From NCBI GenBank assembly GCA_944322745.1, contig CALUPV010000004.1, positions 118,606 through 182,605 on the forward strand: a stretch of DNA of 64,000 bases, read 5' to 3'. The translations under genes and the position numbers were made by a program. The stretch is from Candidatus Gastranaerophilales bacterium (lineage in GTDB: Bacteria; Cyanobacteriota; Vampirovibrionia; Gastranaerophilales; Gastranaerophilaceae). Each line of letters opens with the position of its first letter. The stretch's first letter is position 1. Below are positions 1 to 64,000 of this stretch, piece by piece. The notes beneath the pieces were generated by a model, which ran no database searches, was not told the origin of the DNA, and saw only the letters and a list, made by a program, of their open reading frames with translations.

Positions 1-426
1 GTACCTTTGGTTGTTTTCTATACAATTTTTGGCGGTGAATTATTTGAAAAAGCTTTTACAAAAATATTAAAGAAGAATAATAAATTTTCAGATATATTAT
101 CTAAAACTACGGAAAACGGATTGAATCTTCCAACAAGAGCAGAACTGCCAAAATTAGCCGAAAAGATAGCTAAAGCAAGAAATACAAATCCTGCTAAAGA
201 ACTTTCAAGATTAACAAAAGAAACAGCTTTTGTAAGTGCAGTACCATATGCTTTTAGTCTGCTTTTTATGGGGCTAACACTTTCTGCAATTACAAGATTA
301 TGGACTCAATACAGATATAATCATCAACAAAAAGATGAAGCAAAAGATAAAATGAATTTTATTATATATGCACAACAGCAAGCTCCTGAAATATTCAAAG
401 ATATTGAACTAAATAATCAAACTTAG
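1..426 (+). CDS. Hypothetical membrane protein, 3' part only
   Basis: The reading frame is open from the first base of the window, so the N-terminus lies outside. About 141 residues remain. The first part is amphipathic and lysine-rich. A hydrophobic segment (AVPYAFSLLFMGLTLSAI, near residue 80-97) is the only clear membrane helix, and the tail is short, charged and probably cytosolic. I do not recognise a family. The TTG at 7 is just an internal codon and should not be taken as the start. The stop at 424-426 leaves only 14 bp to the next gene, which carries its own -10 box, so the two are probably separately transcribed. Confidence 0.6.
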   Translation, partial: VPLVVFYTIFGGELFEKAFTKILKKNNKFSDILSKTTENGLNLPTRAELPKLAEKIAKARNTNPAKELSRLTKETAFVSAVPYAFSLLFMGLTLSAITRLWTQYRYNHQQKDEAKDKMNFIIYAQQQAPEIFKDIELNNQT

Positions 427-428
427 TT

Positions 429-440
429 TATAATAAAAAT
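429..440 (+). promoter_or_regulatory. -10 box placing transcription start at the ATG (leaderless)
   Basis: TATAAT at 429-434 is followed by exactly six bases and then the ATG at 441. No purine-rich Shine-Dalgarno site fits in the gap. A start 7 bases after the -10 box would fall on the A of the ATG. The same spacing recurs at other genes in this window. Confidence 0.55.
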
Positions 441-1481
441 ATGAAAGCATTAGTTTATAATACTTTATATAAAAATAGAATTGCATTAACAGAAAGAAAT
501 CTGCCAAAAATTGAAAATTCCAAAGATGCAATTGTAAGAGTGACATTGTCATCTATATGTACAAGTGACCTGCATATAATGCATGGTTTTGTTCCAAGAG
601 CAAATAACGACATTGTTTTAGGACATGAATTTGTCGGCGAAGTCGTAGATATTGGATCTGATGTAAAAGAAATAAAAAAAGGTGACAGAGTTAGTGCTAA
701 TTGCATAACATTTTGCGGTGAGTGTTATTTTTGTAAACACGGGTTTATTAATAATTGTAAGATTGGCGGATGGGAGCTTGGATGTAGAATTGACGGTTGT
801 CAGGCTGAATATGTCAGAGTTCCGTTTGCAGATACAGGTTTAACCAAAATTCCTGATAACGTTACATTTAAAAATGCATTATTTGTCGGAGATATATTAT
901 CCAGCGGTTATTTTGGTGCAGAAATGTGTCAGATAAAGGATGGTGATATTGTAGCTGTTATTGGTTCAGGACCCGTAGGCTTATGTGCAATGCTTTCAGC
1001 AAAATTAATGGGTGCTTTGTCTGTTATTGCAATTGATATAAATGATAATAGGTTAAAAGTTGCTGAAAAAGAAGGTTTGGCTGATATTACCCTGAATCCT
1101 AAAAAAATTAATATTGAAGAAGAAATAAGAAGATTAACCAATAATATTGGCGTAGATTCAGTTATAGAAGCAGCAGGGACTAAAGATACTTTTGAAATGG
1201 CATGGAAAATTGCACGCCCAAATGCAATCGTCGGTATTGTTGCAATGTATGATAGAAATATGATTTTACCTTTACCTGATATGTATGGAAAAAATCTTAC
1301 ATTTAAAACAGGCGGAGTTGATGCAATTCATTGTAAGGAGCTACTTAAACTTATTTCTGAACAAAAAATTTCTACTGATTTTCTTATTACACATGAGTTT
1401 GATTTAAAAGAAATTGAAACAGCATATTCGCTGTTTCAATTCCATCAAAATGAATGTTTAAAAATTATGATTGTTCACTAG
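441..1481 (+). CDS. Zinc-dependent medium-chain alcohol dehydrogenase
   Basis: This is a 346-residue medium-chain dehydrogenase of normal length, an NAD(P)-dependent alcohol or polyol oxidoreductase in the cytosol. Catalytic zinc ligands are visible as Cys40 and the GHE motif at 61-63. The structural zinc lobe has four cysteines (92, 95, 98, 106) in the usual C-x2-C-x2-C-x7-C pattern. The Rossmann nucleotide loop reads GSGPVGL, in the middle of the chain. The fold order (GroES-like then nucleotide-binding) is standard. Substrate cannot be told; sorbitol/threonine-type or formaldehyde-type subfamilies are both possible. It starts at an ATG six bases after TATAAT and appears monocistronic. The gene downstream is convergent and overlaps its 3' end by 4 bp. 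Confidence 0.9.
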   Translation: MKALVYNTLYKNRIALTERNLPKIENSKDAIVRVTLSSICTSDLHIMHGFVPRANNDIVLGHEFVGEVVDIGSDVKEIKKGDRVSANCITFCGECYFCKHGFINNCKIGGWELGCRIDGCQAEYVRVPFADTGLTKIPDNVTFKNALFVGDILSSGYFGAEMCQIKDGDIVAVIGSGPVGLCAMLSAKLMGALSVIAIDINDNRLKVAEKEGLADITLNPKKINIEEEIRRLTNNIGVDSVIEAAGTKDTFEMAWKIARPNAIVGIVAMYDRNMILPLPDMYGKNLTFKTGGVDAIHCKELLKLISEQKISTDFLITHEFDLKEIETAYSLFQFHQNECLKIMIVH

Positions 1482-1969
1482 TTTACATGAGATTTATATA
1501 TCTCATCTGTTACCATATAATTAACATCAACATTTTTTATTTTCATTCTGTCTTTTGTAGAAAGAAAACCTCTTTCACTTGCAGTTTTATCTGCAGCTTT
1601 TATATTATGATTTTTTATAATATTCGAAGCAATCAAAGCTCCTGTAGAAGCTAAAAATCCAATATTTGCTGCTTTATTTACATTAAAAAGTTTTCTTGAC
1701 AAAGGTTCACCAGCGGATATACGACTAATTACATTTGTTTTTGCAATCACAGAAGCTAAACATCCAAACATACCTGCTACTGAAAAAGCTGCTTCTGCTG
1801 CCTTGTATTTACCATCTTCGACTTCCCGTCCCAATGATAACTTGAGAGCATCATTTGCTTGGTTTTGACTAACCCACTTGTAATATTGCTCTTTTCGTGC
1901 TTTTTTCGCTTCTTTCTTTTCAATATTTTTTCCCGAGAATGAAATTTCGTTAACTGCGTTTACCGGCAT
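1478..1969 (-). CDS. Hypothetical protein with two hydrophobic helices
   Basis: This 163-residue protein has no family that I recognise. The N-terminus (MPVNAVNEISFSGKN) carries the short 'SFSGK'-type motif that recurs at the start of other unknown proteins of this organism. A highly charged Lys/Glu/Arg helix follows, then two hydrophobic stretches (AAFSVAGMFGCLASVIA and IGFLASTGALIASNII) likely to cross or enter a membrane. The ATG is preceded by AGGAGAG at good spacing. The gene runs convergent to the alcohol dehydrogenase. A membrane-associated structural role is possible but unproven. Confidence 0.7.
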   Translation of the reverse strand: MPVNAVNEISFSGKNIEKKEAKKARKEQYYKWVSQNQANDALKLSLGREVEDGKYKAAEAAFSVAGMFGCLASVIAKTNVISRISAGEPLSRKLFNVNKAANIGFLASTGALIASNIIKNHNIKAADKTASERGFLSTKDRMKIKNVDVNYMVTDEIYKSHVN

Positions 1970-2047
1970 GCTTTCTCTCCTATATCCTTACATTTGCATA
2001 AAAAACAAATTTGTATTTTTTGGCCATCTTAAATGAAAAATTTCAAT

Positions 2048-2749
2048 TTAGTATAATTGAATTATTTTCTGTATTGCACAATTCGCTAGGTTATATATTT
2101 CATCAAGTTGTGATTTTTCAAACGGGGCACCTTCAGCGGTAGTTTGAAATTCAATAATTTTACCTGATTTAGTCATTACAACATTACTGTCAACCTGGGC
2201 GTGAGAATCTTCTGAATAATCTAAATCAAGTTTTATTTCACCATCTATAATACCGACAGAAACCGCTCCTATTGGTTCAATAATTGGATTTTCTGTTAAT
2301 ATGCCTTGTTCTATAAGTTTATTTATAGCGATATTCATTGCAACAAAACCACCACAAATAGATGCACATCTTGTTCCACCGTCAGCTTGAATTACGTCTG
2401 CATCAATTGTAATGGTTCTATCACCTAATTTTTCTAAATCAATACAAGAACGAAGGCTTCTTCCAATAAGTCTTTGTATTTCTTGAGTTCTTCCTGATAT
2501 TTTTGTTCTCTCTCTTTGACATCTTGTATGAGTTGCAGAAGGCAATAATGAATATTCGGCAGTTACCCAGCCTCTTGGATCTGTTTTATCCATCCATCTT
2601 GGTTTACCTTCTTCGACTGATGCTGTAACTATAACTTTTGTATCGTCAAACTCTACTAAAACAGAGCCTAAGGCATGTTTTGTATAATCTTTTGTTATTT
2701 TTATACTTCTTAATTCATTATTTTTTCTATTATTTAATCTTTCGCTCAT
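2048..2749 (-). CDS. rph: Ribonuclease PH
   Basis: At 233 residues this is the usual RNase PH length. The enzyme is a phosphate-dependent 3' exoribonuclease that trims tRNA precursors. Recognisable family blocks are the N-terminal GSVLVEFDDTKVIVTASV, the phosphate-binding region with EIQRLIGRSLR, and the TIDADVIQADGGTRCASI block typical of the RNase PH/PNPase core. The ATG at 2749 has AAAGGG eight bases upstream. It is divergent from metG across about 70 bp. Trimming of tRNA 3' ends is relevant here because tRNA-Asn and tRNA-Val in this window lack an encoded CCA. Confidence 0.96.
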   Translation of the reverse strand: MSERLNNRKNNELRSIKITKDYTKHALGSVLVEFDDTKVIVTASVEEGKPRWMDKTDPRGWVTAEYSLLPSATHTRCQRERTKISGRTQEIQRLIGRSLRSCIDLEKLGDRTITIDADVIQADGGTRCASICGGFVAMNIAINKLIEQGILTENPIIEPIGAVSVGIIDGEIKLDLDYSEDSHAQVDSNVVMTKSGKIIEFQTTAEGAPFEKSQLDEIYNLANCAIQKIIQLY

Positions 2750-2822
2750 ATATAACCCTTTTTTATAAAATACCTTTGTGTTAAATTTATTTTATCATAT
2801 TTGTTCAAAGGTGTAGTTTATT

Positions 2823-4394
2823 ATGCAAGAAAAATTTTATTTAACAACAGCAATTGATTATGTTAATGGTGCTCCACATATAGGACATGCTTATGAAAAG
2901 ATATTATCTGATGTGATAATCAGACATAAAAGACAAATTGTTGATAATGCCTATATGCTTACAGGTACAGATGAACATGGTGTTAAAATTCAAAAAACAG
3001 CAGCGGCAAAAGGTATAACACCAAAAGAATTATGTGATGAAAACTTTTCAAAGTTTGAACAAGCTTGGAAAGAATTGGAAATAAGTTATAATCAAATTAT
3101 CAGAACAACTGATGAACAGCACAGAAAAGTAGTTGGACAAATATTTAAAAAACTTTTAGAAAATGGTGACATATATAAACATTCATATACAGGTTTATAT
3201 TGCAGTGGTTGTGAAGCTTTTCTAAATCCAAAAGATTTAACTGAAGACGGGTTGTGCCCTGATCACTTAAAAAAACCGGAAGAAGTTACAGAACAAAATT
3301 ACTTCTTTAAATTAACTAAATATAAAGATAAAATTGCTGACTATATTAAATCACACCCTGATTTTATCCAACCTGCAATTAGAGTTAATGAAATATTAAA
3401 TCAATTAGAAAATATAGAAGATATATCTGTTTCCAGAACAAAATCTTCTGTCCAATGGGGAATAGGTGTTCCCGATGATGATACTCAAACAATATATGTT
3501 TGGATAGATGCTTTATCAAATTATATTACAGCAATTGGTTATGATGTAGAAAATCCGAGCGAAAAGTTTAAAACATTATGGCCGGTTGATGTTCATGTTA
3601 TTGGTAAGGATATAATAAAATTTCATTCAATATATTGGATTGCTATTTTAATGGCACTTGATTTGCCGTTGCCGAAATCTATATTTGCACACGGTTGGAT
3701 TACTATTGACCAATCAAAAATGAGCAAGTCTTTAGGAAATGTTATAGCACCACATGATGTATTGGTTGCTTTTAACTTAGATAAACCGGATGCTTTCAGA
3801 TACTATATGGCATCTGCTGCTCTAATTGGTAAAGATGGCAACTATTCTGATGAAGATTTTAAAGAAAAGGTTAATGCCGATTTAGCGAATAACATTGGAA
3901 ATCTTTTAAACAGGTCTCTAAATATGTTGGTGAAATATTTTGATGGAGAAATAAAACCTGAATTTGTCACAGAGAAAAATGATAAAATTGCTATCTTAGC
4001 AGCAAATACAAAAACTCAAATTATTGAGTGTTTTAACAAATTTGAAGTGGCAGAAGCCGCTAATTTAATTGTTTCATTTGCTGATAATGTAAATAAATAT
4101 GTGACAGAAAATGCCCCTTGGACTCTTGCTAAAGAAGATAAAATGCTTGATTGTGGTAAAGTTCTATATAATGTTCTTGAAGCAATGCGTCATATTGCAA
4201 TCTTGTTGTATCCATATTGCCCTAATATATCACAGGATATATTAATTCAACTAAATGAAAAAATAGATTTTAAATATGAAAATCTTTCTTGGGGCAGTTT
4301 AAAGCCAACTAAAATTACTGAAAAAGAAAAAATAAAACCTGTATTTTTAAGGTTAGATTCAGAATTCGCAACAGACAAGAAAAAAGGGAAATAA
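2823..4394 (+). CDS. metG: Methionyl-tRNA synthetase
   Basis: This 523-residue class I synthetase charges tRNA-Met. The HIGH motif is residues 19-22 (APHIGHAY) and the KMSKS loop is near 299-303. Between them is a single zinc knuckle (CSGCEAF then CPDH), as in the compact type with one zinc site. The anticodon-binding helical domain follows. There is no C-terminal EMAP/Trbp111 dimerisation domain, so this is the short form. AAAGGTG lies about ten bases before the ATG. The prfB gene follows three bases after its stop codon and reads from a TTG with AGGG inside the metG tail, so the two are probably one operon. Confidence 0.97.
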   Translation: MQEKFYLTTAIDYVNGAPHIGHAYEKILSDVIIRHKRQIVDNAYMLTGTDEHGVKIQKTAAAKGITPKELCDENFSKFEQAWKELEISYNQIIRTTDEQHRKVVGQIFKKLLENGDIYKHSYTGLYCSGCEAFLNPKDLTEDGLCPDHLKKPEEVTEQNYFFKLTKYKDKIADYIKSHPDFIQPAIRVNEILNQLENIEDISVSRTKSSVQWGIGVPDDDTQTIYVWIDALSNYITAIGYDVENPSEKFKTLWPVDVHVIGKDIIKFHSIYWIAILMALDLPLPKSIFAHGWITIDQSKMSKSLGNVIAPHDVLVAFNLDKPDAFRYYMASAALIGKDGNYSDEDFKEKVNADLANNIGNLLNRSLNMLVKYFDGEIKPEFVTEKNDKIAILAANTKTQIIECFNKFEVAEAANLIVSFADNVNKYVTENAPWTLAKEDKMLDCGKVLYNVLEAMRHIAILLYPYCPNISQDILIQLNEKIDFKYENLSWGSLKPTKITEKEKIKPVFLRLDSEFATDKKKGK

Positions 4395-4397
4395 GCA

Positions 4398-5507
4398 TTG
4401 ATTTATGTAGAAATAAAACAATCTTATACCCCTGTAAAGTCAATGTTTGAGAAAGCTTTGAAGGTTTTTAATATTGAATCATTGAAGAATTCTATAAAAC
4501 AAAATGAAACAAAACTTCAACAAAGTGATGTTTGGTCAAATCCCGAAATTTCCTCTAAAATATCACAAGAAATTAAAGAAGATAAAGATAATCTCGATAA
4601 AATTGAACGATGGAAAACTTTAGTCAGTGATATTGATACTCTTTTTGAATTGTATGAAGAAACAAAAGAAGATTCAGTTCTTGTTGAAGTTGATAAAACA
4701 ATTAAAATTTTAAAGTCTGAATTAGAAACTTGGGAAATAGAATCAACACTAAGTGGTGAATATGATAAATCTGATGCTATTATAACTATAAATGCAGGAG
4801 CAGGCGGAACAGACGCACAAGACTGGGCTCAAATGCTTTTAAGAATGTATATGCGTTGGGCAGAAAATAAACATTGGAAAGTAGAATTGATAGAACATTC
4901 TGATGGGGAAGAAGCAGGAATAAAATCAGCTACTATTAAGATTATAGGTAAATATGCTTATGGTCTTGCAAAGGCGGAAAAAGGTGTGCATAGACTTGTC
5001 AGAATTTCTCCATTTAATGCGAACGGAAAAAGGCAAACCAGTTTTGCCAGTTTAGAAGTTTCTCCTGTTATTGAAGACTTTAGTAAAAAAATTGTGATAC
5101 CGCAAGAAGATATAGTAGTAGATACAATGCGTTCAGGCGGTGCAGGCGGTCAGAATGTTAACAAAGTTGAAACAGCCGTAAGAATTTTGCATAAACCCAC
5201 AGGTATAGTTGTAAGATGCCAGCAACAACGTTCACAGCTCCAAAATAAAGAAACGGCAATGCAAATACTTGCTTCGAAATTATTAGCTATCAAACAAGCT
5301 GAACATGAAGAGAAATTAATGAAATTAAAAGGTCAGAATGTTGATATAAATTTTGGCTCACAGATTCGTTCATATGTTTTTCATCCTTATAAGATGGTTA
5401 AAGACCACAGAACAAACTATGAAGTAGGAAATGTTGATGCAGTAATGGACGGTTCTATTGACGGGTTCATAGAAGCATTTCTTAAACAAGGAATCAAAAT
5501 AGAATAA
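4398..5507 (+). CDS. prfB: Peptide chain release factor 2
   Basis: This 369-residue class I release factor carries the RF2 tripeptide SPF (VRISPFN) for UGA recognition and the GGQ loop ([11 protein letters not shown]) that triggers peptidyl-tRNA hydrolysis. The N-terminal coiled helical domain is present. The best start is the TTG at 4398, nine bases after AGGG; an ATG at 4443 is the alternative. The frame is continuous. I looked for the CTT-TGA programmed frameshift that autoregulates many prfB genes and did not find a usable one, so this copy seems not to use it. It lies directly downstream of metG. Confidence 0.95.
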
Positions 5508-5594
5508 TTTTTTATTTTTTTGTTATGATAGAAATAATATGCAAATCAATTTACATATTGGATTAAAACACTAGACGAAATAGAGAGGTAGACT

Positions 5595-6920
5595 ATGGAA
5601 CAATTTTATGCTTGGGTTCAGAGCCATTCAATAGTTATATCTGCAATAGTTCTGATACTCGCATACGTATTTATCGCTCTTGAAAAAATACCAAAAGTTA
5701 CTATTGCTCTTTTGGGTGCAGCAGTTGTTGTTTTTTCAGGGTTGGTAAGTCAAGAAAAAATAGCTGAAACAGGATTAAATGAATTTTATTTCATTAATTT
5801 TGTAGATTTTAATGTAATATTCTTATTAGTTTCAATGATGATTATAGTAAATATTACAACCAGATGCGGTGTATTCAAATGGGTTGCTATTGAATTATTA
5901 AAAATGACAAAAGGAAAACCATTAATGGTTCTTATTACCTTGGCCTTTTTAACAGCAATTCTATCAGCATTTTTAGACAATGTTACAACAGTTATTCTTA
6001 TTATGCCTATAACTTTCGTTGTAGCAAAACAGTTAGATATAAATCCTGTACCATTATTAATAACTGAAATCTTCGCTTCAAATATTGGTGGTACTGCAAC
6101 TTTAATTGGTGATCCTCCAAATATTATTATAGGTAGTGCTGCAGGTTTTTCATTCATGGATTTTATTAAAGAGCTGACTATAATTTGTCTTATAATTATG
6201 GCTGCTGTTGTTGCATTCTTATACTTATGCTTTAGAAAACAATTAGTTACTACTGAAGAAAAAATGGCAAGTATTCAAGAAATAGATAATTCTAAAACAA
6301 TTACAGATTATCCTCTTTTAAAAAGAAGTATGCTTGTTTTAGGTTTAGTTATTTTAGGCTTTTTAACACACGATATAACACATATAGCAACCTGTATAAT
6401 TGCGTTTATCGGTGCAAGTATTTTATTATTATTTGAAAATCCTGAGGAAACTTTTAAAGAAGTTGAATGGAATACTATTTTCTTCTTTATAGGTTTATTT
6501 ATAATTATTGGAGGTTTTGAAGCAGCAGGTGGTATTAAATTAATGGCTGACTGGCTATTAAAAGTTACTGCAGGCTCTCAACAAATTGCTTCTTATGTAA
6601 TTCTTTGGGCTTCAGGTATTTTATCCGGTATTATAGATAATATTCCATATACAGCAACAATGGCACCAATGATTCATGAAATTGAACTTGAAAAAGGACG
6701 TGAATTCGTTCTTCCAATGTGGTGGTGTCTTGCTCTTGGTGCTTGCTTGGGCGGTAACTTAACTATAATTGGTGCTGCTGCAAATGTTATTGTTTCTGAA
6801 AATTCGGCTAAACATGGACATGTAATTAAATTCTTAGAATTTATGAAATATGGTGTTATTGTCGTATTTATTTCTTTAGCACTGTCTTCAATTTACATTT
6901 GGATAAGACATTTCATATAA
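5595..6920 (+). CDS. ArsB/NhaD/CitMHS-type ion transporter
   Basis: This 441-residue inner-membrane protein has about 11-12 hydrophobic segments and belongs to the ion transporter superfamily that includes ArsB, NhaD and the P protein. The two signature re-entrant regions are visible: SAFLDNVTTVILIMPITF with GGTATLIGDPPNIIIG in the first half, and SGIIDNIPYTATMAPM with GGNLTIIGAAANVIV in the second. This repeat pattern is typical of the family. The substrate (sodium/proton exchange, arsenite or organic anion) cannot be read from sequence. It has its own Shine-Dalgarno site (AGAGG) and ends at a strong hairpin. Confidence 0.88.
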   Translation: MEQFYAWVQSHSIVISAIVLILAYVFIALEKIPKVTIALLGAAVVVFSGLVSQEKIAETGLNEFYFINFVDFNVIFLLVSMMIIVNITTRCGVFKWVAIELLKMTKGKPLMVLITLAFLTAILSAFLDNVTTVILIMPITFVVAKQLDINPVPLLITEIFASNIGGTATLIGDPPNIIIGSAAGFSFMDFIKELTIICLIIMAAVVAFLYLCFRKQLVTTEEKMASIQEIDNSKTITDYPLLKRSMLVLGLVILGFLTHDITHIATCIIAFIGASILLLFENPEETFKEVEWNTIFFFIGLFIIIGGFEAAGGIKLMADWLLKVTAGSQQIASYVILWASGILSGIIDNIPYTATMAPMIHEIELEKGREFVLPMWWCLALGACLGGNLTIIGAAANVIVSENSAKHGHVIKFLEFMKYGVIVVFISLALSSIYIWIRHFI

Positions 6921-6943
6921 ATAATAATAAATAAACTATATAG

Positions 6944-6972
6944 AAGAAGCAGTTATAAAACTGCTTCTTTCT
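6944..6972. terminator. Rho-independent terminator between convergent genes
   Basis: AAGAAGCAGTT (6944-6954) pairs with AACTGCTTCTT (6959-6969) across a four-base ATAA loop and is followed by a T-rich run. It serves the transporter gene on the plus strand and may act in both directions, since the lptA-like gene ends just beyond it on the minus strand. Confidence 0.8.
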
Positions 6973-7000
6973 TTATTTATTAATTAATTAAAATAATATT

Positions 7001-7948
7001 TTAATTTCCTATATTTGGAATTACAGATTTAACATTTCCCTCTGCTTTGAAGTCTTTTGGATTCATCGTTATGGTAATCCTGTCTGCTTCTATAGTTCTT
7101 CCCTTTGTTTCAATTTTCGAACGTCCGACAAAAACTGCTTCATTCAGTTTCTTTGTCGTTTTATCAGCATATACATTTACTTTGGGACCTGTAGCAACAT
7201 AGTCTTCATATTTTATTTTTGTAGAACCGGATGCACTAACAACATTTGCTTTTTTATCATATGACTGATAATCAGACCATACTTCAATTCTCTTATTATC
7301 TTCAGTTGTTATGTCAGTATATACATTTCCTCTTGCGACTGCTTCTTCTGAGATATTATCATATGTAAGCTTATTTGCATTTATTTTACTTTTACCTTGT
7401 TTTAATTTTGCTGTTCCAATCAAATCTATTTTTTTAACGTCATTTTTATCTGTTAATTCAACATAAGCTTCGGATGAAAAAGTTTCTATATCTTTGTATA
7501 ATATGTTCACATTACCGAATGCTTTCATTGTATTAGTCGCTTTATTATACTCTTGCCTATCTGCTGTAACTATAACAACCGGCCTATCTTTTTCTGTTAT
7601 AGACGAAATTGTATTACCTTTCGCAGAGAATACTTTCTTCAGCAGAGACATTTCCAATATTTGTGCTTTTATCTCGTGTTTTTTCCCATCCTTTAATTGA
7701 TAAGAATATGCATGTTCTTTAAATTCAACTTTATTTACTTTGTTATTTTTAGGATCAACTTCGACTACAGCTCTTGGGCTTAGAACATTTATATCTCCAG
7801 TCTTAACTTTTACATTACCTTCCAGGTAAATTTTGTTATCATTGTCTTTAAACTCCTGTTTATCTGATTCAACAGTCAATGAAGCAGCATAGCCGACTCC
7901 TGTTGTAATTACTATTAATAATATTGAACTTATAATTTTTCTTTTCAT
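7001..7948 (-). CDS. lptA: LptA/OstA-like periplasmic LPS transport protein
   Basis: This 315-residue exported protein starts with a classic signal peptide (MKRKIISSILLIVITTGVGYAA). The rest is repeated beta-strand units of the OstA type, each built around phrases such as 'LEGNVKVKTGDINVLSPRA', 'AFGNVNILYKDIETFSSEA' and 'ASGSTKIKYEDYVATGP'. It is longer than E. coli LptA (about 185 residues) and probably forms an extended beta-jellyroll with extra repeats, bridging the periplasm for lipopolysaccharide or related glycolipid. It lies 13 bp downstream of the lptC-like gene, so an lptC-lptA operon is clear. The pair is good evidence for an outer membrane. Confidence 0.85.
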   Translation of the reverse strand: MKRKIISSILLIVITTGVGYAASLTVESDKQEFKDNDNKIYLEGNVKVKTGDINVLSPRAVVEVDPKNNKVNKVEFKEHAYSYQLKDGKKHEIKAQILEMSLLKKVFSAKGNTISSITEKDRPVVIVTADRQEYNKATNTMKAFGNVNILYKDIETFSSEAYVELTDKNDVKKIDLIGTAKLKQGKSKINANKLTYDNISEEAVARGNVYTDITTEDNKRIEVWSDYQSYDKKANVVSASGSTKIKYEDYVATGPKVNVYADKTTKKLNEAVFVGRSKIETKGRTIEADRITITMNPKDFKAEGNVKSVIPNIGN

Positions 7949-7961
7949 ATCTTGCCTATCT

Positions 7962-8540
7962 TTACATATAAAATTGAGTCTGAGTTCTTCCTACAATGTG
8001 AAAATCTGAATAGTTCCCGTCTAAAACCGCCTTATTTCCTATAATAACTGCTTCACCCGGTTTTTCTATTCTAACATTACCTTCTGCAATTATATCTTCA
8101 TTTTTTCCGGAATATGTCAATCTTTCTGTCCCTATATTTGTTCCATCCATATATACTAAAAGAACATTATCATATAATATTATTTGTTTCTTTGTTGCAT
8201 TATATGTTCCTTTATCAGCCTTGAAACTTGCTTTCACTTTATCCCCATCGTAAAAATTTCCAATTAAATTTTCCAGAAGTACAACGTTATCAGCATCCGT
8301 GTACATTCCAGTATCAGCATATAATTCCCATAGTTTTTGACCGTCTTTTGTTTCTGTTACTAATAAACTTTCTATGTTTGCTTCTTTGTTTTTATATGTT
8401 TGGTCAATAATCTTATTTTTAAAAGATTTTGTTATCATACCAGCTGATACAAATGCCCATATGCAACCAAATATAATAACTCCAAAGAGCAATGTATATG
8501 CGATATTTTTCTTATTTTTAAACATATTTTTTAACGCCAT
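7962..8540 (-). CDS. lptC: LPS export ABC transporter component LptC
   Basis: This 192-residue protein is anchored by one N-terminal transmembrane helix (IAYTLLFGVIIFGCIWAFVSAGMI). The periplasmic part has the LptC beta-fold pattern: LLVTETKDGQKLWELYADTG, then 'FKADKGTYNATKKQIILYDNV' and 'AEGNVRIEKPG'. LptC couples the LptBFG ATPase complex to LptA. It is first in a two-gene operon with the lptA homologue. GATAAT lies nine bases before the ATG and no Shine-Dalgarno site is seen, so its leader is at most a few bases. It is divergent from the Fe-S protein gene across 73 bp. Confidence 0.85.
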   Translation of the reverse strand: MALKNMFKNKKNIAYTLLFGVIIFGCIWAFVSAGMITKSFKNKIIDQTYKNKEANIESLLVTETKDGQKLWELYADTGMYTDADNVVLLENLIGNFYDGDKVKASFKADKGTYNATKKQIILYDNVLLVYMDGTNIGTERLTYSGKNEDIIAEGNVRIEKPGEAVIIGNKAVLDGNYSDFHIVGRTQTQFYM

Positions 8541-8578
8541 ATTCTAATAATTATCATATAATTAGAAATAAAATGCAA

Positions 8579-8613
8579 TTGTATACAACTTTATTTTGTA
8601 AGATAATTTTATT
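8579..8613 (+). promoter_or_regulatory. Leaderless promoter for the GlcF-like gene
   Basis: TTGTAT (8579-8584), a 17-bp spacer, GATAAT (8602-8607), six bases, then the ATG at 8614. There is no Shine-Dalgarno site. The same 73-bp gap carries the divergent lptC promoter on the other strand. Confidence 0.6.
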
Positions 8614-9660
8614 ATGGATTCAGATATTCGAGAAGAAGTTTATAAATGTTCAAAATGCGGGCTATGTCAATCAGTATGCCCAATATATCTTGCTACAAAA
8701 AATGAGATGTATCTATCAAGAGGAAGATATATTGTTTTGAATAATTTTTATAATTTCAATAAAAAACTAAGCAGAAAATTTATTAAAGACTTGGATTTAT
8801 GTTTGAATTGTAATTTGTGCAAGAACTTCTGTCCAAGTAATATTGATGCAAGAGAAATTTTTACTTTATTAAAGTCTCAAAATAATTATAAATATAGTTT
8901 TTTACCTTTTTCAATTATTTTTCTTTTTATTTTATTGACTTATAAAATACGTAAAAAAAATATTCAGGTAAAAAGAGAAAAAAAACAAAGTAAAAATTTA
9001 AATAAAGAAAATATTCTATATTTCCAAGGATGTATAAATAAATATGTTAATCCATCTGATAAAAATGCTGCTTTAAATATTTTAGATAAACTTGGATATA
9101 ATGTTGTTAAGACTTCTTCTTATTGCTGCGGACTTCCTTATTTAAGTGATGGCGACTTGAAGTCTTTTCAACATAATTCAAAAAAAATAATTGATTCTGT
9201 TCCTTCTGATATAAAGTATATTGTATGTTCTTGTGATTCTTGTTATGAAACTTTAAAAAGGATTCCTGAACTTACAGAAAGACTTATAAGAATTGATGAT
9301 ATATTAAAGCTAAATAACTTTGAATTAACAAGTAATACCTCTTTTGTATATTATAAACCCTTGATAAGAAATGATGAATGTTATCTTCCTAAAGAAATAA
9401 AAACATTAAATAAAAAAGGCAATTGTTCTTTGATGGAAAATTTTATCCTTTTAAAACATAGAAAACTTGCTGATAAGCTTTTTAAAGATGTATTTTATAA
9501 AAAGCAAGATATTGAAAACAAGACAATAATTACATCATGCTTGTTATCAAAATTTGGTCTTGAATATTTTATAAAAAAAATGAAAATAAATACTAAAGTT
9601 TATTCATATTCCGAATATATTTATAGTGATAGTATGAGAAAAGACAATCTTTACAACTAA
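8614..9660 (+). CDS. GlcF/HdrD-like (Fe-S)-binding oxidoreductase subunit
   Basis: This 348-residue protein has two ferredoxin-type 4Fe-4S motifs near the N-terminus (CSKCGLCQSVCP and CLNCNLCKNFCP), as in the iron-sulfur subunit of glycolate oxidase and related CCG-domain proteins. A hydrophobic segment (FLPFSIIFLFILLTY, near residue 95) follows, unusual for GlcF, suggesting membrane attachment. One CCG domain is clear (FQGCINKY, SSYCCGLP, then CSCDSCYE). The second CCG domain expected in GlcF is degenerate: the C-terminal part keeps only scattered Cys. An electron-transfer role is likely; the partner flavoprotein is not nearby, so the substrate is unknown. Confidence 0.75.
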   Translation: MDSDIREEVYKCSKCGLCQSVCPIYLATKNEMYLSRGRYIVLNNFYNFNKKLSRKFIKDLDLCLNCNLCKNFCPSNIDAREIFTLLKSQNNYKYSFLPFSIIFLFILLTYKIRKKNIQVKREKKQSKNLNKENILYFQGCINKYVNPSDKNAALNILDKLGYNVVKTSSYCCGLPYLSDGDLKSFQHNSKKIIDSVPSDIKYIVCSCDSCYETLKRIPELTERLIRIDDILKLNNFELTSNTSFVYYKPLIRNDECYLPKEIKTLNKKGNCSLMENFILLKHRKLADKLFKDVFYKKQDIENKTIITSCLLSKFGLEYFIKKMKINTKVYSYSEYIYSDSMRKDNLYN

Positions 9661-9749
9661 AGTAAACATTATTTTGGTATTTTATTTGCTTTATAAAAAA
9701 ATATGTTGACTAATAACATTTAATTGATATTATATTTACATAAGGTTGA

Positions 9750-9825
9750 GCCACGTTAGCTCAGTTGGTAGAGCAAGGGACTGAAAATCCCTGTGTCCTT
9801 GGTTCGATTCCGAGACGTGGCACCA
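9750..9825 (+). tRNA. tRNA-Phe (GAA)
   Basis: The 7-bp acceptor stem GCCACGT/ACGTGGC, D arm, anticodon stem AGGGA/TCCCT with loop CTGAAAA, and T arm with TTCGATT are all present. The anticodon is GAA. The CCA tail is encoded at 9823-9825, unlike the two other tRNAs in the window. It is followed by a strong terminator. Confidence 0.97.
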
Positions 9826-9830
9826 TTTAA
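9812..9830 (+). repeat. tRNA-Phe 3'-end direct repeat, copy 1
   Basis: These 19 bases cover the 3' end of tRNA-Phe (T-arm strand, acceptor strand, CCA and four following bases). They recur identically at 9942-9960, 130 bp downstream, in the same orientation, which looks like an attachment-site duplication. Confidence 0.8.
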
Positions 9831-9852
9831 CAGGCTAAATGCCTGTTTTTTT
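9829..9852 (+). terminator. Terminator of tRNA-Phe
   Basis: AACAGGC (9829-9835) pairs with GCCTGTT (9841-9847) around loop TAAAT and runs into seven T residues. Confidence 0.9.
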
Positions 9853-10121
9853 ATTGTCTCGAAATCTCACGCAAATTTACTTCGTAAATTAGGGTTCTCC
9901 CCTCTCACAAAACGATACTTAATCGTTTTGTTCGGCAGAGTGAGACGTGGCACCATTTAACTGCCCGTTTATGCGTTAACGAAAAAATCTCACCTTTGGG
10001 TTATGTTATAAATAAACATGCAATTTGAATATTTTTAACATTAAGATTGATTATTCATAATTAATTTTCTAACATTTTTAAATTTTGATATTAACACAAT
10101 ATTTATTTTGTTGGGCAAATA
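9853..10121. other. Non-coding stretch after tRNA-Phe with two hairpins
   Basis: No plausible gene is seen. Two perfect stem-loops lie here: AATTTAC/GTAAATT around TTC (about 9874-9890), and CAAAACGAT/ATCGTTTTG around ACTTA (9908-9930). They sit between the two copies of the tRNA 3'-end repeat. The remainder to 10121 is AT-rich with no recognisable signal. Confidence 0.6.
9942..9960 (+). repeat. tRNA-Phe 3'-end direct repeat, copy 2
   Basis: Identical 19-base copy of 9812-9830 including the CCA and the ATTTAA start of the trailer. No tRNA body precedes it, so it is a detached 3' end such as an old attR site. Confidence 0.8.
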
Positions 10122-10472
10122 TGAAGTGTACCCACAAAAACGTAATCAATCAGTAGGCAAGTTTCACATATAATAATAAAAAATAAAGGAGAAAAAATAT
10201 GAGAAAACAATTAAATTTAACCCGTTCAATGTCGAGAAGTGGTAATTGTTTGGATAATGCACCAATAGAGAGTTTCTTTGGACATTTAAAAGACGAAGTA
10301 GAATACAAGGAGTGTAAAACTTTGGAAGAAATACGTGACAAAATAGATATATACATATATTATTACAATACAAGAAGGTACCAATGGGGGTTAAACAAAA
10401 TGACACCTAATGAATTCAGACAGTATTTACAATCATCCTACTGATTGATTATAGTTTTTGGGGTACACTTCA
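10122..10472 (+). mobile_element. Internally deleted IS3-family element (351 bp)
   Basis: The ends are 36-bp imperfect inverted repeats: the left begins TGAAGTGTACCC at 10122 and the right is its reverse complement, ending GGGTACACTTCA at 10472. Both continue inward with a shared AATCAATCAGTAGG block. The interior keeps only a ribosome-binding site, the first codons of OrfA and the last part of OrfB. Both ends intact with most of the transposase lost makes this a mini-IS that could be mobilised only in trans. No target duplication was identified. Confidence 0.8.
10199..10444 (+). pseudogene. IS3 transposase remnant: OrfA start fused to OrfB C-terminus
   Basis: The 81-residue product begins MRKQ, as does the OrfA fragment at 12064 on the other strand, then jumps to the C-terminal third of an IS3/IS150-type DDE integrase. 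It keeps the DNAPIESFFGHLKDEV block with the catalytic Glu and the YNTRRYQWGLNKMTPNEF tail. The first two catalytic Asp residues are missing, so it cannot be an active transposase. AAAGGAG precedes the ATG, so a truncated protein could still be made and might act as an inhibitor. That last point is inference. Confidence 0.8.
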
Positions 10473-10488
10473 AAAAACCCAACCTACA

Positions 10489-10521
10489 ACTCTGATTTGG
10501 AGTTATCCATCTCAGTCTTTT
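10489..10521 (+). promoter_or_regulatory. Stem-loop upstream of the kelch-like gene
   Basis: CTGATTTGGA pairs imperfectly with TCCATCTCAG around GTTA, followed by TCTTTTGCGTTT. The layout (imperfect 10-bp stem, then TTTTGCGTTT, then a gene about 40-50 bp on) matches the hairpins at 15142 and 17517. It could be a terminator or a 5' leader element. Confidence 0.4.
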
Positions 10522-10559
10522 GCGTTTGTATGGAATAAGAATAGAATTTTGAGGTTTGA

Positions 10560-11720
10560 ATGATGACTAAAATATTTAATTATATAGTTTATAGTTTGTT
10601 AATAACTGTTTTATTCAGTTTTAATTTTTCTGAAGTTTCTTATGCGAAAGAACCTATTAATAATCAAAAAAAATTTATTGGGGCATATAAAGTTGGAAAT
10701 TTTAATGATTCTTCTTGGACTTCTTTATATAATGCAATTGCACTTGATAATGGAAATGCCCTTATATTTGGTGAGTACATACAAGAATTTGATGCAAAAA
10801 CAAATAAATTTTACAAATATAAAACAACATACACTCCATCTGGGCATATGCCAGACATAACGATTGTAAAAAACAATGAAAAAAGTATTTTAACATTTTT
10901 ATTAGATCCAGATGTTCGAAAATTAAAGACGAGCCAATTTGTAGTGAAAGAGTATAATCCTATTACAAAAGAGTATAAAGAATTAAAAAATATTGTTATT
11001 GATTCTTTCGAAGCTGGAATTAAAAATGCAATAAAATTAGATGAAAATAAAGTTTTTTTATATGTTAGCAATGGTCGATATTACATTTATGACATAGCTA
11101 ATAATTCGATATCAAAACGAATGAGTTTTGAAAACAATTTGTACAAAAGTTATGGTTGGAACACAAAAATAGGTATAGAAAAGTTAGATAATGGAAACTT
11201 TCTAATCTTTGGTCTTGGATTTGGGAAAAAAGATGATAACTTAAAGAAATCCAATTATGTTTTTGAGTATAGTCCAAAGAACAATAATATTAAAATTGTT
11301 GGAGAATTAGTTGAAAATAGAAATTCAGGGGTCGTACATTCATATAGACTTGATGATGAAAATATCATTGTTTTTGGTGGTGGAGTACAAGAAAAGAACA
11401 ATTCTATCCAAATAAAAACAGTAGAAAAATATAATATAAAAAATGGAACTTCTAAAATAATAGGGGAATTACCATATGGAGTACATTCTCTATTTTCAAT
11501 TGGAAAAAAATGGATTTTTGTAAAAAATCGAGGAATATTAAATGCTGAAAAAGTTTTTTATGATTTCAAAACAAACAAATTTTCAAAATTAAAATATTCA
11601 GAAATAATCAAATCAGAAAATCCTATATTATTAGAACTTAAGGATGGAAGCATTCTTTTTGTTGGTGGAATAGTATATGGAAGATATACAAAAAAGGCTT
11701 ACAGATATTATTGGGAATAA
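10560..11720 (+). CDS. Exported kelch-like beta-propeller protein
   Basis: This 386-residue protein has a signal peptide (NYIVYSLLITVLFSFNFSEVSYA) followed by repeated units. Each unit has a hydrophobic strand, an N-G or D-x-N-x-x-x-FG turn and a tyrosine-containing strand, for example 'LDNGNALIFGEYIQEFDAKTN', 'LDNGNFLIFGLG', 'LDDENIIVFGGG' and 'LKDGSILFVGGI'. This is the spacing of kelch blades, so a six- or seven-bladed propeller in the periplasm or on the surface is likely. The ligand is unknown. GAGG lies before the first ATG; a second ATG follows at once at 10563. It lies between IS3 remnants and appears to be accessory DNA. Confidence 0.7.
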   Translation: MMTKIFNYIVYSLLITVLFSFNFSEVSYAKEPINNQKKFIGAYKVGNFNDSSWTSLYNAIALDNGNALIFGEYIQEFDAKTNKFYKYKTTYTPSGHMPDITIVKNNEKSILTFLLDPDVRKLKTSQFVVKEYNPITKEYKELKNIVIDSFEAGIKNAIKLDENKVFLYVSNGRYYIYDIANNSISKRMSFENNLYKSYGWNTKIGIEKLDNGNFLIFGLGFGKKDDNLKKSNYVFEYSPKNNNIKIVGELVENRNSGVVHSYRLDDENIIVFGGGVQEKNNSIQIKTVEKYNIKNGTSKIIGELPYGVHSLFSIGKKWIFVKNRGILNAEKVFYDFKTNKFSKLKYSEIIKSENPILLELKDGSILFVGGIVYGRYTKKAYRYYWE

Positions 11721-11742
11721 CTAATTAGAAATTGTTAAAAGA

Positions 11743-11940
11743 ATGAGTGGATTGGTATTAAATGATAAGATTTCAGAAGCATTAGAAGCTCTTGAAAAGA
11801 AGAGATCTAAAACATTTGAAGGTTCTGAATTTAATTACAACAATTGTCTAAAAATGGTAAAAGCAGTTTGGACTTTTGACAATACAAAGTTAGCAGGCAC
11901 AAACTGGGTAGAATTAACAAATACTGATTCATCAGAATAA
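11743..11940 (+). pseudogene. Short unidentified ORF ending at a premature-looking stop
   Basis: This encodes 65 residues (MSGLVLNDKISEALEALEKK...) of no recognised family. After the TAA the same frame continues for eleven more residues (HPDTSFQGAAY) to a double stop, so the first stop may be a point mutation in a longer gene. The next bases run into an 'aaaacccaacctac' junction typical of the local REP-like repeats. The ribosome-binding site is weak. It may be a fragment, and I would not assign a function. Confidence 0.35.
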
Positions 11941-11989
11941 CATCCAGATACAAGTTTTCAAGGTGCAGCATATTAATAAAACCCAACCT

Positions 11990-12146
11990 ACGAACTTTCT
12001 CTACAAAAGGTGATTTAAGTAGTTTACATTTTTGTTCTTCGGTAAAATTTTTCTGTTTTCTCATCTTTTTCTCCTTTCCTTATTTTAACAGAATTTTTCC
12101 TACCTACTTTGTCCGCTTTTTGGGGTACACTTCAGGGTACACTTCA
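11990..12146 (-). mobile_element. IS3-family left-end fragment with truncated OrfA
   Basis: Read on the minus strand, the terminal repeat TGAAGTGTACCCCAAAAA starts at 12134. It is followed by AAAGGAG and an ATG at 12064 encoding MRKQKNFTEEQKCKLLKSP and five more OrfA-like residues. The similarity stops near 11993, where the sequence passes into GTAGGTTGGGTT of the local repeat family. A second partial terminus (TGAAGTGTACCC, 12146-12135) abuts it, so two insertion ends lie back to back. Upstream to 12405 the sequence is AT-rich with no further gene. Confidence 0.65.
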
Positions 12147-12405
12147 TAAAACCAACCTACAAGCTACAAGATGTTTTAAATTATTGCCACAGATGTATTT
12201 TGTCAAAAATTTTAGTAATTATTTTCGTATTTTTATTTATTTTTAATTATAGTTTTATTGTTAATAAAATTTGTTTTTCAATTGAGTCTTATTATGAAAG
12301 AAAACATAATTTTAAAAATCAAGAAAAAATATTTGTTATTATTAAGCAATGTAAATAAATCATAATTACAAGCATTAAATATAATACAACTGTTTTACAT
12401 ATAAT

Positions 12406-13725
12406 ATGAAAAATGAAAATACAATTGACTATACTAATATATATAAAGCAGTAGTATTAATATCAAGAGGCGAAAATATATTTATTACAGGACCTGCCGG
12501 TACTGGTAAATCATTTATATTATCTGAACTAAAAAAAGACTTTGGTGATTCTATTACTTTGACTGCGACAACAGGCATTGCATCTGAGAACATTGGCGGT
12601 ATAACAATACATTCCTGGGCAGGAATTGAACAAATGCAGATTCCTTTTCCTAAAATAATATGGAAATGTAAAAGAAAGAATATAATTAATTGTAAATTAT
12701 TAGTTATTGATGAAGTATCTATGCTTTCAGTTTTCGCACTGGAATATCTGAATAAATTGTTTAAAATTGTAAGAAAAAATAATTCTCCTTTTGGTGGCAT
12801 TCAGGTAATTCTCATTGGAGACTTCTTACAACTTCCGCCTGTTGCAACAGAAGAAGAATTAAATGAATATGAATCAAAAGGACAATATTGTTTTCAGTCA
12901 AGGGTCTGGAACGAGCTAAATTTAAAAACAATATATTTATCTAAAATATACAGACAGAATGATGTAAAATTTTGTAAGCTTCTTAATAACTTTAGACAAG
13001 GATGTTTAACATATAATGATATAAATGAAATTAAAAAAAGACATTTCCCTGCCAATTTATTGGAAAATAAGTTACATTTATATTCGAAAAAAACTCAAGT
13101 TAGAAATTACAACAAAAAACAACTTGATAAAATAAAATCAAAAGAATTTTATTTTGAGTCCTTCGACAAAATAAATCCTATTTTGGCAAAAGATTATTCA
13201 ACAAAAAAGAAACTATGGACACGATTAGATAAGAATATTCAGGCTCCAGAAATAGTTACTTTAAAGAAGGGATGCAGAGTTATGCTATTAAAAAACCATC
13301 CTTCTTTAAACATCTATAATGGTTCTTGCGGAATTGTTGTAGAAATAACTGAAAGTTCTGTTACTGTTAAGTTTGACAATGGCTATCAATATAAATTTTT
13401 CAAACAAGCATTCGCATACTATGAAAATGAAACATATATAGGAACAAGATTCCAGATTCCTTTTATATTAGCATATGCAATAACAATACATAAAGCGCAA
13501 GGAATGACTCTTGATGAAGCAGTAATTGATTGTGCTTCAGCATTTGAACCCGGACAAGTTTATGTTGCTTTAAGTCGTGTAAAAAAACTTGAAAATTTAT
13601 ATATATTAGACTTTAATGAACACAAAGTTTATGCGGACATAAAAGCTCAATTATTTTACAGAAAATTATTAGAAAACAATAATACAGATAATATAACTTT
13701 TATAAAACATAAAAATATTAATTAG
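12406..13725 (+). CDS. Pif1/RecD2-like SF1B DNA helicase
   Basis: This 439-residue protein has Walker A (GPAGTGKS, near residue 29), Walker B (LLVIDEVSML), motif III around 'VILIGDFLQLPPV', and the C-terminal UvrD_C_2 type block 'FILAYAITIHKAQGMTLDEA' with 'VYVALSRVKKLENLYI'. That order is typical of Pif1/Dda helicases, which unwind DNA 5' to 3' and are often encoded by mobile or phage DNA. No accessory nuclease domain is present. No Shine-Dalgarno site is seen; TATAAT boxes lie at 12380 and at 12400 directly before the ATG. It sits between repeat-rich segments but is itself intact. Confidence 0.88.
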   Translation: MKNENTIDYTNIYKAVVLISRGENIFITGPAGTGKSFILSELKKDFGDSITLTATTGIASENIGGITIHSWAGIEQMQIPFPKIIWKCKRKNIINCKLLVIDEVSMLSVFALEYLNKLFKIVRKNNSPFGGIQVILIGDFLQLPPVATEEELNEYESKGQYCFQSRVWNELNLKTIYLSKIYRQNDVKFCKLLNNFRQGCLTYNDINEIKKRHFPANLLENKLHLYSKKTQVRNYNKKQLDKIKSKEFYFESFDKINPILAKDYSTKKKLWTRLDKNIQAPEIVTLKKGCRVMLLKNHPSLNIYNGSCGIVVEITESSVTVKFDNGYQYKFFKQAFAYYENETYIGTRFQIPFILAYAITIHKAQGMTLDEAVIDCASAFEPGQVYVALSRVKKLENLYILDFNEHKVYADIKAQLFYRKLLENNNTDNITFIKHKNIN

Positions 13726-13831
13726 GCGGAACAGAAAATCCATATTAAGTTAACTATATCTGATTTGATTACACTTGTTTTTATTTCATATATTTTGTAG
13801 ACTAGTATTTATCCTGTTTATAGGAGAATTA

Positions 13832-14893
13832 ATGAATAAAATCAAGGTTAGCGTAATTATACCTATATATAATGTGGAAAAATACTTGAAAGAGTGTTTG
13901 AATAGTGTTGTTAATCAAACATTAAAAGATATAGAAATAATATTGATTGATGATGGTTCAACTGATTCAAGTTTATCTATATGCAAAGAATATGCAAAGA
14001 ATGATGATAGAATAAAAATATTAACTCAAAAAAATCAAGGTGCGGCAATTGCAAGAAATAAAGGTATTGAGCTTGCAAAGGGTGATTATATATCCATTAT
14101 TGATAGTGATGATTATTTCGATTTACAAATGCTTGAAAAGCTCTACAAAAAAGCTGAAGATAATAATTTAGACATAACTATTTGTCACTCACAAGAAATA
14201 AATGATTTAGATAAAAAAATTTCTAACATGGATTATTCAATAAACAAGGAATATATACCAAGCAAAGAAATTTTTAATTATAAAGATTTTACTAAATTTA
14301 TTTTTAACTTTTGCATAGGTTGGAGTTGGGATAAGCTATATAAAAGGGAATTTGTAATAGAAAATAATCTCAAATTTCAAAATTTAAGAAGTACGAATGA
14401 TTTATTCTTTGTTTTTCTATCATTAGTCTTAGCTGATAGGATTTCTATATTAGATGATATATTAATAACACATAGATATAATAGAAAAAATCAGTTATCT
14501 GAAACCAGAGAACAAGCTCCATTCTGTTTTATTGAAGCTATTTATGCTTTGCAAAAAGAATTAGAAAATAAGAATATATATTTAGAAGTTGAACAAAGTT
14601 TTATAAACTTTGTCGTCGAGTTTTGTTCTTGGCAAACAGGAACTCTAAATAGGCTGCTTGCTAAACGAGTAAAGAAAAAGCTTAAGCAGGAGACTTTTAT
14701 AAAATTAAAAATATTTGAAAAACAGGACTCTTATTTTTACAACCAAGTAGCAATAGACTTTTTGATAAAGTTGTTTCCTGAAAAATATTTGTATAAAAAT
14801 TTTATAGAAAAACTCTTTTCTGTAAAAATTTGTAGAAAACGTAAATATATAACGATTTTGGGAATAAGAATAAGATTAAAATTATTGAATTAA
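13832..14893 (+). CDS. Family 2 glycosyltransferase
   Basis: This 353-residue GT-A glycosyltransferase begins MNKIKVSVIIPIYNVEKYL, the standard GT2 opening. The nucleotide-sugar site has DDGSTDSS and the metal-binding DSDD (residues near 86-93). The C-terminal tail ending 'ITILGIRIRLKLLN' is common in LPS or capsule glycosyltransferases of related bacteria. I chose the ATG at 13832 because AGGAG lies seven bases upstream; an upstream TTG at 13775 would add a hydrophobic stretch with no support. The last 164 bp belong to a 278-bp segment duplicated at 16438, so the terminus may have been copied by recombination. Its sugar and acceptor are unknown. Confidence 0.88.
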   Translation: MNKIKVSVIIPIYNVEKYLKECLNSVVNQTLKDIEIILIDDGSTDSSLSICKEYAKNDDRIKILTQKNQGAAIARNKGIELAKGDYISIIDSDDYFDLQMLEKLYKKAEDNNLDITICHSQEINDLDKKISNMDYSINKEYIPSKEIFNYKDFTKFIFNFCIGWSWDKLYKREFVIENNLKFQNLRSTNDLFFVFLSLVLADRISILDDILITHRYNRKNQLSETREQAPFCFIEAIYALQKELENKNIYLEVEQSFINFVVEFCSWQTGTLNRLLAKRVKKKLKQETFIKLKIFEKQDSYFYNQVAIDFLIKLFPEKYLYKNFIEKLFSVKICRKRKYITILGIRIRLKLLN

Positions 14894-15007
14894 AGCAAAA
14901 TTTTTTTGTTGTATTCTATATTCACATTTTGTTGGGTTATGGGAAACCAGACATTTTTCACAAAATCAAAGATTTTGGAAAAAGTAGTTAAACCTAACCT
15001 ACATACT
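14730..15007 (+). repeat. 278-bp direct repeat, copy 1 (glycosyltransferase 3' end)
   Basis: The segment covers the last 164 bp of the glycosyltransferase, its trailer and one 72-bp REP-like element. It is repeated without visible change at 16438-16715. Between it and the small ORF at 15204 the DNA is AT-rich with no other gene. Confidence 0.85.
14931..15002 (+). repeat. REP-like palindromic element, copy R1
   Basis: A 72-bp unit starting GTTGGGTTATGGGAAACC and ending AAACCTAACCTAC. Its ends are inverted repeats (GTTGGGTT/AACCyAAC), and its centre is a hairpin CAAAATC-AAA-GATTTTG extended by TTTTTC/GAAAAA. The GTAGGTTGGGTT motif is widely seen in bacterial REP-type repeats. Confidence 0.8.
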
Positions 15008-15141
15008 ACATAATAAACCACTTTGCAAGGTGGACAGATGAATAAAAAAAGTATAAAATAGACCTACACAAATAAGCAACAAGAATTTGTTATAACGAGG
15101 GAAGTTGAAGAGATATTTTACTTTCTAAAAAATAAGATAGA

Positions 15142-15179
15142 GCTGATGTGGTAAAGACCATATCAGCATTTTGCGTTTT
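15142..15179 (+). promoter_or_regulatory. Stem-loop with TTTTGCGTTTT tail upstream of small ORF
   Basis: GCTGATGTGGT pairs with ACCATATCAGC (11 bp, one G-T) around AAAG, then ATTTTGCGTTTT. An identical copy lies at 17517-17542. It could be a terminator of whatever lies upstream, or a leader element for the small ORF that starts 25 bp on. Confidence 0.5.
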
Positions 15180-15203
15180 AAGACATTTAATAAGGTTTAT
15201 ACG

Positions 15204-15383
15204 ATGAGTGACGAGAATAAGAATATAGAAAACAAACAAGAAGAAAATCAAAATAGACAAGAATGCAATAAAAGCTGGTGGGAAAATGTTGAGTTAAAAC
15301 CCAACCTAAAATATTTTATAACAAAAAATTATATTATTAAATCTGCTTGTTTTTCAACATATCCATTATTTTTTGTTGTGTAA
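15204..15383 (+). CDS. Small ORF of the MSDENKN family, copy 1
   Basis: It encodes 59 residues beginning MSDENKNIENKQEENQNRQE, then CNKSWWENV. The first ~30 residues are shared with ORFs at 16340, 17579 and 19288 (minus). AAGG lies eight bases before the ATG. After SWWENVELKPN the sequence changes to a hydrophobic tail just where an 'aaaacccaacct' repeat remnant sits, so the present C-terminus is probably a fusion made by repeat insertion. The charged start followed by a Trp-Trp/Cys-Trp turn suggests the cytosolic N-terminus of a former membrane protein. The tail overlaps the 3' end of the opposite gene. Confidence 0.5.
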   Translation: MSDENKNIENKQEENQNRQECNKSWWENVELKPNLKYFITKNYIIKSACFSTYPLFFVV

Positions 15384-15922
15384 TTATTATATATAATTCT
15401 TTTTAATCTTTCTTCATCGTTCATTTCAAACCTTAAATACGTATCCGGTTTATAGATTGTATCCCCGTCTTCAACCATAGCAAGCATTTTTTTATCACGC
15501 CTTAAAAGAATATTTTGTCTGTATATTCTGTGCAAAGATTCGCTTTCAAGCTCTACTTGTTCTGATAAAGGCATTGAACTGTTTGCGCCTTTTGAATATC
15601 TTGCTTCTAATTCTTCCATTTCTTTTCTTGCTTCTTCGTTTATTTTTCTTGCCTTTTTAGCTTCTTCACCTGTAAAAATATAAGGGTAGCCTTCTATTCT
15701 TCTTGCATATATTCCTGTTTTGTTGTCGTAATCGCCCAATTGCGCACGAAGAAAGCTTCCAATTTTTCTTGATGTCTCTTTGTCATAAATTGAAGAATTA
15801 TACCCTTTTTTCATTGTGTTTATAACTTCCATGGTTGAAGGATCAACTTCGTGGTCTTTATAATTTGTATATGGGTTTGCGGTAGAATCTATTTTTATTG
15901 CTCTTTGAAATGAAATTTCCAT
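15329..15922 (-). CDS. Hypothetical protein with SFQRA-type N-terminus
   Basis: This 197-residue protein begins MEISFQRAIKID, the short N-terminal motif also seen in other unknown proteins of this organism. The middle is a long charged helix (EEAKKARKINEEARKEMEEL) and no membrane segment or catalytic motif is apparent. The composition is ordinary for a chromosomal gene, unlike the surrounding broken DNA, so it may be an old resident around which repeats accumulated. The upstream region has AAGAGAG as a plausible ribosome-binding site. Function unknown. Confidence 0.7.
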   Translation of the reverse strand: MEISFQRAIKIDSTANPYTNYKDHEVDPSTMEVINTMKKGYNSSIYDKETSRKIGSFLRAQLGDYDNKTGIYARRIEGYPYIFTGEEAKKARKINEEARKEMEELEARYSKGANSSMPLSEQVELESESLHRIYRQNILLRRDKKMLAMVEDGDTIYKPDTYLRFEMNDEERLKRIIYNNYTTKNNGYVEKQADLII

Positions 15923-16013
15923 TTTACTTTCTCTCTTTCCTGAACTTATAAAACCTGAAAATAAAATATTTGACTAAGACTTAATTTTACTATTAACTTA
16001 TTTGAAAGTCTGT

Positions 16014-16310
16014 AGTCTGTAGGTTTGGTTTGACTGCTTTTTCCCTAATCTTTGATTTTGTGAAAAATGTCTGGTTTCCCATAACCCAACAGAAACAATA
16101 AAAATAGAAGAAAAGAGATGCTTTAGAATGAGTCGGAAAGCATTACAGATATAGCAAAAAGGGTTAAATTTATAAAGTTTATAAATCCAGTTAGTTATAT
16201 ACAAGAATGAAAAAAAATTGTAATATGGAGAATAACAAAAATTTTAAGAATTAAGATGAAAAAGATTTTAATTTTTAAAATAAGAAAGGGAAGTTGAAGA
16301 GATATTTTGC
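16014..16310 (+). repeat. ~297-bp direct repeat, copy 1
   Basis: The segment starts at AGTCTGTAGG, includes a REP-like element, and runs to GATATTTTGC. It recurs at 17198-17494 with only scattered substitutions. Similarity then continues into the small ORFs downstream, except that this copy lacks the ~50-bp hairpin segment present in copy 2. The minus-strand frames within it are accidental. No other gene is seen in 15923-16339. Confidence 0.85.
16019..16090 (-). repeat. REP-like palindromic element, copy R3
   Basis: 72-bp unit in the opposite orientation to R1, with several substitutions (GTTTGGTTTGACTGC start). It keeps the central hairpin and the terminal CATAACCCAAC. Confidence 0.78.
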
Positions 16311-16339
16311 GTTTTAAGACATTTAATAAGGATTATATA

Positions 16340-16489
16340 ATGAGTAACGAGAATAAGAATATCGAAAATAAACAAGAAGAAAATCGAAATAAATGTGAAG
16401 ATAAGAAAAGTTGTTGGGTTAAAACCCAACCTACGAGCTTATTTTTACAACCAAGTAGCAATAGACTTTTTGATAAAGTTGTTTCCTGA
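16340..16489 (+). CDS. Small ORF of the MSxENKN family, copy 2
   Basis: It encodes 49 residues starting MSNENKNIENKQEENRNKCE and then KKSCW. It has AAGG before the ATG, like its sister ORFs. Directly after SCW comes a 22-bp mini REP-like palindrome, then the duplicated glycosyltransferase end read out of frame, so the C-terminal half (TQPTSLFLQ...) is clearly not original. This is a module truncated by repeat-mediated recombination. It lacks the upstream stem-loop found before copies 1 and 3. Whether any product is made is unknown. Confidence 0.4.
   Translation: MSNENKNIENKQEENRNKCEDKKSCWVKTQPTSLFLQPSSNRLFDKVVS
16413..16434 (+). repeat. Minimal REP-like palindrome
   Basis: GTTGGGTT followed at once by AAAACCCAACCTAC: the two ends of the 72-bp element without its central hairpin. 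It sits exactly at a junction between the small ORF and the duplicated 278-bp segment. Confidence 0.7.
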
Positions 16490-16715
16490 AAAATATTTGT
16501 ATAAAAATTTTATAGAAAAACTCTTTTCTGTAAAAATTTGTAGAAAACGTAAATATATAACGATTTTGGGAATAAGAATAAGATTAAAATTATTGAATTA
16601 AAGCAAAATTTTTTTGTTGTATTCTATATTCACATTTTGTTGGGTTATGGGAAACCAGACATTTTTCACAAAATCAAAGATTTTGGAAAAAGTAGTTAAA
16701 CCTAACCTACATACT
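16438..16715 (+). repeat. 278-bp direct repeat, copy 2
   Basis: Copy of 14730-15007: the 3' end of the glycosyltransferase coding sequence without the rest of the gene, its trailer and REP-like element R2 (16639-16710). It joins a kelch fragment immediately downstream. Confidence 0.85.
16639..16710 (+). repeat. REP-like palindromic element, copy R2
   Basis: Identical to R1 within the 278-bp duplication. The kelch fragment begins five bases after it. Confidence 0.8.
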
Positions 16716-17072
16716 GAAGAATTTATTGATGGAGGAACACTTGCATTTCCAAGAGGTGCAGATGCGACTTGGATGTTTGATGTTGTTGAATTAAAAGACG
16801 GAAGAGTTTTAATTATGGGTGGACAAGAAAACATAGAAAACCATATAAATAGATATTCCCCATTAGAACGTAGCTCTAAAGCTGAAATTTATGATCCAAA
16901 AACTAAAACATCAAAGCTTATTAACGATATGAATTATAAAAGAATAAACTCCCATTCAGTATTACTTGATGATGGTAGAGTTTTGATATTTGATGGCAGT
17001 AATAAAATTTATAAAAGAAAAAAGTTAATACCTGATTTTGAAGTATATATACCTAAAAATTATAAAAAATAA
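16716..17072 (+). pseudogene. Kelch-repeat protein fragment
   Basis: About 118 residues remain, with two good kelch blades: 'GADATWMFDVVELKDGRVLI' with MGG, then 'SHSVLLDDGRVLIFDG'. The family match is stronger than for the intact gene at 10560. There is no proper N-terminus: the frame reads back into the duplicated REP-like element, so signal peptide and first blades are missing. The product also stops after roughly two blades where a propeller needs six or seven. It is a broken copy placed here by recombination at the repeat. Confidence 0.7.
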
Positions 17073-17083
17073 AGGATAAGTTT

Positions 17084-17206
17084 ATGACATGTGATTGTAA
17101 CACTAATCAAAATAATTGTGGTTGTTCAACTGATTATGCACCTGAGAATACTATTGATTATTATTATAACCAAACAGATCCCAGTGAAAATAAAATAAGT
17201 CTGTAG
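17084..17206 (+). CDS. Small cysteine-rich ORF with stop supplied by a REP element
   Basis: It encodes 40 residues beginning MTCDCNTNQNNCGCSTDYAP, with four cysteines in the first 14 positions, and it has AAAGGATAAG before the ATG. The last codons are AGT CTG TAG, where the TAG lies inside REP-like element R4 (17203-17274). The gene at 18779 ends with the same three codons inside R5. The original C-terminus has therefore probably been cut off by the insertion. The Cys pattern could bind metal, but no family is recognised. It lies 12 bp after the kelch fragment. Confidence 0.45.
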   Translation: MTCDCNTNQNNCGCSTDYAPENTIDYYYNQTDPSENKISL

Positions 17207-17494
17207 GTTGGGTTTGGCTGCTTTTTCCAAAATCTTTGATTTTGTGAAAAATGTCTGGTTTCCCATAACCCAACAGAAACAATAAAAATAGAAGAAAAGA
17301 GATGCTTTAGAATGAGTCGGAAAGCATTACAGATATAGCAAAAAGGGTTAAATTTATAAAGTTTATAAATCCAGTTAGTTATATACAAGAATGAAAAAAA
17401 ATTGTAATATGGAGTATAACAAAAATTTTAAGAATTAAGATGAAAAAGATTTTAATTTTTAAAATAAGTGAGGGAAGTTGAAGAGATATTTTGC
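17198..17494 (+). repeat. ~297-bp direct repeat, copy 2
   Basis: Near-copy of 16014-16310. After 17494 it carries about 50 extra bases including the stem-loop at 17517, then rejoins the shared sequence leading to the small ORF at 17579. It contains no other gene. Confidence 0.85.
17203..17274 (-). repeat. REP-like palindromic element, copy R4
   Basis: 72-bp unit reading GTAGGTTGGGTTTGGCTGC on the plus strand. It is a better consensus than R3. It provides the stop codon of the ORF at 17084. Confidence 0.8.
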
Positions 17495-17516
17495 TTTCTA
17501 AAAAAAAGAAGATAGA

Positions 17517-17554
17517 GCTGATGTGGTAAAGACCATATCAGCATTTTGCGTTTT
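17517..17554 (+). promoter_or_regulatory. Stem-loop upstream of small ORF copy 3
   Basis: Identical to the stem-loop at 15142: GCTGATGTGGT, AAAG loop, ACCATATCAGC, ATTTTGCGTTTT. A related, shorter hairpin (GCAACATAG/CTATGCTGC, 17693-17716, then TTTTG) precedes the gene at 17750. Confidence 0.5.
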
Positions 17555-17578
17555 AAGACATTTAATAAGGTTTATACT

Positions 17579-17701
17579 ATGAGTGACGAGAACAAGAATA
17601 TAGAAAATAATCAAGAAGAAAACCAAAATAGAGAAGAATGCAATAAAACTTGTTGGATTAATGAAGTGTACACACATTTCAATACAAACAAAGCAACATA
17701 G
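17579..17701 (+). CDS. Small ORF of the MSDENKN family, copy 3
   Basis: It encodes 40 residues: MSDENKNIENNQEENQNREE, then CNKTCWINEVYTH. It has AAGG and the stem-loop upstream. The sequence after CWI changes into TGAAGTGTACACAC, which resembles the IS3-family terminal repeat, so this copy seems truncated by an insertion-sequence scar rather than by a REP element. Three copies losing similarity at about the same residue suggests the conserved 30 residues are the N-terminus of a larger ancestral protein. No function can be assigned. Confidence 0.45.
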   Translation: MSDENKNIENNQEENQNREECNKTCWINEVYTHFNTNKAT

Positions 17702-17749
17702 GTCATTCTATGCTGCTTTTGTTGTTGTATGGATTAAGAAGAAATAGGT

Positions 17750-18766
17750 ATGAAAATTATAATGAACAATAGGAATAATAAAAGTTTGTGGAAAAAAATT
17801 AGAAAATTAATAAAAGACAAGATAAAACAACATAAAGAGCAAGTAGAAATTGAAAAGCATCTTCCACTTGATTTGAAATTAAAAATTGGACTTACCAGAC
17901 CATCCGGAATAATGATAATTATATTTGCTTTTATCTTTTATCAGTATATTAGTGATTATACAACAGAGTTTAGTAATCTTAGATTTAATTCTTATGTCGC
18001 AAAATATCATATGTTGGACGAATGTTTAGATATTTCAAATAAATATTCTAAAATCATAAGAAGAAATTCTGTTATTTCATATTTTTTTAGGAATATATTA
18101 ATGAATAATTACATAATTGCAAAAGAAACTTTTGAAAAAGATTTTTATAATTCAAGTGGTTTGTTTTTTTCAATATGTCGTGATTATAAACTTGCACAAT
18201 CTATACACACAAAAAACAAAGAAAATCTTACAGAACATGAAATTGAACAATTTTTAAATTATAAACAACAATTTTTAACAGAATTATATTCATTGCTTAT
18301 GGAATATCGAGATAGAAAACATTCTATTTCTAATTTTATTCGTCTTGGATATTGGAGAGAAAATGTAAAGTATAGAATTCCTAACCGAATTACATTCTAT
18401 CCAGAATTAGCAGTTTTATATCTTGCTACAAAAGAACATTTTAAAATTAATGATGAAACTCTCAATGATTTTAAATACATATATGATACTTTAAATATTG
18501 TTTATAATCAAGAAAAAGAAGCTAATACAAGAAGTTACAGAACTTTTGTTAATAATTATTCAGGAGTTGATCAAAAACAATTTAAAACTTTTTATCCGAT
18601 TTTTATTCGTGAATATGCACGTTTAATTATTCTTTTAAACAATGATTTACATCCTGAAACAGATATATGCAAAGAATCTGATATCTGTGAAGAATATATT
18701 AGTGCAGCTGAAAAATATAATTTTGAAACAGATACTAAAGTACTAAGTATTATACACAAGAAATAA
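17750..18766 (+). CDS. Hypothetical single-pass membrane protein
   Basis: This 338-residue protein begins with a strongly basic region, then one transmembrane helix (GIMIIIFAFIFYQYI, near residues 54-68), then about 270 mostly helical, Tyr- and charge-rich residues. No catalytic motif or known family is visible. The first ATG has ATAGG nearby; a second ATG at 17762 would shorten it by four residues. A hairpin (17693-17716) lies in the leader. The gene at 18779 follows after 12 bp with its own AAGGAG, so the two form an operon. It lies within accessory DNA and may be cargo, but its job is unknown. Confidence 0.65.
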   Translation: MKIIMNNRNNKSLWKKIRKLIKDKIKQHKEQVEIEKHLPLDLKLKIGLTRPSGIMIIIFAFIFYQYISDYTTEFSNLRFNSYVAKYHMLDECLDISNKYSKIIRRNSVISYFFRNILMNNYIIAKETFEKDFYNSSGLFFSICRDYKLAQSIHTKNKENLTEHEIEQFLNYKQQFLTELYSLLMEYRDRKHSISNFIRLGYWRENVKYRIPNRITFYPELAVLYLATKEHFKINDETLNDFKYIYDTLNIVYNQEKEANTRSYRTFVNNYSGVDQKQFKTFYPIFIREYARLIILLNNDLHPETDICKESDICEEYISAAEKYNFETDTKVLSIIHKK

Positions 18767-18778
18767 TAAAGGAGTTTT

Positions 18779-19168
18779 ATGGCAAATACAGTATTATGTG
18801 GACATGTTTCTTATGAAACTAAAATACAAAAAAAAGATGATGATTCTCAACTAGATTTGAATCTTCAAATGAATTTTGACAATAATAGTTCGGAAAATAT
18901 CCCTAACTCATTCCCAACAAAAGATGCAGTATTAAATGGTATAGAATTAATACTAGATGATGGGTTATATAAGGATTTAGAAGATTTTCTTAGACTTACA
19001 CCAAAGCAAAAAGATTATCTTTTGAAAGAAGCAGAATCTTTTTTTAAAGAAGCAAAAAATAGAAATTTATACAAAAATCTTCCAGATGTAAAAAATGAAA
19101 AAGAAGCAATAGAACTAGGTAAAAAAGTTGTATATAACATGTTTCTAAAAGAACTTACAAGTCTGTAG
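18779..19168 (+). CDS. Hypothetical protein, end altered by REP element R5
   Basis: This 129-residue acidic protein follows the membrane protein gene by 12 bp and has AAGGAG before its ATG. The N-terminal part is low in hydrophobics; the C-terminal half is helical with many Lys/Glu (KDYLLKEAESFFKEAKNR). The final codons AGT CTG TAG lie at the edge of and inside the REP-like element at 19165, as in the ORF at 17084, so the true C-terminus may be lost. No domain is recognised. Co-transcription with 17750 suggests a shared role. Confidence 0.55.
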   Translation: MANTVLCGHVSYETKIQKKDDDSQLDLNLQMNFDNNSSENIPNSFPTKDAVLNGIELILDDGLYKDLEDFLRLTPKQKDYLLKEAESFFKEAKNRNLYKNLPDVKNEKEAIELGKKVVYNMFLKELTSL

Positions 19169-19288
19169 GTTGGGTTTGGCTGCTTTTTCCAAAATCTTTG
19201 ATTTTGTGAAAAATGTCTGGTTTCTCATAATCCAACAACTTTTCCACCAAGTTTTATTATTTATTTTTTCTTTATTCTCGTCTGTCAT
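19145..19288 (-). CDS. Small ORF of the M(S/T)DENK family, copy 4
   Basis: On the minus strand an ATG at 19288, seven bases after AGGAA, encodes MTDENKEKINNKTWWKSCW and then reads straight through REP-like element R5 to a stop at 19145 (47 residues in all). The start resembles the other three copies. As in copies 1 and 2, the conserved part ends near the WW/CW position at a REP-like sequence, here the 72-bp unit. Everything after CW is translated repeat. It overlaps the 3' end of the gene at 18779. Confidence 0.45.
   Translation of the reverse strand: MTDENKEKINNKTWWKSCWIMRNQTFFTKSKILEKAAKPNLQTCKFF
19165..19236 (-). repeat. REP-like palindromic element, copy R5
   Basis: 72-bp unit (GTAGGTTGGGTTTGGCTGC...), nearly identical to R4 except for a changed end (TCATAATCCAAC). 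It is shared between the 3' end of 18779-19168 and the minus-strand ORF. Confidence 0.8.
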
Positions 19289-19425
19289 AAAATTTCCTAT
19301 TTATTATAAAAGTAATATTTTGTTTATATTCCCTTTTTCTAGTTTGTTGAAACATACAGATTGAAAAGCTTACATCAATAATTAATGATTTTATAAATAA
19401 GCTACACAAAGCAAAGAGTTTTTTC

Positions 19426-19437
19426 TATAATGGTTTT
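19426..19437 (+). promoter_or_regulatory. -10 box six bases before folP ATG
   Basis: TATAAT at 19426-19431, then TGGTTT... and the ATG at 19438, with a six-base gap and no Shine-Dalgarno site. Predicted leaderless start. Confidence 0.55.
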
Positions 19438-20607
19438 ATGAGTGATATCTTTGTAAAAAAAGCAAATAATAATGTATTAAAAGAATTGAAGTCCATAGGG
19501 TTTGATTCTTCTTATATTGTTGAAGCTTCATTAAAATATGAAGGGCAATTGTATAAAATATTTCACTTAAAGCCTCATGAAGCAAATATTTTAAAGCAAC
19601 TTTGTCTTTCTTTAGGCTTTGATTGTGCTGTTAACAGAGATACTATAATGTGTAAATGCGAATATACTGATGCAATTATTTTGGCAACGACTTCTCAGTT
19701 AAAAAAGCTTATCAAAAAATTATATATTCAGCCTTTTCGTTTAAAAAAATTAGCACAAGAACTAAATTATGAATTAAATCGAAAATTAGAGCCAATTGAA
19801 ATTAGAAATAGAATCTTTGATTGGTCAAGACCATACATAATGGGTATTCTAAATGTCACACCTGATTCTTTTTCAGACGGAGGTGATTATAATTCTGTTG
19901 AATCGGCGTTAATACATTGTGATGAATTGATTAAAAATGGTGCAGATATTATAGATATTGGCGGTGAATCAACAAGACCAGGTGCAGAGCCTGTTACAAT
20001 AGAGGAAGAAATAAAAAGAGTAATTCCGGTAATAAAAGAAATCAGAAAAAAGTATTTTGATATTCCAATTAGTATTGATACAAGAAATTATCAAACCGCA
20101 AAACAAGCCTTAGAAATTGGTGCCGATATTATTAATGATGTTTCGGGATTGGATTTTGATAGAAATTTATTTGATTTTGTAGTCAAAAATAATGTACCTG
20201 TTATTATCATGCATTCAGACAAAGTTCCTGCTGTTTCCTCTGATTTTGTTTGTGCTGATATTGTTGAAGAAATTTATTTATCATTAAAAAATAAAATTGA
20301 TTTATTAACAAACTCCGGACTTGATAGAAAAAATATAATAATTGATGTTGGAATTGGTTTTGGAAAAGCTTTAGAATCTAATTTTGAACTTTTAAAAAGG
20401 TCAGATGAATTTCAAACCTTAAATTGTCCTATGTTATTAGGTATTTCGAGAAAATCTTTTATCAGAAAAACTTTTGATATTACTTGTGAAGATGCAGATT
20501 TACATTCTGCTTTATATTCAGCAATGCTTTCTAATGTTAATATTCACAGAGTTCATAACGTAGAATTAACTAAAAAGTTTCTAGATATTGCTCAAAAATT
20601 ACATTAG
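19438..20607 (+). CDS. folP: Dihydropteroate synthase with N-terminal extension
   Basis: The catalytic TIM barrel starts near residue 137 with PYIMGILNVTPDSFSDGGD, and the second signature is GADIIDIGGESTRPGAEPV; both are diagnostic for the enzyme that joins p-aminobenzoate to 6-hydroxymethyl-dihydropterin pyrophosphate in folate synthesis. Later blocks (ISIDTRNYQTAKQALEIGAD, IIMHSDK, DVGIGFGK, LLGISRKSF) are intact. About 135 extra N-terminal residues of unknown role precede the barrel, making the protein 389 residues against the usual 270-280. Start choice follows the TATAAT-six-base-ATG pattern. It is convergent with the next gene, overlapping by 4 bp. Confidence 0.93.
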   Translation: MSDIFVKKANNNVLKELKSIGFDSSYIVEASLKYEGQLYKIFHLKPHEANILKQLCLSLGFDCAVNRDTIMCKCEYTDAIILATTSQLKKLIKKLYIQPFRLKKLAQELNYELNRKLEPIEIRNRIFDWSRPYIMGILNVTPDSFSDGGDYNSVESALIHCDELIKNGADIIDIGGESTRPGAEPVTIEEEIKRVIPVIKEIRKKYFDIPISIDTRNYQTAKQALEIGADIINDVSGLDFDRNLFDFVVKNNVPVIIMHSDKVPAVSSDFVCADIVEEIYLSLKNKIDLLTNSGLDRKNIIIDVGIGFGKALESNFELLKRSDEFQTLNCPMLLGISRKSFIRKTFDITCEDADLHSALYSAMLSNVNIHRVHNVELTKKFLDIAQKLH

Positions 20608-21017
20608 AAATTATTTGTTTTCTTTTGTTCTTTTTTCAAAATATCTTTAAAGCTGTCAATCGGTTTAAAATAAAATCCGCACTTTTCGGACATTACGCCA
20701 TTCATCTTTAAAATAATCTCAGATGGATATCTTCTGCAAATACCCGGTCTGAATTTATGTATTGTACAAATATGTTTTTCTTTATCAAATTTATTACATT
20801 TAAAAACAAGACCATTATTATCTTTATCAACTACTTCTAAAAATGTATAAAAAGGGTGTAGGTTCTTTAGTTTTTCAAATTCTTCAATAGTTTTAATTGT
20901 GTCTTTTTTATGATTTACGTAGATTTTACTGCAACAATCACCGCATCTGTTACATTTTCCATATCTGTAATATTTTTTTCTTAGAATGTATTTATAAAAA
21001 ATTTTCTTTAAAAACAT
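20604..21017 (-). CDS. YkgJ-type cysteine-cluster protein
   Basis: This 137-residue protein has the zinc/iron-chelating cluster pattern: CNRCGDCCSKIYV near residue 21, FKCNKFDKEKHICTIH in the middle and FRPGICRRYPSE. It matches the UPF0153/YkgJ family, whose proteins coordinate metal through eight cysteines; biochemical role unknown. The ATG at 21017 lies exactly six bases after TATAAT on the minus strand, with no Shine-Dalgarno site. It is divergent from uvrC across only 45 bp, and both genes have the leaderless arrangement. Confidence 0.85.
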   Translation of the reverse strand: MFLKKIFYKYILRKKYYRYGKCNRCGDCCSKIYVNHKKDTIKTIEEFEKLKNLHPFYTFLEVVDKDNNGLVFKCNKFDKEKHICTIHKFRPGICRRYPSEIILKMNGVMSEKCGFYFKPIDSFKDILKKEQKKTNNF

Positions 21018-21062
21018 AGCTTTATTATATCAGTAATATTGAAAGTATTGTAAAATAGAGTT
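21018..21062. promoter_or_regulatory. Compact divergent leaderless promoters
   Basis: The 45-bp gap between two ATGs holds TATAAT on the minus strand (21029-21024, six bases from the YkgJ-like start) and TAAAAT on the plus strand (21051-21056, six bases from the uvrC start). There is no room for leaders or ribosome-binding sites, and the two -35 regions must overlap. Confidence 0.6.
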
Positions 21063-22907
21063 ATGGATATAAAAGAACAATTACGTTTATTACCTGAATC
21101 TAGCGGATCTTATCAGTTTTATGATAAGACGGGTACTATTATATATGTAGGTAAAGCAAAAAATTTAAAAAGGCGTGTTTCGAGTTATTTCAATAAAAAA
21201 CACGACTCTGTAAAGTTAAAGGTAATGGTGCCTCAAATTGTAAAAATTGAATTTATTATAACTAATTCAGAAATTGAAGCATTAATTTTAGAATCTCATT
21301 TAATAAAAAAATATAAACCAAAGTATAATGTCTTACTTAAAGATGATAAGAAGTTCCCATATTTTTTAATTACAAAAGAAGATTATCCTCGTATTTTAGT
21401 TACAAGAAAAGCAAATAAAAATCCTATTGATGGTAAGTACTTTGGACCATATACAAACGGTAAGTCAATGTATACCACGCTTGATTTATTAAAAAAACTT
21501 TTCCCTTTAAAACAATGTAAAACTCCTAAATTTAAAGATAGACCCTGCATATATTATCAAATTGGCAGATGTATGGCTCCTTGCCAAAAACTTATTTCAT
21601 CTGAAGAATATAAAAAGCTTATAAAAAATGTTGAATTGTTTTTATCAGGTAAGCAAATGCAGCTGGTTGACGAATTAAAAGCGTTAATGGAAAAATGCTC
21701 GGAAAATCAGGAATATGAAAAAGCTGCAAGATATAGGGACAGTTATTTTGATGTTTTAAAAACTATTGAAAAGCAAAAAGTCGTTTATGAAAATACAAAT
21801 ATTAATCAAGATATCATATCTGTCAGTACGGATGAATTTATTGGCGGTATTTCATTGCTTCAAATTAGAGACGGAAGATTAACTAATAAAAAAGATTTTG
21901 AAATTTCTAAATCTGATTATGATAGTGACGAAGAAATAATTTCTTATTTCATTAAAGAATATTATCAATTAACAAGTGATAATGATATTCCGTCAGAGAT
22001 AATATTCTCTTGTGAATTAAATGAAGAAGATAAGCTTATCTATGAACAATGGCTAAGTTCGAAAAAAGGTTCAAAGGTTACAATCAATCCCGGTTGGACA
22101 AAGAAAAATGACGATATTTTAGAGCTTGCATTAAAAAATTCAAACTACCATCTTCAAGAGATGAAAGTTAAATCATTACAAGAAATTCAATCAAATTACA
22201 ATGAAACGGGTTCATATATTCAAGAAAAATTAGGTTTAAAAAACTTTCCACACAGAGTTGAATGTTTTGATATATCTCATGTACAAGGTACAAATACTGT
22301 TGCTTCAATGGTTTCTTTTTACAATGGTATGCCAAAGAAAAGTGAATATAAAAAATTTAAAATAAAAACCGTGGAAAAAGGTAAACCTGATGATTTTAAA
22401 TCAATGAGAGAAGTTATAACCAGAAGATATTCAAGACTTTTAAAAGAAAATTTGGAATTCCCGGATTTAATTATTATAGATGGCGGAAAAGGACAACTTT
22501 CCAGTGCTGTTGAAATATTGAATGAATTAGGCGTTAAAAATCAAGATATTGTATCTCTTGCAAAAAGGATTGAAGAAGTATTTATTCCTAATAAACAGCG
22601 TCCTGTATTATTTCCGTCAAATTCTCAAGCTTTATTTTTCTTCCAAAGAATAAGAGATGAAGCACACCGTTTTGCAATTACTTTTCATCGACAATTAAGA
22701 GAAAAAGAAGCTATTCATTCGGAATTGGATGATATTAAAGGGTTGTACAAAAAAAATAAAAAAATTCTTATTGAAAAATATGTTAATATTTCCAAAATAT
22801 CTAAGCTTACAAAAGAAGAATTGATGTTATTATTATCTAAGAGTCAGGCTCAACTTGTTTATGATTATTTTAATCTTCAAAAAAGTAAGCAAGAAAAAAA
22901 ATGTTGA
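21063..22907 (+). CDS. uvrC: Excinuclease ABC subunit C
   Basis: At 614 residues this is full-length UvrC, which cuts on both sides of a UvrB-bound lesion in nucleotide excision repair. Domains in order: GIY-YIG nuclease (SGSYQFYDKTGTIIYVGKAKNLKRR, residues about 14-90), a cysteine-containing linker (CKTPKFKDRPCIYYQIGRCMAPC), UVR domain (near 200-235), RNase H-like nuclease with 'VECFDISHVQGTNTVASMV' and 'PDLIIIDGGKGQLSSA', and a C-terminal HhH segment (residues 560-600). The ATG follows TAAAAT by six bases without a Shine-Dalgarno site. Confidence 0.97.
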   Translation: MDIKEQLRLLPESSGSYQFYDKTGTIIYVGKAKNLKRRVSSYFNKKHDSVKLKVMVPQIVKIEFIITNSEIEALILESHLIKKYKPKYNVLLKDDKKFPYFLITKEDYPRILVTRKANKNPIDGKYFGPYTNGKSMYTTLDLLKKLFPLKQCKTPKFKDRPCIYYQIGRCMAPCQKLISSEEYKKLIKNVELFLSGKQMQLVDELKALMEKCSENQEYEKAARYRDSYFDVLKTIEKQKVVYENTNINQDIISVSTDEFIGGISLLQIRDGRLTNKKDFEISKSDYDSDEEIISYFIKEYYQLTSDNDIPSEIIFSCELNEEDKLIYEQWLSSKKGSKVTINPGWTKKNDDILELALKNSNYHLQEMKVKSLQEIQSNYNETGSYIQEKLGLKNFPHRVECFDISHVQGTNTVASMVSFYNGMPKKSEYKKFKIKTVEKGKPDDFKSMREVITRRYSRLLKENLEFPDLIIIDGGKGQLSSAVEILNELGVKNQDIVSLAKRIEEVFIPNKQRPVLFPSNSQALFFFQRIRDEAHRFAITFHRQLREKEAIHSELDDIKGLYKKNKKILIEKYVNISKISKLTKEELMLLLSKSQAQLVYDYFNLQKSKQEKKC

Positions 22908-22934
22908 TTAGTTATAAATAAAAAGGAATTCATA

Positions 22935-24026
22935 GTGAAACAGCAACTTGAAAAACCACTGCAAATTACTTTTGATGTAACAGATAGATGTCAAATGCAA
23001 TGTGTTACTTGTTCAAAATGGAAAACGGTAGCTTCTGATGTTATGTCTAAAGAACTTACAACCGAAGAGTGGAAAAAAGCACTTTCTGAACTTCGTAATT
23101 GGCTAGGAGAAGGTTTTTGGTTCTGTTTCTCAGGTGGAGAACCGTTCTTAAGACAAGATATTTTCGAAATTGCTGAATATGCAAAATCACTTGGTATTAA
23201 AGTTGCTTCTATGACTAATGCTTTTAGTATTCAAAATTTATATGAAAAAATTGTTGATTCTCCAATAGAATCTTTGAACTTATCTTTAAATGCTATTAAT
23301 AATCCTATAATTCATGATGAATCAAGAGGAAGACAAGGTTCTTATGAAAAAACAATTGACGCTATTTTTGAACTAAAAAGAATAAGAGATGAAAAACATG
23401 CTTCTTTAGGCATTAATATTGCAACAATTTTATTCCCTGAAAATATAGAAGAAGCTATTCCGTTGGTTGAATTCGTTACTAAAAATAGAATTAACGGTAT
23501 TATGTTTCAGCTTTTAGATGATAAAGAGTCTTTCCATGGATACAATTATCAAAAAGGTTGCGATACTCAAAACTATAAAATGCCTAAAGAACTTAGAATA
23601 AAATATAAAAATATGTCTAAACGCGCTATTGAAGTTGTTGACAGATTAGTTGAAATGAAACGGGCAGGTCATTCTATATATAATTCTTATGAACAGTTAG
23701 AGGCAATGAAAGTTTTCTTTAATAATCCTGATGATATTTTAAAAGAAATAAAATGTGATGTTGGTTCTACTAATTTTGCAATAGATCCGTATGGGGATGT
23801 AAGACTCTGTTTTAATATGCACCCTGTTGGTAATATTAAAGAAAATTCACCTGAAGAAATTTGGAATAATGCTAATTCTCAAAAATGCAGAGTTTTAACA
23901 AAAACCTGCAAAATGTATTGCAGAATGCTTAATTGTAATTTTAAACATAATTTTGCAAACTTTAATAAAAGTTTTATACATAAATGTAAAAATAAAATTA
24001 TAAAAATATTGTGCGGAAAGAACTAA
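22935..24026 (+). CDS. Radical SAM/SPASM-type protein
   Basis: This 363-residue enzyme has the radical SAM cluster C-x3-C-x2-C variant read as DRCQMQCVTCSKWK near residue 14-24, then 'FCFSGGEPFLRQDIF' for SAM binding. The C-terminal region carries a SPASM/twitch-like cysteine set: CDVGSTNFAIDPYGDVRLC then TCKMYCRMLNC. Such enzymes modify peptides or make cofactors; the nearby genes give no peptide substrate, so the reaction is unknown. Start is GTG at 22935 with AAGGAA upstream. The following ATPase gene begins one base after its stop, so the two are co-transcribed. Confidence 0.85.
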   Translation: MKQQLEKPLQITFDVTDRCQMQCVTCSKWKTVASDVMSKELTTEEWKKALSELRNWLGEGFWFCFSGGEPFLRQDIFEIAEYAKSLGIKVASMTNAFSIQNLYEKIVDSPIESLNLSLNAINNPIIHDESRGRQGSYEKTIDAIFELKRIRDEKHASLGINIATILFPENIEEAIPLVEFVTKNRINGIMFQLLDDKESFHGYNYQKGCDTQNYKMPKELRIKYKNMSKRAIEVVDRLVEMKRAGHSIYNSYEQLEAMKVFFNNPDDILKEIKCDVGSTNFAIDPYGDVRLCFNMHPVGNIKENSPEEIWNNANSQKCRVLTKTCKMYCRMLNCNFKHNFANFNKSFIHKCKNKIIKILCGKN

Positions 24027-24027
24027 T

Positions 24028-25239
24028 ATGAGTAAACTTACAACATCTTTATTGTTAATATCAATATTCAGAAATATATTAAAAGATTCGATAATATCTT
24101 CCTTTATAGAGCTTTTAAATAATATAAAGTCAAATGCTGATATAAATGTAATATTAAGAACGTATTCAGAGTTCATTTCTTTACTATATGAAAAAGAACC
24201 AAATCAGAATTTGTACAATCATCTTAAAAATTTAATTTATACAGATGAAAATCTATTGTCGAAAGGCTGTAGTGACTGTATAAGTAAAAATAACCAGATT
24301 CTAGAAACAGCAAGGTATGAATTAACCTTATTTGACAATTTGCTTTCTTATGATTATTTAAAAATCAAAGAAATATTGGAAGAAAAATTTCCGGAGCAAA
24401 AAGATATAATATCTCATTTACCATCTTATTCATTTACAAATAAACAAGACTTTAATTTGGATTCTATATTAGCATCATATAAAAATTACGGATATGGTGT
24501 TTTCTCTTGCTATTCCGCATTTTCGTATACGGAAAATAAAGAGATTAAACCTGTAAAATATTTTGATGCTCTTACATTTAACGATTTAAAAAATTATGAA
24601 TATCAGAAAAGTGTAATAAAGCAAAATACAAAAGCTTTCTTGGAAGGAAAAGAAGCTAATAATATATTACTTTATGGAGATAGAGGTTGCGGTAAATCAT
24701 CTACCGTTAAAGCTTTAATAAATGAATTTTCCGATTACAACTTAAAAATTATTCAAGTCTACAAAGAAAGCTTTATTTACCTTTCTGATTTATATGAACA
24801 AATAAGAAATCTTCCTTTGAAATTTATAATTTTTGCTGATGATATCTCTTTTGAAGAAGATGACAAGAATTTTTCATCAATTAAAGCTGTTTTAGAGGGT
24901 TCTTTATCGAATAGACCATCTAACACAATAATATATGCAACAACAAACAGAATGCATCTTGTAAAAGAAAGTTTTACTGCAAGAGAAGGCAATGAAATTC
25001 ATTATAATGATACAATTGACGAAATGGTATCTCTTTCAGATAGGTTTGGCATTATGTTGACATTTTCAATGTTAACTAAAAATGAGTATCTGAATATAGT
25101 TGAAAAGATAGCAAATGATTGTTGTATTCCGATAAATCAAGAGTTATTTAACAAAGCTGAAGAATTTGCAGCGTTGAAATCAATAAGAACACCAAGAGTT
25201 GCAAGACAATTTATTACCGATTATCTTACAAATGTATAA
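24028..25239 (+). CDS. DUF815-family AAA ATPase
   Basis: This 403-residue protein has an N-terminal helical region of about 190 residues, then Walker A (LLYGDRGCGKSS, near residue 213), Walker B (KFIIFADDISFEEDD), and sensor-like 'NTIIYATTNRMHL'. The C-terminal part (SLSDRFGIMLTFSMLTKNEYL, then TPRVARQFITDY) is typical of the DUF815 family, whose members resemble DnaC/Cdc48-like AAA+ but have no settled role. It begins one base after the radical SAM gene, so translation is probably coupled. Partnering of the two is inferred only from position. Confidence 0.85.
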   Translation: MSKLTTSLLLISIFRNILKDSIISSFIELLNNIKSNADINVILRTYSEFISLLYEKEPNQNLYNHLKNLIYTDENLLSKGCSDCISKNNQILETARYELTLFDNLLSYDYLKIKEILEEKFPEQKDIISHLPSYSFTNKQDFNLDSILASYKNYGYGVFSCYSAFSYTENKEIKPVKYFDALTFNDLKNYEYQKSVIKQNTKAFLEGKEANNILLYGDRGCGKSSTVKALINEFSDYNLKIIQVYKESFIYLSDLYEQIRNLPLKFIIFADDISFEEDDKNFSSIKAVLEGSLSNRPSNTIIYATTNRMHLVKESFTAREGNEIHYNDTIDEMVSLSDRFGIMLTFSMLTKNEYLNIVEKIANDCCIPINQELFNKAEEFAALKSIRTPRVARQFITDYLTNV

Positions 25240-25344
25240 TTGTAAATCTTTCTTAAATATACATATTATACAACTATTAAAGTCGTAGTATTTGTGCTAA
25301 CTTGACTACATAAGTAATTTATTTTTGCAAGATGGGGTGTGTTT

Positions 25345-26787
25345 ATGAAAATTCAAAGTGTCTCTTCCTATTATAATATCGGAAAATATAATAACAATAT
25401 TCGAAAAAATGATAAAATACAAAGTTTTTCTGCTTATAAAATACCTATTTCAACAAAAGGTATGGATGGTGACAGATTCGTAATGAAGGGAAAAGCTTCT
25501 GAGTATTTTGAATTATATAAAAATCTTTCAAATCCTAAAGTTGGTTCAAAGTTTTTAATAAAGTCAAAATTACCGGAATATAAAGATTTAACATTATTAA
25601 TAACTCCTGATACAGTTATTAAATCTGACGATTTGTATATTGCAATAGCAAAAAAAGGTGAAAGAACACCTAGCTTTAAAGGTCGTTTGTATGGCAGTAT
25701 AAGAGAAGAAAATGGACAACGTGATTACAAAATGGAAGACCAATATATTCGTTTTTGGCAAGAAGGTATGCATGATGAAGTATCTCGAAAATATTTGGAT
25801 AAAACATATGCTCCTCAATTAAAAGATGACTATAATTTTTTTATTCCAAGTGATGGAGACGGAACAAGATATAGAGATATAACGACCCTCCAAGGTGGTA
25901 TTACAAAACCTGCTTCATATATTCCGGCAACTTTAAACGGTAAAAATATGTCTTTAGTACAAACTGTAATTACAAATTATACAAAAACAGGTAAGCTTGA
26001 TAAATGGTTTGATTTCGTAAGAGTTAAACCTGCACAGGGTAGTGCCTATGCTTTTCTTGAGGGTTTAGCTGATGGAAAAATATCTACAGAAAAACCATTA
26101 GTTTTTAGCTGGGGAGACAACTTCTCAGATGTTAATGTTTCAAAAATAATGCAAGAACACGAAAAATCAGGTGCTGCTTTTACCATTACAACAATTCCTG
26201 TTGATAAACAAAAAACAAAAAGTTTAAGTATAGTTAAATTGGATTCTTTAGATTCTAAAACCATTAATCAATTTGTTGAAAAACCTCAAGATGAAGCATT
26301 TATAGATTCTTGTGTAATTCCTGAATTAGGTGATAATACTTGTTTGTCTGCAGTGGGACCTTATATTATTTCTCCGCAAGCTTTAAAATGGATAAAAACC
26401 AGATATATTCAAAATCCAGAAAGCTTTAAAAATCCTGATAAAGGTTATGATTTCTCTTCAATGATAATTGCCCCAATGCTTGAGGCTATAAAAGCCGGTG
26501 AAATAGTTAATGAAAATAATCAACCTATGGAAATGAAGCTTGCTATTATTCCTGAGGATAATACTTGGTCAGATCTAGGTTCTCAAAAAGATTTCTCATC
26601 AGCAATGAAATCTATAAAAAATGGTAAATACATTGGGATGCCGCTAGAAATTTTGAATTCAATAAAGAAGAATGTCGATGAACAGGGGAATATCACTTTT
26701 AACTCAAAATCAAGAACCTTGTTTGATTCAATGCTTAAACAATTAAATCTTGAAGCTAAAAATGTTATTGCTTATTGCAATGAATAA
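25345..26787 (+). CDS. Nucleotidyltransferase-like protein with SF-type N-terminus
   Basis: About 480 residues. The first 150 residues are specific to this organism group (KIQSFSAYKIP motif). The rest looks like a sugar-phosphate nucleotidyltransferase: SDGDGTRYRDIT in place of the usual GGxGTR loop, LVFSWGDNFSDVN at the metal/nucleotide site, FVEKPQDE, and TWSDLGSQKDF resembling the WSDxGS block of mannose-1-phosphate guanylyltransferases. The degenerate first loop leaves activity uncertain. I chose the ATG at 25345 over the GTG at 25339 because GGGG lies at correct spacing. Role in sugar activation for envelope glycans is inference. Confidence 0.65.
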   Translation: MKIQSVSSYYNIGKYNNNIRKNDKIQSFSAYKIPISTKGMDGDRFVMKGKASEYFELYKNLSNPKVGSKFLIKSKLPEYKDLTLLITPDTVIKSDDLYIAIAKKGERTPSFKGRLYGSIREENGQRDYKMEDQYIRFWQEGMHDEVSRKYLDKTYAPQLKDDYNFFIPSDGDGTRYRDITTLQGGITKPASYIPATLNGKNMSLVQTVITNYTKTGKLDKWFDFVRVKPAQGSAYAFLEGLADGKISTEKPLVFSWGDNFSDVNVSKIMQEHEKSGAAFTITTIPVDKQKTKSLSIVKLDSLDSKTINQFVEKPQDEAFIDSCVIPELGDNTCLSAVGPYIISPQALKWIKTRYIQNPESFKNPDKGYDFSSMIIAPMLEAIKAGEIVNENNQPMEMKLAIIPEDNTWSDLGSQKDFSSAMKSIKNGKYIGMPLEILNSIKKNVDEQGNITFNSKSRTLFDSMLKQLNLEAKNVIAYCNE

Positions 26788-26809
26788 GGTTTAAGCTATA
26801 ATAAATCTT
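26775..26809 (+). promoter_or_regulatory. Leaderless promoter of proB
   Basis: TTGCAA (26775-26780), 16-bp spacer, TATAAT (26797-26802), seven bases, ATG at 26810. The -35 box lies in the last codons of the upstream gene. Confidence 0.6.
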
Positions 26810-27931
26810 ATGAATATCAATGATGCCAAAAGGATTGTTTTTAAGTTTGGAACTAATGTTCTAAGGAATGATGATAAAGAAATTTCTTTATCACGTGTAT
26901 ATTCTTTTATTGAAGAAATTTCTAAACTACATAGACAAGGAAAAGAAATCATTGTTGTTACTTCAGGTGCTGTTGGTTTGGGGTCAAAGAAACTCAATGT
27001 TGATTCAAGTGAAAGCTTGTCAATAAAACAGGCATGCGCGGCTGTAGGTCAATGTCAATTAATGTCTATTTATGAAGACGGTTTTGGAAAATATTCAATT
27101 AATACAGCACAAGTTTTATTAACAGAAGATGATTTTACTAATAGAATAAAATATCTAAGTTTGAGTAATGTTTTAAATACTTTGCTTGAACTAAAAGTAA
27201 TACCAATTATTAATCAAAATGATACTGTATCAACATCAGAATTAGAGCCAATATATGGTGTAAGTTTTTCTGATAATGATAAATTATCAGCCCTTGTAGC
27301 AAGTAAGTTAGATGCAGATTTATTAGTAATATTATCAGATATAAATGGGTTATATGATGATAATCCAAAGGAAAATTCAAAAGCAAATTTAATAAGTGAT
27401 GTAAAAGAAATAACAGATGAAATAGAAAGTTATGCTCAATCCGCTTCAAAAGGCGGTCGAGGCGGAATGAAAACAAAACTTCAAGCAGCAAAAGTTGTAA
27501 CTCATTCAGGCGGATGTGTAATAATAGCAAATGGTAAAACACCGCAAGTTATAACTAAGTTATTTTCAGGTGAGAAAATGGGAACAACCTTTTACCCAGT
27601 AGAACAACTTTCTCAGAAACGCAGATGGATAGCTTATGCAACTAATATTAACGGTCAAATAGTTATTAATGACGGAGCAAAAAAAGCAATTACAGAAAAG
27701 AATAAAAGTTTACTGGCTATTGGCGTCTTAAAAATTAATGGTTCTTTTGATTGTGGGGATGTTGTTTCTATTGTTGATGAAAATAAAATTGAGCTTGCAA
27801 GAGGAATAGCTAATTATAATTCTGCAGACTGTAAAAAAATAATTGGCGAACATTCTGATAATATATATCAGATTTTAGGTCATAAAAATTATGATGCTGT
27901 AATAACTAAAGATAACATCGCATTATTATAG
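26810..27931 (+). CDS. proB: Glutamate 5-kinase
   Basis: This 373-residue kinase performs the first step of proline synthesis. The amino-acid-kinase fold starts RIVFKFGTNVL, followed by 'IIVVTSGAVGLGSKKL', 'PIINQNDTVSTSEL', 'FSDNDKLSALVASKLDADLLVILSDINGLYDDNP' and the glycine-rich 'SKGGRGGMKTKLQAA'. A C-terminal PUA domain (from about residue 275, RRWIAYATNINGQIVINDGA) is present, as in full-length ProB. proA follows 12 bp downstream, so the operon is proB-proA. The start follows TATAAT by seven bases without a Shine-Dalgarno site. Confidence 0.96.
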   Translation: MNINDAKRIVFKFGTNVLRNDDKEISLSRVYSFIEEISKLHRQGKEIIVVTSGAVGLGSKKLNVDSSESLSIKQACAAVGQCQLMSIYEDGFGKYSINTAQVLLTEDDFTNRIKYLSLSNVLNTLLELKVIPIINQNDTVSTSELEPIYGVSFSDNDKLSALVASKLDADLLVILSDINGLYDDNPKENSKANLISDVKEITDEIESYAQSASKGGRGGMKTKLQAAKVVTHSGGCVIIANGKTPQVITKLFSGEKMGTTFYPVEQLSQKRRWIAYATNINGQIVINDGAKKAITEKNKSLLAIGVLKINGSFDCGDVVSIVDENKIELARGIANYNSADCKKIIGEHSDNIYQILGHKNYDAVITKDNIALL

Positions 27932-27943
27932 GAGATATCTACT

Positions 27944-29233
27944 ATGTCTAATGTAATAGAAATTGCTAAACTGGCAAAAGAAGCATCAATTTCTGCTTTG
28001 CAATTATCAACAAAAATAAAGAATGATGCATTATATAAAATTGCGAATGCACTAAATTTAGGAAAAGATGAAATAATATCAGCTAATAATCTTGATTTAG
28101 ATAATGCAAACTTATTATTAGAAAAAGGTGAAATTACCCAGTCTGCTTATAATAGATTAAAGATTGATGAAAACAAACTTCGAGATATGATTCAAGGTGT
28201 TAGAGATATAGCCACATTGGAAGACCCTGTAAATAAAATTATTTGGGAAAAAGATATAGCACAAGGAATAAATTTAAAAAAAGTAAGCTGCCCTATAGGT
28301 GTAATAGGTGTCATTTTTGAAGCACGGCCTGATGTTATTTCTCAAATTTCTGCTTTAGCAATAAAATCTTCGAATGCTATGATATTGAAAGGCGGATCAG
28401 AAGCAGAACAAACAAATACAGCCATATTCAAAATTATTACTTCTGCACTTTCTGAAATTAACGAGTTTCCTAAAAATATGATAAATCTTATTTTCTCTCG
28501 TGAAGATGTAAAAATTATGCTTGATGCAGATAAATATATTGATTTAATTATACCAAGAGGCTCAAATTCTCTTGTAAGTTTCATTAAATCAAATACAAAA
28601 ATTCCGGTTCTGGGACATGCAGACGGTATCTGTCATATTTATGTTGATGAGTTTGCTGATATAGATAAAGCTATTCCTGTTATTATTGATGCAAAATGCC
28701 AGTATCCTAGTGCTTGTAATTCTGTAGAGACTGTTCTTGTTCATAAAAATATAAAAGAAAAATTTCTTCCGAGTCTTATTAAATCATTAAAAGAAAATTC
28801 TGTAGTTATTAATTCTGATGAAGAAATAAAACAAGAATATTCAAATGATATAAATGCAATTGTTTCTGATTGGCATAAAGAATATGGAGAAAAGATATTA
28901 TCATTAAAAATCGTTGATAATATTAATGATGCAATTTCACATATAAATAAATTTGGTTCAGGTCATACTGATTGCATTCTTACAGAAAATGATTTAAATT
29001 CCGAAAAATTTATGATGTTTGTTGATTCATCCGGTGTATATAAGAATATTTCTACAAGATTTGCGGATGGTTTTAGATATGGATTTGGTGCTGAAGTTGG
29101 TATATCAACAAATAAAACACATGCAAGAGGTCCTGTTGGGTTAGAAGGATTAACTATATATAAGTACAAATTATTTGGCAATGGTGATATTGTTAATGAT
29201 TTTACAACTGGCTTAAAACAATTTTACAAATAA
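27944..29233 (+). CDS. proA: Gamma-glutamyl phosphate reductase
   Basis: This 429-residue enzyme of the aldehyde dehydrogenase superfamily reduces glutamyl-5-phosphate to the semialdehyde. Family blocks are visible: VSCPIGVIGVIFEARPDV, 'NAMILKGGSEA', the catalytic cysteine in CQYPSACNSVET, and near the end 'FADGFRYGFGAEVGISTNK' with 'HARGPVGLEGLTIYKY'. AGGAG lies nine bases before the ATG, so it is translated in the ordinary way although proB appears leaderless. It forms a two-gene operon with proB. Confidence 0.96.
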   Translation: MSNVIEIAKLAKEASISALQLSTKIKNDALYKIANALNLGKDEIISANNLDLDNANLLLEKGEITQSAYNRLKIDENKLRDMIQGVRDIATLEDPVNKIIWEKDIAQGINLKKVSCPIGVIGVIFEARPDVISQISALAIKSSNAMILKGGSEAEQTNTAIFKIITSALSEINEFPKNMINLIFSREDVKIMLDADKYIDLIIPRGSNSLVSFIKSNTKIPVLGHADGICHIYVDEFADIDKAIPVIIDAKCQYPSACNSVETVLVHKNIKEKFLPSLIKSLKENSVVINSDEEIKQEYSNDINAIVSDWHKEYGEKILSLKIVDNINDAISHINKFGSGHTDCILTENDLNSEKFMMFVDSSGVYKNISTRFADGFRYGFGAEVGISTNKTHARGPVGLEGLTIYKYKLFGNGDIVNDFTTGLKQFYK

Positions 29234-29300
29234 TTTAACAAACTAACAAAATTTATTTTTACAGAGTTTATATAACCAGTTTAAATGTGAGGATTTATAT

Positions 29301-29789
29301 ATGATTACAAAAATTTCAATGCCAATGGTTTCAAAAAATGTGTTATCAACTCCATCTTTTGGTTTTGCAAGATTAAATGATTTAGGACGAACAACCGCTG
29401 ATTCTTTTGGTTATCAAAATAACCAATTTTTAAACGCTGATATGTTTAAAAAGCAAGGATTTTTCCACCGTTCTAAATTATCACAAGAATTAGGAAGTGG
29501 TAGCGATTTTGTTGATATTTGTAAAAACTACGGCTGTACTAACAACGCAAAAACGAATGCGGAATTTATAGAAAATCAAATTCTTTCTTCAAAGTCCGAA
29601 GCTGCAATAAAAAGACTTGAACCGGATTCTCAACGTGAAGGTTTTTTAAAGTTATATATGCATAATTATGACAATCCGGAATTATCATTAAAATCAACTA
29701 AAATGCTATTAGAAAGAGTAAAAGAAGCAATGACCCCTGAAGAATACATAAAACACACAGGTATTCTTGAAGCAGGTACAAAAAGATAA
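29301..29789 (+). CDS. Hypothetical protein with SFGF-type N-terminus
   Basis: This 162-residue protein begins MITKISMPMVSKNVLSTPSF, then GFARL, again the short Ser-Phe-Gly motif near the N-terminus. The remainder is helical and charged with one cysteine pair (DICKNYGC) and ends in an apparent globular helical segment (LKSTKMLLERVKEAMTPEEYIKH). No membrane segment or known domain is seen. GAGG precedes the ATG and a strong terminator follows directly. Similar small proteins occur elsewhere in this window, but sequence similarity outside the motif is low. Function unknown. Confidence 0.7.
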   Translation: MITKISMPMVSKNVLSTPSFGFARLNDLGRTTADSFGYQNNQFLNADMFKKQGFFHRSKLSQELGSGSDFVDICKNYGCTNNAKTNAEFIENQILSSKSEAAIKRLEPDSQREGFLKLYMHNYDNPELSLKSTKMLLERVKEAMTPEEYIKHTGILEAGTKR

Positions 29790-29794
29790 TAAGA

Positions 29795-29836
29795 ACAAAG
29801 AGAAGAGAGAATTTAACCTCTCTTCTCTTTGTTTAT
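29795..29836. terminator. Strong bidirectional terminator
   Basis: A perfect 15-bp stem (29795-29809 with 29818-29832, ACAAAGAGAAGAGAG and its complement) around the loop AATTTAAC, between two convergent genes. T-rich ends lie on both strands. Confidence 0.85.
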
Positions 29837-29843
29837 AATTATA

Positions 29844-31061
29844 TTATTTTGCATTTTCTAGCATAGATATAAAAAGTTCATTTATCTTATGTAATCCGAA
29901 CAAATGGAACTTTATTTTTAAATATTTATAACCATCTTTTTCAAATAGCAACTGTCCTATAACATTTCCGTTACATCTTAGAGTCCAAGTGCCATCTTCG
30001 TTTGTATAAGTATATAATTTCCCATATTTATAAATATTTACTTTATCATATACTTGTTCTGCTAACAGTTTACCTGTTGAACTATATTCAGAATAAATAT
30101 TATTTTTAATTGTTAAAAATACAGGCTGTTTATAGTGTTCACAAAGTTTAATTGGAATAATTTCATCATATTTAACAGGAACAATTTCTTTACCTTTTAG
30201 AGTTTTAATACCATACTTATCATCCTGTTTTACAAGTAAATATTGCTTATCATTGACAATAAACGGCTCACTGTTTTCCAGAGAAGAAATATTTTCATCC
30301 TCGTCAGATATAATATCCTTTTTTATTGCGGCAACCTTAACTTTTTCAGGAAGTTTAATTTCTTCAATTTCATATACTAAATTGTCATCTTCCTGTTCAA
30401 CTTTCTGATAAATTGTTGAATTATTATATCTATATTTTTTTAACTCAGGTTTTAAATTCTGTGCTAATAAGTAGTATCCTTCATTAGAAATAACATATAG
30501 TTCATCTTCCGGTATAAGCTTTCCGGTATTTTGATAAAGCTTATATTTTCCATTATACTTTCCTGATATATATTCTTTATTATCATTATAAAATATACCG
30601 ACTTTTTCATATATTGGTTTTAATATTACTTTCGCATCTTTGTCTATTAAACCATATTTATTTTGTTCTTTTGTCTTGATATACTTATCATACAAGCTTA
30701 TATCATCATAATTTGTTAAAAAACAAGTCTCATTTTCCAGATTTAAATATCCGACAGACTTACCAACCTTAATTTTATACTCATTTTCATTAAAAGAACT
30801 TATTTCATCTATTATTGGCTCAACAATAAAAGAATCTGTATTTTTATTATAAACGGAATATTTATTATCTACTTTTAATATTTTTACTTTATCAGTTTCA
30901 AAAACGGAATCTACCTTTGATTCATCAATATCTTTTACTTCTTCAAGCGATTGAGTTTCAACTATCTCATAATCACTACTCTTTACATTTATAGAATCAG
31001 CATGATTGCAAGAAAAGAAAAAAGATATGAACAGAAGTAGAAGAATAAATTTCTTTTTCAT
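29844..31061 (-). CDS. WG-repeat lipoprotein
   Basis: The 405-residue protein starts MKKKFILLLLFISFFFSCNH, a lipoprotein signal whose lipobox cysteine is in FFSC. The body is made of WG-type beta repeats, each with a hydrophobic strand, a K-Y-G or K-Y-S turn and an acidic strand, such as 'NKYSVYNKNTDSFIVEPIID', 'NKYGLIDKDAKVILKPIYE', and 'DKYGIKTLKGKEIVPVKYDE'. Such proteins are surface or periplasmic binding scaffolds of unknown ligand. I set the start at 31061 because AAAGGAG precedes that ATG; the frame extends 19 codons upstream without a ribosome-binding site. Confidence 0.8.
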   Translation of the reverse strand: MKKKFILLLLFISFFFSCNHADSINVKSSDYEIVETQSLEEVKDIDESKVDSVFETDKVKILKVDNKYSVYNKNTDSFIVEPIIDEISSFNENEYKIKVGKSVGYLNLENETCFLTNYDDISLYDKYIKTKEQNKYGLIDKDAKVILKPIYEKVGIFYNDNKEYISGKYNGKYKLYQNTGKLIPEDELYVISNEGYYLLAQNLKPELKKYRYNNSTIYQKVEQEDDNLVYEIEEIKLPEKVKVAAIKKDIISDEDENISSLENSEPFIVNDKQYLLVKQDDKYGIKTLKGKEIVPVKYDEIIPIKLCEHYKQPVFLTIKNNIYSEYSSTGKLLAEQVYDKVNIYKYGKLYTYTNEDGTWTLRCNGNVIGQLLFEKDGYKYLKIKFHLFGLHKINELFISMLENAK

Positions 31062-31120
31062 AATATCTCCTTTAACTAACATATAAGCATAATAACATTT
31101 TGAATTGTATTTATGCAATA

Positions 31121-32164
31121 TTAAACAATACTGAGTATAATTTTCTTAATTTCTTCAGTTATATCAGTATCATATTTTACATTCTTAGCAATAATTTTTG
31201 ATAACTTGGATTTTTTAAATTCTCCAAGATGTCTGGTTCTATAAAAATTCTCAATATTTTCACACATTTTTCTATGTAAGTGCAATTCCTCTTTTATAAT
31301 AGGAGTCGCGGGTTGATATTCATAGTTTAATGCTCTTTTCAAGAGATTAATTGAAATAATATCTTCAAACTCACCACTTTCGATTAAAATTGTTTTATCT
31401 TTTTTTTCAATCATTTTCTGCAAAGAAGAACAAATTTCTTTTGCATCAGAGTCAAAGAGAAATACAATTGGAATTTTAATTTTATCTTTAAGTCTAAAGT
31501 ATAAAGCAGGGCTTTTACTTTTACCACCGGCACCTAATATAAAAATACCATTTTTATAAAAATTTGATTTCATCTTATCTGCAAAAACAGGGAGTAATAT
31601 TTCTTCAGTAATTCCCTCAACAATAATTAGTTTGTAAATTGGAAATAAAAGAGAATGTTTTTTTCTCAAATATACTAAATCTTCCAAGTTAATTTTTGTA
31701 GAATTTGAATTTTCATCATCTACTTTTATTAGAAATTTTAAATTAACCGGTGCAGATTCAAAATCTAAATGTTTCAATATTGCTGAAAAATTTAATTTCG
31801 CATTTAAAAAACTTTGGGTCCTTTCATCAATATTTTTAAAAGTTTCTCTAATAGATATATTTAAAGCCTTATTTGCAGATTGATTATCTATATCATTAAC
31901 ACCGAAGATATTATTAACAGAAGTATTCCAAATTTCTTCAACTATACTTACAATAATTCTAGGATCTAATCTTTCTATATCCTCTTTTGAATATTTTGGG
32001 GAAATAAGATTTCGATATATTATAGAATTAAATACCCTGCTAAAAGACTCATCCGGCGATTTAAATCTTGATAATCTATCCATATTGATAACAAGCTCAT
32101 CAAAAGATAAGAACTTATATTTTATTGAACTTTGCATTTGAAGTAGACTCAAGAAAGACTCCAA
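31121..32164 (-). CDS. TOPRIM-domain protein (OLD-like C-terminal half)
   Basis: This 347-residue protein has a TOPRIM core: 'YKLIIVEGITEEILLPVFA' with the conserved Glu, a glycine turn (IFILGAGGKSKS), then 'IPIVFLFDSDAKE' with the DxD motif. This resembles the nuclease half of OLD-family proteins, but no ABC-type ATPase domain is attached and none is encoded next door. The N-terminal ~150 residues are unfamiliar. TTG at 32164 is the longest start; an ATG at 32137 is an alternative. TATAAT lies upstream. It could be a stand-alone nuclease or primase-like enzyme, possibly for defence or repair. Confidence 0.6.
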   Translation of the reverse strand: MESFLSLLQMQSSIKYKFLSFDELVINMDRLSRFKSPDESFSRVFNSIIYRNLISPKYSKEDIERLDPRIIVSIVEEIWNTSVNNIFGVNDIDNQSANKALNISIRETFKNIDERTQSFLNAKLNFSAILKHLDFESAPVNLKFLIKVDDENSNSTKINLEDLVYLRKKHSLLFPIYKLIIVEGITEEILLPVFADKMKSNFYKNGIFILGAGGKSKSPALYFRLKDKIKIPIVFLFDSDAKEICSSLQKMIEKKDKTILIESGEFEDIISINLLKRALNYEYQPATPIIKEELHLHRKMCENIENFYRTRHLGEFKKSKLSKIIAKNVKYDTDITEEIKKIILSIV

Positions 32165-32212
32165 TTAAACAATTTAACCGATTGATATTATAACATAATA
32201 AAAATAAAAGGA

Positions 32213-32235
32213 GACAGGCTTTAATGTAGCCTGTC
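32213..32235 (-). terminator. Terminator of the 32255-32776 gene
   Basis: GACAGGCT (32213-32220) pairs with AGCCTGTC (32228-32235). On the minus strand the stem is followed by TCCTTTTATTTTT. Confidence 0.8.
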
Positions 32236-32254
32236 CCTTCATTTTATAAAAGTG

Positions 32255-32776
32255 TTATTGATGACCTGTCCATCTATGATCAATCTTTGAACCGGCTTCA
32301 GTAGCATTTAATGATGCAGTCCAAAGATTTGCACCAAGGGCAATAGCTCCGACAACAACAGCAAGAGCTTTATTAGGAATTTTCTTAACAACTTTTGCTG
32401 CTTCTTCTCCTGCTTTCTTTGCTGCTGAATTAGCTGCTCTTTGTTTTGCAAAATTAACAACGGAGCCAGCTGTATATACAACAGAACCGGCAACAACTCC
32501 TGAAGTTATACCTTTTACTGTACCTTTAAGATATTCACCTGTCGTAGCAAAAAATTTCTTGATATTAGCTATAAAACCTTTTATTGATTTAACAGGACCT
32601 TTCTTCTCATTTTTTTGAGAAGAAATCTCAACAGAATCAGCTTTCTGCGCTTGAACATTAGATGCAGGAATGGCATCTTTTACTGTTATCGGTTGAGCTG
32701 TCTTTGCAGTTGTAACTTCTTTTGTTTGTGTTGGTATCGGATATGAACTCGGCATATTAGCAAAAATATCTGACAT
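32255..32776 (-). CDS. Hypothetical alanine-rich membrane protein
   Basis: This 173-residue protein has a Pro/Thr/Ala-rich N-terminal region of about 60 residues that is probably disordered, then a basic helix (KSIKGFIANIKKFFATTGEYL). Two hydrophobic segments follow (ITSGVVAGSVVYTAGSVVNF and ALAVVVGAIALGANLW). GGGG precedes the ATG at good spacing. It is flanked by its own terminator, so it is probably monocistronic. No family is recognised; the layout (long flexible N-terminus, paired glycine-rich helices) is shared in a loose way with the protein at 1478-1969. Confidence 0.7.
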   Translation of the reverse strand: MSDIFANMPSSYPIPTQTKEVTTAKTAQPITVKDAIPASNVQAQKADSVEISSQKNEKKGPVKSIKGFIANIKKFFATTGEYLKGTVKGITSGVVAGSVVYTAGSVVNFAKQRAANSAAKKAGEEAAKVVKKIPNKALAVVVGAIALGANLWTASLNATEAGSKIDHRWTGHQ

Positions 32777-32849
32777 ATTTACCCCACTTATTCTTTTCTA
32801 AATACTAAAAACACTTGAACCATTTTTTTTGACTATTTTTAATCTTATA

Positions 32850-33566
32850 TTAAATTTTATTAACCAATTCCAGCATTTCAGAGACAGCTTTATCAAGACC
32901 GACAAAAAGCGCCTTAGAAATAATGCTGTGACCTATATTTAATTCATGTATATCTTTAATTTCAAGAATTCTTAAAACATTATTATAATTTAACCCATGT
33001 CCTGCATTTACTTTCAATCCTAAAAGATGAGCAAGAGACGTAGCTTGTTTCAACTTAGTAAACTCTTCTTCTTCATTTTGTTTTCCAAATGCTCTTGAAT
33101 ATGCGCCTGTATGCAGTTCTATAAAAGGAGCACCTGTATCAGAAGCAGCGCTTACTTGATGTCTATCAGGATCAATAAATAAACTAACTTGAATTCCAGC
33201 CTCAATTAAAGGTTCTATAAATTTCTGTATTTTTTCAGGATTAGATGCAACATCCAAACCACCTTCAGTTGTAATCTCTTCTCTTTTTTCCGGAACAATA
33301 CAGCAAGCATCCGGCAATAGTTCTAAAGCAATTTTCTGCATTTCGTATGTTGCAGCCATTTCTAAATTCAAACGACACTTTAAATCATTTTTTAATGAAA
33401 AAACATCAAAATCAACAATATGTCTTCTATCTTCTCTTAAATGAGCAGTTATACCATTTGCGCCCGATTTTATACATATCTTTGCTGCTTCAATTACTGA
33501 AGGTTCCAACTCTCCTCTGGCATTTCTTAAAGTAGCAACGTGATCTATATTAACACCTAATAACAT
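32850..33566 (-). CDS. pdxJ: Pyridoxine 5'-phosphate synthase
   Basis: The 238-residue TIM-barrel enzyme condenses deoxyxylulose 5-phosphate with 3-amino-1-hydroxyacetone phosphate in the DXP-dependent vitamin B6 route. Diagnostic blocks are LGVNIDHVATLRNARGELEP at the N-terminus, GITAHLREDRRHI, CCIVPEKREEITTEGGLD, 'VSLFIDPD' and near the end 'VNAGHGLNYNNV' with 'ELNIGHSIISKALFVGL'. All expected active-site segments (His in VDH, Glu in VPEKR, His in AGHG) are present. GGAG lies before the ATG. It is monocistronic as far as can be seen. Confidence 0.97.
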   Translation of the reverse strand: MLLGVNIDHVATLRNARGELEPSVIEAAKICIKSGANGITAHLREDRRHIVDFDVFSLKNDLKCRLNLEMAATYEMQKIALELLPDACCIVPEKREEITTEGGLDVASNPEKIQKFIEPLIEAGIQVSLFIDPDRHQVSAASDTGAPFIELHTGAYSRAFGKQNEEEEFTKLKQATSLAHLLGLKVNAGHGLNYNNVLRILEIKDIHELNIGHSIISKALFVGLDKAVSEMLELVNKI

Positions 33567-33690
33567 ATATAATCTCCATTCTTACTATATTATAACTTTT
33601 ATTTTTGTCATTTACAATAATTAATGATTTTATATATTCAACTAAAAAATCAATAAAAAATGACGATATATATAAACAATAGGAGAAAAG

Positions 33691-36015
33691 ATGAACTTTG
33701 AATCTTTAAAACTCGATTTTATTACATATTTGAATGAAAAATACGGTGTCGATGAATCAGAAAACAATTTTATTGATGAGAACATCAGTATTTTTTCCTA
33801 TAAAAAAGATTTTGAAGAATTTTTAAAAGATAAAAAAGGTGTTCTTCCATCCATTTTTTCTATTGATGTTTCAAAACTTGAATCTCTAGATTTTAATAAT
33901 GGTCAGTTTTTGAGCGAAACAAGAGAAATTAGTGAAGAAGAAAATGAAATTACTCTTGGTCTTTTAAATGATTTAATTCAACAAGAAGAATATTTTGATG
34001 AGATAGATACTGACAAAAATTCAACTATAGATAAATCAGAAGCAATAAATTTCCTTTCAGAAAGAAGTCAAAGCAATAGTGATTCAAATGAAATAAATAT
34101 AGAAAATCTATTCAGCGAGAATACAACAAAAAATACATCAAAAAATAGTGTTCTCGATTTTGGAGATGATTATAATAAAATCTTTTCATCACAAGAATTT
34201 GATACTCTAACCTCAATTTTTGACACAGATAACGATGGAATAATTTCTGAAGAAGAAAATAAAAACGCAATATCTTTATTAAGTATTTTAGATGGGCAAG
34301 AAAATGATTTTTCAAGTGATGATATATCAATTATAAAAGAATATATATCCGGTTTAAACAATTCCGGTTTAAGCTCTGAAGACATAAAGAAAAATATTTG
34401 GGGATTTGATGGGGATATAAATGAATTATCAAAAAAAGATTTTGAAGAATTAATTAAAAATATTAATAATATAGGGATTGAATCTATAGCCGAGGCTATA
34501 CAAGAAGGAATAAAAACAAATACAGTAATGGAAGCAAATAATGCAGGTACAAATCCAAATACTTCATCTGGTCCTTCAGGTAACAGTGTATCCAGCCCTG
34601 CGTATACAGAAAAAAATATAAATAATATGTCAATAAAAGAACTTGAAAGTGAACTAGAAACTGCAAAACAAGAAACAGAAAACGCTGAAAACGTATATCT
34701 TAGTGAATTAGAAAAAGTAGATAAAGAATTATCAAACAAGATTAAAGAGAATAAAGAAAGTATTTCTTCTAAAGAAGAAGAGTTGAATAATGCAAATACT
34801 CAATTAAGTGAATTAAATACCAAAATAGAAAATGACACTACAAAGCTGGAAAGTGCAAAGAGCAGAATTGGAGACATCGATAGTAATATTAGTGAATTAA
34901 AGCAACTACTAAATAATCCCGAATACAATAAAACAGAAATTGAAGCAAAAATTTCAGAATTAATCGCAGAGAAAAATGAACTTAATAATCAAACAATTCC
35001 TTCTTTAGAAGAAAATATAGAAAATAATAAGGGAAAAGTTTCTAATCTAAGCAATAATGTAATTCCGCAACTTGAGCTTGAGATACAAGATTTAAATAAA
35101 GAAGCACAAACATATGAAACAGAGCTTAATAATCTTGCTGCCTCAAATGAAGGATTAAAAACCCAGCTGGGAAATTATAACAATGCACTTGAATATGTTG
35201 AAAGTATAGAAAGCATATTACAATCAAAAAAACTTTCTCAAGAGAAAGCTAAAAATTTAGATATGCCGGAAAATAGCGAAGCACCAAAAGACTATAGTAA
35301 TCTGGAAGAATATACGTTTAAAAATTTACCATTAAGTTATAATCTTGATGGACAAGAATACCACTGCGTAAATATAGCAGGATATGATACAGACGGAGAT
35401 GGTGAAATCGACTTCAAACCTGACAGTTGGGAAGAACTTCAAAGATATTTCCTAAATGGTGGTGTTGCTAATATAGGTAAATTCGGAAGTATGCAATGTC
35501 ACAACTATTCTGATGTATTGGGACAGTTTGTTCTTGGAGATGCAAATTTAGAATTTGTTCAAGCACTATATAATGAAACAAATGATCCTGATTATGGCAA
35601 TATAGATAAAGCCGGAGAACTTGCGAAATCCAGAGAATGGAATCCAAGAAGATTTGCTCAATGTAAAGCTGAAGACAGAGATGCAGAACGAGCGATTATA
35701 GAAAATGAGCTTCAAAACGGAAGACCTTGCCTCGTAAGTGTTCCTTATACAGGCGGACAACATTATGCTGTAGCTGTTGGTATTTCTGACAACGGTGACA
35801 TTTTAATTTGGGATTCATATAATTGCAGTATGGAAAAGCTTGGTAAATCATCAAACAGTGATTCTAATAAATTACACCGAAATTTAGCAACTGGTAATGG
35901 GGTTATGGTATATTGCGAAGGCTATAGTTACCAATACTCAAGTGCAAAATTAATTGACTATTGGAGTTATGTGGATAATTCTCCTGAATATGTTCTTGAG
36001 AATGGTTATAAATAG
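33691..36015 (+). CDS. EF-hand, coiled-coil and C39-like peptidase-fold protein
   Basis: This 774-residue protein has calcium-type EF-hand loops: DTDKNSTIDKSE near residue 110, DTDNDGIISEEE near 177, and DTDGDGEIDFKPD near 567. Residues about 310-510 form a long Glu/Lys/Asn-rich coiled coil. The last ~220 residues resemble the papain-like C39/NlpC superfamily: a candidate cysteine in FGSMQCHNYSDVLGQFV, His in GGQHYAVAVG and an Asn/Asp in ILIWDSYN. No signal peptide is seen, although the composition suggests secretion, perhaps by type I or another route. AGGAG precedes the ATG. The peptidase assignment is inference. Confidence 0.6.
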   Translation: MNFESLKLDFITYLNEKYGVDESENNFIDENISIFSYKKDFEEFLKDKKGVLPSIFSIDVSKLESLDFNNGQFLSETREISEEENEITLGLLNDLIQQEEYFDEIDTDKNSTIDKSEAINFLSERSQSNSDSNEINIENLFSENTTKNTSKNSVLDFGDDYNKIFSSQEFDTLTSIFDTDNDGIISEEENKNAISLLSILDGQENDFSSDDISIIKEYISGLNNSGLSSEDIKKNIWGFDGDINELSKKDFEELIKNINNIGIESIAEAIQEGIKTNTVMEANNAGTNPNTSSGPSGNSVSSPAYTEKNINNMSIKELESELETAKQETENAENVYLSELEKVDKELSNKIKENKESISSKEEELNNANTQLSELNTKIENDTTKLESAKSRIGDIDSNISELKQLLNNPEYNKTEIEAKISELIAEKNELNNQTIPSLEENIENNKGKVSNLSNNVIPQLELEIQDLNKEAQTYETELNNLAASNEGLKTQLGNYNNALEYVESIESILQSKKLSQEKAKNLDMPENSEAPKDYSNLEEYTFKNLPLSYNLDGQEYHCVNIAGYDTDGDGEIDFKPDSWEELQRYFLNGGVANIGKFGSMQCHNYSDVLGQFVLGDANLEFVQALYNETNDPDYGNIDKAGELAKSREWNPRRFAQCKAEDRDAERAIIENELQNGRPCLVSVPYTGGQHYAVAVGISDNGDILIWDSYNCSMEKLGKSSNSDSNKLHRNLATGNGVMVYCEGYSYQYSSAKLIDYWSYVDNSPEYVLENGYK

Positions 36016-36074
36016 TAAAAGAAAATAAAAATATTTACAATAAAAATTTTGATGATAATATAAAAATATTATAT

Positions 36075-36151
<77 letters not shown>

Positions 36152-36197
36152 CTTTTCCTTACTCCTAATAGCTTTTTAACCTTATTGAGTTTTATCT

Positions 36198-36216
36198 ATG
36201 TCCGTTTTATGTCCAT
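36198..36216 (+). promoter_or_regulatory. Candidate integrase arm-type sites, left
   Basis: ATGTCCGTTTT and ATGTCCATTTT in tandem at 11-bp spacing, 47 bp inside attL. A similar pair (ATGTCCATTCT, GTGTCCACTTT, again 11 bp apart) lies inside attR at 60743-60764. Proposed from position and symmetry only. Confidence 0.35.
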
Positions 36217-36254
36217 TTTCTATTTTGAATTAAATCCTAAGTATATAAATCAAA

Positions 36255-36355
36255 TTAAAGTTTAGCTAAAGCTTCTTTTAAATGGTTCTGTGTAATATGT
36301 ATGTATCTCATTGTTGTTTGAATATCTGTATGTGCTAAGACTTCTTTTATTACAG
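36255..36355 (-). pseudogene. Tyrosine integrase, C-terminal 32 codons (split gene, part 2)
   Basis: Read on the minus strand from 36350 the sequence encodes IKEVLAHTDIQTTMRYIHIT and eleven more residues, then TAA at 36255. It holds the catalytic His (AHTD) and the nucleophile Tyr (MRYIH) of a tyrosine recombinase. It is not an independent gene: it lacks a start and is the missing end of the integrase at 56176-57075. Bases 36351-36355 (TACAG) are the target duplication left by the transposon. Confidence 0.92.
36351..36355. repeat. Target-site duplication, left copy (TACAG)
   Basis: TACAG here and at 56176-56180. Joining the flanks through one copy restores GVPVAVIKEVLAHTD in frame. Confidence 0.85.
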
Positions 36356-36589
36356 TGTAGATTATCAGAGAGATTGAGAAAAGTACCCCCGGAAGTTTGA
36401 GAGAATTCTCAAACTTTTTAAGTTTTGAGGGAAATCTTTCAAAACTAACTGATATAAACTCTCAAACTCCCAGATAATTCATTCTCAAAGTAACTGATAC
36501 TTTTTTGATAAGTTTTTTATCCTGCTTAAAACAGAATAAAAACATTGTTTGAACGCATTTTAAACTTACATTAAACGGACAATAATATA
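36356..36589. other. Left end of the Mu-like element: hairpins and repeats
   Basis: No gene. A 9-bp stem AGTTTGAGA/TCTCAAACT followed by TTTTT (36394-36420) and a second stem AGTTTTGA/TCAAAACT follow each other. TAACTGATA occurs twice and TCTCAAA three times, as expected for transposase-binding end repeats. The first hairpin could also terminate transcription from outside. Confidence 0.5.
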
Positions 36590-39500
36590 TTATTGTTTAT
36601 TTCTGAAACGTATTTTCCCAAAGGTTTTTCCCGCAAAAATTTTATTGATAATTTCTTTTAAGCTGTCAGAAAAGCCCCTGATTTCAATATCTCTCATTAT
36701 GTCATTATATAAATCATAAGACCATTGAAGCATTTGAGTTATTATTTCCTGTTTATTTTCTATGTTAGATTCTTCTATAATTTTTGTATTTAACAATAAA
36801 ATTTTAGAAGGTTCTTTTCTATTTTCTCCCAGTAGCATATCTGTTATTAATGTTCTTTTGGTCAATAGTTGGTTTATATTATTATTTCTGCTATTTTCAT
36901 CAATTATTTCACTTAATTCTGAATATTTACCGGTTATCTTGTAATTTACATCTATAACAACTTTAAAGAGTTCTGCAAAACTGTCATTGAATAACAATTT
37001 TGAAAGAATATATTTACGTTCTTCCAAAGTATAAACATCCAATAACCTTTCATTTAAATTTCGTAGAGATTCATAATCTCTTACTTCGCTATCGTTACTT
37101 GTGATAAGTTCTATAAATTCATCTGTGGTATATATTTTTTCTTTAGGGAGTTGTTCCAACCATCTTCGTTTTTCTTTTAATTCAATATTTTCCAATTTTA
37201 ATATCAATTTATATAAATTATTTAAATTTTCAGGTGTTTGTATTCTTACAATAGTATTATATAAGTTAATAGCACAATCCAATTTTTTATCATTTACATC
37301 ATCTGTTGTGATTTGATTAAAGCTTTCATCAATTCTATTATCGTTGTTCCAAATATTTTCTCCACATGCCAATGCTAATTGCTCGATTTTATCAGAATAA
37401 TCATGTGAAAAATCAACATTTTCAAGTATTAAAATAATAAAGTCTTTAACTTTATCCGTATTTCCCAAAGATAAAATTGGCAATAAACAAAGTAATTGTT
37501 CAAAATATTCTTTTTCTTCATTTGGAATCAAGTAATCACTCGTAAATTCGAAAAATTTGTCTAAATATATAGAAGCAACTTGCTCATTTTTCTCCGCTAA
37601 AATCGCATCAATATACTGTTTAAATTCATTTAGTGTAGATTCCTCTAACGAACTTACATTGGTATCCATAACAAAATCTGCATAATTATTTGCAAAAGAA
37701 ATTTTATTCTCATTTGATAAATTATTATAATTATTAAATAAATAATTTAAGAATAATTTTAAATTTTCAGATTCAGGTTCAAATTGGAATAGTTGATTAA
37801 CAATAAGTGTATCTATTTTTGAAATATTGTCATAATTATTATTTCTTAGAATATTTATTATTTCAATAATTTGGACTGTATAATTTTTATTTGGCACAAT
37901 TGCTTCGCACAACTCATCTATATACTGGTAATTGTCTATTTCTATTTTTTGGTAATAAACATTTAATAAATCCCTAAAATTTTCTAATTGTTCTTTTACG
38001 TCGAATTCTGTTTTAATGTCATTATTTAATTTATTTTCAATCGCAATATCAAGCTGAATTACATAATTATTTATATTGCTATCAGTAAAGTTACTAATAT
38101 TTTTCTTTGTATAGTCTATTATGTAAGAATATAATTTAGTGTTTTCTTCTCCTATAATATTATCAAATACATCATTAAATTTTTCATTTTGATTTATTAG
38201 TATATAATCAAGTGCTTTTTCAAATGTTTGTATTACTTTAGTTTCATTTTCTTCTGTTATAAAACTTTTATCTTTTTGGAATTCTTTAATAATTGTATCG
38301 ATATACTCTTTACTTTTATATTGATATATAAATTCATAATTTTGAAATGCGTAATAAGTGTATTCAAATCCAAAATCAAAATCTTCACCATTTTCTACAT
38401 TTTCATTAGCAAATATAGGAGCTATTACCCAACTGCAAAAATTGTTATCTACAAAATCATGGTTATTATTGTAAAACTCTAATAATACATTTGAAGCATC
38501 TTTGAATAGAGTCATTCTTTGCTTATCTGCCTCTGAAGAAGTATCATAACTATATTTAACACGATATGTTTTATTTAATGAGGCAATCACTTTTTTAATT
38601 TTTGATTTTGATACAGCATGTAATAATTTTTGATAATCTTCAATCGACAAAGTCTTACGATATTTGTCATGTTTATAAAGTGTATCTGCAAAGGAATCTA
38701 TTAAAAATCGAGTATCATTATTTATAAAAGGTATTAATTTTACAATTACCGAAAATGCATTTTCTTTATGTAAGTCATAAGATAAACTTTCATATACACT
38801 TTTTATCAGTTGAGCATTCTCAACTGAAAGTTTATTTGTTTTTAAATCTAAAATATTAAATAATTTTTCATAAGAATTATGTATTAAAGCTTCCTCTATA
38901 TCATAAGCCTGTTCTCCATATTTTCTACTTAATGAATTTTGATTTAATAGTAGAAATGGTTTTAATGATGTAGGAAGTTCAAACTTATTATTTATTAGAT
39001 TTAAATATTGGTTTAAATCATAAAAACAAGGTTTTAATTCTATTGCATTGTTATCAGACACACAAATAAATTTATCTTTGATTTTGGAATCAATATAAAG
39101 TTTTGGTAAAACGCCAGTTCGAAGGACTTCTAATACATAACTTAAAAGTTTTGGCTCAATTAAAAGTCCCTTATAAAAATATGGAAAGTCAACTTTTAAA
39201 ACAGCTAGTATGGCAAGTGTTAAAGGATGCTTTGTAACAATACCTTCTGCTAATCCACCAGCTTTATTTGCCATCTCAGCAGATTCTCTTCTTATTGCAA
39301 TATTCCAGCTTTGAAAAAATGTGTTAAGGATTTGAATAGCCTGCCTTGGATTTTGTACATTAGGATATATTAGTCTACAGAGTAGATTTTCCAAATCAGT
39401 GCCAGAATTAATTAGTTGAGTTTCAAAGTCCTCAAAGTCAGGAATCTGTGTTTCCAATATTTTTTTCGAGTAATCTATCATGTCTCTATATGGAAATGGA

Positions 39501-40459
39501 GGAATATCAATTCTAAAGTGAAATATTTTATCTAAAAATCGTTTAGCTTCAACTTGTTGTTCGCATGATTCAATATCCATATCGTCAGTAATTTTAATTG
39601 ACATTAAAGCATCTGATATTTTATATTCACAACAGGAAACAACAAAAACAAATCCTATATTATCTTTGTCTTCTATGTCAAAGTCCATAAATGCTCTTAT
39701 TGCATTTATACCATCAACCATTTCTTGTGCAGAGGGTAAACGATCAATATCATCAACAAATACAACAATTTTATCTATTAATTTATTGCTTTCCTTATAT
39801 TTTTTTAATTGCTTTTTTAAAAATTCTTCATATATTTCCGCTGTTGTATCAGGAACATCCATTTTTGTAATGTTCTGAAATACGGGAACTAACATATTAT
39901 TTTTATCCAATAAGTATTTTGTTACTATTGCTAAAACAGCTGCTAACGGTATTGTAGAAAATATTTGCCCCCATAATTCTAGATTTGGTAGAAAAAATTT
40001 CCACATTAAACAAAGTATTAAATTATAAATTATTATTTGCAACCAATTACATGCTACATTCCAAATATTTTTACGTAACTCTTGATTATCACACAATTCC
40101 ATAACTTGTTTTGTTATATGGCGGCTAAATTGATCTTTTATAGCTTCGTCTGTTCCATTAATCTTTAAATAAATTTCTCGTAATAATGCTTTTTTTATAC
40201 CACAACCACCATATTTCCAAGCATTAAAATCAATACAATAAACATTTTTAGAATTTTCGCCAAGTTTCTTTTTGCATATTCCTTTAATTGAACTTTTCCC
40301 GACCCCCCATTTACCTAAAAGTCCAATGTTGTAAGGCATTTTTAAATCATTATTTGTAATTAAATCATACAATATGTCAGCATAGTGTTCATGTCCAAAC
40401 TGATCGGCATCTGGTGAATTTAAAGGCTTATCTAACAGTAATGGTATCTTTTTCAACAC
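36590..40459 (-). CDS. KAP-family P-loop NTPase, large
   Basis: This 1289-residue protein has Walker A at residues 49-56 (GKWGVGKS) and Walker B near 237-242 (VFVDDIDRL). Two transmembrane helices (residues about 130-190) are inserted between them, which is the hallmark of KAP NTPases that sit on the inner face of the membrane. The long C-terminal ~900 residues are helical, very Asn/Glu/Leu-rich and without a domain I recognise; they may be a sensor or effector array. KAP proteins are repeatedly found in phage-defence loci. It is the outermost cargo gene, divergent from the first methyltransferase across 98 bp. A defence role is inference. Confidence 0.85.
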   Translation of the reverse strand: MLKKIPLLLDKPLNSPDADQFGHEHYADILYDLITNNDLKMPYNIGLLGKWGVGKSSIKGICKKKLGENSKNVYCIDFNAWKYGGCGIKKALLREIYLKINGTDEAIKDQFSRHITKQVMELCDNQELRKNIWNVACNWLQIIIYNLILCLMWKFFLPNLELWGQIFSTIPLAAVLAIVTKYLLDKNNMLVPVFQNITKMDVPDTTAEIYEEFLKKQLKKYKESNKLIDKIVVFVDDIDRLPSAQEMVDGINAIRAFMDFDIEDKDNIGFVFVVSCCEYKISDALMSIKITDDMDIESCEQQVEAKRFLDKIFHFRIDIPPFPYRDMIDYSKKILETQIPDFEDFETQLINSGTDLENLLCRLIYPNVQNPRQAIQILNTFFQSWNIAIRRESAEMANKAGGLAEGIVTKHPLTLAILAVLKVDFPYFYKGLLIEPKLLSYVLEVLRTGVLPKLYIDSKIKDKFICVSDNNAIELKPCFYDLNQYLNLINNKFELPTSLKPFLLLNQNSLSRKYGEQAYDIEEALIHNSYEKLFNILDLKTNKLSVENAQLIKSVYESLSYDLHKENAFSVIVKLIPFINNDTRFLIDSFADTLYKHDKYRKTLSIEDYQKLLHAVSKSKIKKVIASLNKTYRVKYSYDTSSEADKQRMTLFKDASNVLLEFYNNNHDFVDNNFCSWVIAPIFANENVENGEDFDFGFEYTYYAFQNYEFIYQYKSKEYIDTIIKEFQKDKSFITEENETKVIQTFEKALDYILINQNEKFNDVFDNIIGEENTKLYSYIIDYTKKNISNFTDSNINNYVIQLDIAIENKLNNDIKTEFDVKEQLENFRDLLNVYYQKIEIDNYQYIDELCEAIVPNKNYTVQIIEIINILRNNNYDNISKIDTLIVNQLFQFEPESENLKLFLNYLFNNYNNLSNENKISFANNYADFVMDTNVSSLEESTLNEFKQYIDAILAEKNEQVASIYLDKFFEFTSDYLIPNEEKEYFEQLLCLLPILSLGNTDKVKDFIILILENVDFSHDYSDKIEQLALACGENIWNNDNRIDESFNQITTDDVNDKKLDCAINLYNTIVRIQTPENLNNLYKLILKLENIELKEKRRWLEQLPKEKIYTTDEFIELITSNDSEVRDYESLRNLNERLLDVYTLEERKYILSKLLFNDSFAELFKVVIDVNYKITGKYSELSEIIDENSRNNNINQLLTKRTLITDMLLGENRKEPSKILLLNTKIIEESNIENKQEIITQMLQWSYDLYNDIMRDIEIRGFSDSLKEIINKIFAGKTFGKIRFRNKQ

Positions 40460-40557
40460 ATTCCCCCTTTTTGATAATCATATCATAAAATAAAATACTC
40501 TATGCGAAGTGTTAATAAATATCTTTATATTAATATTTATAGTAAAATAGAACTAAC

Positions 40558-41721
40558 ATGGGAGAAGGTAAGAATAAAAAATTAAGAGTGTTCGAAGCTT
40601 TTGCGGGGTATGGTAGTCAGAGAATGGCTCTTCGCAACATTGGCATTCCTTTTGAAATCGTTGGAATTTCAGAAATTGAAGGGGAAGTCATACGCTCTTA
40701 TGCTGCAATTCATACAGACTTTTTAGAAAAACGAAAAGAATTAGATAAATTTGTTGATCTTGATAAGGAGGACTTAATTGCATATCTAAAGAGACTCAAT
40801 GTTCCTCTTGATTATAAAACATTTGTAAATAGAGCTCCTAAAATGAAAATTGATCAACTTAAGGAAATGTATCTTGCAAATAAATTGATTAATAACTATG
40901 GGGATATAACTAAAATTGATCCTGAAAAATTACCAGATTTTGATTTATTTACATACTCTTTCCCTTGTCAAGATATATCTGTTGCAGGTTATCAAAATGG
41001 TTTAAATGAAAGATCTGGAACAAGATCCTCTCTCTTATGGGAGTGCTGCAAAATTATTGAAGCCAAAAAACCCAAATATTTAATGATGGAAAATGTTAAA
41101 AATTTAGTAGGCTGTAATCACAAAGCAAACTTCTTAAAATTTTTAAGATACCTTGAATCTATTGGGTATAAAAATAGGTGGTCAGTTCTCAATGCAAAGG
41201 ATTATGGAACACCTCAACACAGAGAAAGAGTATTTTGTATCAGTGTATTAGATGAAATGAATTATTTTAGATTCCCAAAACCGGAGCCACTGACAATAAA
41301 ATTAGCTGATGTTTTAGAACACGATGTTAGTGAGAATTTCTATTTAAGGAATAACCAATTTATGGATCATCCAATTGAGCAAGAATACAGCTATTGTATT
41401 GATTCAAACTATTGGAAAGGCTCAACTTTAAATAGCTTTTTAGAGAAAAAAAGACGACAATTAATAACAGATAAAATTAATGAATATGGTGAATATATGG
41501 TACGCCGTTTGACTCCACACGAAGCATGGAGATTAATGGGCGTATCAGATGAAGATTATGAAAAAGTATCTTCAATTATAAGTAATACAAGTTTATATAA
41601 GCAAGCAGGAAACAGTATAGTTGTCAGTGTTTTAGAACATATTTTCACTAATCTTTTTATAAATTATGATACAACTATACAAGACCCTAATTTTGCAGTA
41701 CAATTAGCCTTATTTAACTAA
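40558..41721 (+). CDS. DNA (cytosine-5) methyltransferase, first of two
   Basis: This 387-residue m5C methyltransferase has motif I (FEAFAGYGSQRMALRNIG), motif IV with the catalytic Pro-Cys near residues 138-140 (SFPCQDISVAG), motif VI (MMENVKNL), motif VIII (GTPQHRERVF) and motif X (GNSIVVSVLEHIF). The segment between motifs I and IV is longer than usual. It opens a methyltransferase, endonuclease, methyltransferase cluster. TAAAAT lies nine bases before the ATG and no Shine-Dalgarno site is visible. It protects host DNA from the adjacent nuclease. Target sequence discussed with the nuclease. Confidence 0.92.
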   Translation: MGEGKNKKLRVFEAFAGYGSQRMALRNIGIPFEIVGISEIEGEVIRSYAAIHTDFLEKRKELDKFVDLDKEDLIAYLKRLNVPLDYKTFVNRAPKMKIDQLKEMYLANKLINNYGDITKIDPEKLPDFDLFTYSFPCQDISVAGYQNGLNERSGTRSSLLWECCKIIEAKKPKYLMMENVKNLVGCNHKANFLKFLRYLESIGYKNRWSVLNAKDYGTPQHRERVFCISVLDEMNYFRFPKPEPLTIKLADVLEHDVSENFYLRNNQFMDHPIEQEYSYCIDSNYWKGSTLNSFLEKKRRQLITDKINEYGEYMVRRLTPHEAWRLMGVSDEDYEKVSSIISNTSLYKQAGNSIVVSVLEHIFTNLFINYDTTIQDPNFAVQLALFN

Positions 41722-41738
41722 TTTTCAAGAGAGGGTTT

Positions 41739-42548
41739 ATGACTGCAAAGGAAGATATTATTGAGCTTTTCCATCGGAATGTAAAAGGTAAGAAGCCAAA
41801 TGTTGAAGGCACAAATGAAAGACATGATGGTAGACAAGGCCAGTGGTTGGAACATCAATTTGGTATTCATTCAAATGACTATAATGCTGCTGATTTGTGG
41901 GGCTATGAGCTGAAAAACGAAACAAAATCAAAAACTACCTTTGGTGATTGGTCTGCCAACGAATATGTATTTACAAATCCTCAATACTGCATTTATTTTA
42001 CAGGCAGAAGCAAATTTGAAAAAAGAGAAGATTTCTTAAGAATTTTTGGTAAACCCAATGAATTAAAAGGTGGCAGATGCTCTTGGTCTGGTTCTCCTTG
42101 TCCAAAAATAGAGTGCTTTAATGATTTTGGGCAAAGATTAATCGTTGATACAAACAAAGATATTTTAGCAATATATAGTTATAGTGAGGATAAAAGAGCT
42201 GATAAAGCTGAAATCGTACCAAGAGAACTACAAATAGAGAATCTTGTAATTGCTCGTTGGTATGGAGAAACCTCACCTACAACAAAGAAAACTGATAAAT
42301 GCCTAAAGGCAAAATTGGAAGATAAGTTTAATGACAAAGGTTGGTTTACTTGTAAAACAGATGAAAATGGTCTGTATTGCAAGATTTGTTTCGGCAAGCC
42401 TATGAACTACAATGAATGGATAGAACTTGTAAAACAAGGTATTGTATTCTTTGATAGCGGGATGTATCAAGGGAATAAACGACCTTATTCGCAATGGAGA
42501 GCAAATAATAATTTCTGGGATAGTTTAATTACGGAAACCTATGAATAA
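41739..42548 (+). CDS. Type II restriction endonuclease, LlaMI/ScrFI-like candidate
   Basis: This 269-residue protein lies 17 bp after the first methyltransferase and 72 bp before the second. It has a PD-(D/E)xK-type core: QGQWLEHQFGI, then NAADLWGYELKNETKSKTTF where D and E-x-K are candidate metal ligands. The motif and the arrangement (two m5C methyltransferases around one nuclease) resemble my memory of the LlaMI/ScrFI type, which cuts CCNGG; this is recall, not a search. Sau3AI/MutH-like is the alternative label. GAGAGGG precedes the ATG. Cleavage of unmethylated invading DNA is the expected role. Confidence 0.7.
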   Translation: MTAKEDIIELFHRNVKGKKPNVEGTNERHDGRQGQWLEHQFGIHSNDYNAADLWGYELKNETKSKTTFGDWSANEYVFTNPQYCIYFTGRSKFEKREDFLRIFGKPNELKGGRCSWSGSPCPKIECFNDFGQRLIVDTNKDILAIYSYSEDKRADKAEIVPRELQIENLVIARWYGETSPTTKKTDKCLKAKLEDKFNDKGWFTCKTDENGLYCKICFGKPMNYNEWIELVKQGIVFFDSGMYQGNKRPYSQWRANNNFWDSLITETYE

Positions 42549-42620
42549 ATTGTGTTGATATGATAAGTATTGTGTTTAACAAAATGGCACAATAAGCATT
42601 ATTATGGTAACATTCATAGT

Positions 42621-43601
42621 ATGAAATCTAAGAAAAAAATAAAAATCATAGATTTATTTGCTGGAATTGGTGGAATAAGACTTTGCTTTGAACAAGCATT
42701 TAAGGGTAATGTAGAATGTGTGTTTACAAGTGAAATTGATAAATTCGCCATTCAAACTTATATTGCTAATTTCGGGGATGAGAATATCTATGGCGATATA
42801 ACTAAAATTGACGAAAAAGATATTCCTGAACACGACATATTATTAGCGGGTTTTCCATGTCAGCCATTTTCTCAAGCCGGTTTAAAAAAAGGGTTCAAAG
42901 ACACAAGAGGTACTTTATTTTTTGATATAGAAAGAGTTTTGTTGGCGAAAAAACCAAAAGCCTTTCTGTTAGAAAATGTAAAACAATTAAAAGGACATGA
43001 TAAAGGTAATACCTTAAAAGTTATATTGGAACACTTAAAAAATGCTGGATATAAAACTTATGTTCAAGTTTTAGCTGCGAAAGATTTTGGAGTTCCTCAA
43101 AATAGAGAAAGAATTTATATAGTTGGTTTCTTAGATAATAATGTTGATTTTCATTTTCCAGAACCGATCAAAAAAGAAACAAAGGTCGGTAGTATATTAG
43201 AAAAAAATCCTGATAAAAAATATACTATATCTGACAAATTATGGGAAGGACATCAAAGACGAAAAGCAATGCATAAATCCAAAGGCAACGGATTTGGCTA
43301 TGGTTTAGTAAATGCTGATAGTAGTTATACAAACACTATATCTGCAAGATATTACAAAGATGGCAGTGAAATCTTGGTAGAACAAAAAGGCAAAAATCCA
43401 AGAAAATTGACTCCAAGAGAAGCAGCTAGACTTCAAGGATTTCCTGAAGATTACAATATATCCGCCGTTTCAGATAATCAATTATATAAACAATTTGGAA
43501 ATAGCGTGTGCGTTCCAGTTATAGAAAAAATTGCAGAAAAGATTAAGGAAAGCTTAGAAATGACTAGCCTTCATAATGAAATTCTGGCAAAAGTTCAATA
43601 A
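42621..43601 (+). CDS. DNA (cytosine-5) methyltransferase, second of two
   Basis: This 326-residue enzyme carries motif I (IDLFAGIGGIRLCFEQAF), motif IV with Pro-Cys near residues 79-81 (GFPCQPFSQAG), motif VI (FLLENVKQL), motif VIII (GVPQNRERIYIVGF) and motif X (GNSVCVPVIEKI). It is closer to the common HhaI-type than the first methyltransferase, so the two are not recent duplicates. Two enzymes for one nuclease fits a site whose strands differ. The frame is open upstream to 42570, but the ATG at 42621 gives the normal family start. Its 3' end overlaps the convergent glycosylase-like gene by 38 bp. Confidence 0.92.
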   Translation: MKSKKKIKIIDLFAGIGGIRLCFEQAFKGNVECVFTSEIDKFAIQTYIANFGDENIYGDITKIDEKDIPEHDILLAGFPCQPFSQAGLKKGFKDTRGTLFFDIERVLLAKKPKAFLLENVKQLKGHDKGNTLKVILEHLKNAGYKTYVQVLAAKDFGVPQNRERIYIVGFLDNNVDFHFPEPIKKETKVGSILEKNPDKKYTISDKLWEGHQRRKAMHKSKGNGFGYGLVNADSSYTNTISARYYKDGSEILVEQKGKNPRKLTPREAARLQGFPEDYNISAVSDNQLYKQFGNSVCVPVIEKIAEKIKESLEMTSLHNEILAKVQ

Positions 43602-45162
43602 ATTCATTCACTGTCATTATATCATTGGACAAGTCTAATGAATGTGCCTCTTTTAATAAATAACCTGAAAATTCATCAATTAAATAATAATCATCAATAC
43701 TATTCCGTTTATATATAGCTTTATAAATTTTCTTTGGAATATTGTTTTCCATAATGCAAATAAATTCACAGTTATTGTTTTTCGCCTTATCTTTAAAATT
43801 ATCCCATTGGGTATTATCATTATTTTTAATCAACAATTTGTTTGTTTTAATTGATTTGTATCCACAACAACAATGATGCAGTTTACATTCATAACATGAT
43901 AGAGGATTAATACCTCTAAATTTCTTGTTATTATTTACGCCATATCTTTGACACCACAAAAGTTCCATATATGTTCTAATATTTGTTTTATTAGCCTGAC
44001 TAACTAACCATATCAAACGTTCTAGTTTACCTAAATTTATAAAAGAGTTAAAAAATTTTTTTGTTGAATTTATTCCTAATGCATACTCATAAAATGTTTT
44101 AATCCAAGTGTCAATAGGAATAACATCTTTATTTGCAAACCCTTGCTGTAGATAGCAAGCAACAACTTTTTCAGAGCATCCTTTAATTTGATTACCCTTG
44201 CTATAAAATTTTTGGAATAAGTCTTTTGACCATAAATTGTAATCAAAATCTTTGATTGTAAATACTGCCCATATAAAATAACACGCACGCCAAGGATGCC
44301 TATTGAAAGCATCTACTAAACGTTCTATTTGATAGGTGTCTTCTCTATTAAAGTTGTTTTCAGAATTTTGCTCAAGTTTTAATAATTTATTTTCTCTTAA
44401 TTTTTCTTTGTTTTTATCCCAAGCGACTTCTAATGATTTAAAATTATGGTGTTCAATCTCAACATGATTAACATATTCTATATCCCAAATTTTTTTCATC
44501 GATGAATATAATTCAGAAAATTTTTTAAATTGAGAAAAATCATTGTCTTTTATATCTTGGTATGTTGGTAATAAGAAAAACTCCATAAATGACCAATTCG
44601 GCAAATTATTATGGTCAATATTTATAATTTCTCCGTATGTACTCAAAAAATTATACAACATTCGCATTTCACTTTGTCTACCAGTTTTTGGTAAAAACGC
44701 AGAGACAAATTTTACTATAGAATAGAATTCCTCATAAAAATGCCCATAGGGTAAAATTTTTCCATACAAATTTGTACATATATCAAACAATTTTTCTAAA
44801 AATTCTTTGTATTTTGGGTCTATACAAGATTCTAATATCTGATCTTTAGTTATAGGATCAGATAAACCAATTCTATTTTCTAGTTCTTGCTTTACTTTTT
44901 TATAATAGGAATAGGATTCATCATTTGAAATATTGACATTGCATAAAAATAGAAATTTTATATTACAGTTTTTATTATCATGATTATATGAAGAGACAGA
45001 GAACGTGACAGGAAATCCATATATTCGCTTATTCCCAAGCACGAAATGAATATACATAATAGGAAATCCAGGCAAATCTGGATAAAATAATTCTATCTTT
45101 GGTAACCATTTTACCGGAACGTTTTCAATTTCTACTTCGCATGAATATTTTATTTCTTCCAT
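43564..45162 (-). CDS. OGG1/EndoIII-like (HhH-GPD) protein with Cys cluster and unknown N-terminal domain
   Basis: This 532-residue protein has a C-terminal part that matches the HhH-GPD glycosylase pattern: KGCSEKVVACYLQQGF with a candidate catalytic Lys near residue 332, then VIPIDTWIK with Asp near 351. The 19-residue Lys-to-Asp spacing is that of OGG1. A cysteine cluster (SCYECKLHHCCC, near 421-432) could hold a 4Fe-4S centre as in EndoIII. The first ~270 residues are not recognised. It is convergent with the second methyltransferase. It may repair T:G mismatches from m5C deamination, or attack modified phage bases; both are inference. Confidence 0.6.
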   Translation of the reverse strand: MEEIKYSCEVEIENVPVKWLPKIELFYPDLPGFPIMYIHFVLGNKRIYGFPVTFSVSSYNHDNKNCNIKFLFLCNVNISNDESYSYYKKVKQELENRIGLSDPITKDQILESCIDPKYKEFLEKLFDICTNLYGKILPYGHFYEEFYSIVKFVSAFLPKTGRQSEMRMLYNFLSTYGEIINIDHNNLPNWSFMEFFLLPTYQDIKDNDFSQFKKFSELYSSMKKIWDIEYVNHVEIEHHNFKSLEVAWDKNKEKLRENKLLKLEQNSENNFNREDTYQIERLVDAFNRHPWRACYFIWAVFTIKDFDYNLWSKDLFQKFYSKGNQIKGCSEKVVACYLQQGFANKDVIPIDTWIKTFYEYALGINSTKKFFNSFINLGKLERLIWLVSQANKTNIRTYMELLWCQRYGVNNNKKFRGINPLSCYECKLHHCCCGYKSIKTNKLLIKNNDNTQWDNFKDKAKNNNCEFICIMENNIPKKIYKAIYKRNSIDDYYLIDEFSGYLLKEAHSLDLSNDIMTVNEFIELLPEFHYEG

Positions 45163-45188
45163 AAAATAATTCTATCATAAATTTTTAG

Positions 45189-45213
45189 TATAATAATTGT
45201 AAGGAGAATTCTC
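45189..45213 (+). promoter_or_regulatory. Promoter and ribosome-binding site of the MazG-like gene
   Basis: TATAAT at 45189-45194 and AAGGAG at 45201-45206, then the ATG at 45214. Confidence 0.6.
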
Positions 45214-45561
45214 ATGGATATTGAATTTTTAAAAGAAAAAACGGTACAATTCAGAGATGAAAGAGATTGGAAGCAATTCCATACACCTAAAAATCTAGCG
45301 ATGGCATTATCTGTTGAAGCATCAGAATTAGCTGAATTATTTTTGTGGAATGATAATGCCGGTTCTTTTAATACAGCAATAACTCAAAACGAGCATTTAC
45401 AAGAAGAAATGGCGGATGTTTTGATATATCTCTTATCAATGTCAGATATTCTAGATATTGATTTATCTAAAGCAGTGTTAGACAAATTAGAAAAAAATAA
45501 TAAAAAATATCCTGTTGAAAAATCAAAAGGATCTTGTAAAAAATATACAGAATTAAAATAA
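45214..45561 (+). CDS. MazG-like nucleotide pyrophosphohydrolase
   Basis: This 115-residue all-helical protein matches the short MazG/dCTPase-type family: FRDERDWKQFHTPKNLAMAL, then SVEASELAELFLW with the E-x2-E motif, and EEMADVLIYLLSM with the second E-x3-D metal site. Such enzymes hydrolyse (d)NTPs to monophosphates; within defence clusters they may drain modified or signalling nucleotides. It is divergent from the glycosylase-like gene across 51 bp and lies at the end of the first AT-rich cargo block. Housekeeping nucleotide clean-up is equally possible. Confidence 0.85.
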   Translation: MDIEFLKEKTVQFRDERDWKQFHTPKNLAMALSVEASELAELFLWNDNAGSFNTAITQNEHLQEEMADVLIYLLSMSDILDIDLSKAVLDKLEKNNKKYPVEKSKGSCKKYTELK

Positions 45562-45616
45562 CAGTTGACTTAACTAAGACTTTGAGTGATGAATACGACA
45601 CAATAAAGAAGGTCGT

Positions 45617-45838
45617 ATGGAAAAAGTCGGATTGAATATTACACCAAAAGAGTTTAAGCAATTGAGCAAGTGGTCGGAGAATATTTATAATACAGCGGTT
45701 GTTATAGATTATTTTGTCGCGAATCAACCGGAGATTGAGGAATGCTACAATCTTGCGCCGGTAGTTAAGCACTTGCGAAATGATGCAGATGTTATGAATG
45801 CATTCTTTATTGAGCACGAAAAAAATATCGAAATTTAA
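45617..45838 (+). CDS. Small hypothetical protein of the transposon core
   Basis: It encodes 73 residues starting MEKVGLNITPKEFKQLSKWS and containing NQPEIEECYNLAPVVKHLRN. It is probably all-helical. AGAAGG precedes the ATG. Its base composition looks closer to the MuA/MuB genes than to the cargo, suggesting it belongs to the backbone of the element. No family is recognised. It is convergent with the HTH gene at 45857. Confidence 0.55.
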   Translation: MEKVGLNITPKEFKQLSKWSENIYNTAVVIDYFVANQPEIEECYNLAPVVKHLRNDADVMNAFFIEHEKNIEI

Positions 45839-45856
45839 ATAGCTTTTAAAAGGTGT

Positions 45857-46312
45857 TTAATCGGTGTTCAAATCGTGTTCACAAATTTCTTCGTGAGTTA
45901 TGCCGAGAATTTGTTCCTCTATTTCTCGTATAACATCCGGTGTTAAACCTTTCGGCTTTTCCTCTTTAGGTTTTTGTTTTTCACTTATCACTTCATCCTC
46001 ATAAGATTTAACCGGTCCAATCAATTTCAGCATTTTAGTAACGGCATAATATCTTGCAGGCTCGACTTTACCGTTGCTCTCCATATCCTTTTCGATAGAA
46101 TTTATCAAACTTCGGGTAAAATCATATAAATCTGAATGTAACGTTGTTTTAGTGCGAAGATATTCAGTTCTTTTGGTTTCCCAATCATCAGACTTTTTCC
46201 ATCGGCGGAGTGTTCTTTCATTCAAATGAAGCTGCCTCGCGATATCTTCTAATGACATAAATTTTTCAGCATAAAGTTTGAAGGCATCTTGTGCCAATAT
46301 TTGTTTTTTCAT
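45857..46312 (-). CDS. HTH protein resembling terminase small subunit/DUF1804
   Basis: This 151-residue protein begins MKKQILAQDAFKLYAEKFMS, then LEDIARQLHLNERTLRRWKK, a clear helix-turn-helix of the kind at the start of small terminase subunits and DUF1804 proteins of Mu-like phages. The C-terminal part is Lys/Glu/Pro-rich. The frame is open far upstream, but GAGG six bases before the ATG at 46312 marks the start. With no large terminase or other packaging gene present it may now act as a DNA-binding regulator. Base composition matches the transposon backbone. Confidence 0.6.
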   Translation of the reverse strand: MKKQILAQDAFKLYAEKFMSLEDIARQLHLNERTLRRWKKSDDWETKRTEYLRTKTTLHSDLYDFTRSLINSIEKDMESNGKVEPARYYAVTKMLKLIGPVKSYEDEVISEKQKPKEEKPKGLTPDVIREIEEQILGITHEEICEHDLNTD

Positions 46313-46472
46313 AATTAACCTCGGGGTAAATAAAGTTTTGGTACACACAGGATAACTCTTGTTCGCAGAAACATCAAGTCCCAAATGTGTCTGTATGATA
46401 CGATTTCGAGATTTAGAGTTGATGTTTGCTTCTGAAAGAGCGATGAATGATGTAGCTTGAAAGGAGCATACT

Positions 46473-46685
46473 ATGATTGAAATTGGCAAAAAGTACAGAT
46501 TAAAAAAGCTCAAAGGTTGGTTTGAAAAAGATAGCGAAGAGTTTAAGGTTCTGTGTTTTGGTGAACCCAATATTGTAGGCTGCGTCGCACCTGATGGTGA
46601 AAAATATGTATTTGATAAAGATTTTTTGATTGATCCCGATAAGCCGGATGAAATTTATGCCGATATTAAAATAACGAAAGGTTAA
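46473..46685 (+). CDS. Small hypothetical protein, transposon backbone
   Basis: 70 residues beginning MIEIGKKYRLKKLKGWFEKD, probably a small beta-barrel (repeated short strands with glycine turns: NIVGCVAPDGEKYVF). AAAGGAG precedes the ATG. The stop overlaps the ribosome-binding site region of the next small gene, three bases away, so the two are one operon. It is divergent from the HTH gene. Function unknown. Confidence 0.6.
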   Translation: MIEIGKKYRLKKLKGWFEKDSEEFKVLCFGEPNIVGCVAPDGEKYVFDKDFLIDPDKPDEIYADIKITKG

Positions 46686-46688
46686 ACT

Positions 46689-46883
46689 ATGGTTGAAAAA
46701 GATTATAAGTTATACGGGACAAAGATTTTAAATTTAAAAACTCGAGAAATAGGTTTATTAATTTGTTTATGGGAAAACAAATTCGCTGATAAAACTGTAG
46801 ATTTTGCAACTTGTGTTGATAAAAACGGTAATCGCTACAACATTGAACTTGATAATATAAGAGGGTTTGAAGATGATTTTTAA
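46689..46883 (+). CDS. Small hypothetical protein, paired with the preceding gene
   Basis: 64 residues beginning MVEKDYKLYGTKILNLKTRE and ending in DNIRGFEDDF. It also looks like a small beta-rich protein with a short 'DKNGNRYNI' turn like the 'DGEKYVF' turn in its neighbour, so the pair may be distant paralogues. AAAGG lies upstream of the ATG. Its last bases overlap the end of the convergent helicase gene by 4 bp. Function unknown. Confidence 0.55.
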   Translation: MVEKDYKLYGTKILNLKTREIGLLICLWENKFADKTVDFATCVDKNGNRYNIELDNIRGFEDDF

Positions 46884-49800
46884 AAAGATATTTCATATTC
46901 AGATTGTTTTTCAAGTTCCGACTTTATAATTTTAAGACTCTTCCTTTTCTTTATATTAAGAGAAAAGTTTTTAATTACATCATTCATTGTTTCAGAACTC
47001 CAAAAGATTTTAAGATTTTTCTTTGCTCTTGTAATTGCCGTATAAAAAATTCCATGTGTTATCTCTTCAGAATTATTCTTAGGTATTATAATTTTTACAG
47101 AATTATATTCTAGCCCCTGCGCCTTATGTATTGAAACCGCATATGCTAAATGAAAAGGCACTACACTTTTTTTACGTTTTTCTTCAGCATCTTCATCTGT
47201 TTCGTTATTGTACTCATAGACAGAAAATCTTATAAGAGTGCCCTTTTCTGTATAATCAATAAATTCTATTTCGTCAAATTCACACTCTTCTTTGGTTAAG
47301 ATAATCTCTACATCTATAGTAAATCTAATGTAGTTTTCCAGTTTTTCGATATTGACAATTTTACCTTTTAAATTATTGTACAAATAATAAAACCGTTTTG
47401 TATCACAAAACAGTATCGGATCATCAATTTTATAATTCCATACGCCCCAAGTTATAGCTTTGTTTTTATTCGCATTTTGAAAATATGCATTCATATTGTT
47501 TAAGCCAAATTTACCATCATAATTAAGACATAATATAACTTCATCAATATCTTCTTTAGTCAATATATTTTTACTAATATCTCTAGAGTAAGGCCCATCG
47601 ATAACCAATTTTTCAGTTATAAGCGGTTTGCAATCTCTAACTTCGTTCCACAAGCTTATAAGTTTTTTATCATTAGTTCTCCAAGTACTTAATAATTCTA
47701 CATTAGAATGTTTATTTTTAATAATTTCTTTTGCATAGAAAAACCAATTCCCAAAATCAATTGATTCTATTTGATAAATATCACCAGCTAAAACTAAAAG
47801 TGTATCCTGATTAATTTGCGAAAGAAATTTTTCCATTGTTCTATTGTCTATTGTTGTACATTCGTCGATAAAAATAATATTGTAATTCAGGTTTACACCC
47901 TTTCTTGTACATTTATCAATTGTACTAAAATCAGCATTTTCTATATTTTTAAGACGTCTTTGTAAATTTTGCAATGATGTATGTGTTTTTGTTAAAAATA
48001 ATTTAGTTTCATTTTTTGAAAGTCGTGCAATATGATTAATAAGAGTTGTTTTACCAGTCCCTGCAGCACCATAAATCAATAGAATATTAGACTTTACAAA
48101 AACATTTTTTATTGCTTGTTTTTTCACATCATCGATTTCTTCTAAACATTCTTTAAGATATTTTTTATTATCTTCTGTTCGTGATTCATTAGAATTATTT
48201 GAAAATTCAATAAGCTTCTTTAAAATATTTATAGTTGTTTTTTCGTATGAATCTATACATACCTGATTTTCTTTAATATTAACTTTATAACCTTCTCTAT
48301 TTTCCCAATCATCTAGTAACGAATTAAACTGTTCTATTTCTTCATTAGAAGCTATTGAGGATGTATCAAAATATATTTCTCCAGTATTTTTTATTAAATT
48401 TTTAATTTTAAAATATGGTTTATATAAATCAAGATTATTATCTCCAGCTGCATCTATAATATTAAAAAAGTTAGATTCACTTGTTTTCTTTTTTATCAAA
48501 TTTGATATATATGGATTTTTCTCAAAGGGATAACACTGTCTGTCAATTTTTACTTGATTGTAGTTTAAGTGCGATTGACCATACTTATCATCACCATATA
48601 TATTTCCTAATGTATCTTCTCTTAGATTTATTATTGCGTATCTTATTACATTTCGCCCATCTGATATTCTAGTTTTTGAAAAATATTTTTTTAATTTTTC
48701 TAAAACTTTTTTAAATTCGTTAGTATTTGTATCTTTATATATATTGTTTATAATTTCGCTAAATTTAGAATCTCTAATGTCAATTAATTGAAGTAAATTT
48801 ATTCCGCTACTTGTTAGAAAATTCATCAATTTTTCATATTCTCCGTGTTTTGAAGTTATTTTTGTAGGAATTTCCAAAATTTTAGCAAGCTTATTTAGAC
48901 ATCTTGGGGATATTGACACTTTCCAATTTGTTATTAATTTTATTTTGATAGGAACACCCCATAAATTAATTTCAGATTCTTCATATGCTATTTCTATTGA
49001 ATAATTCGTAGATATATTTTCTGTAGAATATACTGTTATGCGATTGAATTTTGAGGCATATATACTAGCTAATTGTAAAGTAATTTCATAATATCTTTTA
49101 CTTTTTACATAAAAAGTTGTCTTTTTTTGAATAAAATATCTCGCTGATTGTGGCTTTTTGTTAGATTTTTTTACAGAATCAATTGCTTGGGCAACTAGTT
49201 TATTGTATTCATCATCTAACTCATCAATTTCTAATGGGAATTTATTTAAATTCGATAAAACTTCTATATTATAATCTTTTTTCAAATATTCTTTGATTTG
49301 CCATAAGAAATCATAGTATTTCAGCATTAATCTTTCTGACTGACCTTCTTCTGGGATTATTTTACCTCTGTACTTTATTCCCTTATAGAAATTTGCTAAA
49401 TACTTTGTTTTTATATCTAAAAGTGCTGTTTCCCATGCTATAGGAATGGTTGTTTCTTTATCTTTTGCATTTAAACTATTTAAGAGTAAAACAGCACAAC
49501 AAAAATCATCTAATTTCGTTAGAAGTTTTTTTGATAAATTATCTCGAGAATCATTTAAAATATAACCATTTTCAATACTTTGCGTAATTTCTTCATTACA
49601 AAATTTTATCATTTCAATTATATTCTTTTTGGAATAAGGGTAATCCTCTAATTTTGTTAAAAAAGAATGATTTTCGGCAATTTCAGTTAATTTTCTACAA
49701 AATTCATCAATACTCTCATCTGAATATTTAATTTCATTTTCTGGTCCAAAATCAATAGTAACGCTACCATTCAAATAATTAATAGAGTATACAAATTCTA

Positions 49801-50212
49801 ATGACATGTATTTCCAAAAAACACGTGATTCCCCTTTTTCTAATGGGTTTAATACTACAAATAATATTCCAGGATCCAATGTAGATTTATTAGCAATAAA
49901 AGCAGGAAATCCTAAAGATTGTAATGAATATTTAAATCTACCATCTTTGGTAAAATTATTTATTGATGTACCTTTAATTTGAACAAAGAAGTTTTGCTCT
50001 GGCGCTCTCGAGATACTTGGATTTGATACAAATTCAAATGTCCCGTCAGTATTTGGCCACTTATCATCGTCAGAAAAATTTTCATTTATTTTTCCATCTT
50101 TTGTCGATAAAAATGATTTTAGAATAGTAACAGCACTTCTATCCTCATTAGATCTTACCGAATGGGTTTTTACATGTTTTTGAATTTGTTCTTTATCTAT
50201 ATACATTGTCAT
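46880..50212 (-). CDS. DUF4365-like nuclease fused to SF1 helicase
   Basis: This 1110-residue protein starts with a ~170-residue DUF4365-like region: a candidate metal Asp in WPNTDGTFEF and QIKGTS where E-x-K is replaced by Q-x-K, as is common in that family. A ~500-residue middle part is unrecognised. The helicase has Walker A (YGAAGTGKT), Walker B (IIFIDECTTI), 'LVLAGDIYQIESI' and the late motifs 'HLAYAVSIHKAQGLEYNSV' and 'FYTAITRAKKNL'. This gives a single-chain nuclease-helicase, a frequent design in defence loci. The ATG at 50212 has no strong ribosome-binding site; a second ATG is two codons in. Confidence 0.75.
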   Translation of the reverse strand: MTMYIDKEQIQKHVKTHSVRSNEDRSAVTILKSFLSTKDGKINENFSDDDKWPNTDGTFEFVSNPSISRAPEQNFFVQIKGTSINNFTKDGRFKYSLQSLGFPAFIANKSTLDPGILFVVLNPLEKGESRVFWKYMSLEFVYSINYLNGSVTIDFGPENEIKYSDESIDEFCRKLTEIAENHSFLTKLEDYPYSKKNIIEMIKFCNEEITQSIENGYILNDSRDNLSKKLLTKLDDFCCAVLLLNSLNAKDKETTIPIAWETALLDIKTKYLANFYKGIKYRGKIIPEEGQSERLMLKYYDFLWQIKEYLKKDYNIEVLSNLNKFPLEIDELDDEYNKLVAQAIDSVKKSNKKPQSARYFIQKKTTFYVKSKRYYEITLQLASIYASKFNRITVYSTENISTNYSIEIAYEESEINLWGVPIKIKLITNWKVSISPRCLNKLAKILEIPTKITSKHGEYEKLMNFLTSSGINLLQLIDIRDSKFSEIINNIYKDTNTNEFKKVLEKLKKYFSKTRISDGRNVIRYAIINLREDTLGNIYGDDKYGQSHLNYNQVKIDRQCYPFEKNPYISNLIKKKTSESNFFNIIDAAGDNNLDLYKPYFKIKNLIKNTGEIYFDTSSIASNEEIEQFNSLLDDWENREGYKVNIKENQVCIDSYEKTTINILKKLIEFSNNSNESRTEDNKKYLKECLEEIDDVKKQAIKNVFVKSNILLIYGAAGTGKTTLINHIARLSKNETKLFLTKTHTSLQNLQRRLKNIENADFSTIDKCTRKGVNLNYNIIFIDECTTIDNRTMEKFLSQINQDTLLVLAGDIYQIESIDFGNWFFYAKEIIKNKHSNVELLSTWRTNDKKLISLWNEVRDCKPLITEKLVIDGPYSRDISKNILTKEDIDEVILCLNYDGKFGLNNMNAYFQNANKNKAITWGVWNYKIDDPILFCDTKRFYYLYNNLKGKIVNIEKLENYIRFTIDVEIILTKEECEFDEIEFIDYTEKGTLIRFSVYEYNNETDEDAEEKRKKSVVPFHLAYAVSIHKAQGLEYNSVKIIIPKNNSEEITHGIFYTAITRAKKNLKIFWSSETMNDVIKNFSLNIKKRKSLKIIKSELEKQSEYEISF

Positions 50213-50280
50213 CCCAAGTCATGATTTATACGATTCTTGTCTATATTATATCAAAAACAAGTGACACCAGTATTTTAGCA

Positions 50281-50658
50281 TTATTTTTTTTGTCTTATTC
50301 TATTACTTGTATTATTTAAATTAATTTGTCGGTTTATCCATTCCATAATTACTGAAACAAGATATTCTTGTTCAGTTTTGGTTAATTCTCTGTGTTGAGG
50401 AAATTTGTGCCATTTTTCAATGCAGCCGCGGCAGCAGGTGGCGGTTGCGTGTTGTGCGATAAAAACTGGGTGCCCTCGCATTGGAGTTTGTTTGCCGTCG
50501 TTCACAGGTTCTGCCGGAGCAACTCTATCCCGAATAAAATCGCAGGCATGAGAATATATTGTATCAAGTCCTTTATCTTTTATATATTCAAGTTCTTTTG
50601 CCCGAAGCTTAAATCTGCTCCTGAAATTTGATTTTGCAAGTTTATCCAATATATCCAT
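50281..50658 (-). CDS. DUF4186 family protein
   Basis: This 125-residue protein matches the DUF4186 pattern: FRSRFKLRAKELEYIKDKGL, 'HACDFIRDRVAPAEPVNDGKQTPMRGHPVFIAQHATATCCRGCIEKWH'-type core (given here only in outline: GHPVFIAQHATATCCRGC with a His and paired Cys that may bind metal), then 'LVSVIMEWINRQ'. Function is unknown. The central part is notably G+C-rich for this genome, suggesting recent arrival or strong constraint. It lies between two cargo blocks, and its composition groups it with the transposon backbone. Confidence 0.85.
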   Translation of the reverse strand: MDILDKLAKSNFRSRFKLRAKELEYIKDKGLDTIYSHACDFIRDRVAPAEPVNDGKQTPMRGHPVFIAQHATATCCRGCIEKWHKFPQHRELTKTEQEYLVSVIMEWINRQINLNNTSNRIRQKK

Positions 50659-50681
50659 AAATTTATGATAGCATAATGATA

Positions 50682-51473
50682 ATGAGTAAAAATGAAATAA
50701 AAGAAACTGAAGAAAAAGAACAAGTCGAAAAGTTTTTAAAAACCAAAGTTGGTCAGGAATGGTATGAAGGACTTGGTGTTATTGATTGTGTAAAATCAGA
50801 AGCTCCGGATTTTAAAATAAAAACAATAAATGATGACACTATCGCATTAGAAATAACTAAATTTATAGCAGAAAATAAAAATCTTAAATTTTCTCAGGCT
50901 TTAACCAGAATAGGTAATAAAATTTGCCGAGAAGCAGAAAAGGAATATAATCTTCGCATACATATACTTATTGATAAATATGATGAAAGGGAATTTAGCA
51001 TCCATTTGAAAGACCATTTGGATTATGCTTATAATCCAGGGTTTTCAGAATTGCCTGATGCGAAAATACTTAAACAAAAAATGCATGATGTTCTCAAAAA
51101 TAATATAGAAAAATTGAGACAAGGTTGGCTCGTGCAAGAGTGGATTCAAGTAGAAAATGAATATTTTAAAATTTCAATTGAGTCTTTTGCTTGTCCTTGG
51201 ACAGGGAAATATGATTGCCACGTCAATAATGCCGGCATGGTAAAGCAAAATCCTATTGATGAATTACAAATCTGTATTAATAAAAAGAATGATAAAATCC
51301 AATCTTATAGCAAGGATTGTACTAAATGTTATTTGTTAATAATTGTACCCAATGCATACAATGCTAATTATTGTTCTTTTGATAATTCACTATTCGAGCA
51401 TAAATTTAATTCTAAGTTTGAAAAGATATTTTTATGCGAGGAGAATGGTAAATACGCATATACTTTAAATTAA
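50682..51473 (+). CDS. Hypothetical protein, possible PD-(D/E)xK-type nuclease
   Basis: This 263-residue AT-rich cargo gene begins MSKNEIKETEEKEQVEKFLK. Residues about 40-60 read EAPDFKIKTINDDTIALEIT, an acidic residue, a spacer and E-x-T, which is a possible variant nuclease core. The C-terminal region has a C-x2-C pair (DCTKCYLLI). No family is recognised. I use the ATG at 50682; the frame also has an ATG at 50676. It is divergent from DUF4186 and convergent with the transposition operon, whose last gene ends 4 bp beyond. Defence cargo is a guess from location. Confidence 0.5.
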   Translation: MSKNEIKETEEKEQVEKFLKTKVGQEWYEGLGVIDCVKSEAPDFKIKTINDDTIALEITKFIAENKNLKFSQALTRIGNKICREAEKEYNLRIHILIDKYDEREFSIHLKDHLDYAYNPGFSELPDAKILKQKMHDVLKNNIEKLRQGWLVQEWIQVENEYFKISIESFACPWTGKYDCHVNNAGMVKQNPIDELQICINKKNDKIQSYSKDCTKCYLLIIVPNAYNANYCSFDNSLFEHKFNSKFEKIFLCEENGKYAYTLN

Positions 51474-51476
51474 ACT

Positions 51477-52721
51477 TTATATATGTATCAGCTCATAAAT
51501 CAAATTCAATTGGTCTTCAAAATTAGGGTTGAGTTCTTTCCATAAAAATACGGCGAGGTGGTGGTCGAGGTATTTTCGCATACTTGCCATAAACTTTTTG
51601 CGGTAAAGAATATTGTATAATCTGCGGGCTTCTTTGACTTCCTCGGGTTGTTGACGTCGTTGAGGAAGTTTTGTTTTTAGTGCTTTTTGAGTGATAAAAA
51701 CTTTGTCACCATAACAATAAATGTATATTGGAACATCGTTCAAAAAAATCCTCACTTGCGGGATTTGAGGATCAGAGTCAAAATGTTCAACCAGTTCCTG
51801 ATATTGCTTATCAAAGATTTTTGCCCGAATATATTGATAAAAAGTTTCTGTAGTCGTATTTCCCATATTTGCTATTTTTGCAGTCTGTGAAGCCGGAATT
51901 CCAAAGCAAAAACATTTATAAATAATCTCGATTTGTTCGGTTGTCGCAAGATTGTAAACCTTCGGCAGACGATTAAGATTCCTGCGAACTTTGGGTTCTT
52001 CGTTTTTATTATCCGGCATGAAATATTTAGGAAATATTCCCATCATCCCTTCTGTTTGGTACTTTTTTCTTTTTGAATGAAATGCAGAATATGAAACCTT
52101 TAGTTTTGGATTCTTTAGCGGAATTAATTCCAAAAAGCTCCGCAGCTCTCTGCAATTCATACCTTCTGTGAATTTAAAAAGTTTCAGATATCTGTAAATA
52201 AATTCTTTGCCTCTATCAGAAGCCACAACATACAAGCGTTCTTCCTCTTTATTGCGGCAAAGTTTTTTGACCTCTTTATCCATCGCCCGCCGTTCGGAAT
52301 CTTCTAAAAAATCATAAAGTTTAAGTGATGAACGTTTACTCAAATATTTGCCCTCTAAATCAGGTTCTTTGTTAGGTTTTACGACATAATTTCCTTTAAG
52401 ACAATTCCTTTTTACCGTTTCTTCCTGAATATTTAAAAGCCGAGCAACCTCTGCTATCGTAAGCCAAATATCTGAATCACTGCTTTGACTTGTGGGGAGA
52501 GGTTTATTCACACGTTTTTTAAAATTTGTGTATAGATATTTTGTATTTGATATCTTTTTAATTTGATTCAAATTTTCCAAATCATTAAGTGCTTTTTGAA
52601 TTGTCTTTTCATTTTCTTCAAGCATTGGCAGAATGTCAGGTAGAGTGAATTTATTAAGCCCTTTTGCTATTTTAAGAATTTTCATTTGTAAGTTCAATTT
52701 CTTCTGCGTCAGCATCGTCAT
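51477..52721 (-). CDS. Third transposition-operon protein with HTH domains
   Basis: This 414-residue protein starts inside the MuB-like gene (50-bp overlap) behind a very strong AAGGAGGTG, so it is co-translated with MuA and MuB. It has an N-terminal winged-helix-like region, then DIWLTIAEVARLLNIQEETV, which resembles the N-terminal DNA-binding segment of the adjacent transposase (DIWIDVETLAKLKNITRRAV). A second HTH-like stretch (CFCFGIPASQTAKIANMGN) follows. No catalytic motif is seen. It may be a target selector or end-binding cofactor, but it is not obviously TniQ or a known Mu protein. Role is inference. Confidence 0.6.
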   Translation of the reverse strand: MTMLTQKKLNLQMKILKIAKGLNKFTLPDILPMLEENEKTIQKALNDLENLNQIKKISNTKYLYTNFKKRVNKPLPTSQSSDSDIWLTIAEVARLLNIQEETVKRNCLKGNYVVKPNKEPDLEGKYLSKRSSLKLYDFLEDSERRAMDKEVKKLCRNKEEERLYVVASDRGKEFIYRYLKLFKFTEGMNCRELRSFLELIPLKNPKLKVSYSAFHSKRKKYQTEGMMGIFPKYFMPDNKNEEPKVRRNLNRLPKVYNLATTEQIEIIYKCFCFGIPASQTAKIANMGNTTTETFYQYIRAKIFDKQYQELVEHFDSDPQIPQVRIFLNDVPIYIYCYGDKVFITQKALKTKLPQRRQQPEEVKEARRLYNILYRKKFMASMRKYLDHHLAVFLWKELNPNFEDQLNLIYELIHI

Positions 52722-53403
52722 TTTTTAGCACCTCCTTCAATGTTATTTCGTCTATTTCTTTTATTCCGTTTGATTTTGCGACTTGTTCAGCTTTGCTGAT
52801 AGTTTTTACCAATTGCCTGAATCGATTTGTGCGAGTGTATAAAAATTTTTTGGCACAGTCAGTAAATGGGACTTCTGATAATTGATCGATTATTGAAGAT
52901 ATATCTTGTTTAGAAAATGGCTCAAATTTTATTATTTCTAATAATCTGTCATATAAATGTTTGTGCCTTTGGAGCCTTTTATTAGCCGTACCCATCCCGA
53001 CTAAAACAATAGGGACATTCGTTTTATCGTGAATGTCCCTTAATGTTTCAACTGCCCGAGAATCAATAGCCAAATAGTCCGTTTCATCGACAATAATGGT
53101 TCTTGGGGTTTTGATTAATTGTGCTACCACTTGATTGAAGATATCGGAAAATTTATTGTAAGGAATCTCGCCTAACTCTTCAACCATCTCCTCTAATAGC
53201 CATCTCGCAGACATAAGATTGGCGCTCCTGATTAATATGGCATCATTTTGTGCTGCCCACCAAGTGATTGCATAAGTTTTGCCGAGCCCCGGTTCGCCAT
53301 AAACAAGCCCCATCCCTGGGACTCCGTCTTCTCTTTCACGCAGTCTGTTCATCATCGAGATTAGTTGTTTTACATTCTTTGTTTTTACGAAAACTTTCTT
53401 CAT
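52672..53403 (-). CDS. MuB-like transposition ATPase
   Basis: This 243-residue AAA+ ATPase has Walker A at 36-43 (GEPGLGKT), Walker B in 'RTIIVDETDYLA', and a sensor region 'VPIVLVGMGTANKRLQRHKHLYDR'. MuB-type proteins coat target DNA, stimulate MuA and confer target immunity. The ATG at 53403 overlaps the MuA stop as TAATG, with AAAGGAG just upstream; the longer frame to 53463 has no support. The 3' end overlaps the third gene, so the three genes form a tightly coupled operon. Confidence 0.9.
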   Translation of the reverse strand: MKKVFVKTKNVKQLISMMNRLREREDGVPGMGLVYGEPGLGKTYAITWWAAQNDAILIRSANLMSARWLLEEMVEELGEIPYNKFSDIFNQVVAQLIKTPRTIIVDETDYLAIDSRAVETLRDIHDKTNVPIVLVGMGTANKRLQRHKHLYDRLLEIIKFEPFSKQDISSIIDQLSEVPFTDCAKKFLYTRTNRFRQLVKTISKAEQVAKSNGIKEIDEITLKEVLKNDDADAEEIELTNENS

Positions 53404-55475
53404 TACTGCTCCTTTCCGTATATTTCTTTGTATTCGTCTGATTTTATGTAATTGGTTAGCCACGTCCTATCTTCTTGGCAGATGCAGCCATTTTGCATAT
53501 GCCATTCGTAGCGTTCGTAGGCACTTTTGAATATTGGTCTTGCTACAATCGAGGTTTTAACTTTTGGTTCAAAATCTTGTTTTGGCTTCGGTTCAGGTTG
53601 AACCGTTATTTCTTTAATCGGTTCGGGTTGAGTTGATCGGATATTTTGCATAAGTTCTTTTTCAAGATAATCCATATCTTCTAAGTTGAAATGCTCACGA
53701 ACCGCCTTTATTGTTTTTCTGCGAAGTTTTTGTTGTTTTTCAATCTTTTGCTTATAGTCCTCAATATCTTTAATATCGCCCATTTGATAAGCAAGCGGAT
53801 GAGTTTCGGTTATGCGGTTTGCCTTACAGATAAACTCACCCTTCATCGAATAAACCTTGATATAAGAAAGGTCAAACAGACTGTACTTTATGACGGTTTC
53901 CTCTTTGATACCATAAAGTGCCTCGTCAAAATAATCCGCTTTCAAAAACCTGATTCCGTTCCTGCCGATTGATTTTATCTCTTGTGCCATCAGCAAATCG
54001 TCAAGCGAGTTTTCATCAATATTTTGCTTTTCAATTTCGTTTAAAACTTCTTGAATTGTTTTATCTTTTGCATTTGGACAAGGCTGAGAATGCTTAAATT
54101 CAAGCCATTTTTCTATCATTTTAAGAGCTTGTTCAATAGTTGGAGTAAAACTGTATTTTTCGTGGATATTTTTGTGTAGCTTTTCATTTCGCATTAAATA
54201 TGCCGGCTTATTTTCAATACTTGTCCCGATGTAGCTTGGAATCAACTTTTCAAAACTTTCCTGAAAATCCAAAAAGAAACGCTCGATGACTTTTGCTCGA
54301 GCGTTGTATGGAGTAGCATAGACAGGCTTTATTCCGAGTTTATTGTAGACTCCTGTAAACCCTAATTCCTCAAACTTTTTATCCCCATTGAAGAATTTGC
54401 TTTTAAATGCTCTGCCGTTATCTTGGTAAACATATTCAGGAATATGGTCCATTTTTAAAATCGCATTACGCAGAGCCGATGCGATATTTTGCGTACATTC
54501 TTCAAGCATAATGTCGTAGCCTACAAGACCGCCCGATTTCCAATCTAAAAAGCCGAGCAGAGTTGCTCGGCAGGGTTTACCTGTGAACGGGTTTATTACT
54601 TGAAAATTTAGCGTATGCCCGTCTGCGACAAGCACTTGCCCTGCTTTTAAAAGTGCTGCGTTTCTAACTATGAACGGACTTACTTTATCTTTAAGTGCTT
54701 TCTCTCCGTCTCTTGCGAGAGTCCATTTATCAAAATTATTATCTCTGAACCATTCTGCGTACCTTCTAAAAGTAATATCTTTGGGCAAAATTTCCTGCCC
54801 GCGTTCTTTTAAAATATGCTTAGTTAAAGAAATTGCTTTACCTATTGAAAATGCACTTGGGGAGAGCAAAATCTGTATAAATATTTTTATTTGTTCTTCA
54901 TTTAATGTTGTTCTGTATTCCTTTCGGGTTGAATATTTATATTGCCCGACAAGAGCTGTCCAATCTTTGTTGTAATCTAAAAGTGCCCGCCAGCGATAAA
55001 GTGAACCGATTGAAACTTTGCCCAAGATTTTAAAAATCTCTTCTTGGAACATCCCTGTATTATATAATTGCAAGAATTCCTTATCGGGTATGTTGCCACC
55101 TGTTTTCAACTTGTCCCTTTTATATTCTTTTCTAAAATTAAGCCACACATAAATCAGGTCGTACTTTGCGAGTGCAATTTTCCTTTGATTTTCGGATATC
55201 AGTTTTTCTTGTTTGATATTGAGGTTTGATAGTTCAATAACCTCGTTCTCACAAGTTTTATAATCATCATAATATTCCTGAAAATATTTGAGCTGAAGTT
55301 CTCCTTCAAGCGTTGATAATTTAATTTTGTATGTTTTACCGCCTCTGATATTTTCTACTTTGTATTCATATTTATTCTGATTAAGTGCAAGCCGAACTGC
55401 TCTGCGGGTAATGTTTTTCAATTTCGCTAATGTCTCAACATCAATCCAAATATCGTTATTATTAATGTCTGCCAT
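53403..55475 (-). CDS. MuA-like DDE transposase
   Basis: This 690-residue transposase opens with an N-terminal HTH (IWIDVETLAKLKNITRRAVR) that would bind the element ends. The catalytic core has Asp near 283 (VLVADGHTLNFQVINPF), Asp near 351 (VYQDNGRAFKSKFF) and Glu near 396 (YNARAKVIERFFLDFQ), giving the DDE triad. A Mu-transposase C-terminal barrel follows (near 500-560), then a Pro/Lys-rich tail that could contact MuB. It is full length for the family, with no frameshift, so the element may still be active. It lies 700 bp from the right end and is transcribed leftward. Confidence 0.93.
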   Translation of the reverse strand: MADINNNDIWIDVETLAKLKNITRRAVRLALNQNKYEYKVENIRGGKTYKIKLSTLEGELQLKYFQEYYDDYKTCENEVIELSNLNIKQEKLISENQRKIALAKYDLIYVWLNFRKEYKRDKLKTGGNIPDKEFLQLYNTGMFQEEIFKILGKVSIGSLYRWRALLDYNKDWTALVGQYKYSTRKEYRTTLNEEQIKIFIQILLSPSAFSIGKAISLTKHILKERGQEILPKDITFRRYAEWFRDNNFDKWTLARDGEKALKDKVSPFIVRNAALLKAGQVLVADGHTLNFQVINPFTGKPCRATLLGFLDWKSGGLVGYDIMLEECTQNIASALRNAILKMDHIPEYVYQDNGRAFKSKFFNGDKKFEELGFTGVYNKLGIKPVYATPYNARAKVIERFFLDFQESFEKLIPSYIGTSIENKPAYLMRNEKLHKNIHEKYSFTPTIEQALKMIEKWLEFKHSQPCPNAKDKTIQEVLNEIEKQNIDENSLDDLLMAQEIKSIGRNGIRFLKADYFDEALYGIKEETVIKYSLFDLSYIKVYSMKGEFICKANRITETHPLAYQMGDIKDIEDYKQKIEKQQKLRRKTIKAVREHFNLEDMDYLEKELMQNIRSTQPEPIKEITVQPEPKPKQDFEPKVKTSIVARPIFKSAYERYEWHMQNGCICQEDRTWLTNYIKSDEYKEIYGKEQ

Positions 55476-56175
55476 ACCGTATCCTTATTTATTATTACAG
55501 CTACTGTATGTAAGACTGGTTTCTCTCAAAATGGAAGTGTTTGAGGGGGAAATGTGTTGTTTTGTGTCCTATTATATCTGAATTTTAAGCAAAAAATTTT
55601 ATAAAACTGCTTTTGAACATCTTTTAAACGCAATTTAAACACAGTTTGAATTCATGATTTTGCAATAATCTGCTATTTTCTCTCAATTCTGCTTCCGTCT
55701 TATAGGGTAAAAATTAATCTGATATTTTTTACACTTAGTTTTAGAAAAGTCATCTTAAAGTTTTGAAATTTATTTCGATAAAATCTCTATAAAATAAAGT
55801 CAGGGAAACATTTCCCTCTTAAAAAATTAACTTCCGACTTAGGGGTAAATATCGTAGAATTATGCAAAATAATTAAAAATCTAAAAGGTACAATTTGTGG
55901 GGCTCTTCCGAGTTTAGTATAATTTTTCATTGACAAATTACATAAAATGTCCACTTTTTGTACTTAGCTGTAACTCAAATATAATAAGGGAACTCGGCGA
56001 TTTTATAAAATTTTACGGAAAGATACCGGACATTTTAGTCCTAATAACCGGACATTTCGGACTTTTCAAAACCTCGACTCTCAGACTTGGGGAAGCGGGT
56101 ACAACTCAAACACAAAGCCAATCATAGCGATTAAGAATAGCAAAAACCGATTTCAAAAGTGTCCGAAAAACTATA
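55476..56175. other. Right end of the Mu-like element, non-coding
   Basis: Seven hundred bases without a convincing gene. It must contain the MuA promoter, read leftward. Read on the minus strand from the border it begins TATAGTTTTTCGGACAC and then has AATGTCCGG twice plus a related AAGTCCGAA, plausible transposase-binding repeats. Near 55530 a TTTGAGGGGGAAAT block resembles TTTTGAGGGAAAT in the left end. Confidence 0.5.
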
Positions 56176-56180
56176 TACAG
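56176..56180. repeat. Target-site duplication, right copy (TACAG)
   Basis: Five bases matching 36351-36355, directly outside the right end of the Mu-like element. Confidence 0.85.
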
Positions 56181-57075
56181 CTACAGGAACACCTTTTTCT
56201 GCCATTCTCGTACCTACTGTATGTCTTAAATCGTGAAATCTTAAATTTTCTATATTAGCTTCTTTACACCATTTTTTCCACATTCGTTCAATATTTCGAT
56301 ATCTATCACCTGTATTAGGGTTAATAAATACATATCCGCTTCTTTTATCCTTTGGTGTTTCATTTAGAATGTCATATAGCTTATCATTAATAGGGAGAAT
56401 AATATGTTTATTTCCTTTATTCTTTAAGACTTCTATATATCTTAAATCCATATTTATTTGTTTCCAATCAAGTTCACAAATATTCTCCCTACGTAAACCA
56501 CAGTTTAAATCAGCTTTAACAAGCTTTCTAAAACTATCTGGAAGAACTTTTAGTAAGCGTTTTTCTTCTGGTTTAGTTAAGAACCTTACTGAATAATTTT
56601 TCTTCTTAAATTTAGTGTTTGAATTAATTAAATTTTCTTTTACTTTTTTATTTAATATCCCTATATTAAACATCTTACTTAGAATTTCTAAAAACCTATT
56701 TATTGTTACTTCTGACCTTCCATTTTCAAGTAAATATTTTTTTAATTATTCAATATGAATAGGCTTTAAATCATCTACATATTTTATGTGTTTCCATTGT
56801 TCTTGTACTATTTTTAATCTGTAAATATCCTTCTTATAACTAATTTTATTTAATGTTGCCCAGTTTATATAATCATTAATTATTTCTTTAAGACTATATT
56901 TCTTACCATCTCTGGGAATAACCCCATTTTGTTGTTGCATTAATTTAAACTTTAAAGCTGATTCAATCTGTTCTGCTTGTTGTTTATTAATTGCTCCTTT
57001 ACATAAATAATGGTGTCGTTCCCCTTTGATTTGGAATCTACAGTAGTATTTATTATTTCTCTTTGTTATTGTCAT
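56176..57075 (-). pseudogene. Tyrosine integrase, codons 1-300 (split gene, part 1)
   Basis: Starting at the ATG at 57075 this encodes an N-terminal arm-binding segment (TITKRNNKYYCRFQIKG), a SAM-like core-binding domain, and the catalytic domain with Arg in NCGLRRENI and HDLRH near the end. Codon 110 is TAA (56746-56748) in an otherwise continuous frame, a nonsense mutation. After codon 300 (...GVPVAV) the gene is interrupted by the Mu-like element; its last 32 codons lie at 36350-36255. The rebuilt protein is 331 residues with R, HxxR, H and Y all present. It belongs to the tRNA-Asn island. Confidence 0.93.
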
Positions 57076-57282
57076 ACTACATTCATACCATTTAACTAAT
57101 TTTCCTCAACCCATTTTTCAAATTGATTTATTTTGATAAAAACATCCCCTCCTAACCTCTTTTTATATATCTATCTTTGTGTTATAATTCTTTTGGTCTT
57201 TCTGACCCTTACATATATACTATTCCCAGTTAGATATATTTTTAACCTAATAGGTACAAAATATTAAGAAATTGTTACAATT

Positions 57283-57951
57283 ATGATTGATTATCCTCAA
57301 AGAATTAAACAGCTAAGAGTTAAATATAACCTAACACAAGAACAACTTGCTAAGAAATTAGGTGTAGGTAGAACTACTATTGCCTATATAGAACAAGGTT
57401 CTAGGGAAATAAATGATTCTGTAAAACTGAACTTGTTAAAAGAGTTCTACTATGATATTGAAAACGATGTTTATATTAAAGAATTAGAAAATATTGATAT
57501 AAAACCTAAAAACTTAATTAAACTACCTTTTTATAGAATTGGTGTTAGTGCAGGTAGTGGAACATATATAAATGATGATATATTAGAAGATTATATTATA
57601 TTTGATAAACGTGTTTTAAATGTTTTATTACCTAAAAATTCTAACCTTGAATATTTACAATGCTTCTCTGTTTCAGGAGATTCTATGACATCCCCAGAAG
57701 GAAAAGGAATTTTAAACGGAGATTTAATTTTTGTAGATATATCTAAAAAGCAAATATTTGATGGTATATATGTAATTGAAGCTAATAACGAATTAAGAAT
57801 TAAACGATTAATTAAAAATTTAGATGGTACATTATTTATTCAATCTGATAACCCTAAATATCCTAAAGAAGTTTTTAATCCTGAAACTTCTGATTTTACT
57901 TTATCTATTGTTGGTAGAGTAATTTTTAATATATCTAGGAGTATTTTTTAA
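57283..57951 (+). CDS. XRE-S24 phage-type repressor
   Basis: This 222-residue LexA/CI-like regulator has an N-terminal helix-turn-helix (LTQEQLAKKLGVGRTTIAYI) and a C-terminal S24 peptidase domain. The self-cleavage site is Ala-Gly at residues 90-91 (GVSAGSGTY), the catalytic Ser is Ser134 (VSGDSM) and the Lys is in LRIKRLIK. It would keep the prophage silent and be inactivated by RecA on DNA damage. It is divergent from the integrase across 207 bp, where CCTAATAGG forms a small palindrome that may be an operator. The next gene overlaps its stop as TAATG. Confidence 0.88.
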   Translation: MIDYPQRIKQLRVKYNLTQEQLAKKLGVGRTTIAYIEQGSREINDSVKLNLLKEFYYDIENDVYIKELENIDIKPKNLIKLPFYRIGVSAGSGTYINDDILEDYIIFDKRVLNVLLPKNSNLEYLQCFSVSGDSMTSPEGKGILNGDLIFVDISKKQIFDGIYVIEANNELRIKRLIKNLDGTLFIQSDNPKYPKEVFNPETSDFTLSIVGRVIFNISRSIF

Positions 57952-58490
57952 TGGATGAGGATAATTTATTAAGTAAAATCTCAAATAATGTATTAACAAA
58001 TTTAGAAAATTCTAAACAATGTAAAATCAATACTTTTATATTAACTTGTTTATTATCAAGTATATGGATTAAATTTGTTATATTAGATAGTAATTATGAT
58101 ATTATTAGTATAATTTTCCTAATTTTAATTACAATATTTATTTGCTTTTATATTAGTGGATTAATAATTTACTATACAAAATCTAAAGTTTACTTTATAT
58201 ATTTAATTCCTTTATCTTTTTTAATTTATAATTTACCAATCAGTTTACAACCTTACGATTTAAGTTATGTTAATTTATTTCATAAAGAAATAATTAGTAA
58301 ATATGAGTTAATATATAATAATTCAAATATTTTAGAAGAAGAATTTAATAATGGTGTTGATAATATAGAAATTAAAGCTCTTACTTCTTTTTCAAATAAA
58401 AATAATGCAATAATTTATTATACAGATAATATAGAAACAATAAAATGTAGTATAAATAAAAAAGGTTTTATTATTTATTGTTGGAATTAA
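57951..58490 (+). CDS. Hypothetical membrane protein coupled to the repressor
   Basis: This 179-residue protein overlaps the repressor stop by one base (TAATG), so translation is coupled. Three hydrophobic segments are visible (INTFILTCLLSSIWIKFVIL, ISIIFLILITIFICFYISGL, FIYLIPLSFLIYNLPISL), followed by a soluble tail of about 80 residues. Repressor-linked membrane proteins in prophages often give superinfection exclusion, but no sequence motif here proves that. No family is recognised. Confidence 0.65.
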   Translation: MDEDNLLSKISNNVLTNLENSKQCKINTFILTCLLSSIWIKFVILDSNYDIISIIFLILITIFICFYISGLIIYYTKSKVYFIYLIPLSFLIYNLPISLQPYDLSYVNLFHKEIISKYELIYNNSNILEEEFNNGVDNIEIKALTSFSNKNNAIIYYTDNIETIKCSINKKGFIIYCWN

Positions 58491-58828
58491 TTTTTATTAA
58501 AAATTACCTATCTCAAAACCTTTAATAACAAGCTCTTTAATTTTCTTATGTAGATTTCAATGCCCTGTATTCGATTTTACTATCAATATGATATAAATAT
58601 ACACCTAAGGTAAAAAGTCTTTAAGGAATTGATTAGTTCCCGTATGAAATTGAATGTTTTAACACACATCTACAAATTTAATTTTAGCTACCTACAAAAG
58701 TAAAAAAGTAACAATCAAAATTTATTTTCAATAAATTTAAAATAACACACATACTATAATTATATTTAATTAATATTAATAATATATAATTAATAATATA
58801 TAATTAATAATATATAATAAATAATATA
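58491..58828. other. AT-rich non-coding region with a 14-bp tandem repeat
   Basis: Apart from the repeat at 58775-58816 (attaataatatata, three exact copies plus decayed ones on each side) no gene or clear signal is seen. The decayed reading frame of 58829-59218 starts to lose its character here. Confidence 0.55.
58775..58816. repeat. 14-bp tandem repeat, three exact units
   Basis: attaataatatata at 58775, 58789 and 58803, all A/T, followed by imperfect copies to about 58875. Confidence 0.85.
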
Positions 58829-59218
58829 TTAATTATAATATAATATTAATAATATAATAAATAATATAAATTTATTACCTATATCTGTAACATCTTTTCC
58901 TTGCTTTATTAAGTTATTTGCTTGCTCTGCTAAATCTGATACTGTCCTTTCAGCAGCTAAAACTTTTCTGGTCATAGCATTAACTAAATTAATATCACCA
59001 TTAGCAAAAGCCTTTTTAAACGCTAATAAATTGTCTCCGCATATATTCTTTAGTTTAGAATATAATGTATCAGCATCTTCTGCTAAAGCTTGCCAAGTTG
59101 TTCCTGATAACTCTATATCTTTCGCTATTGTTTCATCAAGTATATTATCTACTTGATTTAAGTCTCCGTCTGCATTATTTATTCGTTCTGTGATAGGTCG
59201 GTTGTATCTGTTCTTCCT
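58829..59218 (-). pseudogene. Frame-shifted 3' remnant of the phage accessory protein
   Basis: On the minus strand a frame without a usable start encodes about 130 residues that look like real protein (NNADGDLNQVDNILDETIAK, then TTWQALAEDADTLYSKL and VLAAERTVSDLAEQANNLIK). It overlaps the end of the 59179-60249 frame in another register, so it is most simply its continuation after a frameshift. It ends in the AT repeat. No domain is recognised. Polyvalent-type phage proteins, with many domains joined by linkers, decay in this way. Confidence 0.5.
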
Positions 59219-59342
59219 GAATGAATCCTAGACTCTTCGCTCTCTCGTATGCGTATTGAGCTATTTCCTTCGTTGTTGTTAACCCCTTCAGTTTGGCTTC
59301 TATTTTCCAAGCTGTCATCATTTGTCTTGTTATTTTTTTCAT
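59175..59342 (-). CDS. Overprinted small ORF 2 (inside the HEIGH protein)
   Basis: 55 residues: MKKITRQMMTAWKIEAKLKG, then LTTTKEIAQYAYERAKSLGF and IQEEQ. It lies in the +1 frame inside the 3' end of 59179-60249, where the main frame encodes low-complexity Asn/Ser/Glu sequence. AAAGG stands six bases before its ATG. The composition (helical, balanced charge, few Ser/Asn) is more protein-like than the main frame here. No family is recognised. It could be a genuine overlapping gene or the relic of one. Confidence 0.45.
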   Translation of the reverse strand: MKKITRQMMTAWKIEAKLKGLTTTKEIAQYAYERAKSLGFIQEEQIQPTYHRTNK

Positions 59343-60249
59343 TATATGCCTTTTTCTTTTTTAATAGATTTTCTGCATATTCATCGGCTTCTATCTCGTA
59401 AGGATGATTATAATAATTTTCAAAATCTGCTTGTGTCTTTTGAGTTGAAGCTAATACATTTAATTCATTTTGTACTTCAGGAGGTTGTTTTAAATGTCCT
59501 ATCTCGTGTAAGATATTAAATTCAACCTCTTCTGCTGAACGTGTTGCATCTACTTTTATTATTATACCACCATCATCAGAAATTATAACTTGTGCAGGAT
59601 TTGTGTAACCTTCAATTATTCCTACTTCTATCTCTTCAGGTGTCATCTTTTGAACACGAACATCATTAAATTCAGCTAATTCATCACCATATGCTTCGTG
59701 ATTTATAATTGTTTTTATTGAAGCTTCATTTATATCAGGTCTTTCTACCCATTGTTTTAAATTATTTTCTTGTGTAGTTAATTTAATATCAGTTTCAGCT
59801 ACGTTTTGTATGGGTTTATTAATATCAACGGTATTTTTTCCTCGTTCATTAACTGTTGATACGCTCTCAGATACTCCTCTGTATAAAGAACTTTCATCCC
59901 CTGTTCTCGGAACTTTTCCCTCCATATCAGCCTGTATTTGGCTATTTGAGGTACTACTCTCTCTTGATGTATCTGTTTTGCTTCCTCTTCCGATGTTACC
60001 CTGATTACTTCCCTCGGCATTATTAACTCCTTTTTGTGAATTATAAGAGTTATTTTCTATACTGTCAATAATTTCATCAGTATTGACCTTATTTTCAAAT
60101 TCGATACGATTTATTAAATCAGGATATTCTTCTACAAATTTATTATAAGATTTAACACTACCTTCTGATACTGCAATCCAAGCTATTTTTTTATCAGGAT
60201 TATCTTTTGCAAGTTTAGCTATCATAGCTCTACCTACACCTGATTCCAT
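59179..60249 (-). CDS. Phage accessory (polyvalent-like) protein with HEIGH metallopeptidase motif
   Basis: This 356-residue frame starts with a short acetyltransferase-like piece (GVGRAMIAKLAKDNPDKKIA), has a long low-complexity linker (residues about 75-175), and then a domain with EFNILHEIGHLKQPP and, about 40 residues on, EIEADEYAENLL. HExxH plus a downstream Glu is the zinc-peptidase pattern of ImmA/IrrE-like domains found in multi-domain phage proteins. Its ATG overlaps the end of the preceding gene by 20 bp. The C-terminus is again low-complexity and probably frame-shifted. Two small ORFs are embedded in its linkers. Confidence 0.6.
   Translation of the reverse strand: MESGVGRAMIAKLAKDNPDKKIAWIAVSEGSVKSYNKFVEEYPDLINRIEFENKVNTDEIIDSIENNSYNSQKGVNNAEGSNQGNIGRGSKTDTSRESSTSNSQIQADMEGKVPRTGDESSLYRGVSESVSTVNERGKNTVDINKPIQNVAETDIKLTTQENNLKQWVERPDINEASIKTIINHEAYGDELAEFNDVRVQKMTPEEIEVGIIEGYTNPAQVIISDDGGIIIKVDATRSAEEVEFNILHEIGHLKQPPEVQNELNVLASTQKTQADFENYYNHPYEIEADEYAENLLKKKKAYNEKNNKTNDDSLENRSQTEGVNNNEGNSSIRIRESEESRIHSGRTDTTDLSQNE
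59799..60020 (-). CDS. Overprinted small ORF 1 (inside the HEIGH protein linker)
   Basis: 73 residues starting MPREVIRVTSEEEAKQIHQE and including KYRLIWREKFREQGMKVLYT and EEKIPLILINPYKT. It reads in the +1 frame through the linker of 59179-60249, exactly where the main frame is Ser/Asn/Gly-rich. AAAAAGGAG lies six bases before the ATG, a better ribosome-binding site than many genes here have. A well-mixed composition and the good initiation site argue that it is translated. No family is recognised. Confidence 0.5.
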   Translation of the reverse strand: MPREVIRVTSEEEAKQIHQERVVPQIAKYRLIWREKFREQGMKVLYTEEYLRAYQQLMNEEKIPLILINPYKT

Positions 60250-60718
60250 TTGATAGTTGCTCTATACTTCCTGTATGTTCTGAAATTACTCGTACACTCA
60301 TTGGAACTAATACATTATTAACTAAATCATCTTTAGGTATATCAGGATGATTTTTTATAATATTATTAATTACATTAGACATTACTATCCCCTGTTGTTC
60401 CTTAGGTACTTCATAAAAAGAAGTTCGTAAAGCTTTAGCTACTTCTGCATTAGTTTTCGCTAATGTAAGGTTATAAGTATTAGTTAACATCTTTTTTAAA
60501 AGACTAACTAACTCTGTGTCATTTAATGAATCACTATTACTCATCTCTCTTTCGTATACTAAGAACTTTAATTTATCAATAACTTGCTGTTGTCCTACTA
60601 AAATACCTAATGTATAAAGATTTATTTCTTTTCTGGGTATTTTATCAGGGAAATCCCTATCAAGACATTTAATTAATATCTCTGAAATAGGTGGATAATT
60701 TAGTTCTTTATCTTTCAT
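60230..60718 (-). CDS. Phage-type hypothetical protein, first of the leftward pair
   Basis: This 162-residue protein has AAGGAGG before its ATG at 60718, the strongest initiation site in the island. The chain is largely helical (RKEINLYTLGILVGQQQVID, TNAEVAKALRTSFYEVPKEQ) and shows no catalytic motif. Its last 20 bp overlap the start of the HEIGH protein, so the two are co-translated or were once one polypeptide. No family is recognised. It is the gene nearest attR. Confidence 0.55.
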   Translation of the reverse strand: MKDKELNYPPISEILIKCLDRDFPDKIPRKEINLYTLGILVGQQQVIDKLKFLVYEREMSNSDSLNDTELVSLLKKMLTNTYNLTLAKTNAEVAKALRTSFYEVPKEQQGIVMSNVINNIIKNHPDIPKDDLVNNVLVPMSVRVISEHTGSIEQLSNGIRCR

Positions 60719-60742
60719 ATATTCCTCCTTAAAGGGGGAAAT

Positions 60743-60764
60743 ATGTCCATTCTGTGTCCACTTT
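60743..60764 (+). promoter_or_regulatory. Candidate integrase arm-type sites, right
   Basis: ATGTCCATTCT and GTGTCCACTTT at 11-bp spacing, about 100 bp inside attR, resembling the pair inside attL. Between here and attR nothing else is recognised. Confidence 0.35.
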
Positions 60765-60855
60765 ATATGTTAATTCATATAGTTAGTATTTAATTCAATA
60801 AGGTTGTTTTTATTTATTTTATCGATAATATGTTATTAGAAAATTCCAAAAAGAG

Positions 60856-60882
60856 GGTTCGAGTCCCACCTGAGGAGTTTTT
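60856..60882 (+). repeat. attR: detached tRNA-Asn 3' end
   Basis: Exact 27-bp copy of 36125-36151 without any tRNA body in front. It marks the chromosomal border of the island. Confidence 0.93.
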
Positions 60883-60918
60883 TATATCTAGGTTTAGTTT
60901 TACCAAGAGGATATTTAA

Positions 60919-61179
60919 ATGATTAAGAAATTATTTGCAATAGTATGTTGTTTTATTATTAGTTCTTTTTATTGCAGCGCAATGGCTGACGGTACATTTA
61001 CTTGGTTTGGTTTAAAAAAAGATAATACTGAAATTGTTTTTAGTTCAAACTCTGACCACAATTGTCCACCTCACAAATGCCATCACAAAAAGCCGAAACC
61101 AAAACATAAACATAAACCGAAACATGAACATCAAAAAAAAGAGTCCAAACATAATATGTGTTTATGGTGGTGTAAATAG
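60919..61179 (+). CDS. Small secreted His/Lys-rich protein
   Basis: The 86-residue product has a signal peptide (IKKLFAIVCCFIISSFYCSAMA). The mature part has a short hydrophobic start (GTFTWFGLKK) and then a run with about a dozen histidines and many lysines and prolines (CPPHKCHHKKPKPKHKHKPK), ending CLWWCK. Such a tail would bind nickel, zinc or copper in the periplasm, or bind acidic polymers. AGAGGA precedes the ATG. It sits directly outside attR, so it is a chromosomal rather than an island gene, but it could have been acquired with an earlier element. No family is recognised. Confidence 0.7.
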   Translation: MIKKLFAIVCCFIISSFYCSAMADGTFTWFGLKKDNTEIVFSSNSDHNCPPHKCHHKKPKPKHKHKPKHEHQKKESKHNMCLWWCK

Positions 61180-61221
61180 TTTAATTATATTTACATTATA
61201 AATAAGTACGGATTTATACTT

Positions 61222-62598
61222 ATGATTAAAGATTTAACAAAAGGTGAACCTTTAAAGTTAATATTATTATTTTCAGTTCCATTATTAATTGGTAATATAT
61301 TTCAGCAATTATATAATATTGCTGACTTAGTAATAGTCGGAAGACTTTTAGGTGTTGAAGCTTTTGCCGCCGTTGGAGCCGTTGCACCTTTGTTTTTCCT
61401 TATAACATTTATTATTGTTGGGTTAACAAATGGTTTTGCTGTAATTACAGGTCAAAGATTTGGAGCAAAGGATATTGATGGTGTTAAAAATTCAGTAGTT
61501 ATTTCTACTATTTTAAGTATATTTGCAACAATCTTTTTTACTATTTTTTGTTCTTTATTAATGCACCCCGTTTTACACTTGTTAAATGTCCCTCAAAATA
61601 TATACCATAATGCATTTTGGTATATAGAAGTTATTATATTAGGACTTATAGCTACATCTTTATACAATTTACTTGCAAGTATAATAAGAGCATTAGGCGA
61701 CAGTAAAACACCTCTATATTTTCTAATTTTGGCTTCTATTGCAAATATAATATTAGCTTTGTATTTCATACAAATTCTAAAATGGGGAGTCGCCGGCTCT
61801 GCTTTTGCAGTTGTGTTGTCTCAAGGAATTTCTGTTCTCCTTTGTCTAATATATGTAAAAAAGAAATTTCCTATTTTACATCTAAAAAAACAAGATTGGC
61901 TAATAAAATATAATGAAGAATTTTTAAAGTCTGTAATTGAACATCTGCGTGTAGGCGTACCTATGTCTATTCAGTTCTCTATAATAGGGCTTAGTGTAAT
62001 TGTTATACAAAGTGTATGTAATTCTTTTGGTTCTAATATTATAGCAGCATTAACTGCTGCTCTTAGAATAGAACAAATAGCTACTCTTCCAATGATTTCA
62101 TTTGGCGTAGCGCTTGCAACATTTGTTGCCCAAAATTTTGGAGCAAGAAAATTTAGAAGAATACGTATTGGTGTTATTAAGATTTCTCTGCTAAATATTG
62201 GTTTAAGTATTCTAATGGCTCTTATAATGAGATTTTGGGGCACTGAAATAATAAAAGAATTTATAGGCAGTGCAACAGTTGAAATTATTGACATTGCACA
62301 TGAGTATCTTTTAATTAGTACATTCTTTTATATTTTTCTTTCGCAAATTTTTGTATACAGAAATGCACTTCAGGGTATGGGAGAAGTCGTTTTCCCATTA
62401 TGTGCAAGTGTTGCAGAACTTTTAATGCGTACTTTTGCGGCTGTATATTGGGCTATTAAATTTGGTTATATTGGTATATTTTATGCAGGCCCCATAGCTT
62501 GGGTAAGCGCTTGCTTTATATTATCTATAGGATATTTTAGAAGCTTAAAGCCAATTATTAATAAAATAAAGAATAAAGAAATCAAGCATATATGCTGA
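61222..62598 (+). CDS. MATE-family efflux transporter
   Basis: At 458 residues with 12 hydrophobic segments this is a typical MATE protein. It starts KDLTKGEPLKLILLFSVPLLIGNIFQQLYNIADLVIVGRLLGVEAF, whose 'LYNIADLVIVGRLLG' block is diagnostic of the DinF/NorM-like branch. Internal repeat features 'GRALGDSKTPLYFLI'-like (here IRALGDSKTPLYF) and 'AALRIEQIATLPMISFGVAL' are also present. Members use sodium or proton gradients to expel drugs or to flip lipids. Substrate cannot be inferred. It appears monocistronic and is convergent with the next gene. Confidence 0.93.
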   Translation: MIKDLTKGEPLKLILLFSVPLLIGNIFQQLYNIADLVIVGRLLGVEAFAAVGAVAPLFFLITFIIVGLTNGFAVITGQRFGAKDIDGVKNSVVISTILSIFATIFFTIFCSLLMHPVLHLLNVPQNIYHNAFWYIEVIILGLIATSLYNLLASIIRALGDSKTPLYFLILASIANIILALYFIQILKWGVAGSAFAVVLSQGISVLLCLIYVKKKFPILHLKKQDWLIKYNEEFLKSVIEHLRVGVPMSIQFSIIGLSVIVIQSVCNSFGSNIIAALTAALRIEQIATLPMISFGVALATFVAQNFGARKFRRIRIGVIKISLLNIGLSILMALIMRFWGTEIIKEFIGSATVEIIDIAHEYLLISTFFYIFLSQIFVYRNALQGMGEVVFPLCASVAELLMRTFAAVYWAIKFGYIGIFYAGPIAWVSACFILSIGYFRSLKPIINKIKNKEIKHIC

Positions 62599-62603
62599 CC
62601 GAG

Positions 62604-63233
62604 TTATTTCACTCTACAATATCCTGTTGCAACAGCAAGTCTGTACCACATATAGTTATCTTGAGTCGCTTTCATATAATAATCGCCTGTTTGTATATTG
62701 ATTCGAATAGATCGTTTATGTCTTCTTATACCACCATCCCACAATGGATCATACATGCTTAAAGTTTTTCCATCTTTTTTAATAGAAACTCTATCAACAA
62801 TCTTAAATTCATCTTTTTTTTCAGGTTTATACAATTTATGCATTGTATTTGAGTATAATCGTCCATTTTTCATTACAAAATAGTCATTATACTCAATAAA
62901 AGCATCAATACTTCCATCTACTCTTTTTGCATAGCATTCTATTATATCACCTTCTTTCAAAGGATATGAAAATGGTTCGCCTTTTTCTAAAATTGTTAAA
63001 TTTTCAGCTAATACCATTTCTTCTTTATTTCTTGAATCAAATGTTTTATTTAGTTTTTCCTGATGTTGATTGTTTTCACTATTTATATTACTTGTAACCT
63101 CATTATATTCTTTACTTATTTCATTTTTTTGAGAATGAAGTAAATCACCTATTTCAATAATTACATCTTCGTTAGCATTTGCGTGATTTAAAATAACTGC
63201 AAATATTGAAAATAATAATAAAAATTTTTTCAT
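62604..63233 (-). CDS. Exported hypothetical protein
   Basis: This 209-residue protein starts with a signal peptide (KKFLLLFSIFAVILNHANA), followed by an acidic helical stretch and a C-terminal beta-rich domain (PLKEGDIIECYAKRVDGSID, then RSIRINIQTGDYYMKATQDN). No family is recognised. It ends in GYCRVK. The gene lies 5 bp from the end of the convergent MATE gene. A periplasmic role is all that can be said. Confidence 0.65.
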   Translation of the reverse strand: MKKFLLLFSIFAVILNHANANEDVIIEIGDLLHSQKNEISKEYNEVTSNINSENNQHQEKLNKTFDSRNKEEMVLAENLTILEKGEPFSYPLKEGDIIECYAKRVDGSIDAFIEYNDYFVMKNGRLYSNTMHKLYKPEKKDEFKIVDRVSIKKDGKTLSMYDPLWDGGIRRHKRSIRINIQTGDYYMKATQDNYMWYRLAVATGYCRVK

Positions 63234-63363
63234 ATATAGAATCCCCCATAAGTTAAATATATTTTAGTTCTGTATAAGAATAAAGGTCAACAAATATATA
63301 TAAATTCATAAAACCGAAGTTATTGATAAATAAGGATTTTTTTTATATAATTATATAAGATTT

Positions 63364-63436
63364 GGGCGGTTAGCGCAGTTGGTAGCGCATCACATTGACA
63401 TTGTGGAGGTCGCTGGTTCGAGTCCAGTACTGCCCA
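63364..63436 (+). tRNA. tRNA-Val (GAC)
   Basis: Acceptor stem GGGCGGT/ACTGCCC, discriminator A, anticodon stem TCACA/TGTGG with loop TTGACAT (anticodon GAC), T arm with TTCGAGT. No CCA is encoded. Confidence 0.96.
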
Positions 63437-63448
63437 AATTTATAAGTA

Positions 63449-63473
63449 AGAGATCGACTATGGTCTCTTTTTT
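63449..63473 (+). terminator. Terminator of tRNA-Val
   Basis: AGAGATC (63449-63455) pairs with GGTCTCT (63462-63468, one G-T pair) around GACTAT, followed by six T residues. Confidence 0.75.
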
Positions 63474-63733
63474 ATGCCAGAATCCCACGGTTTGCGCGTT
63501 TTACCCAAAAACAGAGAATTTCTTTTTGTGATTTTTTTTAGATTTTTCGCGATATAACTTAAAATTCTCTTTTGGCTGATAAAAAGAGTCCTTTTGTAAA
63601 AGTTTTTGCAGTGTATGTTTTGACATAATGGAATATTTATTAGACTTTCGTTTTCTCGGGAAATAGATGTTACAATCTTATGTCTAAAAATAGAAAAAGT
63701 AAGAATAAAATATATTTTGCAAAATATCACATC
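63474..63733. other. Intergenic region with a long inverted repeat
   Basis: No convincing gene. CCAAAA-AC-AGAGAATTT (63505-63521) is the inverse of AAATTCTCTTTTGG (63562-63575) with a 40-bp, very T-rich middle. The purpose is unknown. Confidence 0.45.
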
Positions 63734-63791
63734 TTGACAATTAGGTAAAAAAATATATTATTAGGTTATATTAGGTCTAATTAGGTATTTT
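63734..63791 (+). promoter_or_regulatory. Promoter with phased TTAGGT repeats upstream of the Fic gene
   Basis: TTGACA (63734-63739), 16-bp spacer, TATTAT (63756-63761). TTAGGT occurs at 63741, 63761, 63771 and 63781, at steps of 20, 10 and 10 bp, all on one face of the helix and covering the promoter and leader. This looks like a multi-site operator. Confidence 0.65.
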
Positions 63792-64000
63792 ATGTTTGAA
63801 AATCTAGATATAAAATTTAATAGTCAGATGCTTTCTATTATAAGTGAAATAGATGAGTTCAAAGGTAGCTGGAAACTTTGGCAACAAATGTCACGTGAAA
63901 AATTACAAGCATTGAAAAAAGTTGCAACAATAGAAAGTGTAGGTTCTTCAAATCGTATTGAAGGGAATAAGTTATCTGATAAGCAAGTTGAAGAATTACT
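63792..64000 (+). CDS. Fic family protein, N-terminal part
   Basis: The window ends 69 codons into this gene. The start MFENLDIKFNSQMLSIISEI is followed by FKGSWKLWQQMSREKLQALK and VGSSNRIEGNKLSDKQVEEL. The last block holds the Fic inhibitory motif (S/T-x-x-x-E-G, here S-N-R-I-E-G) and matches the N-terminal domain of DUF4172/Fic proteins, which transfer AMP to target proteins and often regulate their own gene. The catalytic HPFx(D/E)GN motif lies beyond the window. No Shine-Dalgarno site is seen before the ATG. Confidence 0.8.
   Translation, partial: MFENLDIKFNSQMLSIISEIDEFKGSWKLWQQMSREKLQALKKVATIESVGSSNRIEGNKLSDKQVEEL

Follow-up and report, generated by a model that had tools for sequence, protein, structure and literature searches.

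Genes resembling the transposase and the transposition ATPase of phage Mu lie beside restriction, NTPase, and helicase genes in the genome of a Candidatus Gastranaerophilales bacterium, likely a gut bacterium, which raises the question of whether the locus is a mobile carrier of anti-phage systems, the remnant of a prophage, or a satellite of phages. A preliminary description of the 64,000-nucleotide stretch analyzed here, referred to as the window, had proposed a Mu-like transposon carrying a mobile defence island. Coordinates below are positions in the window, with + and - denoting the strand.

The element, its ends, and its insertion site

The whole Mu-type element occupies 36356-56175 of the window (19,820 bp) and is bordered by two copies of TACAG, at 36351..36355 on the left and 56176..56180 on the right, which are read from the sequence as a target duplication. 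The left end placed at 36356 by the preliminary description was recovered, whereas its right endpoint at 51473 had to be moved, as the element continues to 56175. Two hallmarks of a Mu-type transposon are present, namely genes of the MuA/MuB type and defined ends with a 5-bp target duplication. The L end comprises about 165 conserved bp with a repeated motif and a palindrome (36356..36520; alignment of 19 L ends), and the R end (55476..56175) has the conserved terminus TATAGTTTTTCGGACAC; 20 R-end alignments extend to the terminus, of which 19, that of the window among them, begin at base 1 and the remaining one at base 6. Matching 5-bp flanks are found in three of the nine elements with both ends located (the window, G059, and G371); the six elements without them could have undergone deletion or recombination following replicative transposition. 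Copies nested inside the end of another copy are seen in G097, G059, and G234.

The sequences flanking the element are two pieces of one tyrosine integrase gene, one ending in EKGVPVAV and the other beginning with VIKEVLAHTDIQTTMRYIH, and a homologue in the same-genus genome G109 runs uninterrupted across the insertion point, reading KKGVPVNIIKELLGHSDISTTMRYLH. The interrupted gene is part of an integrative element at tRNA-Asn, delimited by an exact 20-bp repeat at 36126-36145 and 60857-60876; thus, one mobile element lies within another. The integrase additionally has an in-frame stop, so the outer element may be damaged independently of the insertion.

The comparison set, hereafter chassis A, consists of 15 elements including that of the window, with MuA proteins 96.5-98.3% identical to the window's. 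All 15 encode the MuA-type transposase (53403..55475, -; PF09299 (Mu-transpos_C), 3e-13) and the MuB/TniB-type ATPase (52672..53463, -; PF05621, 1.5e-6; PF13401 (AAA_22), 4e-16). A candidate catalytic triad of MuA, D285, D352, and E398, can be read from sequence positions; no solved structure was found for the protein by sequence, and its dN/dS is 0.022 (13 of the 15 elements, leaving out G163 and G099 with their divergent TerS). The third gene of the operon encodes the C protein (51477..52721, -), which has weak helix-turn-helix (HTH) matches, is 414 aa long in 12 of the 15 elements, and is replaced by a 508-509-aa variant in G163, G099, and G211a. MuB is only about 60% identical in the same three elements, as if MuB and C had been exchanged together. 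C was also considered as a known target selector and set aside, given a poor model (pLDDT 66.5) and weak likeness to MuA (hhalign probability 5%).

Relatives of MuA occupy 65 distinct loci in genome contigs, and the named taxa among them are mostly Candidatus Gastranaerophilales or Melainabacteria, with two labeled Acinetobacter. A MuA match at E 0.001 or better, whether near or distant, is present in 255 of the 383 genomes of the window's order. A search of the IMG/VR viral contigs matched one contig, at one locus, and the best phage record is a transposase of a Fusobacterium phage at 29% identity.

A constant backbone and exchangeable cargo

Apart from the ends and the transposition genes, the elements share a central block of about 1.28 kb, which aligns over its full length at 84-91% identity in 11 of the 14 relatives; the alignment covers 1.06 kb in G371 and is patchy in G163 and G099. 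Its backbone genes include, besides the gene for a terminase small subunit (TerS) discussed below, one of 73 aa (45617..45838, +), found in 14 of the 15 elements and without a match in NCBIfam or PHROGs, one of 70 aa (46473..46685, +) with distant kin in the prophages G078 and G102, and one of 64 aa (46689..46883, +) with kin in G078. A structured RNA in the block was dismissed, since Rfam gave only the tRNA and the opposite strand of the stretch holds small genes. More variable are a DUF4186 protein (50281..50658, -; PF13811, 1e-52), a frequent backbone gene present in 10 of the 15 elements, and a 265-aa protein without a family match (50676..51473, +), at the same place in six of the 15. The latter had been taken for a possible nuclease, a suggestion that found one unconvincing structure match.

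These blocks delimit three cargo slots: slot 1 between C and the central block, slot 2 between the central block and the L end, and slot 3 between the R end and MuA, which is empty in the window and occupied in seven loci (L006, L012, L014, L018, L023, L032, and L052). Counting only genes that lie inside the two ends, the nine elements with both ends located contain 93 gene clusters, 87 of them non-backbone by the analyst's own labels; 73 of the 87 are confined to a single element, 12 are shared by two, and two by more. A wider count over all 15 elements (107 of 141 clusters in one element) includes some flanking genes where ends were not located and is superseded by the nine-element count. 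The PDC-S53 helicase, the endonuclease, and the 532-aa protein of the window have no counterpart in the other 14 elements, and the KAP protein has one, 73% identical, in G104. One PD-Lambda-5 module occupies slot 2 in both G177 and G242a, and slot 1 in G211b. Synonymous divergence is lower for TerS than for MuA (0.32 versus 0.88), which would fit exchange through the central block. Comparing homologous elements for swapped cargo had been proposed as a check of the defence-island reading, to be refuted by elements that always carry the same genes and no defence homologues; with MuA 97-98% identical, the genes of the interval nevertheless differ, and the refuting pattern did not occur.

The cargo of the window is predicted from its sequence to consist of anti-phage genes. 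Slot 2 begins with a KAP P-loop NTPase of 1289 aa (36590..40459, -; PF07693, 1e-20) that gives partial PADLOC matches to PifA (1e-14) and QatA (3e-13). It is followed by m5C methyltransferase 1 (40558..41721, +; PF00145, 6e-74), a restriction endonuclease of the LlaMI type (41739..42548, +; PF09562, 8e-72; PADLOC REase_II, 1e-108), and m5C methyltransferase 2 (42570..43601, +; PF00145, 2e-109); by these family matches, the endonuclease and the flanking methyltransferases constitute a LlaMI-type II restriction-modification (R-M) system. ScrFI-type R-M systems have two m5C methyltransferases. The set of the element likewise pairs a LlaMI-family endonuclease with two such enzymes and differs from LlaMI/ScrFI-type systems in adjoining the gene of an OGG1-fold protein, which overlaps the gene of methyltransferase 2 tail to tail. 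This 532-aa protein (43564..45162, -) is predicted to be a DNA glycosylase of the OGG1/AlkA type: its confident structure model has an HhH-GPD (OGG1/AlkA-type) fold matching OGG1/AlkA structures, with both catalytic positions present, in OGG1 residue numbering. Its kin are widespread and, where named, listed as 'hypothetical protein'; searches gave no family match above the cut-off, no match in plasmid records, and no solved structure by sequence. The slot ends with a MazG-like protein (45214..45561, +; PF12643, 7e-17), and slot 1 holds an SF1 helicase of 1110 aa (46880..50212, -; PADLOC PDC-S53, 1e-281). The NTPase, the two-methyltransferase restriction system, and the MazG-like enzyme of the preliminary description are thereby borne out. 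Its 'glycosylase-like protein' agrees with the structure model and not with any family, and its 'DUF4365-like nuclease-helicase' is a helicase whose DUF4365 label has a sub-threshold match (E 0.0036).

Defence homologues recur in the slots of kin. PADLOC models, whose PDC entries denote candidate systems, matched 37 of 50 cargo proteins, hand-picked and mostly larger ones, and left 13 without a match, compared with one of 10 host-flank genes (Fisher p 2.6e-4), the controls being 10 of the 21 ORFs of at least 200 aa in window 1-33600 and the single match a RecD-like helicase. By batch of 10 cargo proteins, the matches numbered 8, 7, 7, 8, and 7, with a cut-off of 1e-12 for the first two batches and 1e-8 for the other three. 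They include type I R-M in G129, G145, G177, and G211b, Gabija and a type IV enzyme in G145, AbiLi in G129, Hachiman in G371, PD-Lambda-5 in G177, and type II sets in G059 and G104; an R-M or methyltransferase match is present in slot 2 of all 11 elements in which that slot was scanned. The proposed mobile defence island is supported by both the differences in cargo between kin and the 37 of 50 chosen proteins that match defence models, as exchangeable defence homologues are set in a constant backbone. Because kin keep the ends, the transposition genes, and the central block and differ in the defence homologues of their slots, the 19.8-kb transposon of the Mu lineage is probably a mobile carrier that delivers predicted anti-phage systems to bacteria and exchanges them between them, likely a defence island on a phage-derived Mu chassis. 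Mu-type transposition would move such an element within a cell, its cargo would be swapped when different copies recombine at the blocks they conserve, and the cargo would protect both the cell and the element against phages and rival elements. The least certain step concerns TerS, which may be retained from an ancestral Mu-like phage and may now either aid transposition or its control, as an accessory DNA-binding protein, or mark the element for the packaging motor of a helper phage.

A terminase small subunit without its partner

The surprising part of the element is that TerS is kept without the terminase large subunit (TerL). The TerS gene (45857..46312, -; 151 aa) sits between the cargo slots in all 15 elements and is under purifying selection (dN/dS 0.12; 13 of the 15 elements, G163 and G099 with divergent TerS being left out). 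The protein has a weak Pfam terminase match, an HTH in its N-terminal part, and a C-terminal stretch alike in elements and prophages. Eight queries for TerL, portal, MuF, head, tape-measure, baseplate, and sheath proteins gave no match in any of the 15 elements; hence neither the window element nor its 14 kin is a complete Mu-like phage with TerL, portal, head, and tail genes, and TerS is the only packaging gene in each, as would be expected of a satellite with a packaging gene and no structural genes. The absence of phage structural genes noted in the preliminary description holds, the packaging gene having been overlooked there.

Complete relatives exist in the Mu-like prophages G078 and G102 (MuA 74-75%), which both have homologues of TerL, portal, MuF, head, sheath, tape-measure, and baseplate proteins, several of them named from sequence and gene order; PHROGs matches in G078 cover tail fibre, baseplate, and tape-measure. 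In both, a TerS homologue (E 2e-40 and 4e-37) directly precedes TerL. T011 (MuA 61%) is a third prophage with structural genes. Two further chassis resemble the window element in lacking TerL. Chassis B comprises seven loci (T051, T062, T074, T089, T104, T109, and T152), chosen by TerS identity of 52-61%, with MuA 42-43% identical to the window's, MuA, MuB, C, and TerS in one tight operon with TerS as the fourth gene, and no TerL or structural match in any of the seven; a relative of the window's 73-aa gene is found in four of them. Nine of 10 chassis B proteins picked for their defence-like looks were matched, among them SIR2-Argonaute, Gabija, type I R-M, AbiH, and PDC-S02. The third chassis (eight loci, L205-L212; MuA 53-58% and shorter; TerS 33-41%) has the order MuA-MuB-C-TerS with a short C and a TerL match in none of the eight, with type I R-M-like genes near L211 by eye. 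Cargo is not always defence, an observation that counts against the defence-carrier reading: judged by eye, genes resembling glycan synthesis are among the cargo of T074, and the operons of L206 and L209 lie among housekeeping-like genes.

TerS matches were examined in 367 genomes of the order. Among the matches listed, TerL lies within 200 bp in none of the first 49 (at least 48% identity), in 46 of the next 47 (36-47%), and in six of the last 54, at least 17 of which have a listed MuA match no more than 5 kb away. Among these matches, TerS next to a Mu transposase and without TerL is thus common both above and below the prophage tier in identity. A TerL match occurs in 57 of the 367 genomes, without enrichment where TerS is of the chassis A/B type (nine of 43 versus 48 of 324 others, p 0.37), and none was found in the window's own assembly. 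Trees were built from 24 of the 28 loci with both MuA and TerS, and from 23, without G242b, for the final trees and AU tests; groups were named after the identities were known, and third-chassis TerS was left out. MuA of chassis A groups with that of G078 and G102 (98/97), with chassis A plus B disfavoured (AU p 0.023), whereas TerS of chassis A groups with that of B (99/99), apart from prophage TerS, with the MuA grouping rejected (AU p 0.0007). The disagreement between the trees across chassis A, chassis B, and the three prophages indicates that TerS and the transposase have recombined.

One alternative account of these relations is decay, in which a Mu-like prophage lost its structural genes and gained neighbouring ones by chance. 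It draws on the nesting of chassis A MuA among prophage MuA and on the small backbone proteins with kin in prophages, and is nonetheless very improbable: one and the same reduced backbone is shared by 15 elements whose dN/dS is low, whose ends are conserved, and whose cargo has been exchanged, and it is found again in further distant chassis, which argues for a live family under purifying selection and against independent decay. The evidence is about evenly poised on the view that TerS binds DNA as an accessory or regulator of Mu-type transposition and has no part in packaging, and that the element spreads by other means, for example, by conjugation of its host element. The fixed place of TerS as fourth gene of the operon in two other chassis fits a role in transposition better, and the HTH, the lack of TerL enrichment, and the lack of a TerL match in the window's assembly agree with it, whereas the prophage homologue adjoins TerL (the 46-of-47 tier among the matches listed) and shares its C-terminal stretch with the elements. 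Moreover, G219a has MuA and methyltransferase-like cargo and no TerS match, so transposition may not need TerS.

The same locus stands against the remaining proposal, which is doubtful, that the element is a transposable phage satellite, a natural form of the laboratory mini-Mu. Here, Mu-like helpers would package the element and carry it between cells in their particles, its own TerS would steer the helper TerL to it, and the exchangeable defence cargo would block rival phages, on several distant chassis. Such a satellite would account for TerS without TerL or structural genes in all 15 chassis A elements, seven chassis B loci, and eight third-chassis loci and for the TerS of chassis A and B standing apart from prophage TerS, against the MuA tree; the order has prophages that combine related MuA with TerL, and SaPIs of the pac type encode a TerS that works with phage TerL, according to the available text of PMC5052747. 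Against it, elements and helpers show no signal of co-occurrence across the genomes, the window's assembly contains no helper, no ends or pac-like sequence common to the element and the prophages were found, and no gene for induction, capsid, or interference was recognised.

Relation to known systems and meaning for the family

The mobile defence carrier favoured here has its closest counterpart in Tn7-like transposons, which, in the available text of PMC8649781 (Benler et al. 2021), carry the same kinds of defence systems, R-M being the most frequent, with innate systems on 26% of transposons and Gabija, sirtuins, and Hachiman among the cargo. The likeness lies in a transposon backbone with varied defence cargo and the difference in Tn7 transposition proteins versus phage Mu-type MuA/MuB and in the TerS of the element's backbone; no mention of Mu or satellites was found in that text. 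With phage Mu and Mu-like prophages, the element shares MuA, MuB, the 5-bp duplication, a TerS homologue, and small backbone genes, whereas it lacks TerL, head, and tail genes, is about half the size, and has defence cargo instead. SaPIs and other phage-inducible chromosomal islands similarly combine TerS without the remaining packaging genes and accessory cargo, as far as the accessible part of PMC5052747 goes, and use an integrase, in contrast to the DDE transposase of the element, for which a helper, induction, and capsid control are hypothetical. The accessible passages of PMC11656645 and PMC13232261 mention Mu-like transposons whose transposition is guided by CRISPR. CRISPR-associated Mu-like and Tn7-like transposons resemble the element in carrying a defence-derived module and differ from it, as no Cas protein was recognised in the element and its cargo looks complete rather than part of target choice.

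Defence cargo is thus well described for Tn7-like transposons, whereas in the open-access literature, subscription papers being mostly outside the search, no account was found of a Mu-lineage family built for defence cargo, of such carriers in these bacteria, or of satellites that transpose and encode TerS. Because conserved blocks frame the cargo, anything between them becomes a candidate new defence gene; candidates of this kind in the window are the OGG1-fold protein, the 265-aa protein, and the KAP protein of 1289 aa. The solitary TerS, in turn, raises the testable question of whether a transposable element can be a phage satellite, and, if so, a headful mechanism packaging a 20-kb element would take up adjoining host DNA as well.

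The surrounding integrative element

The Mu-type transposon is hosted by an integrative element associated with tRNA-Asn (window positions 36126-60876), whose integrase gene it interrupts; an in-frame stop is also present in this gene. Genes for an S24 repressor-like protein (57283-57951) and an M78 peptidase-like protein (59179-60249) lie within the same element.

Cargo and its slots

In the MuA-relative loci L006, L012, L014, L018, L023, L032, and L052, additional DNA lies at an identical position between the R end and MuA, and a short overlap (about R 619-635) is repeated on both sides of it; this insertion site is a third cargo slot. The product of the slot 2 gene at 43564-45162 (minus strand) and the proteins P0092-P0211 belong to a widespread unnamed family with a predicted OGG1/AlkA fold, ranging from Omnitrophota to Clostridia and Nitrosopumilus, whose members bear additional N- and C-terminal parts; the window's gene adjoins an m5C restriction-modification system. 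Among the second-chassis loci, which carry a MuA-MuB-C-TerS operon, T074 (L192, L193) has cargo downstream of TerS that resembles glycan synthesis genes, not defense genes. Downstream of their cargo, T051, T074, T104, T109, and T152 share a block of about 50-60 bp, which is likely the distal end of this chassis.

Variation in the backbone and a possible target-choice module

Elements whose central blocks are otherwise similar have one or the other of two sequences, possibly different operator types, upstream of their 73-aa gene (in the window, at about 45560-45616). Tandem and nested ends occur in L046 (8854-9303) and at the ends of the window element's relatives G129, G059, G097, and G234, where one copy sits within or beside an end of another, as though nothing kept the element from targeting itself. 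In three further relatives, G163, G099, and G211a, MuB and C differ jointly while MuA is still 97-98% identical; MuB and C may form an exchangeable target-choice module.
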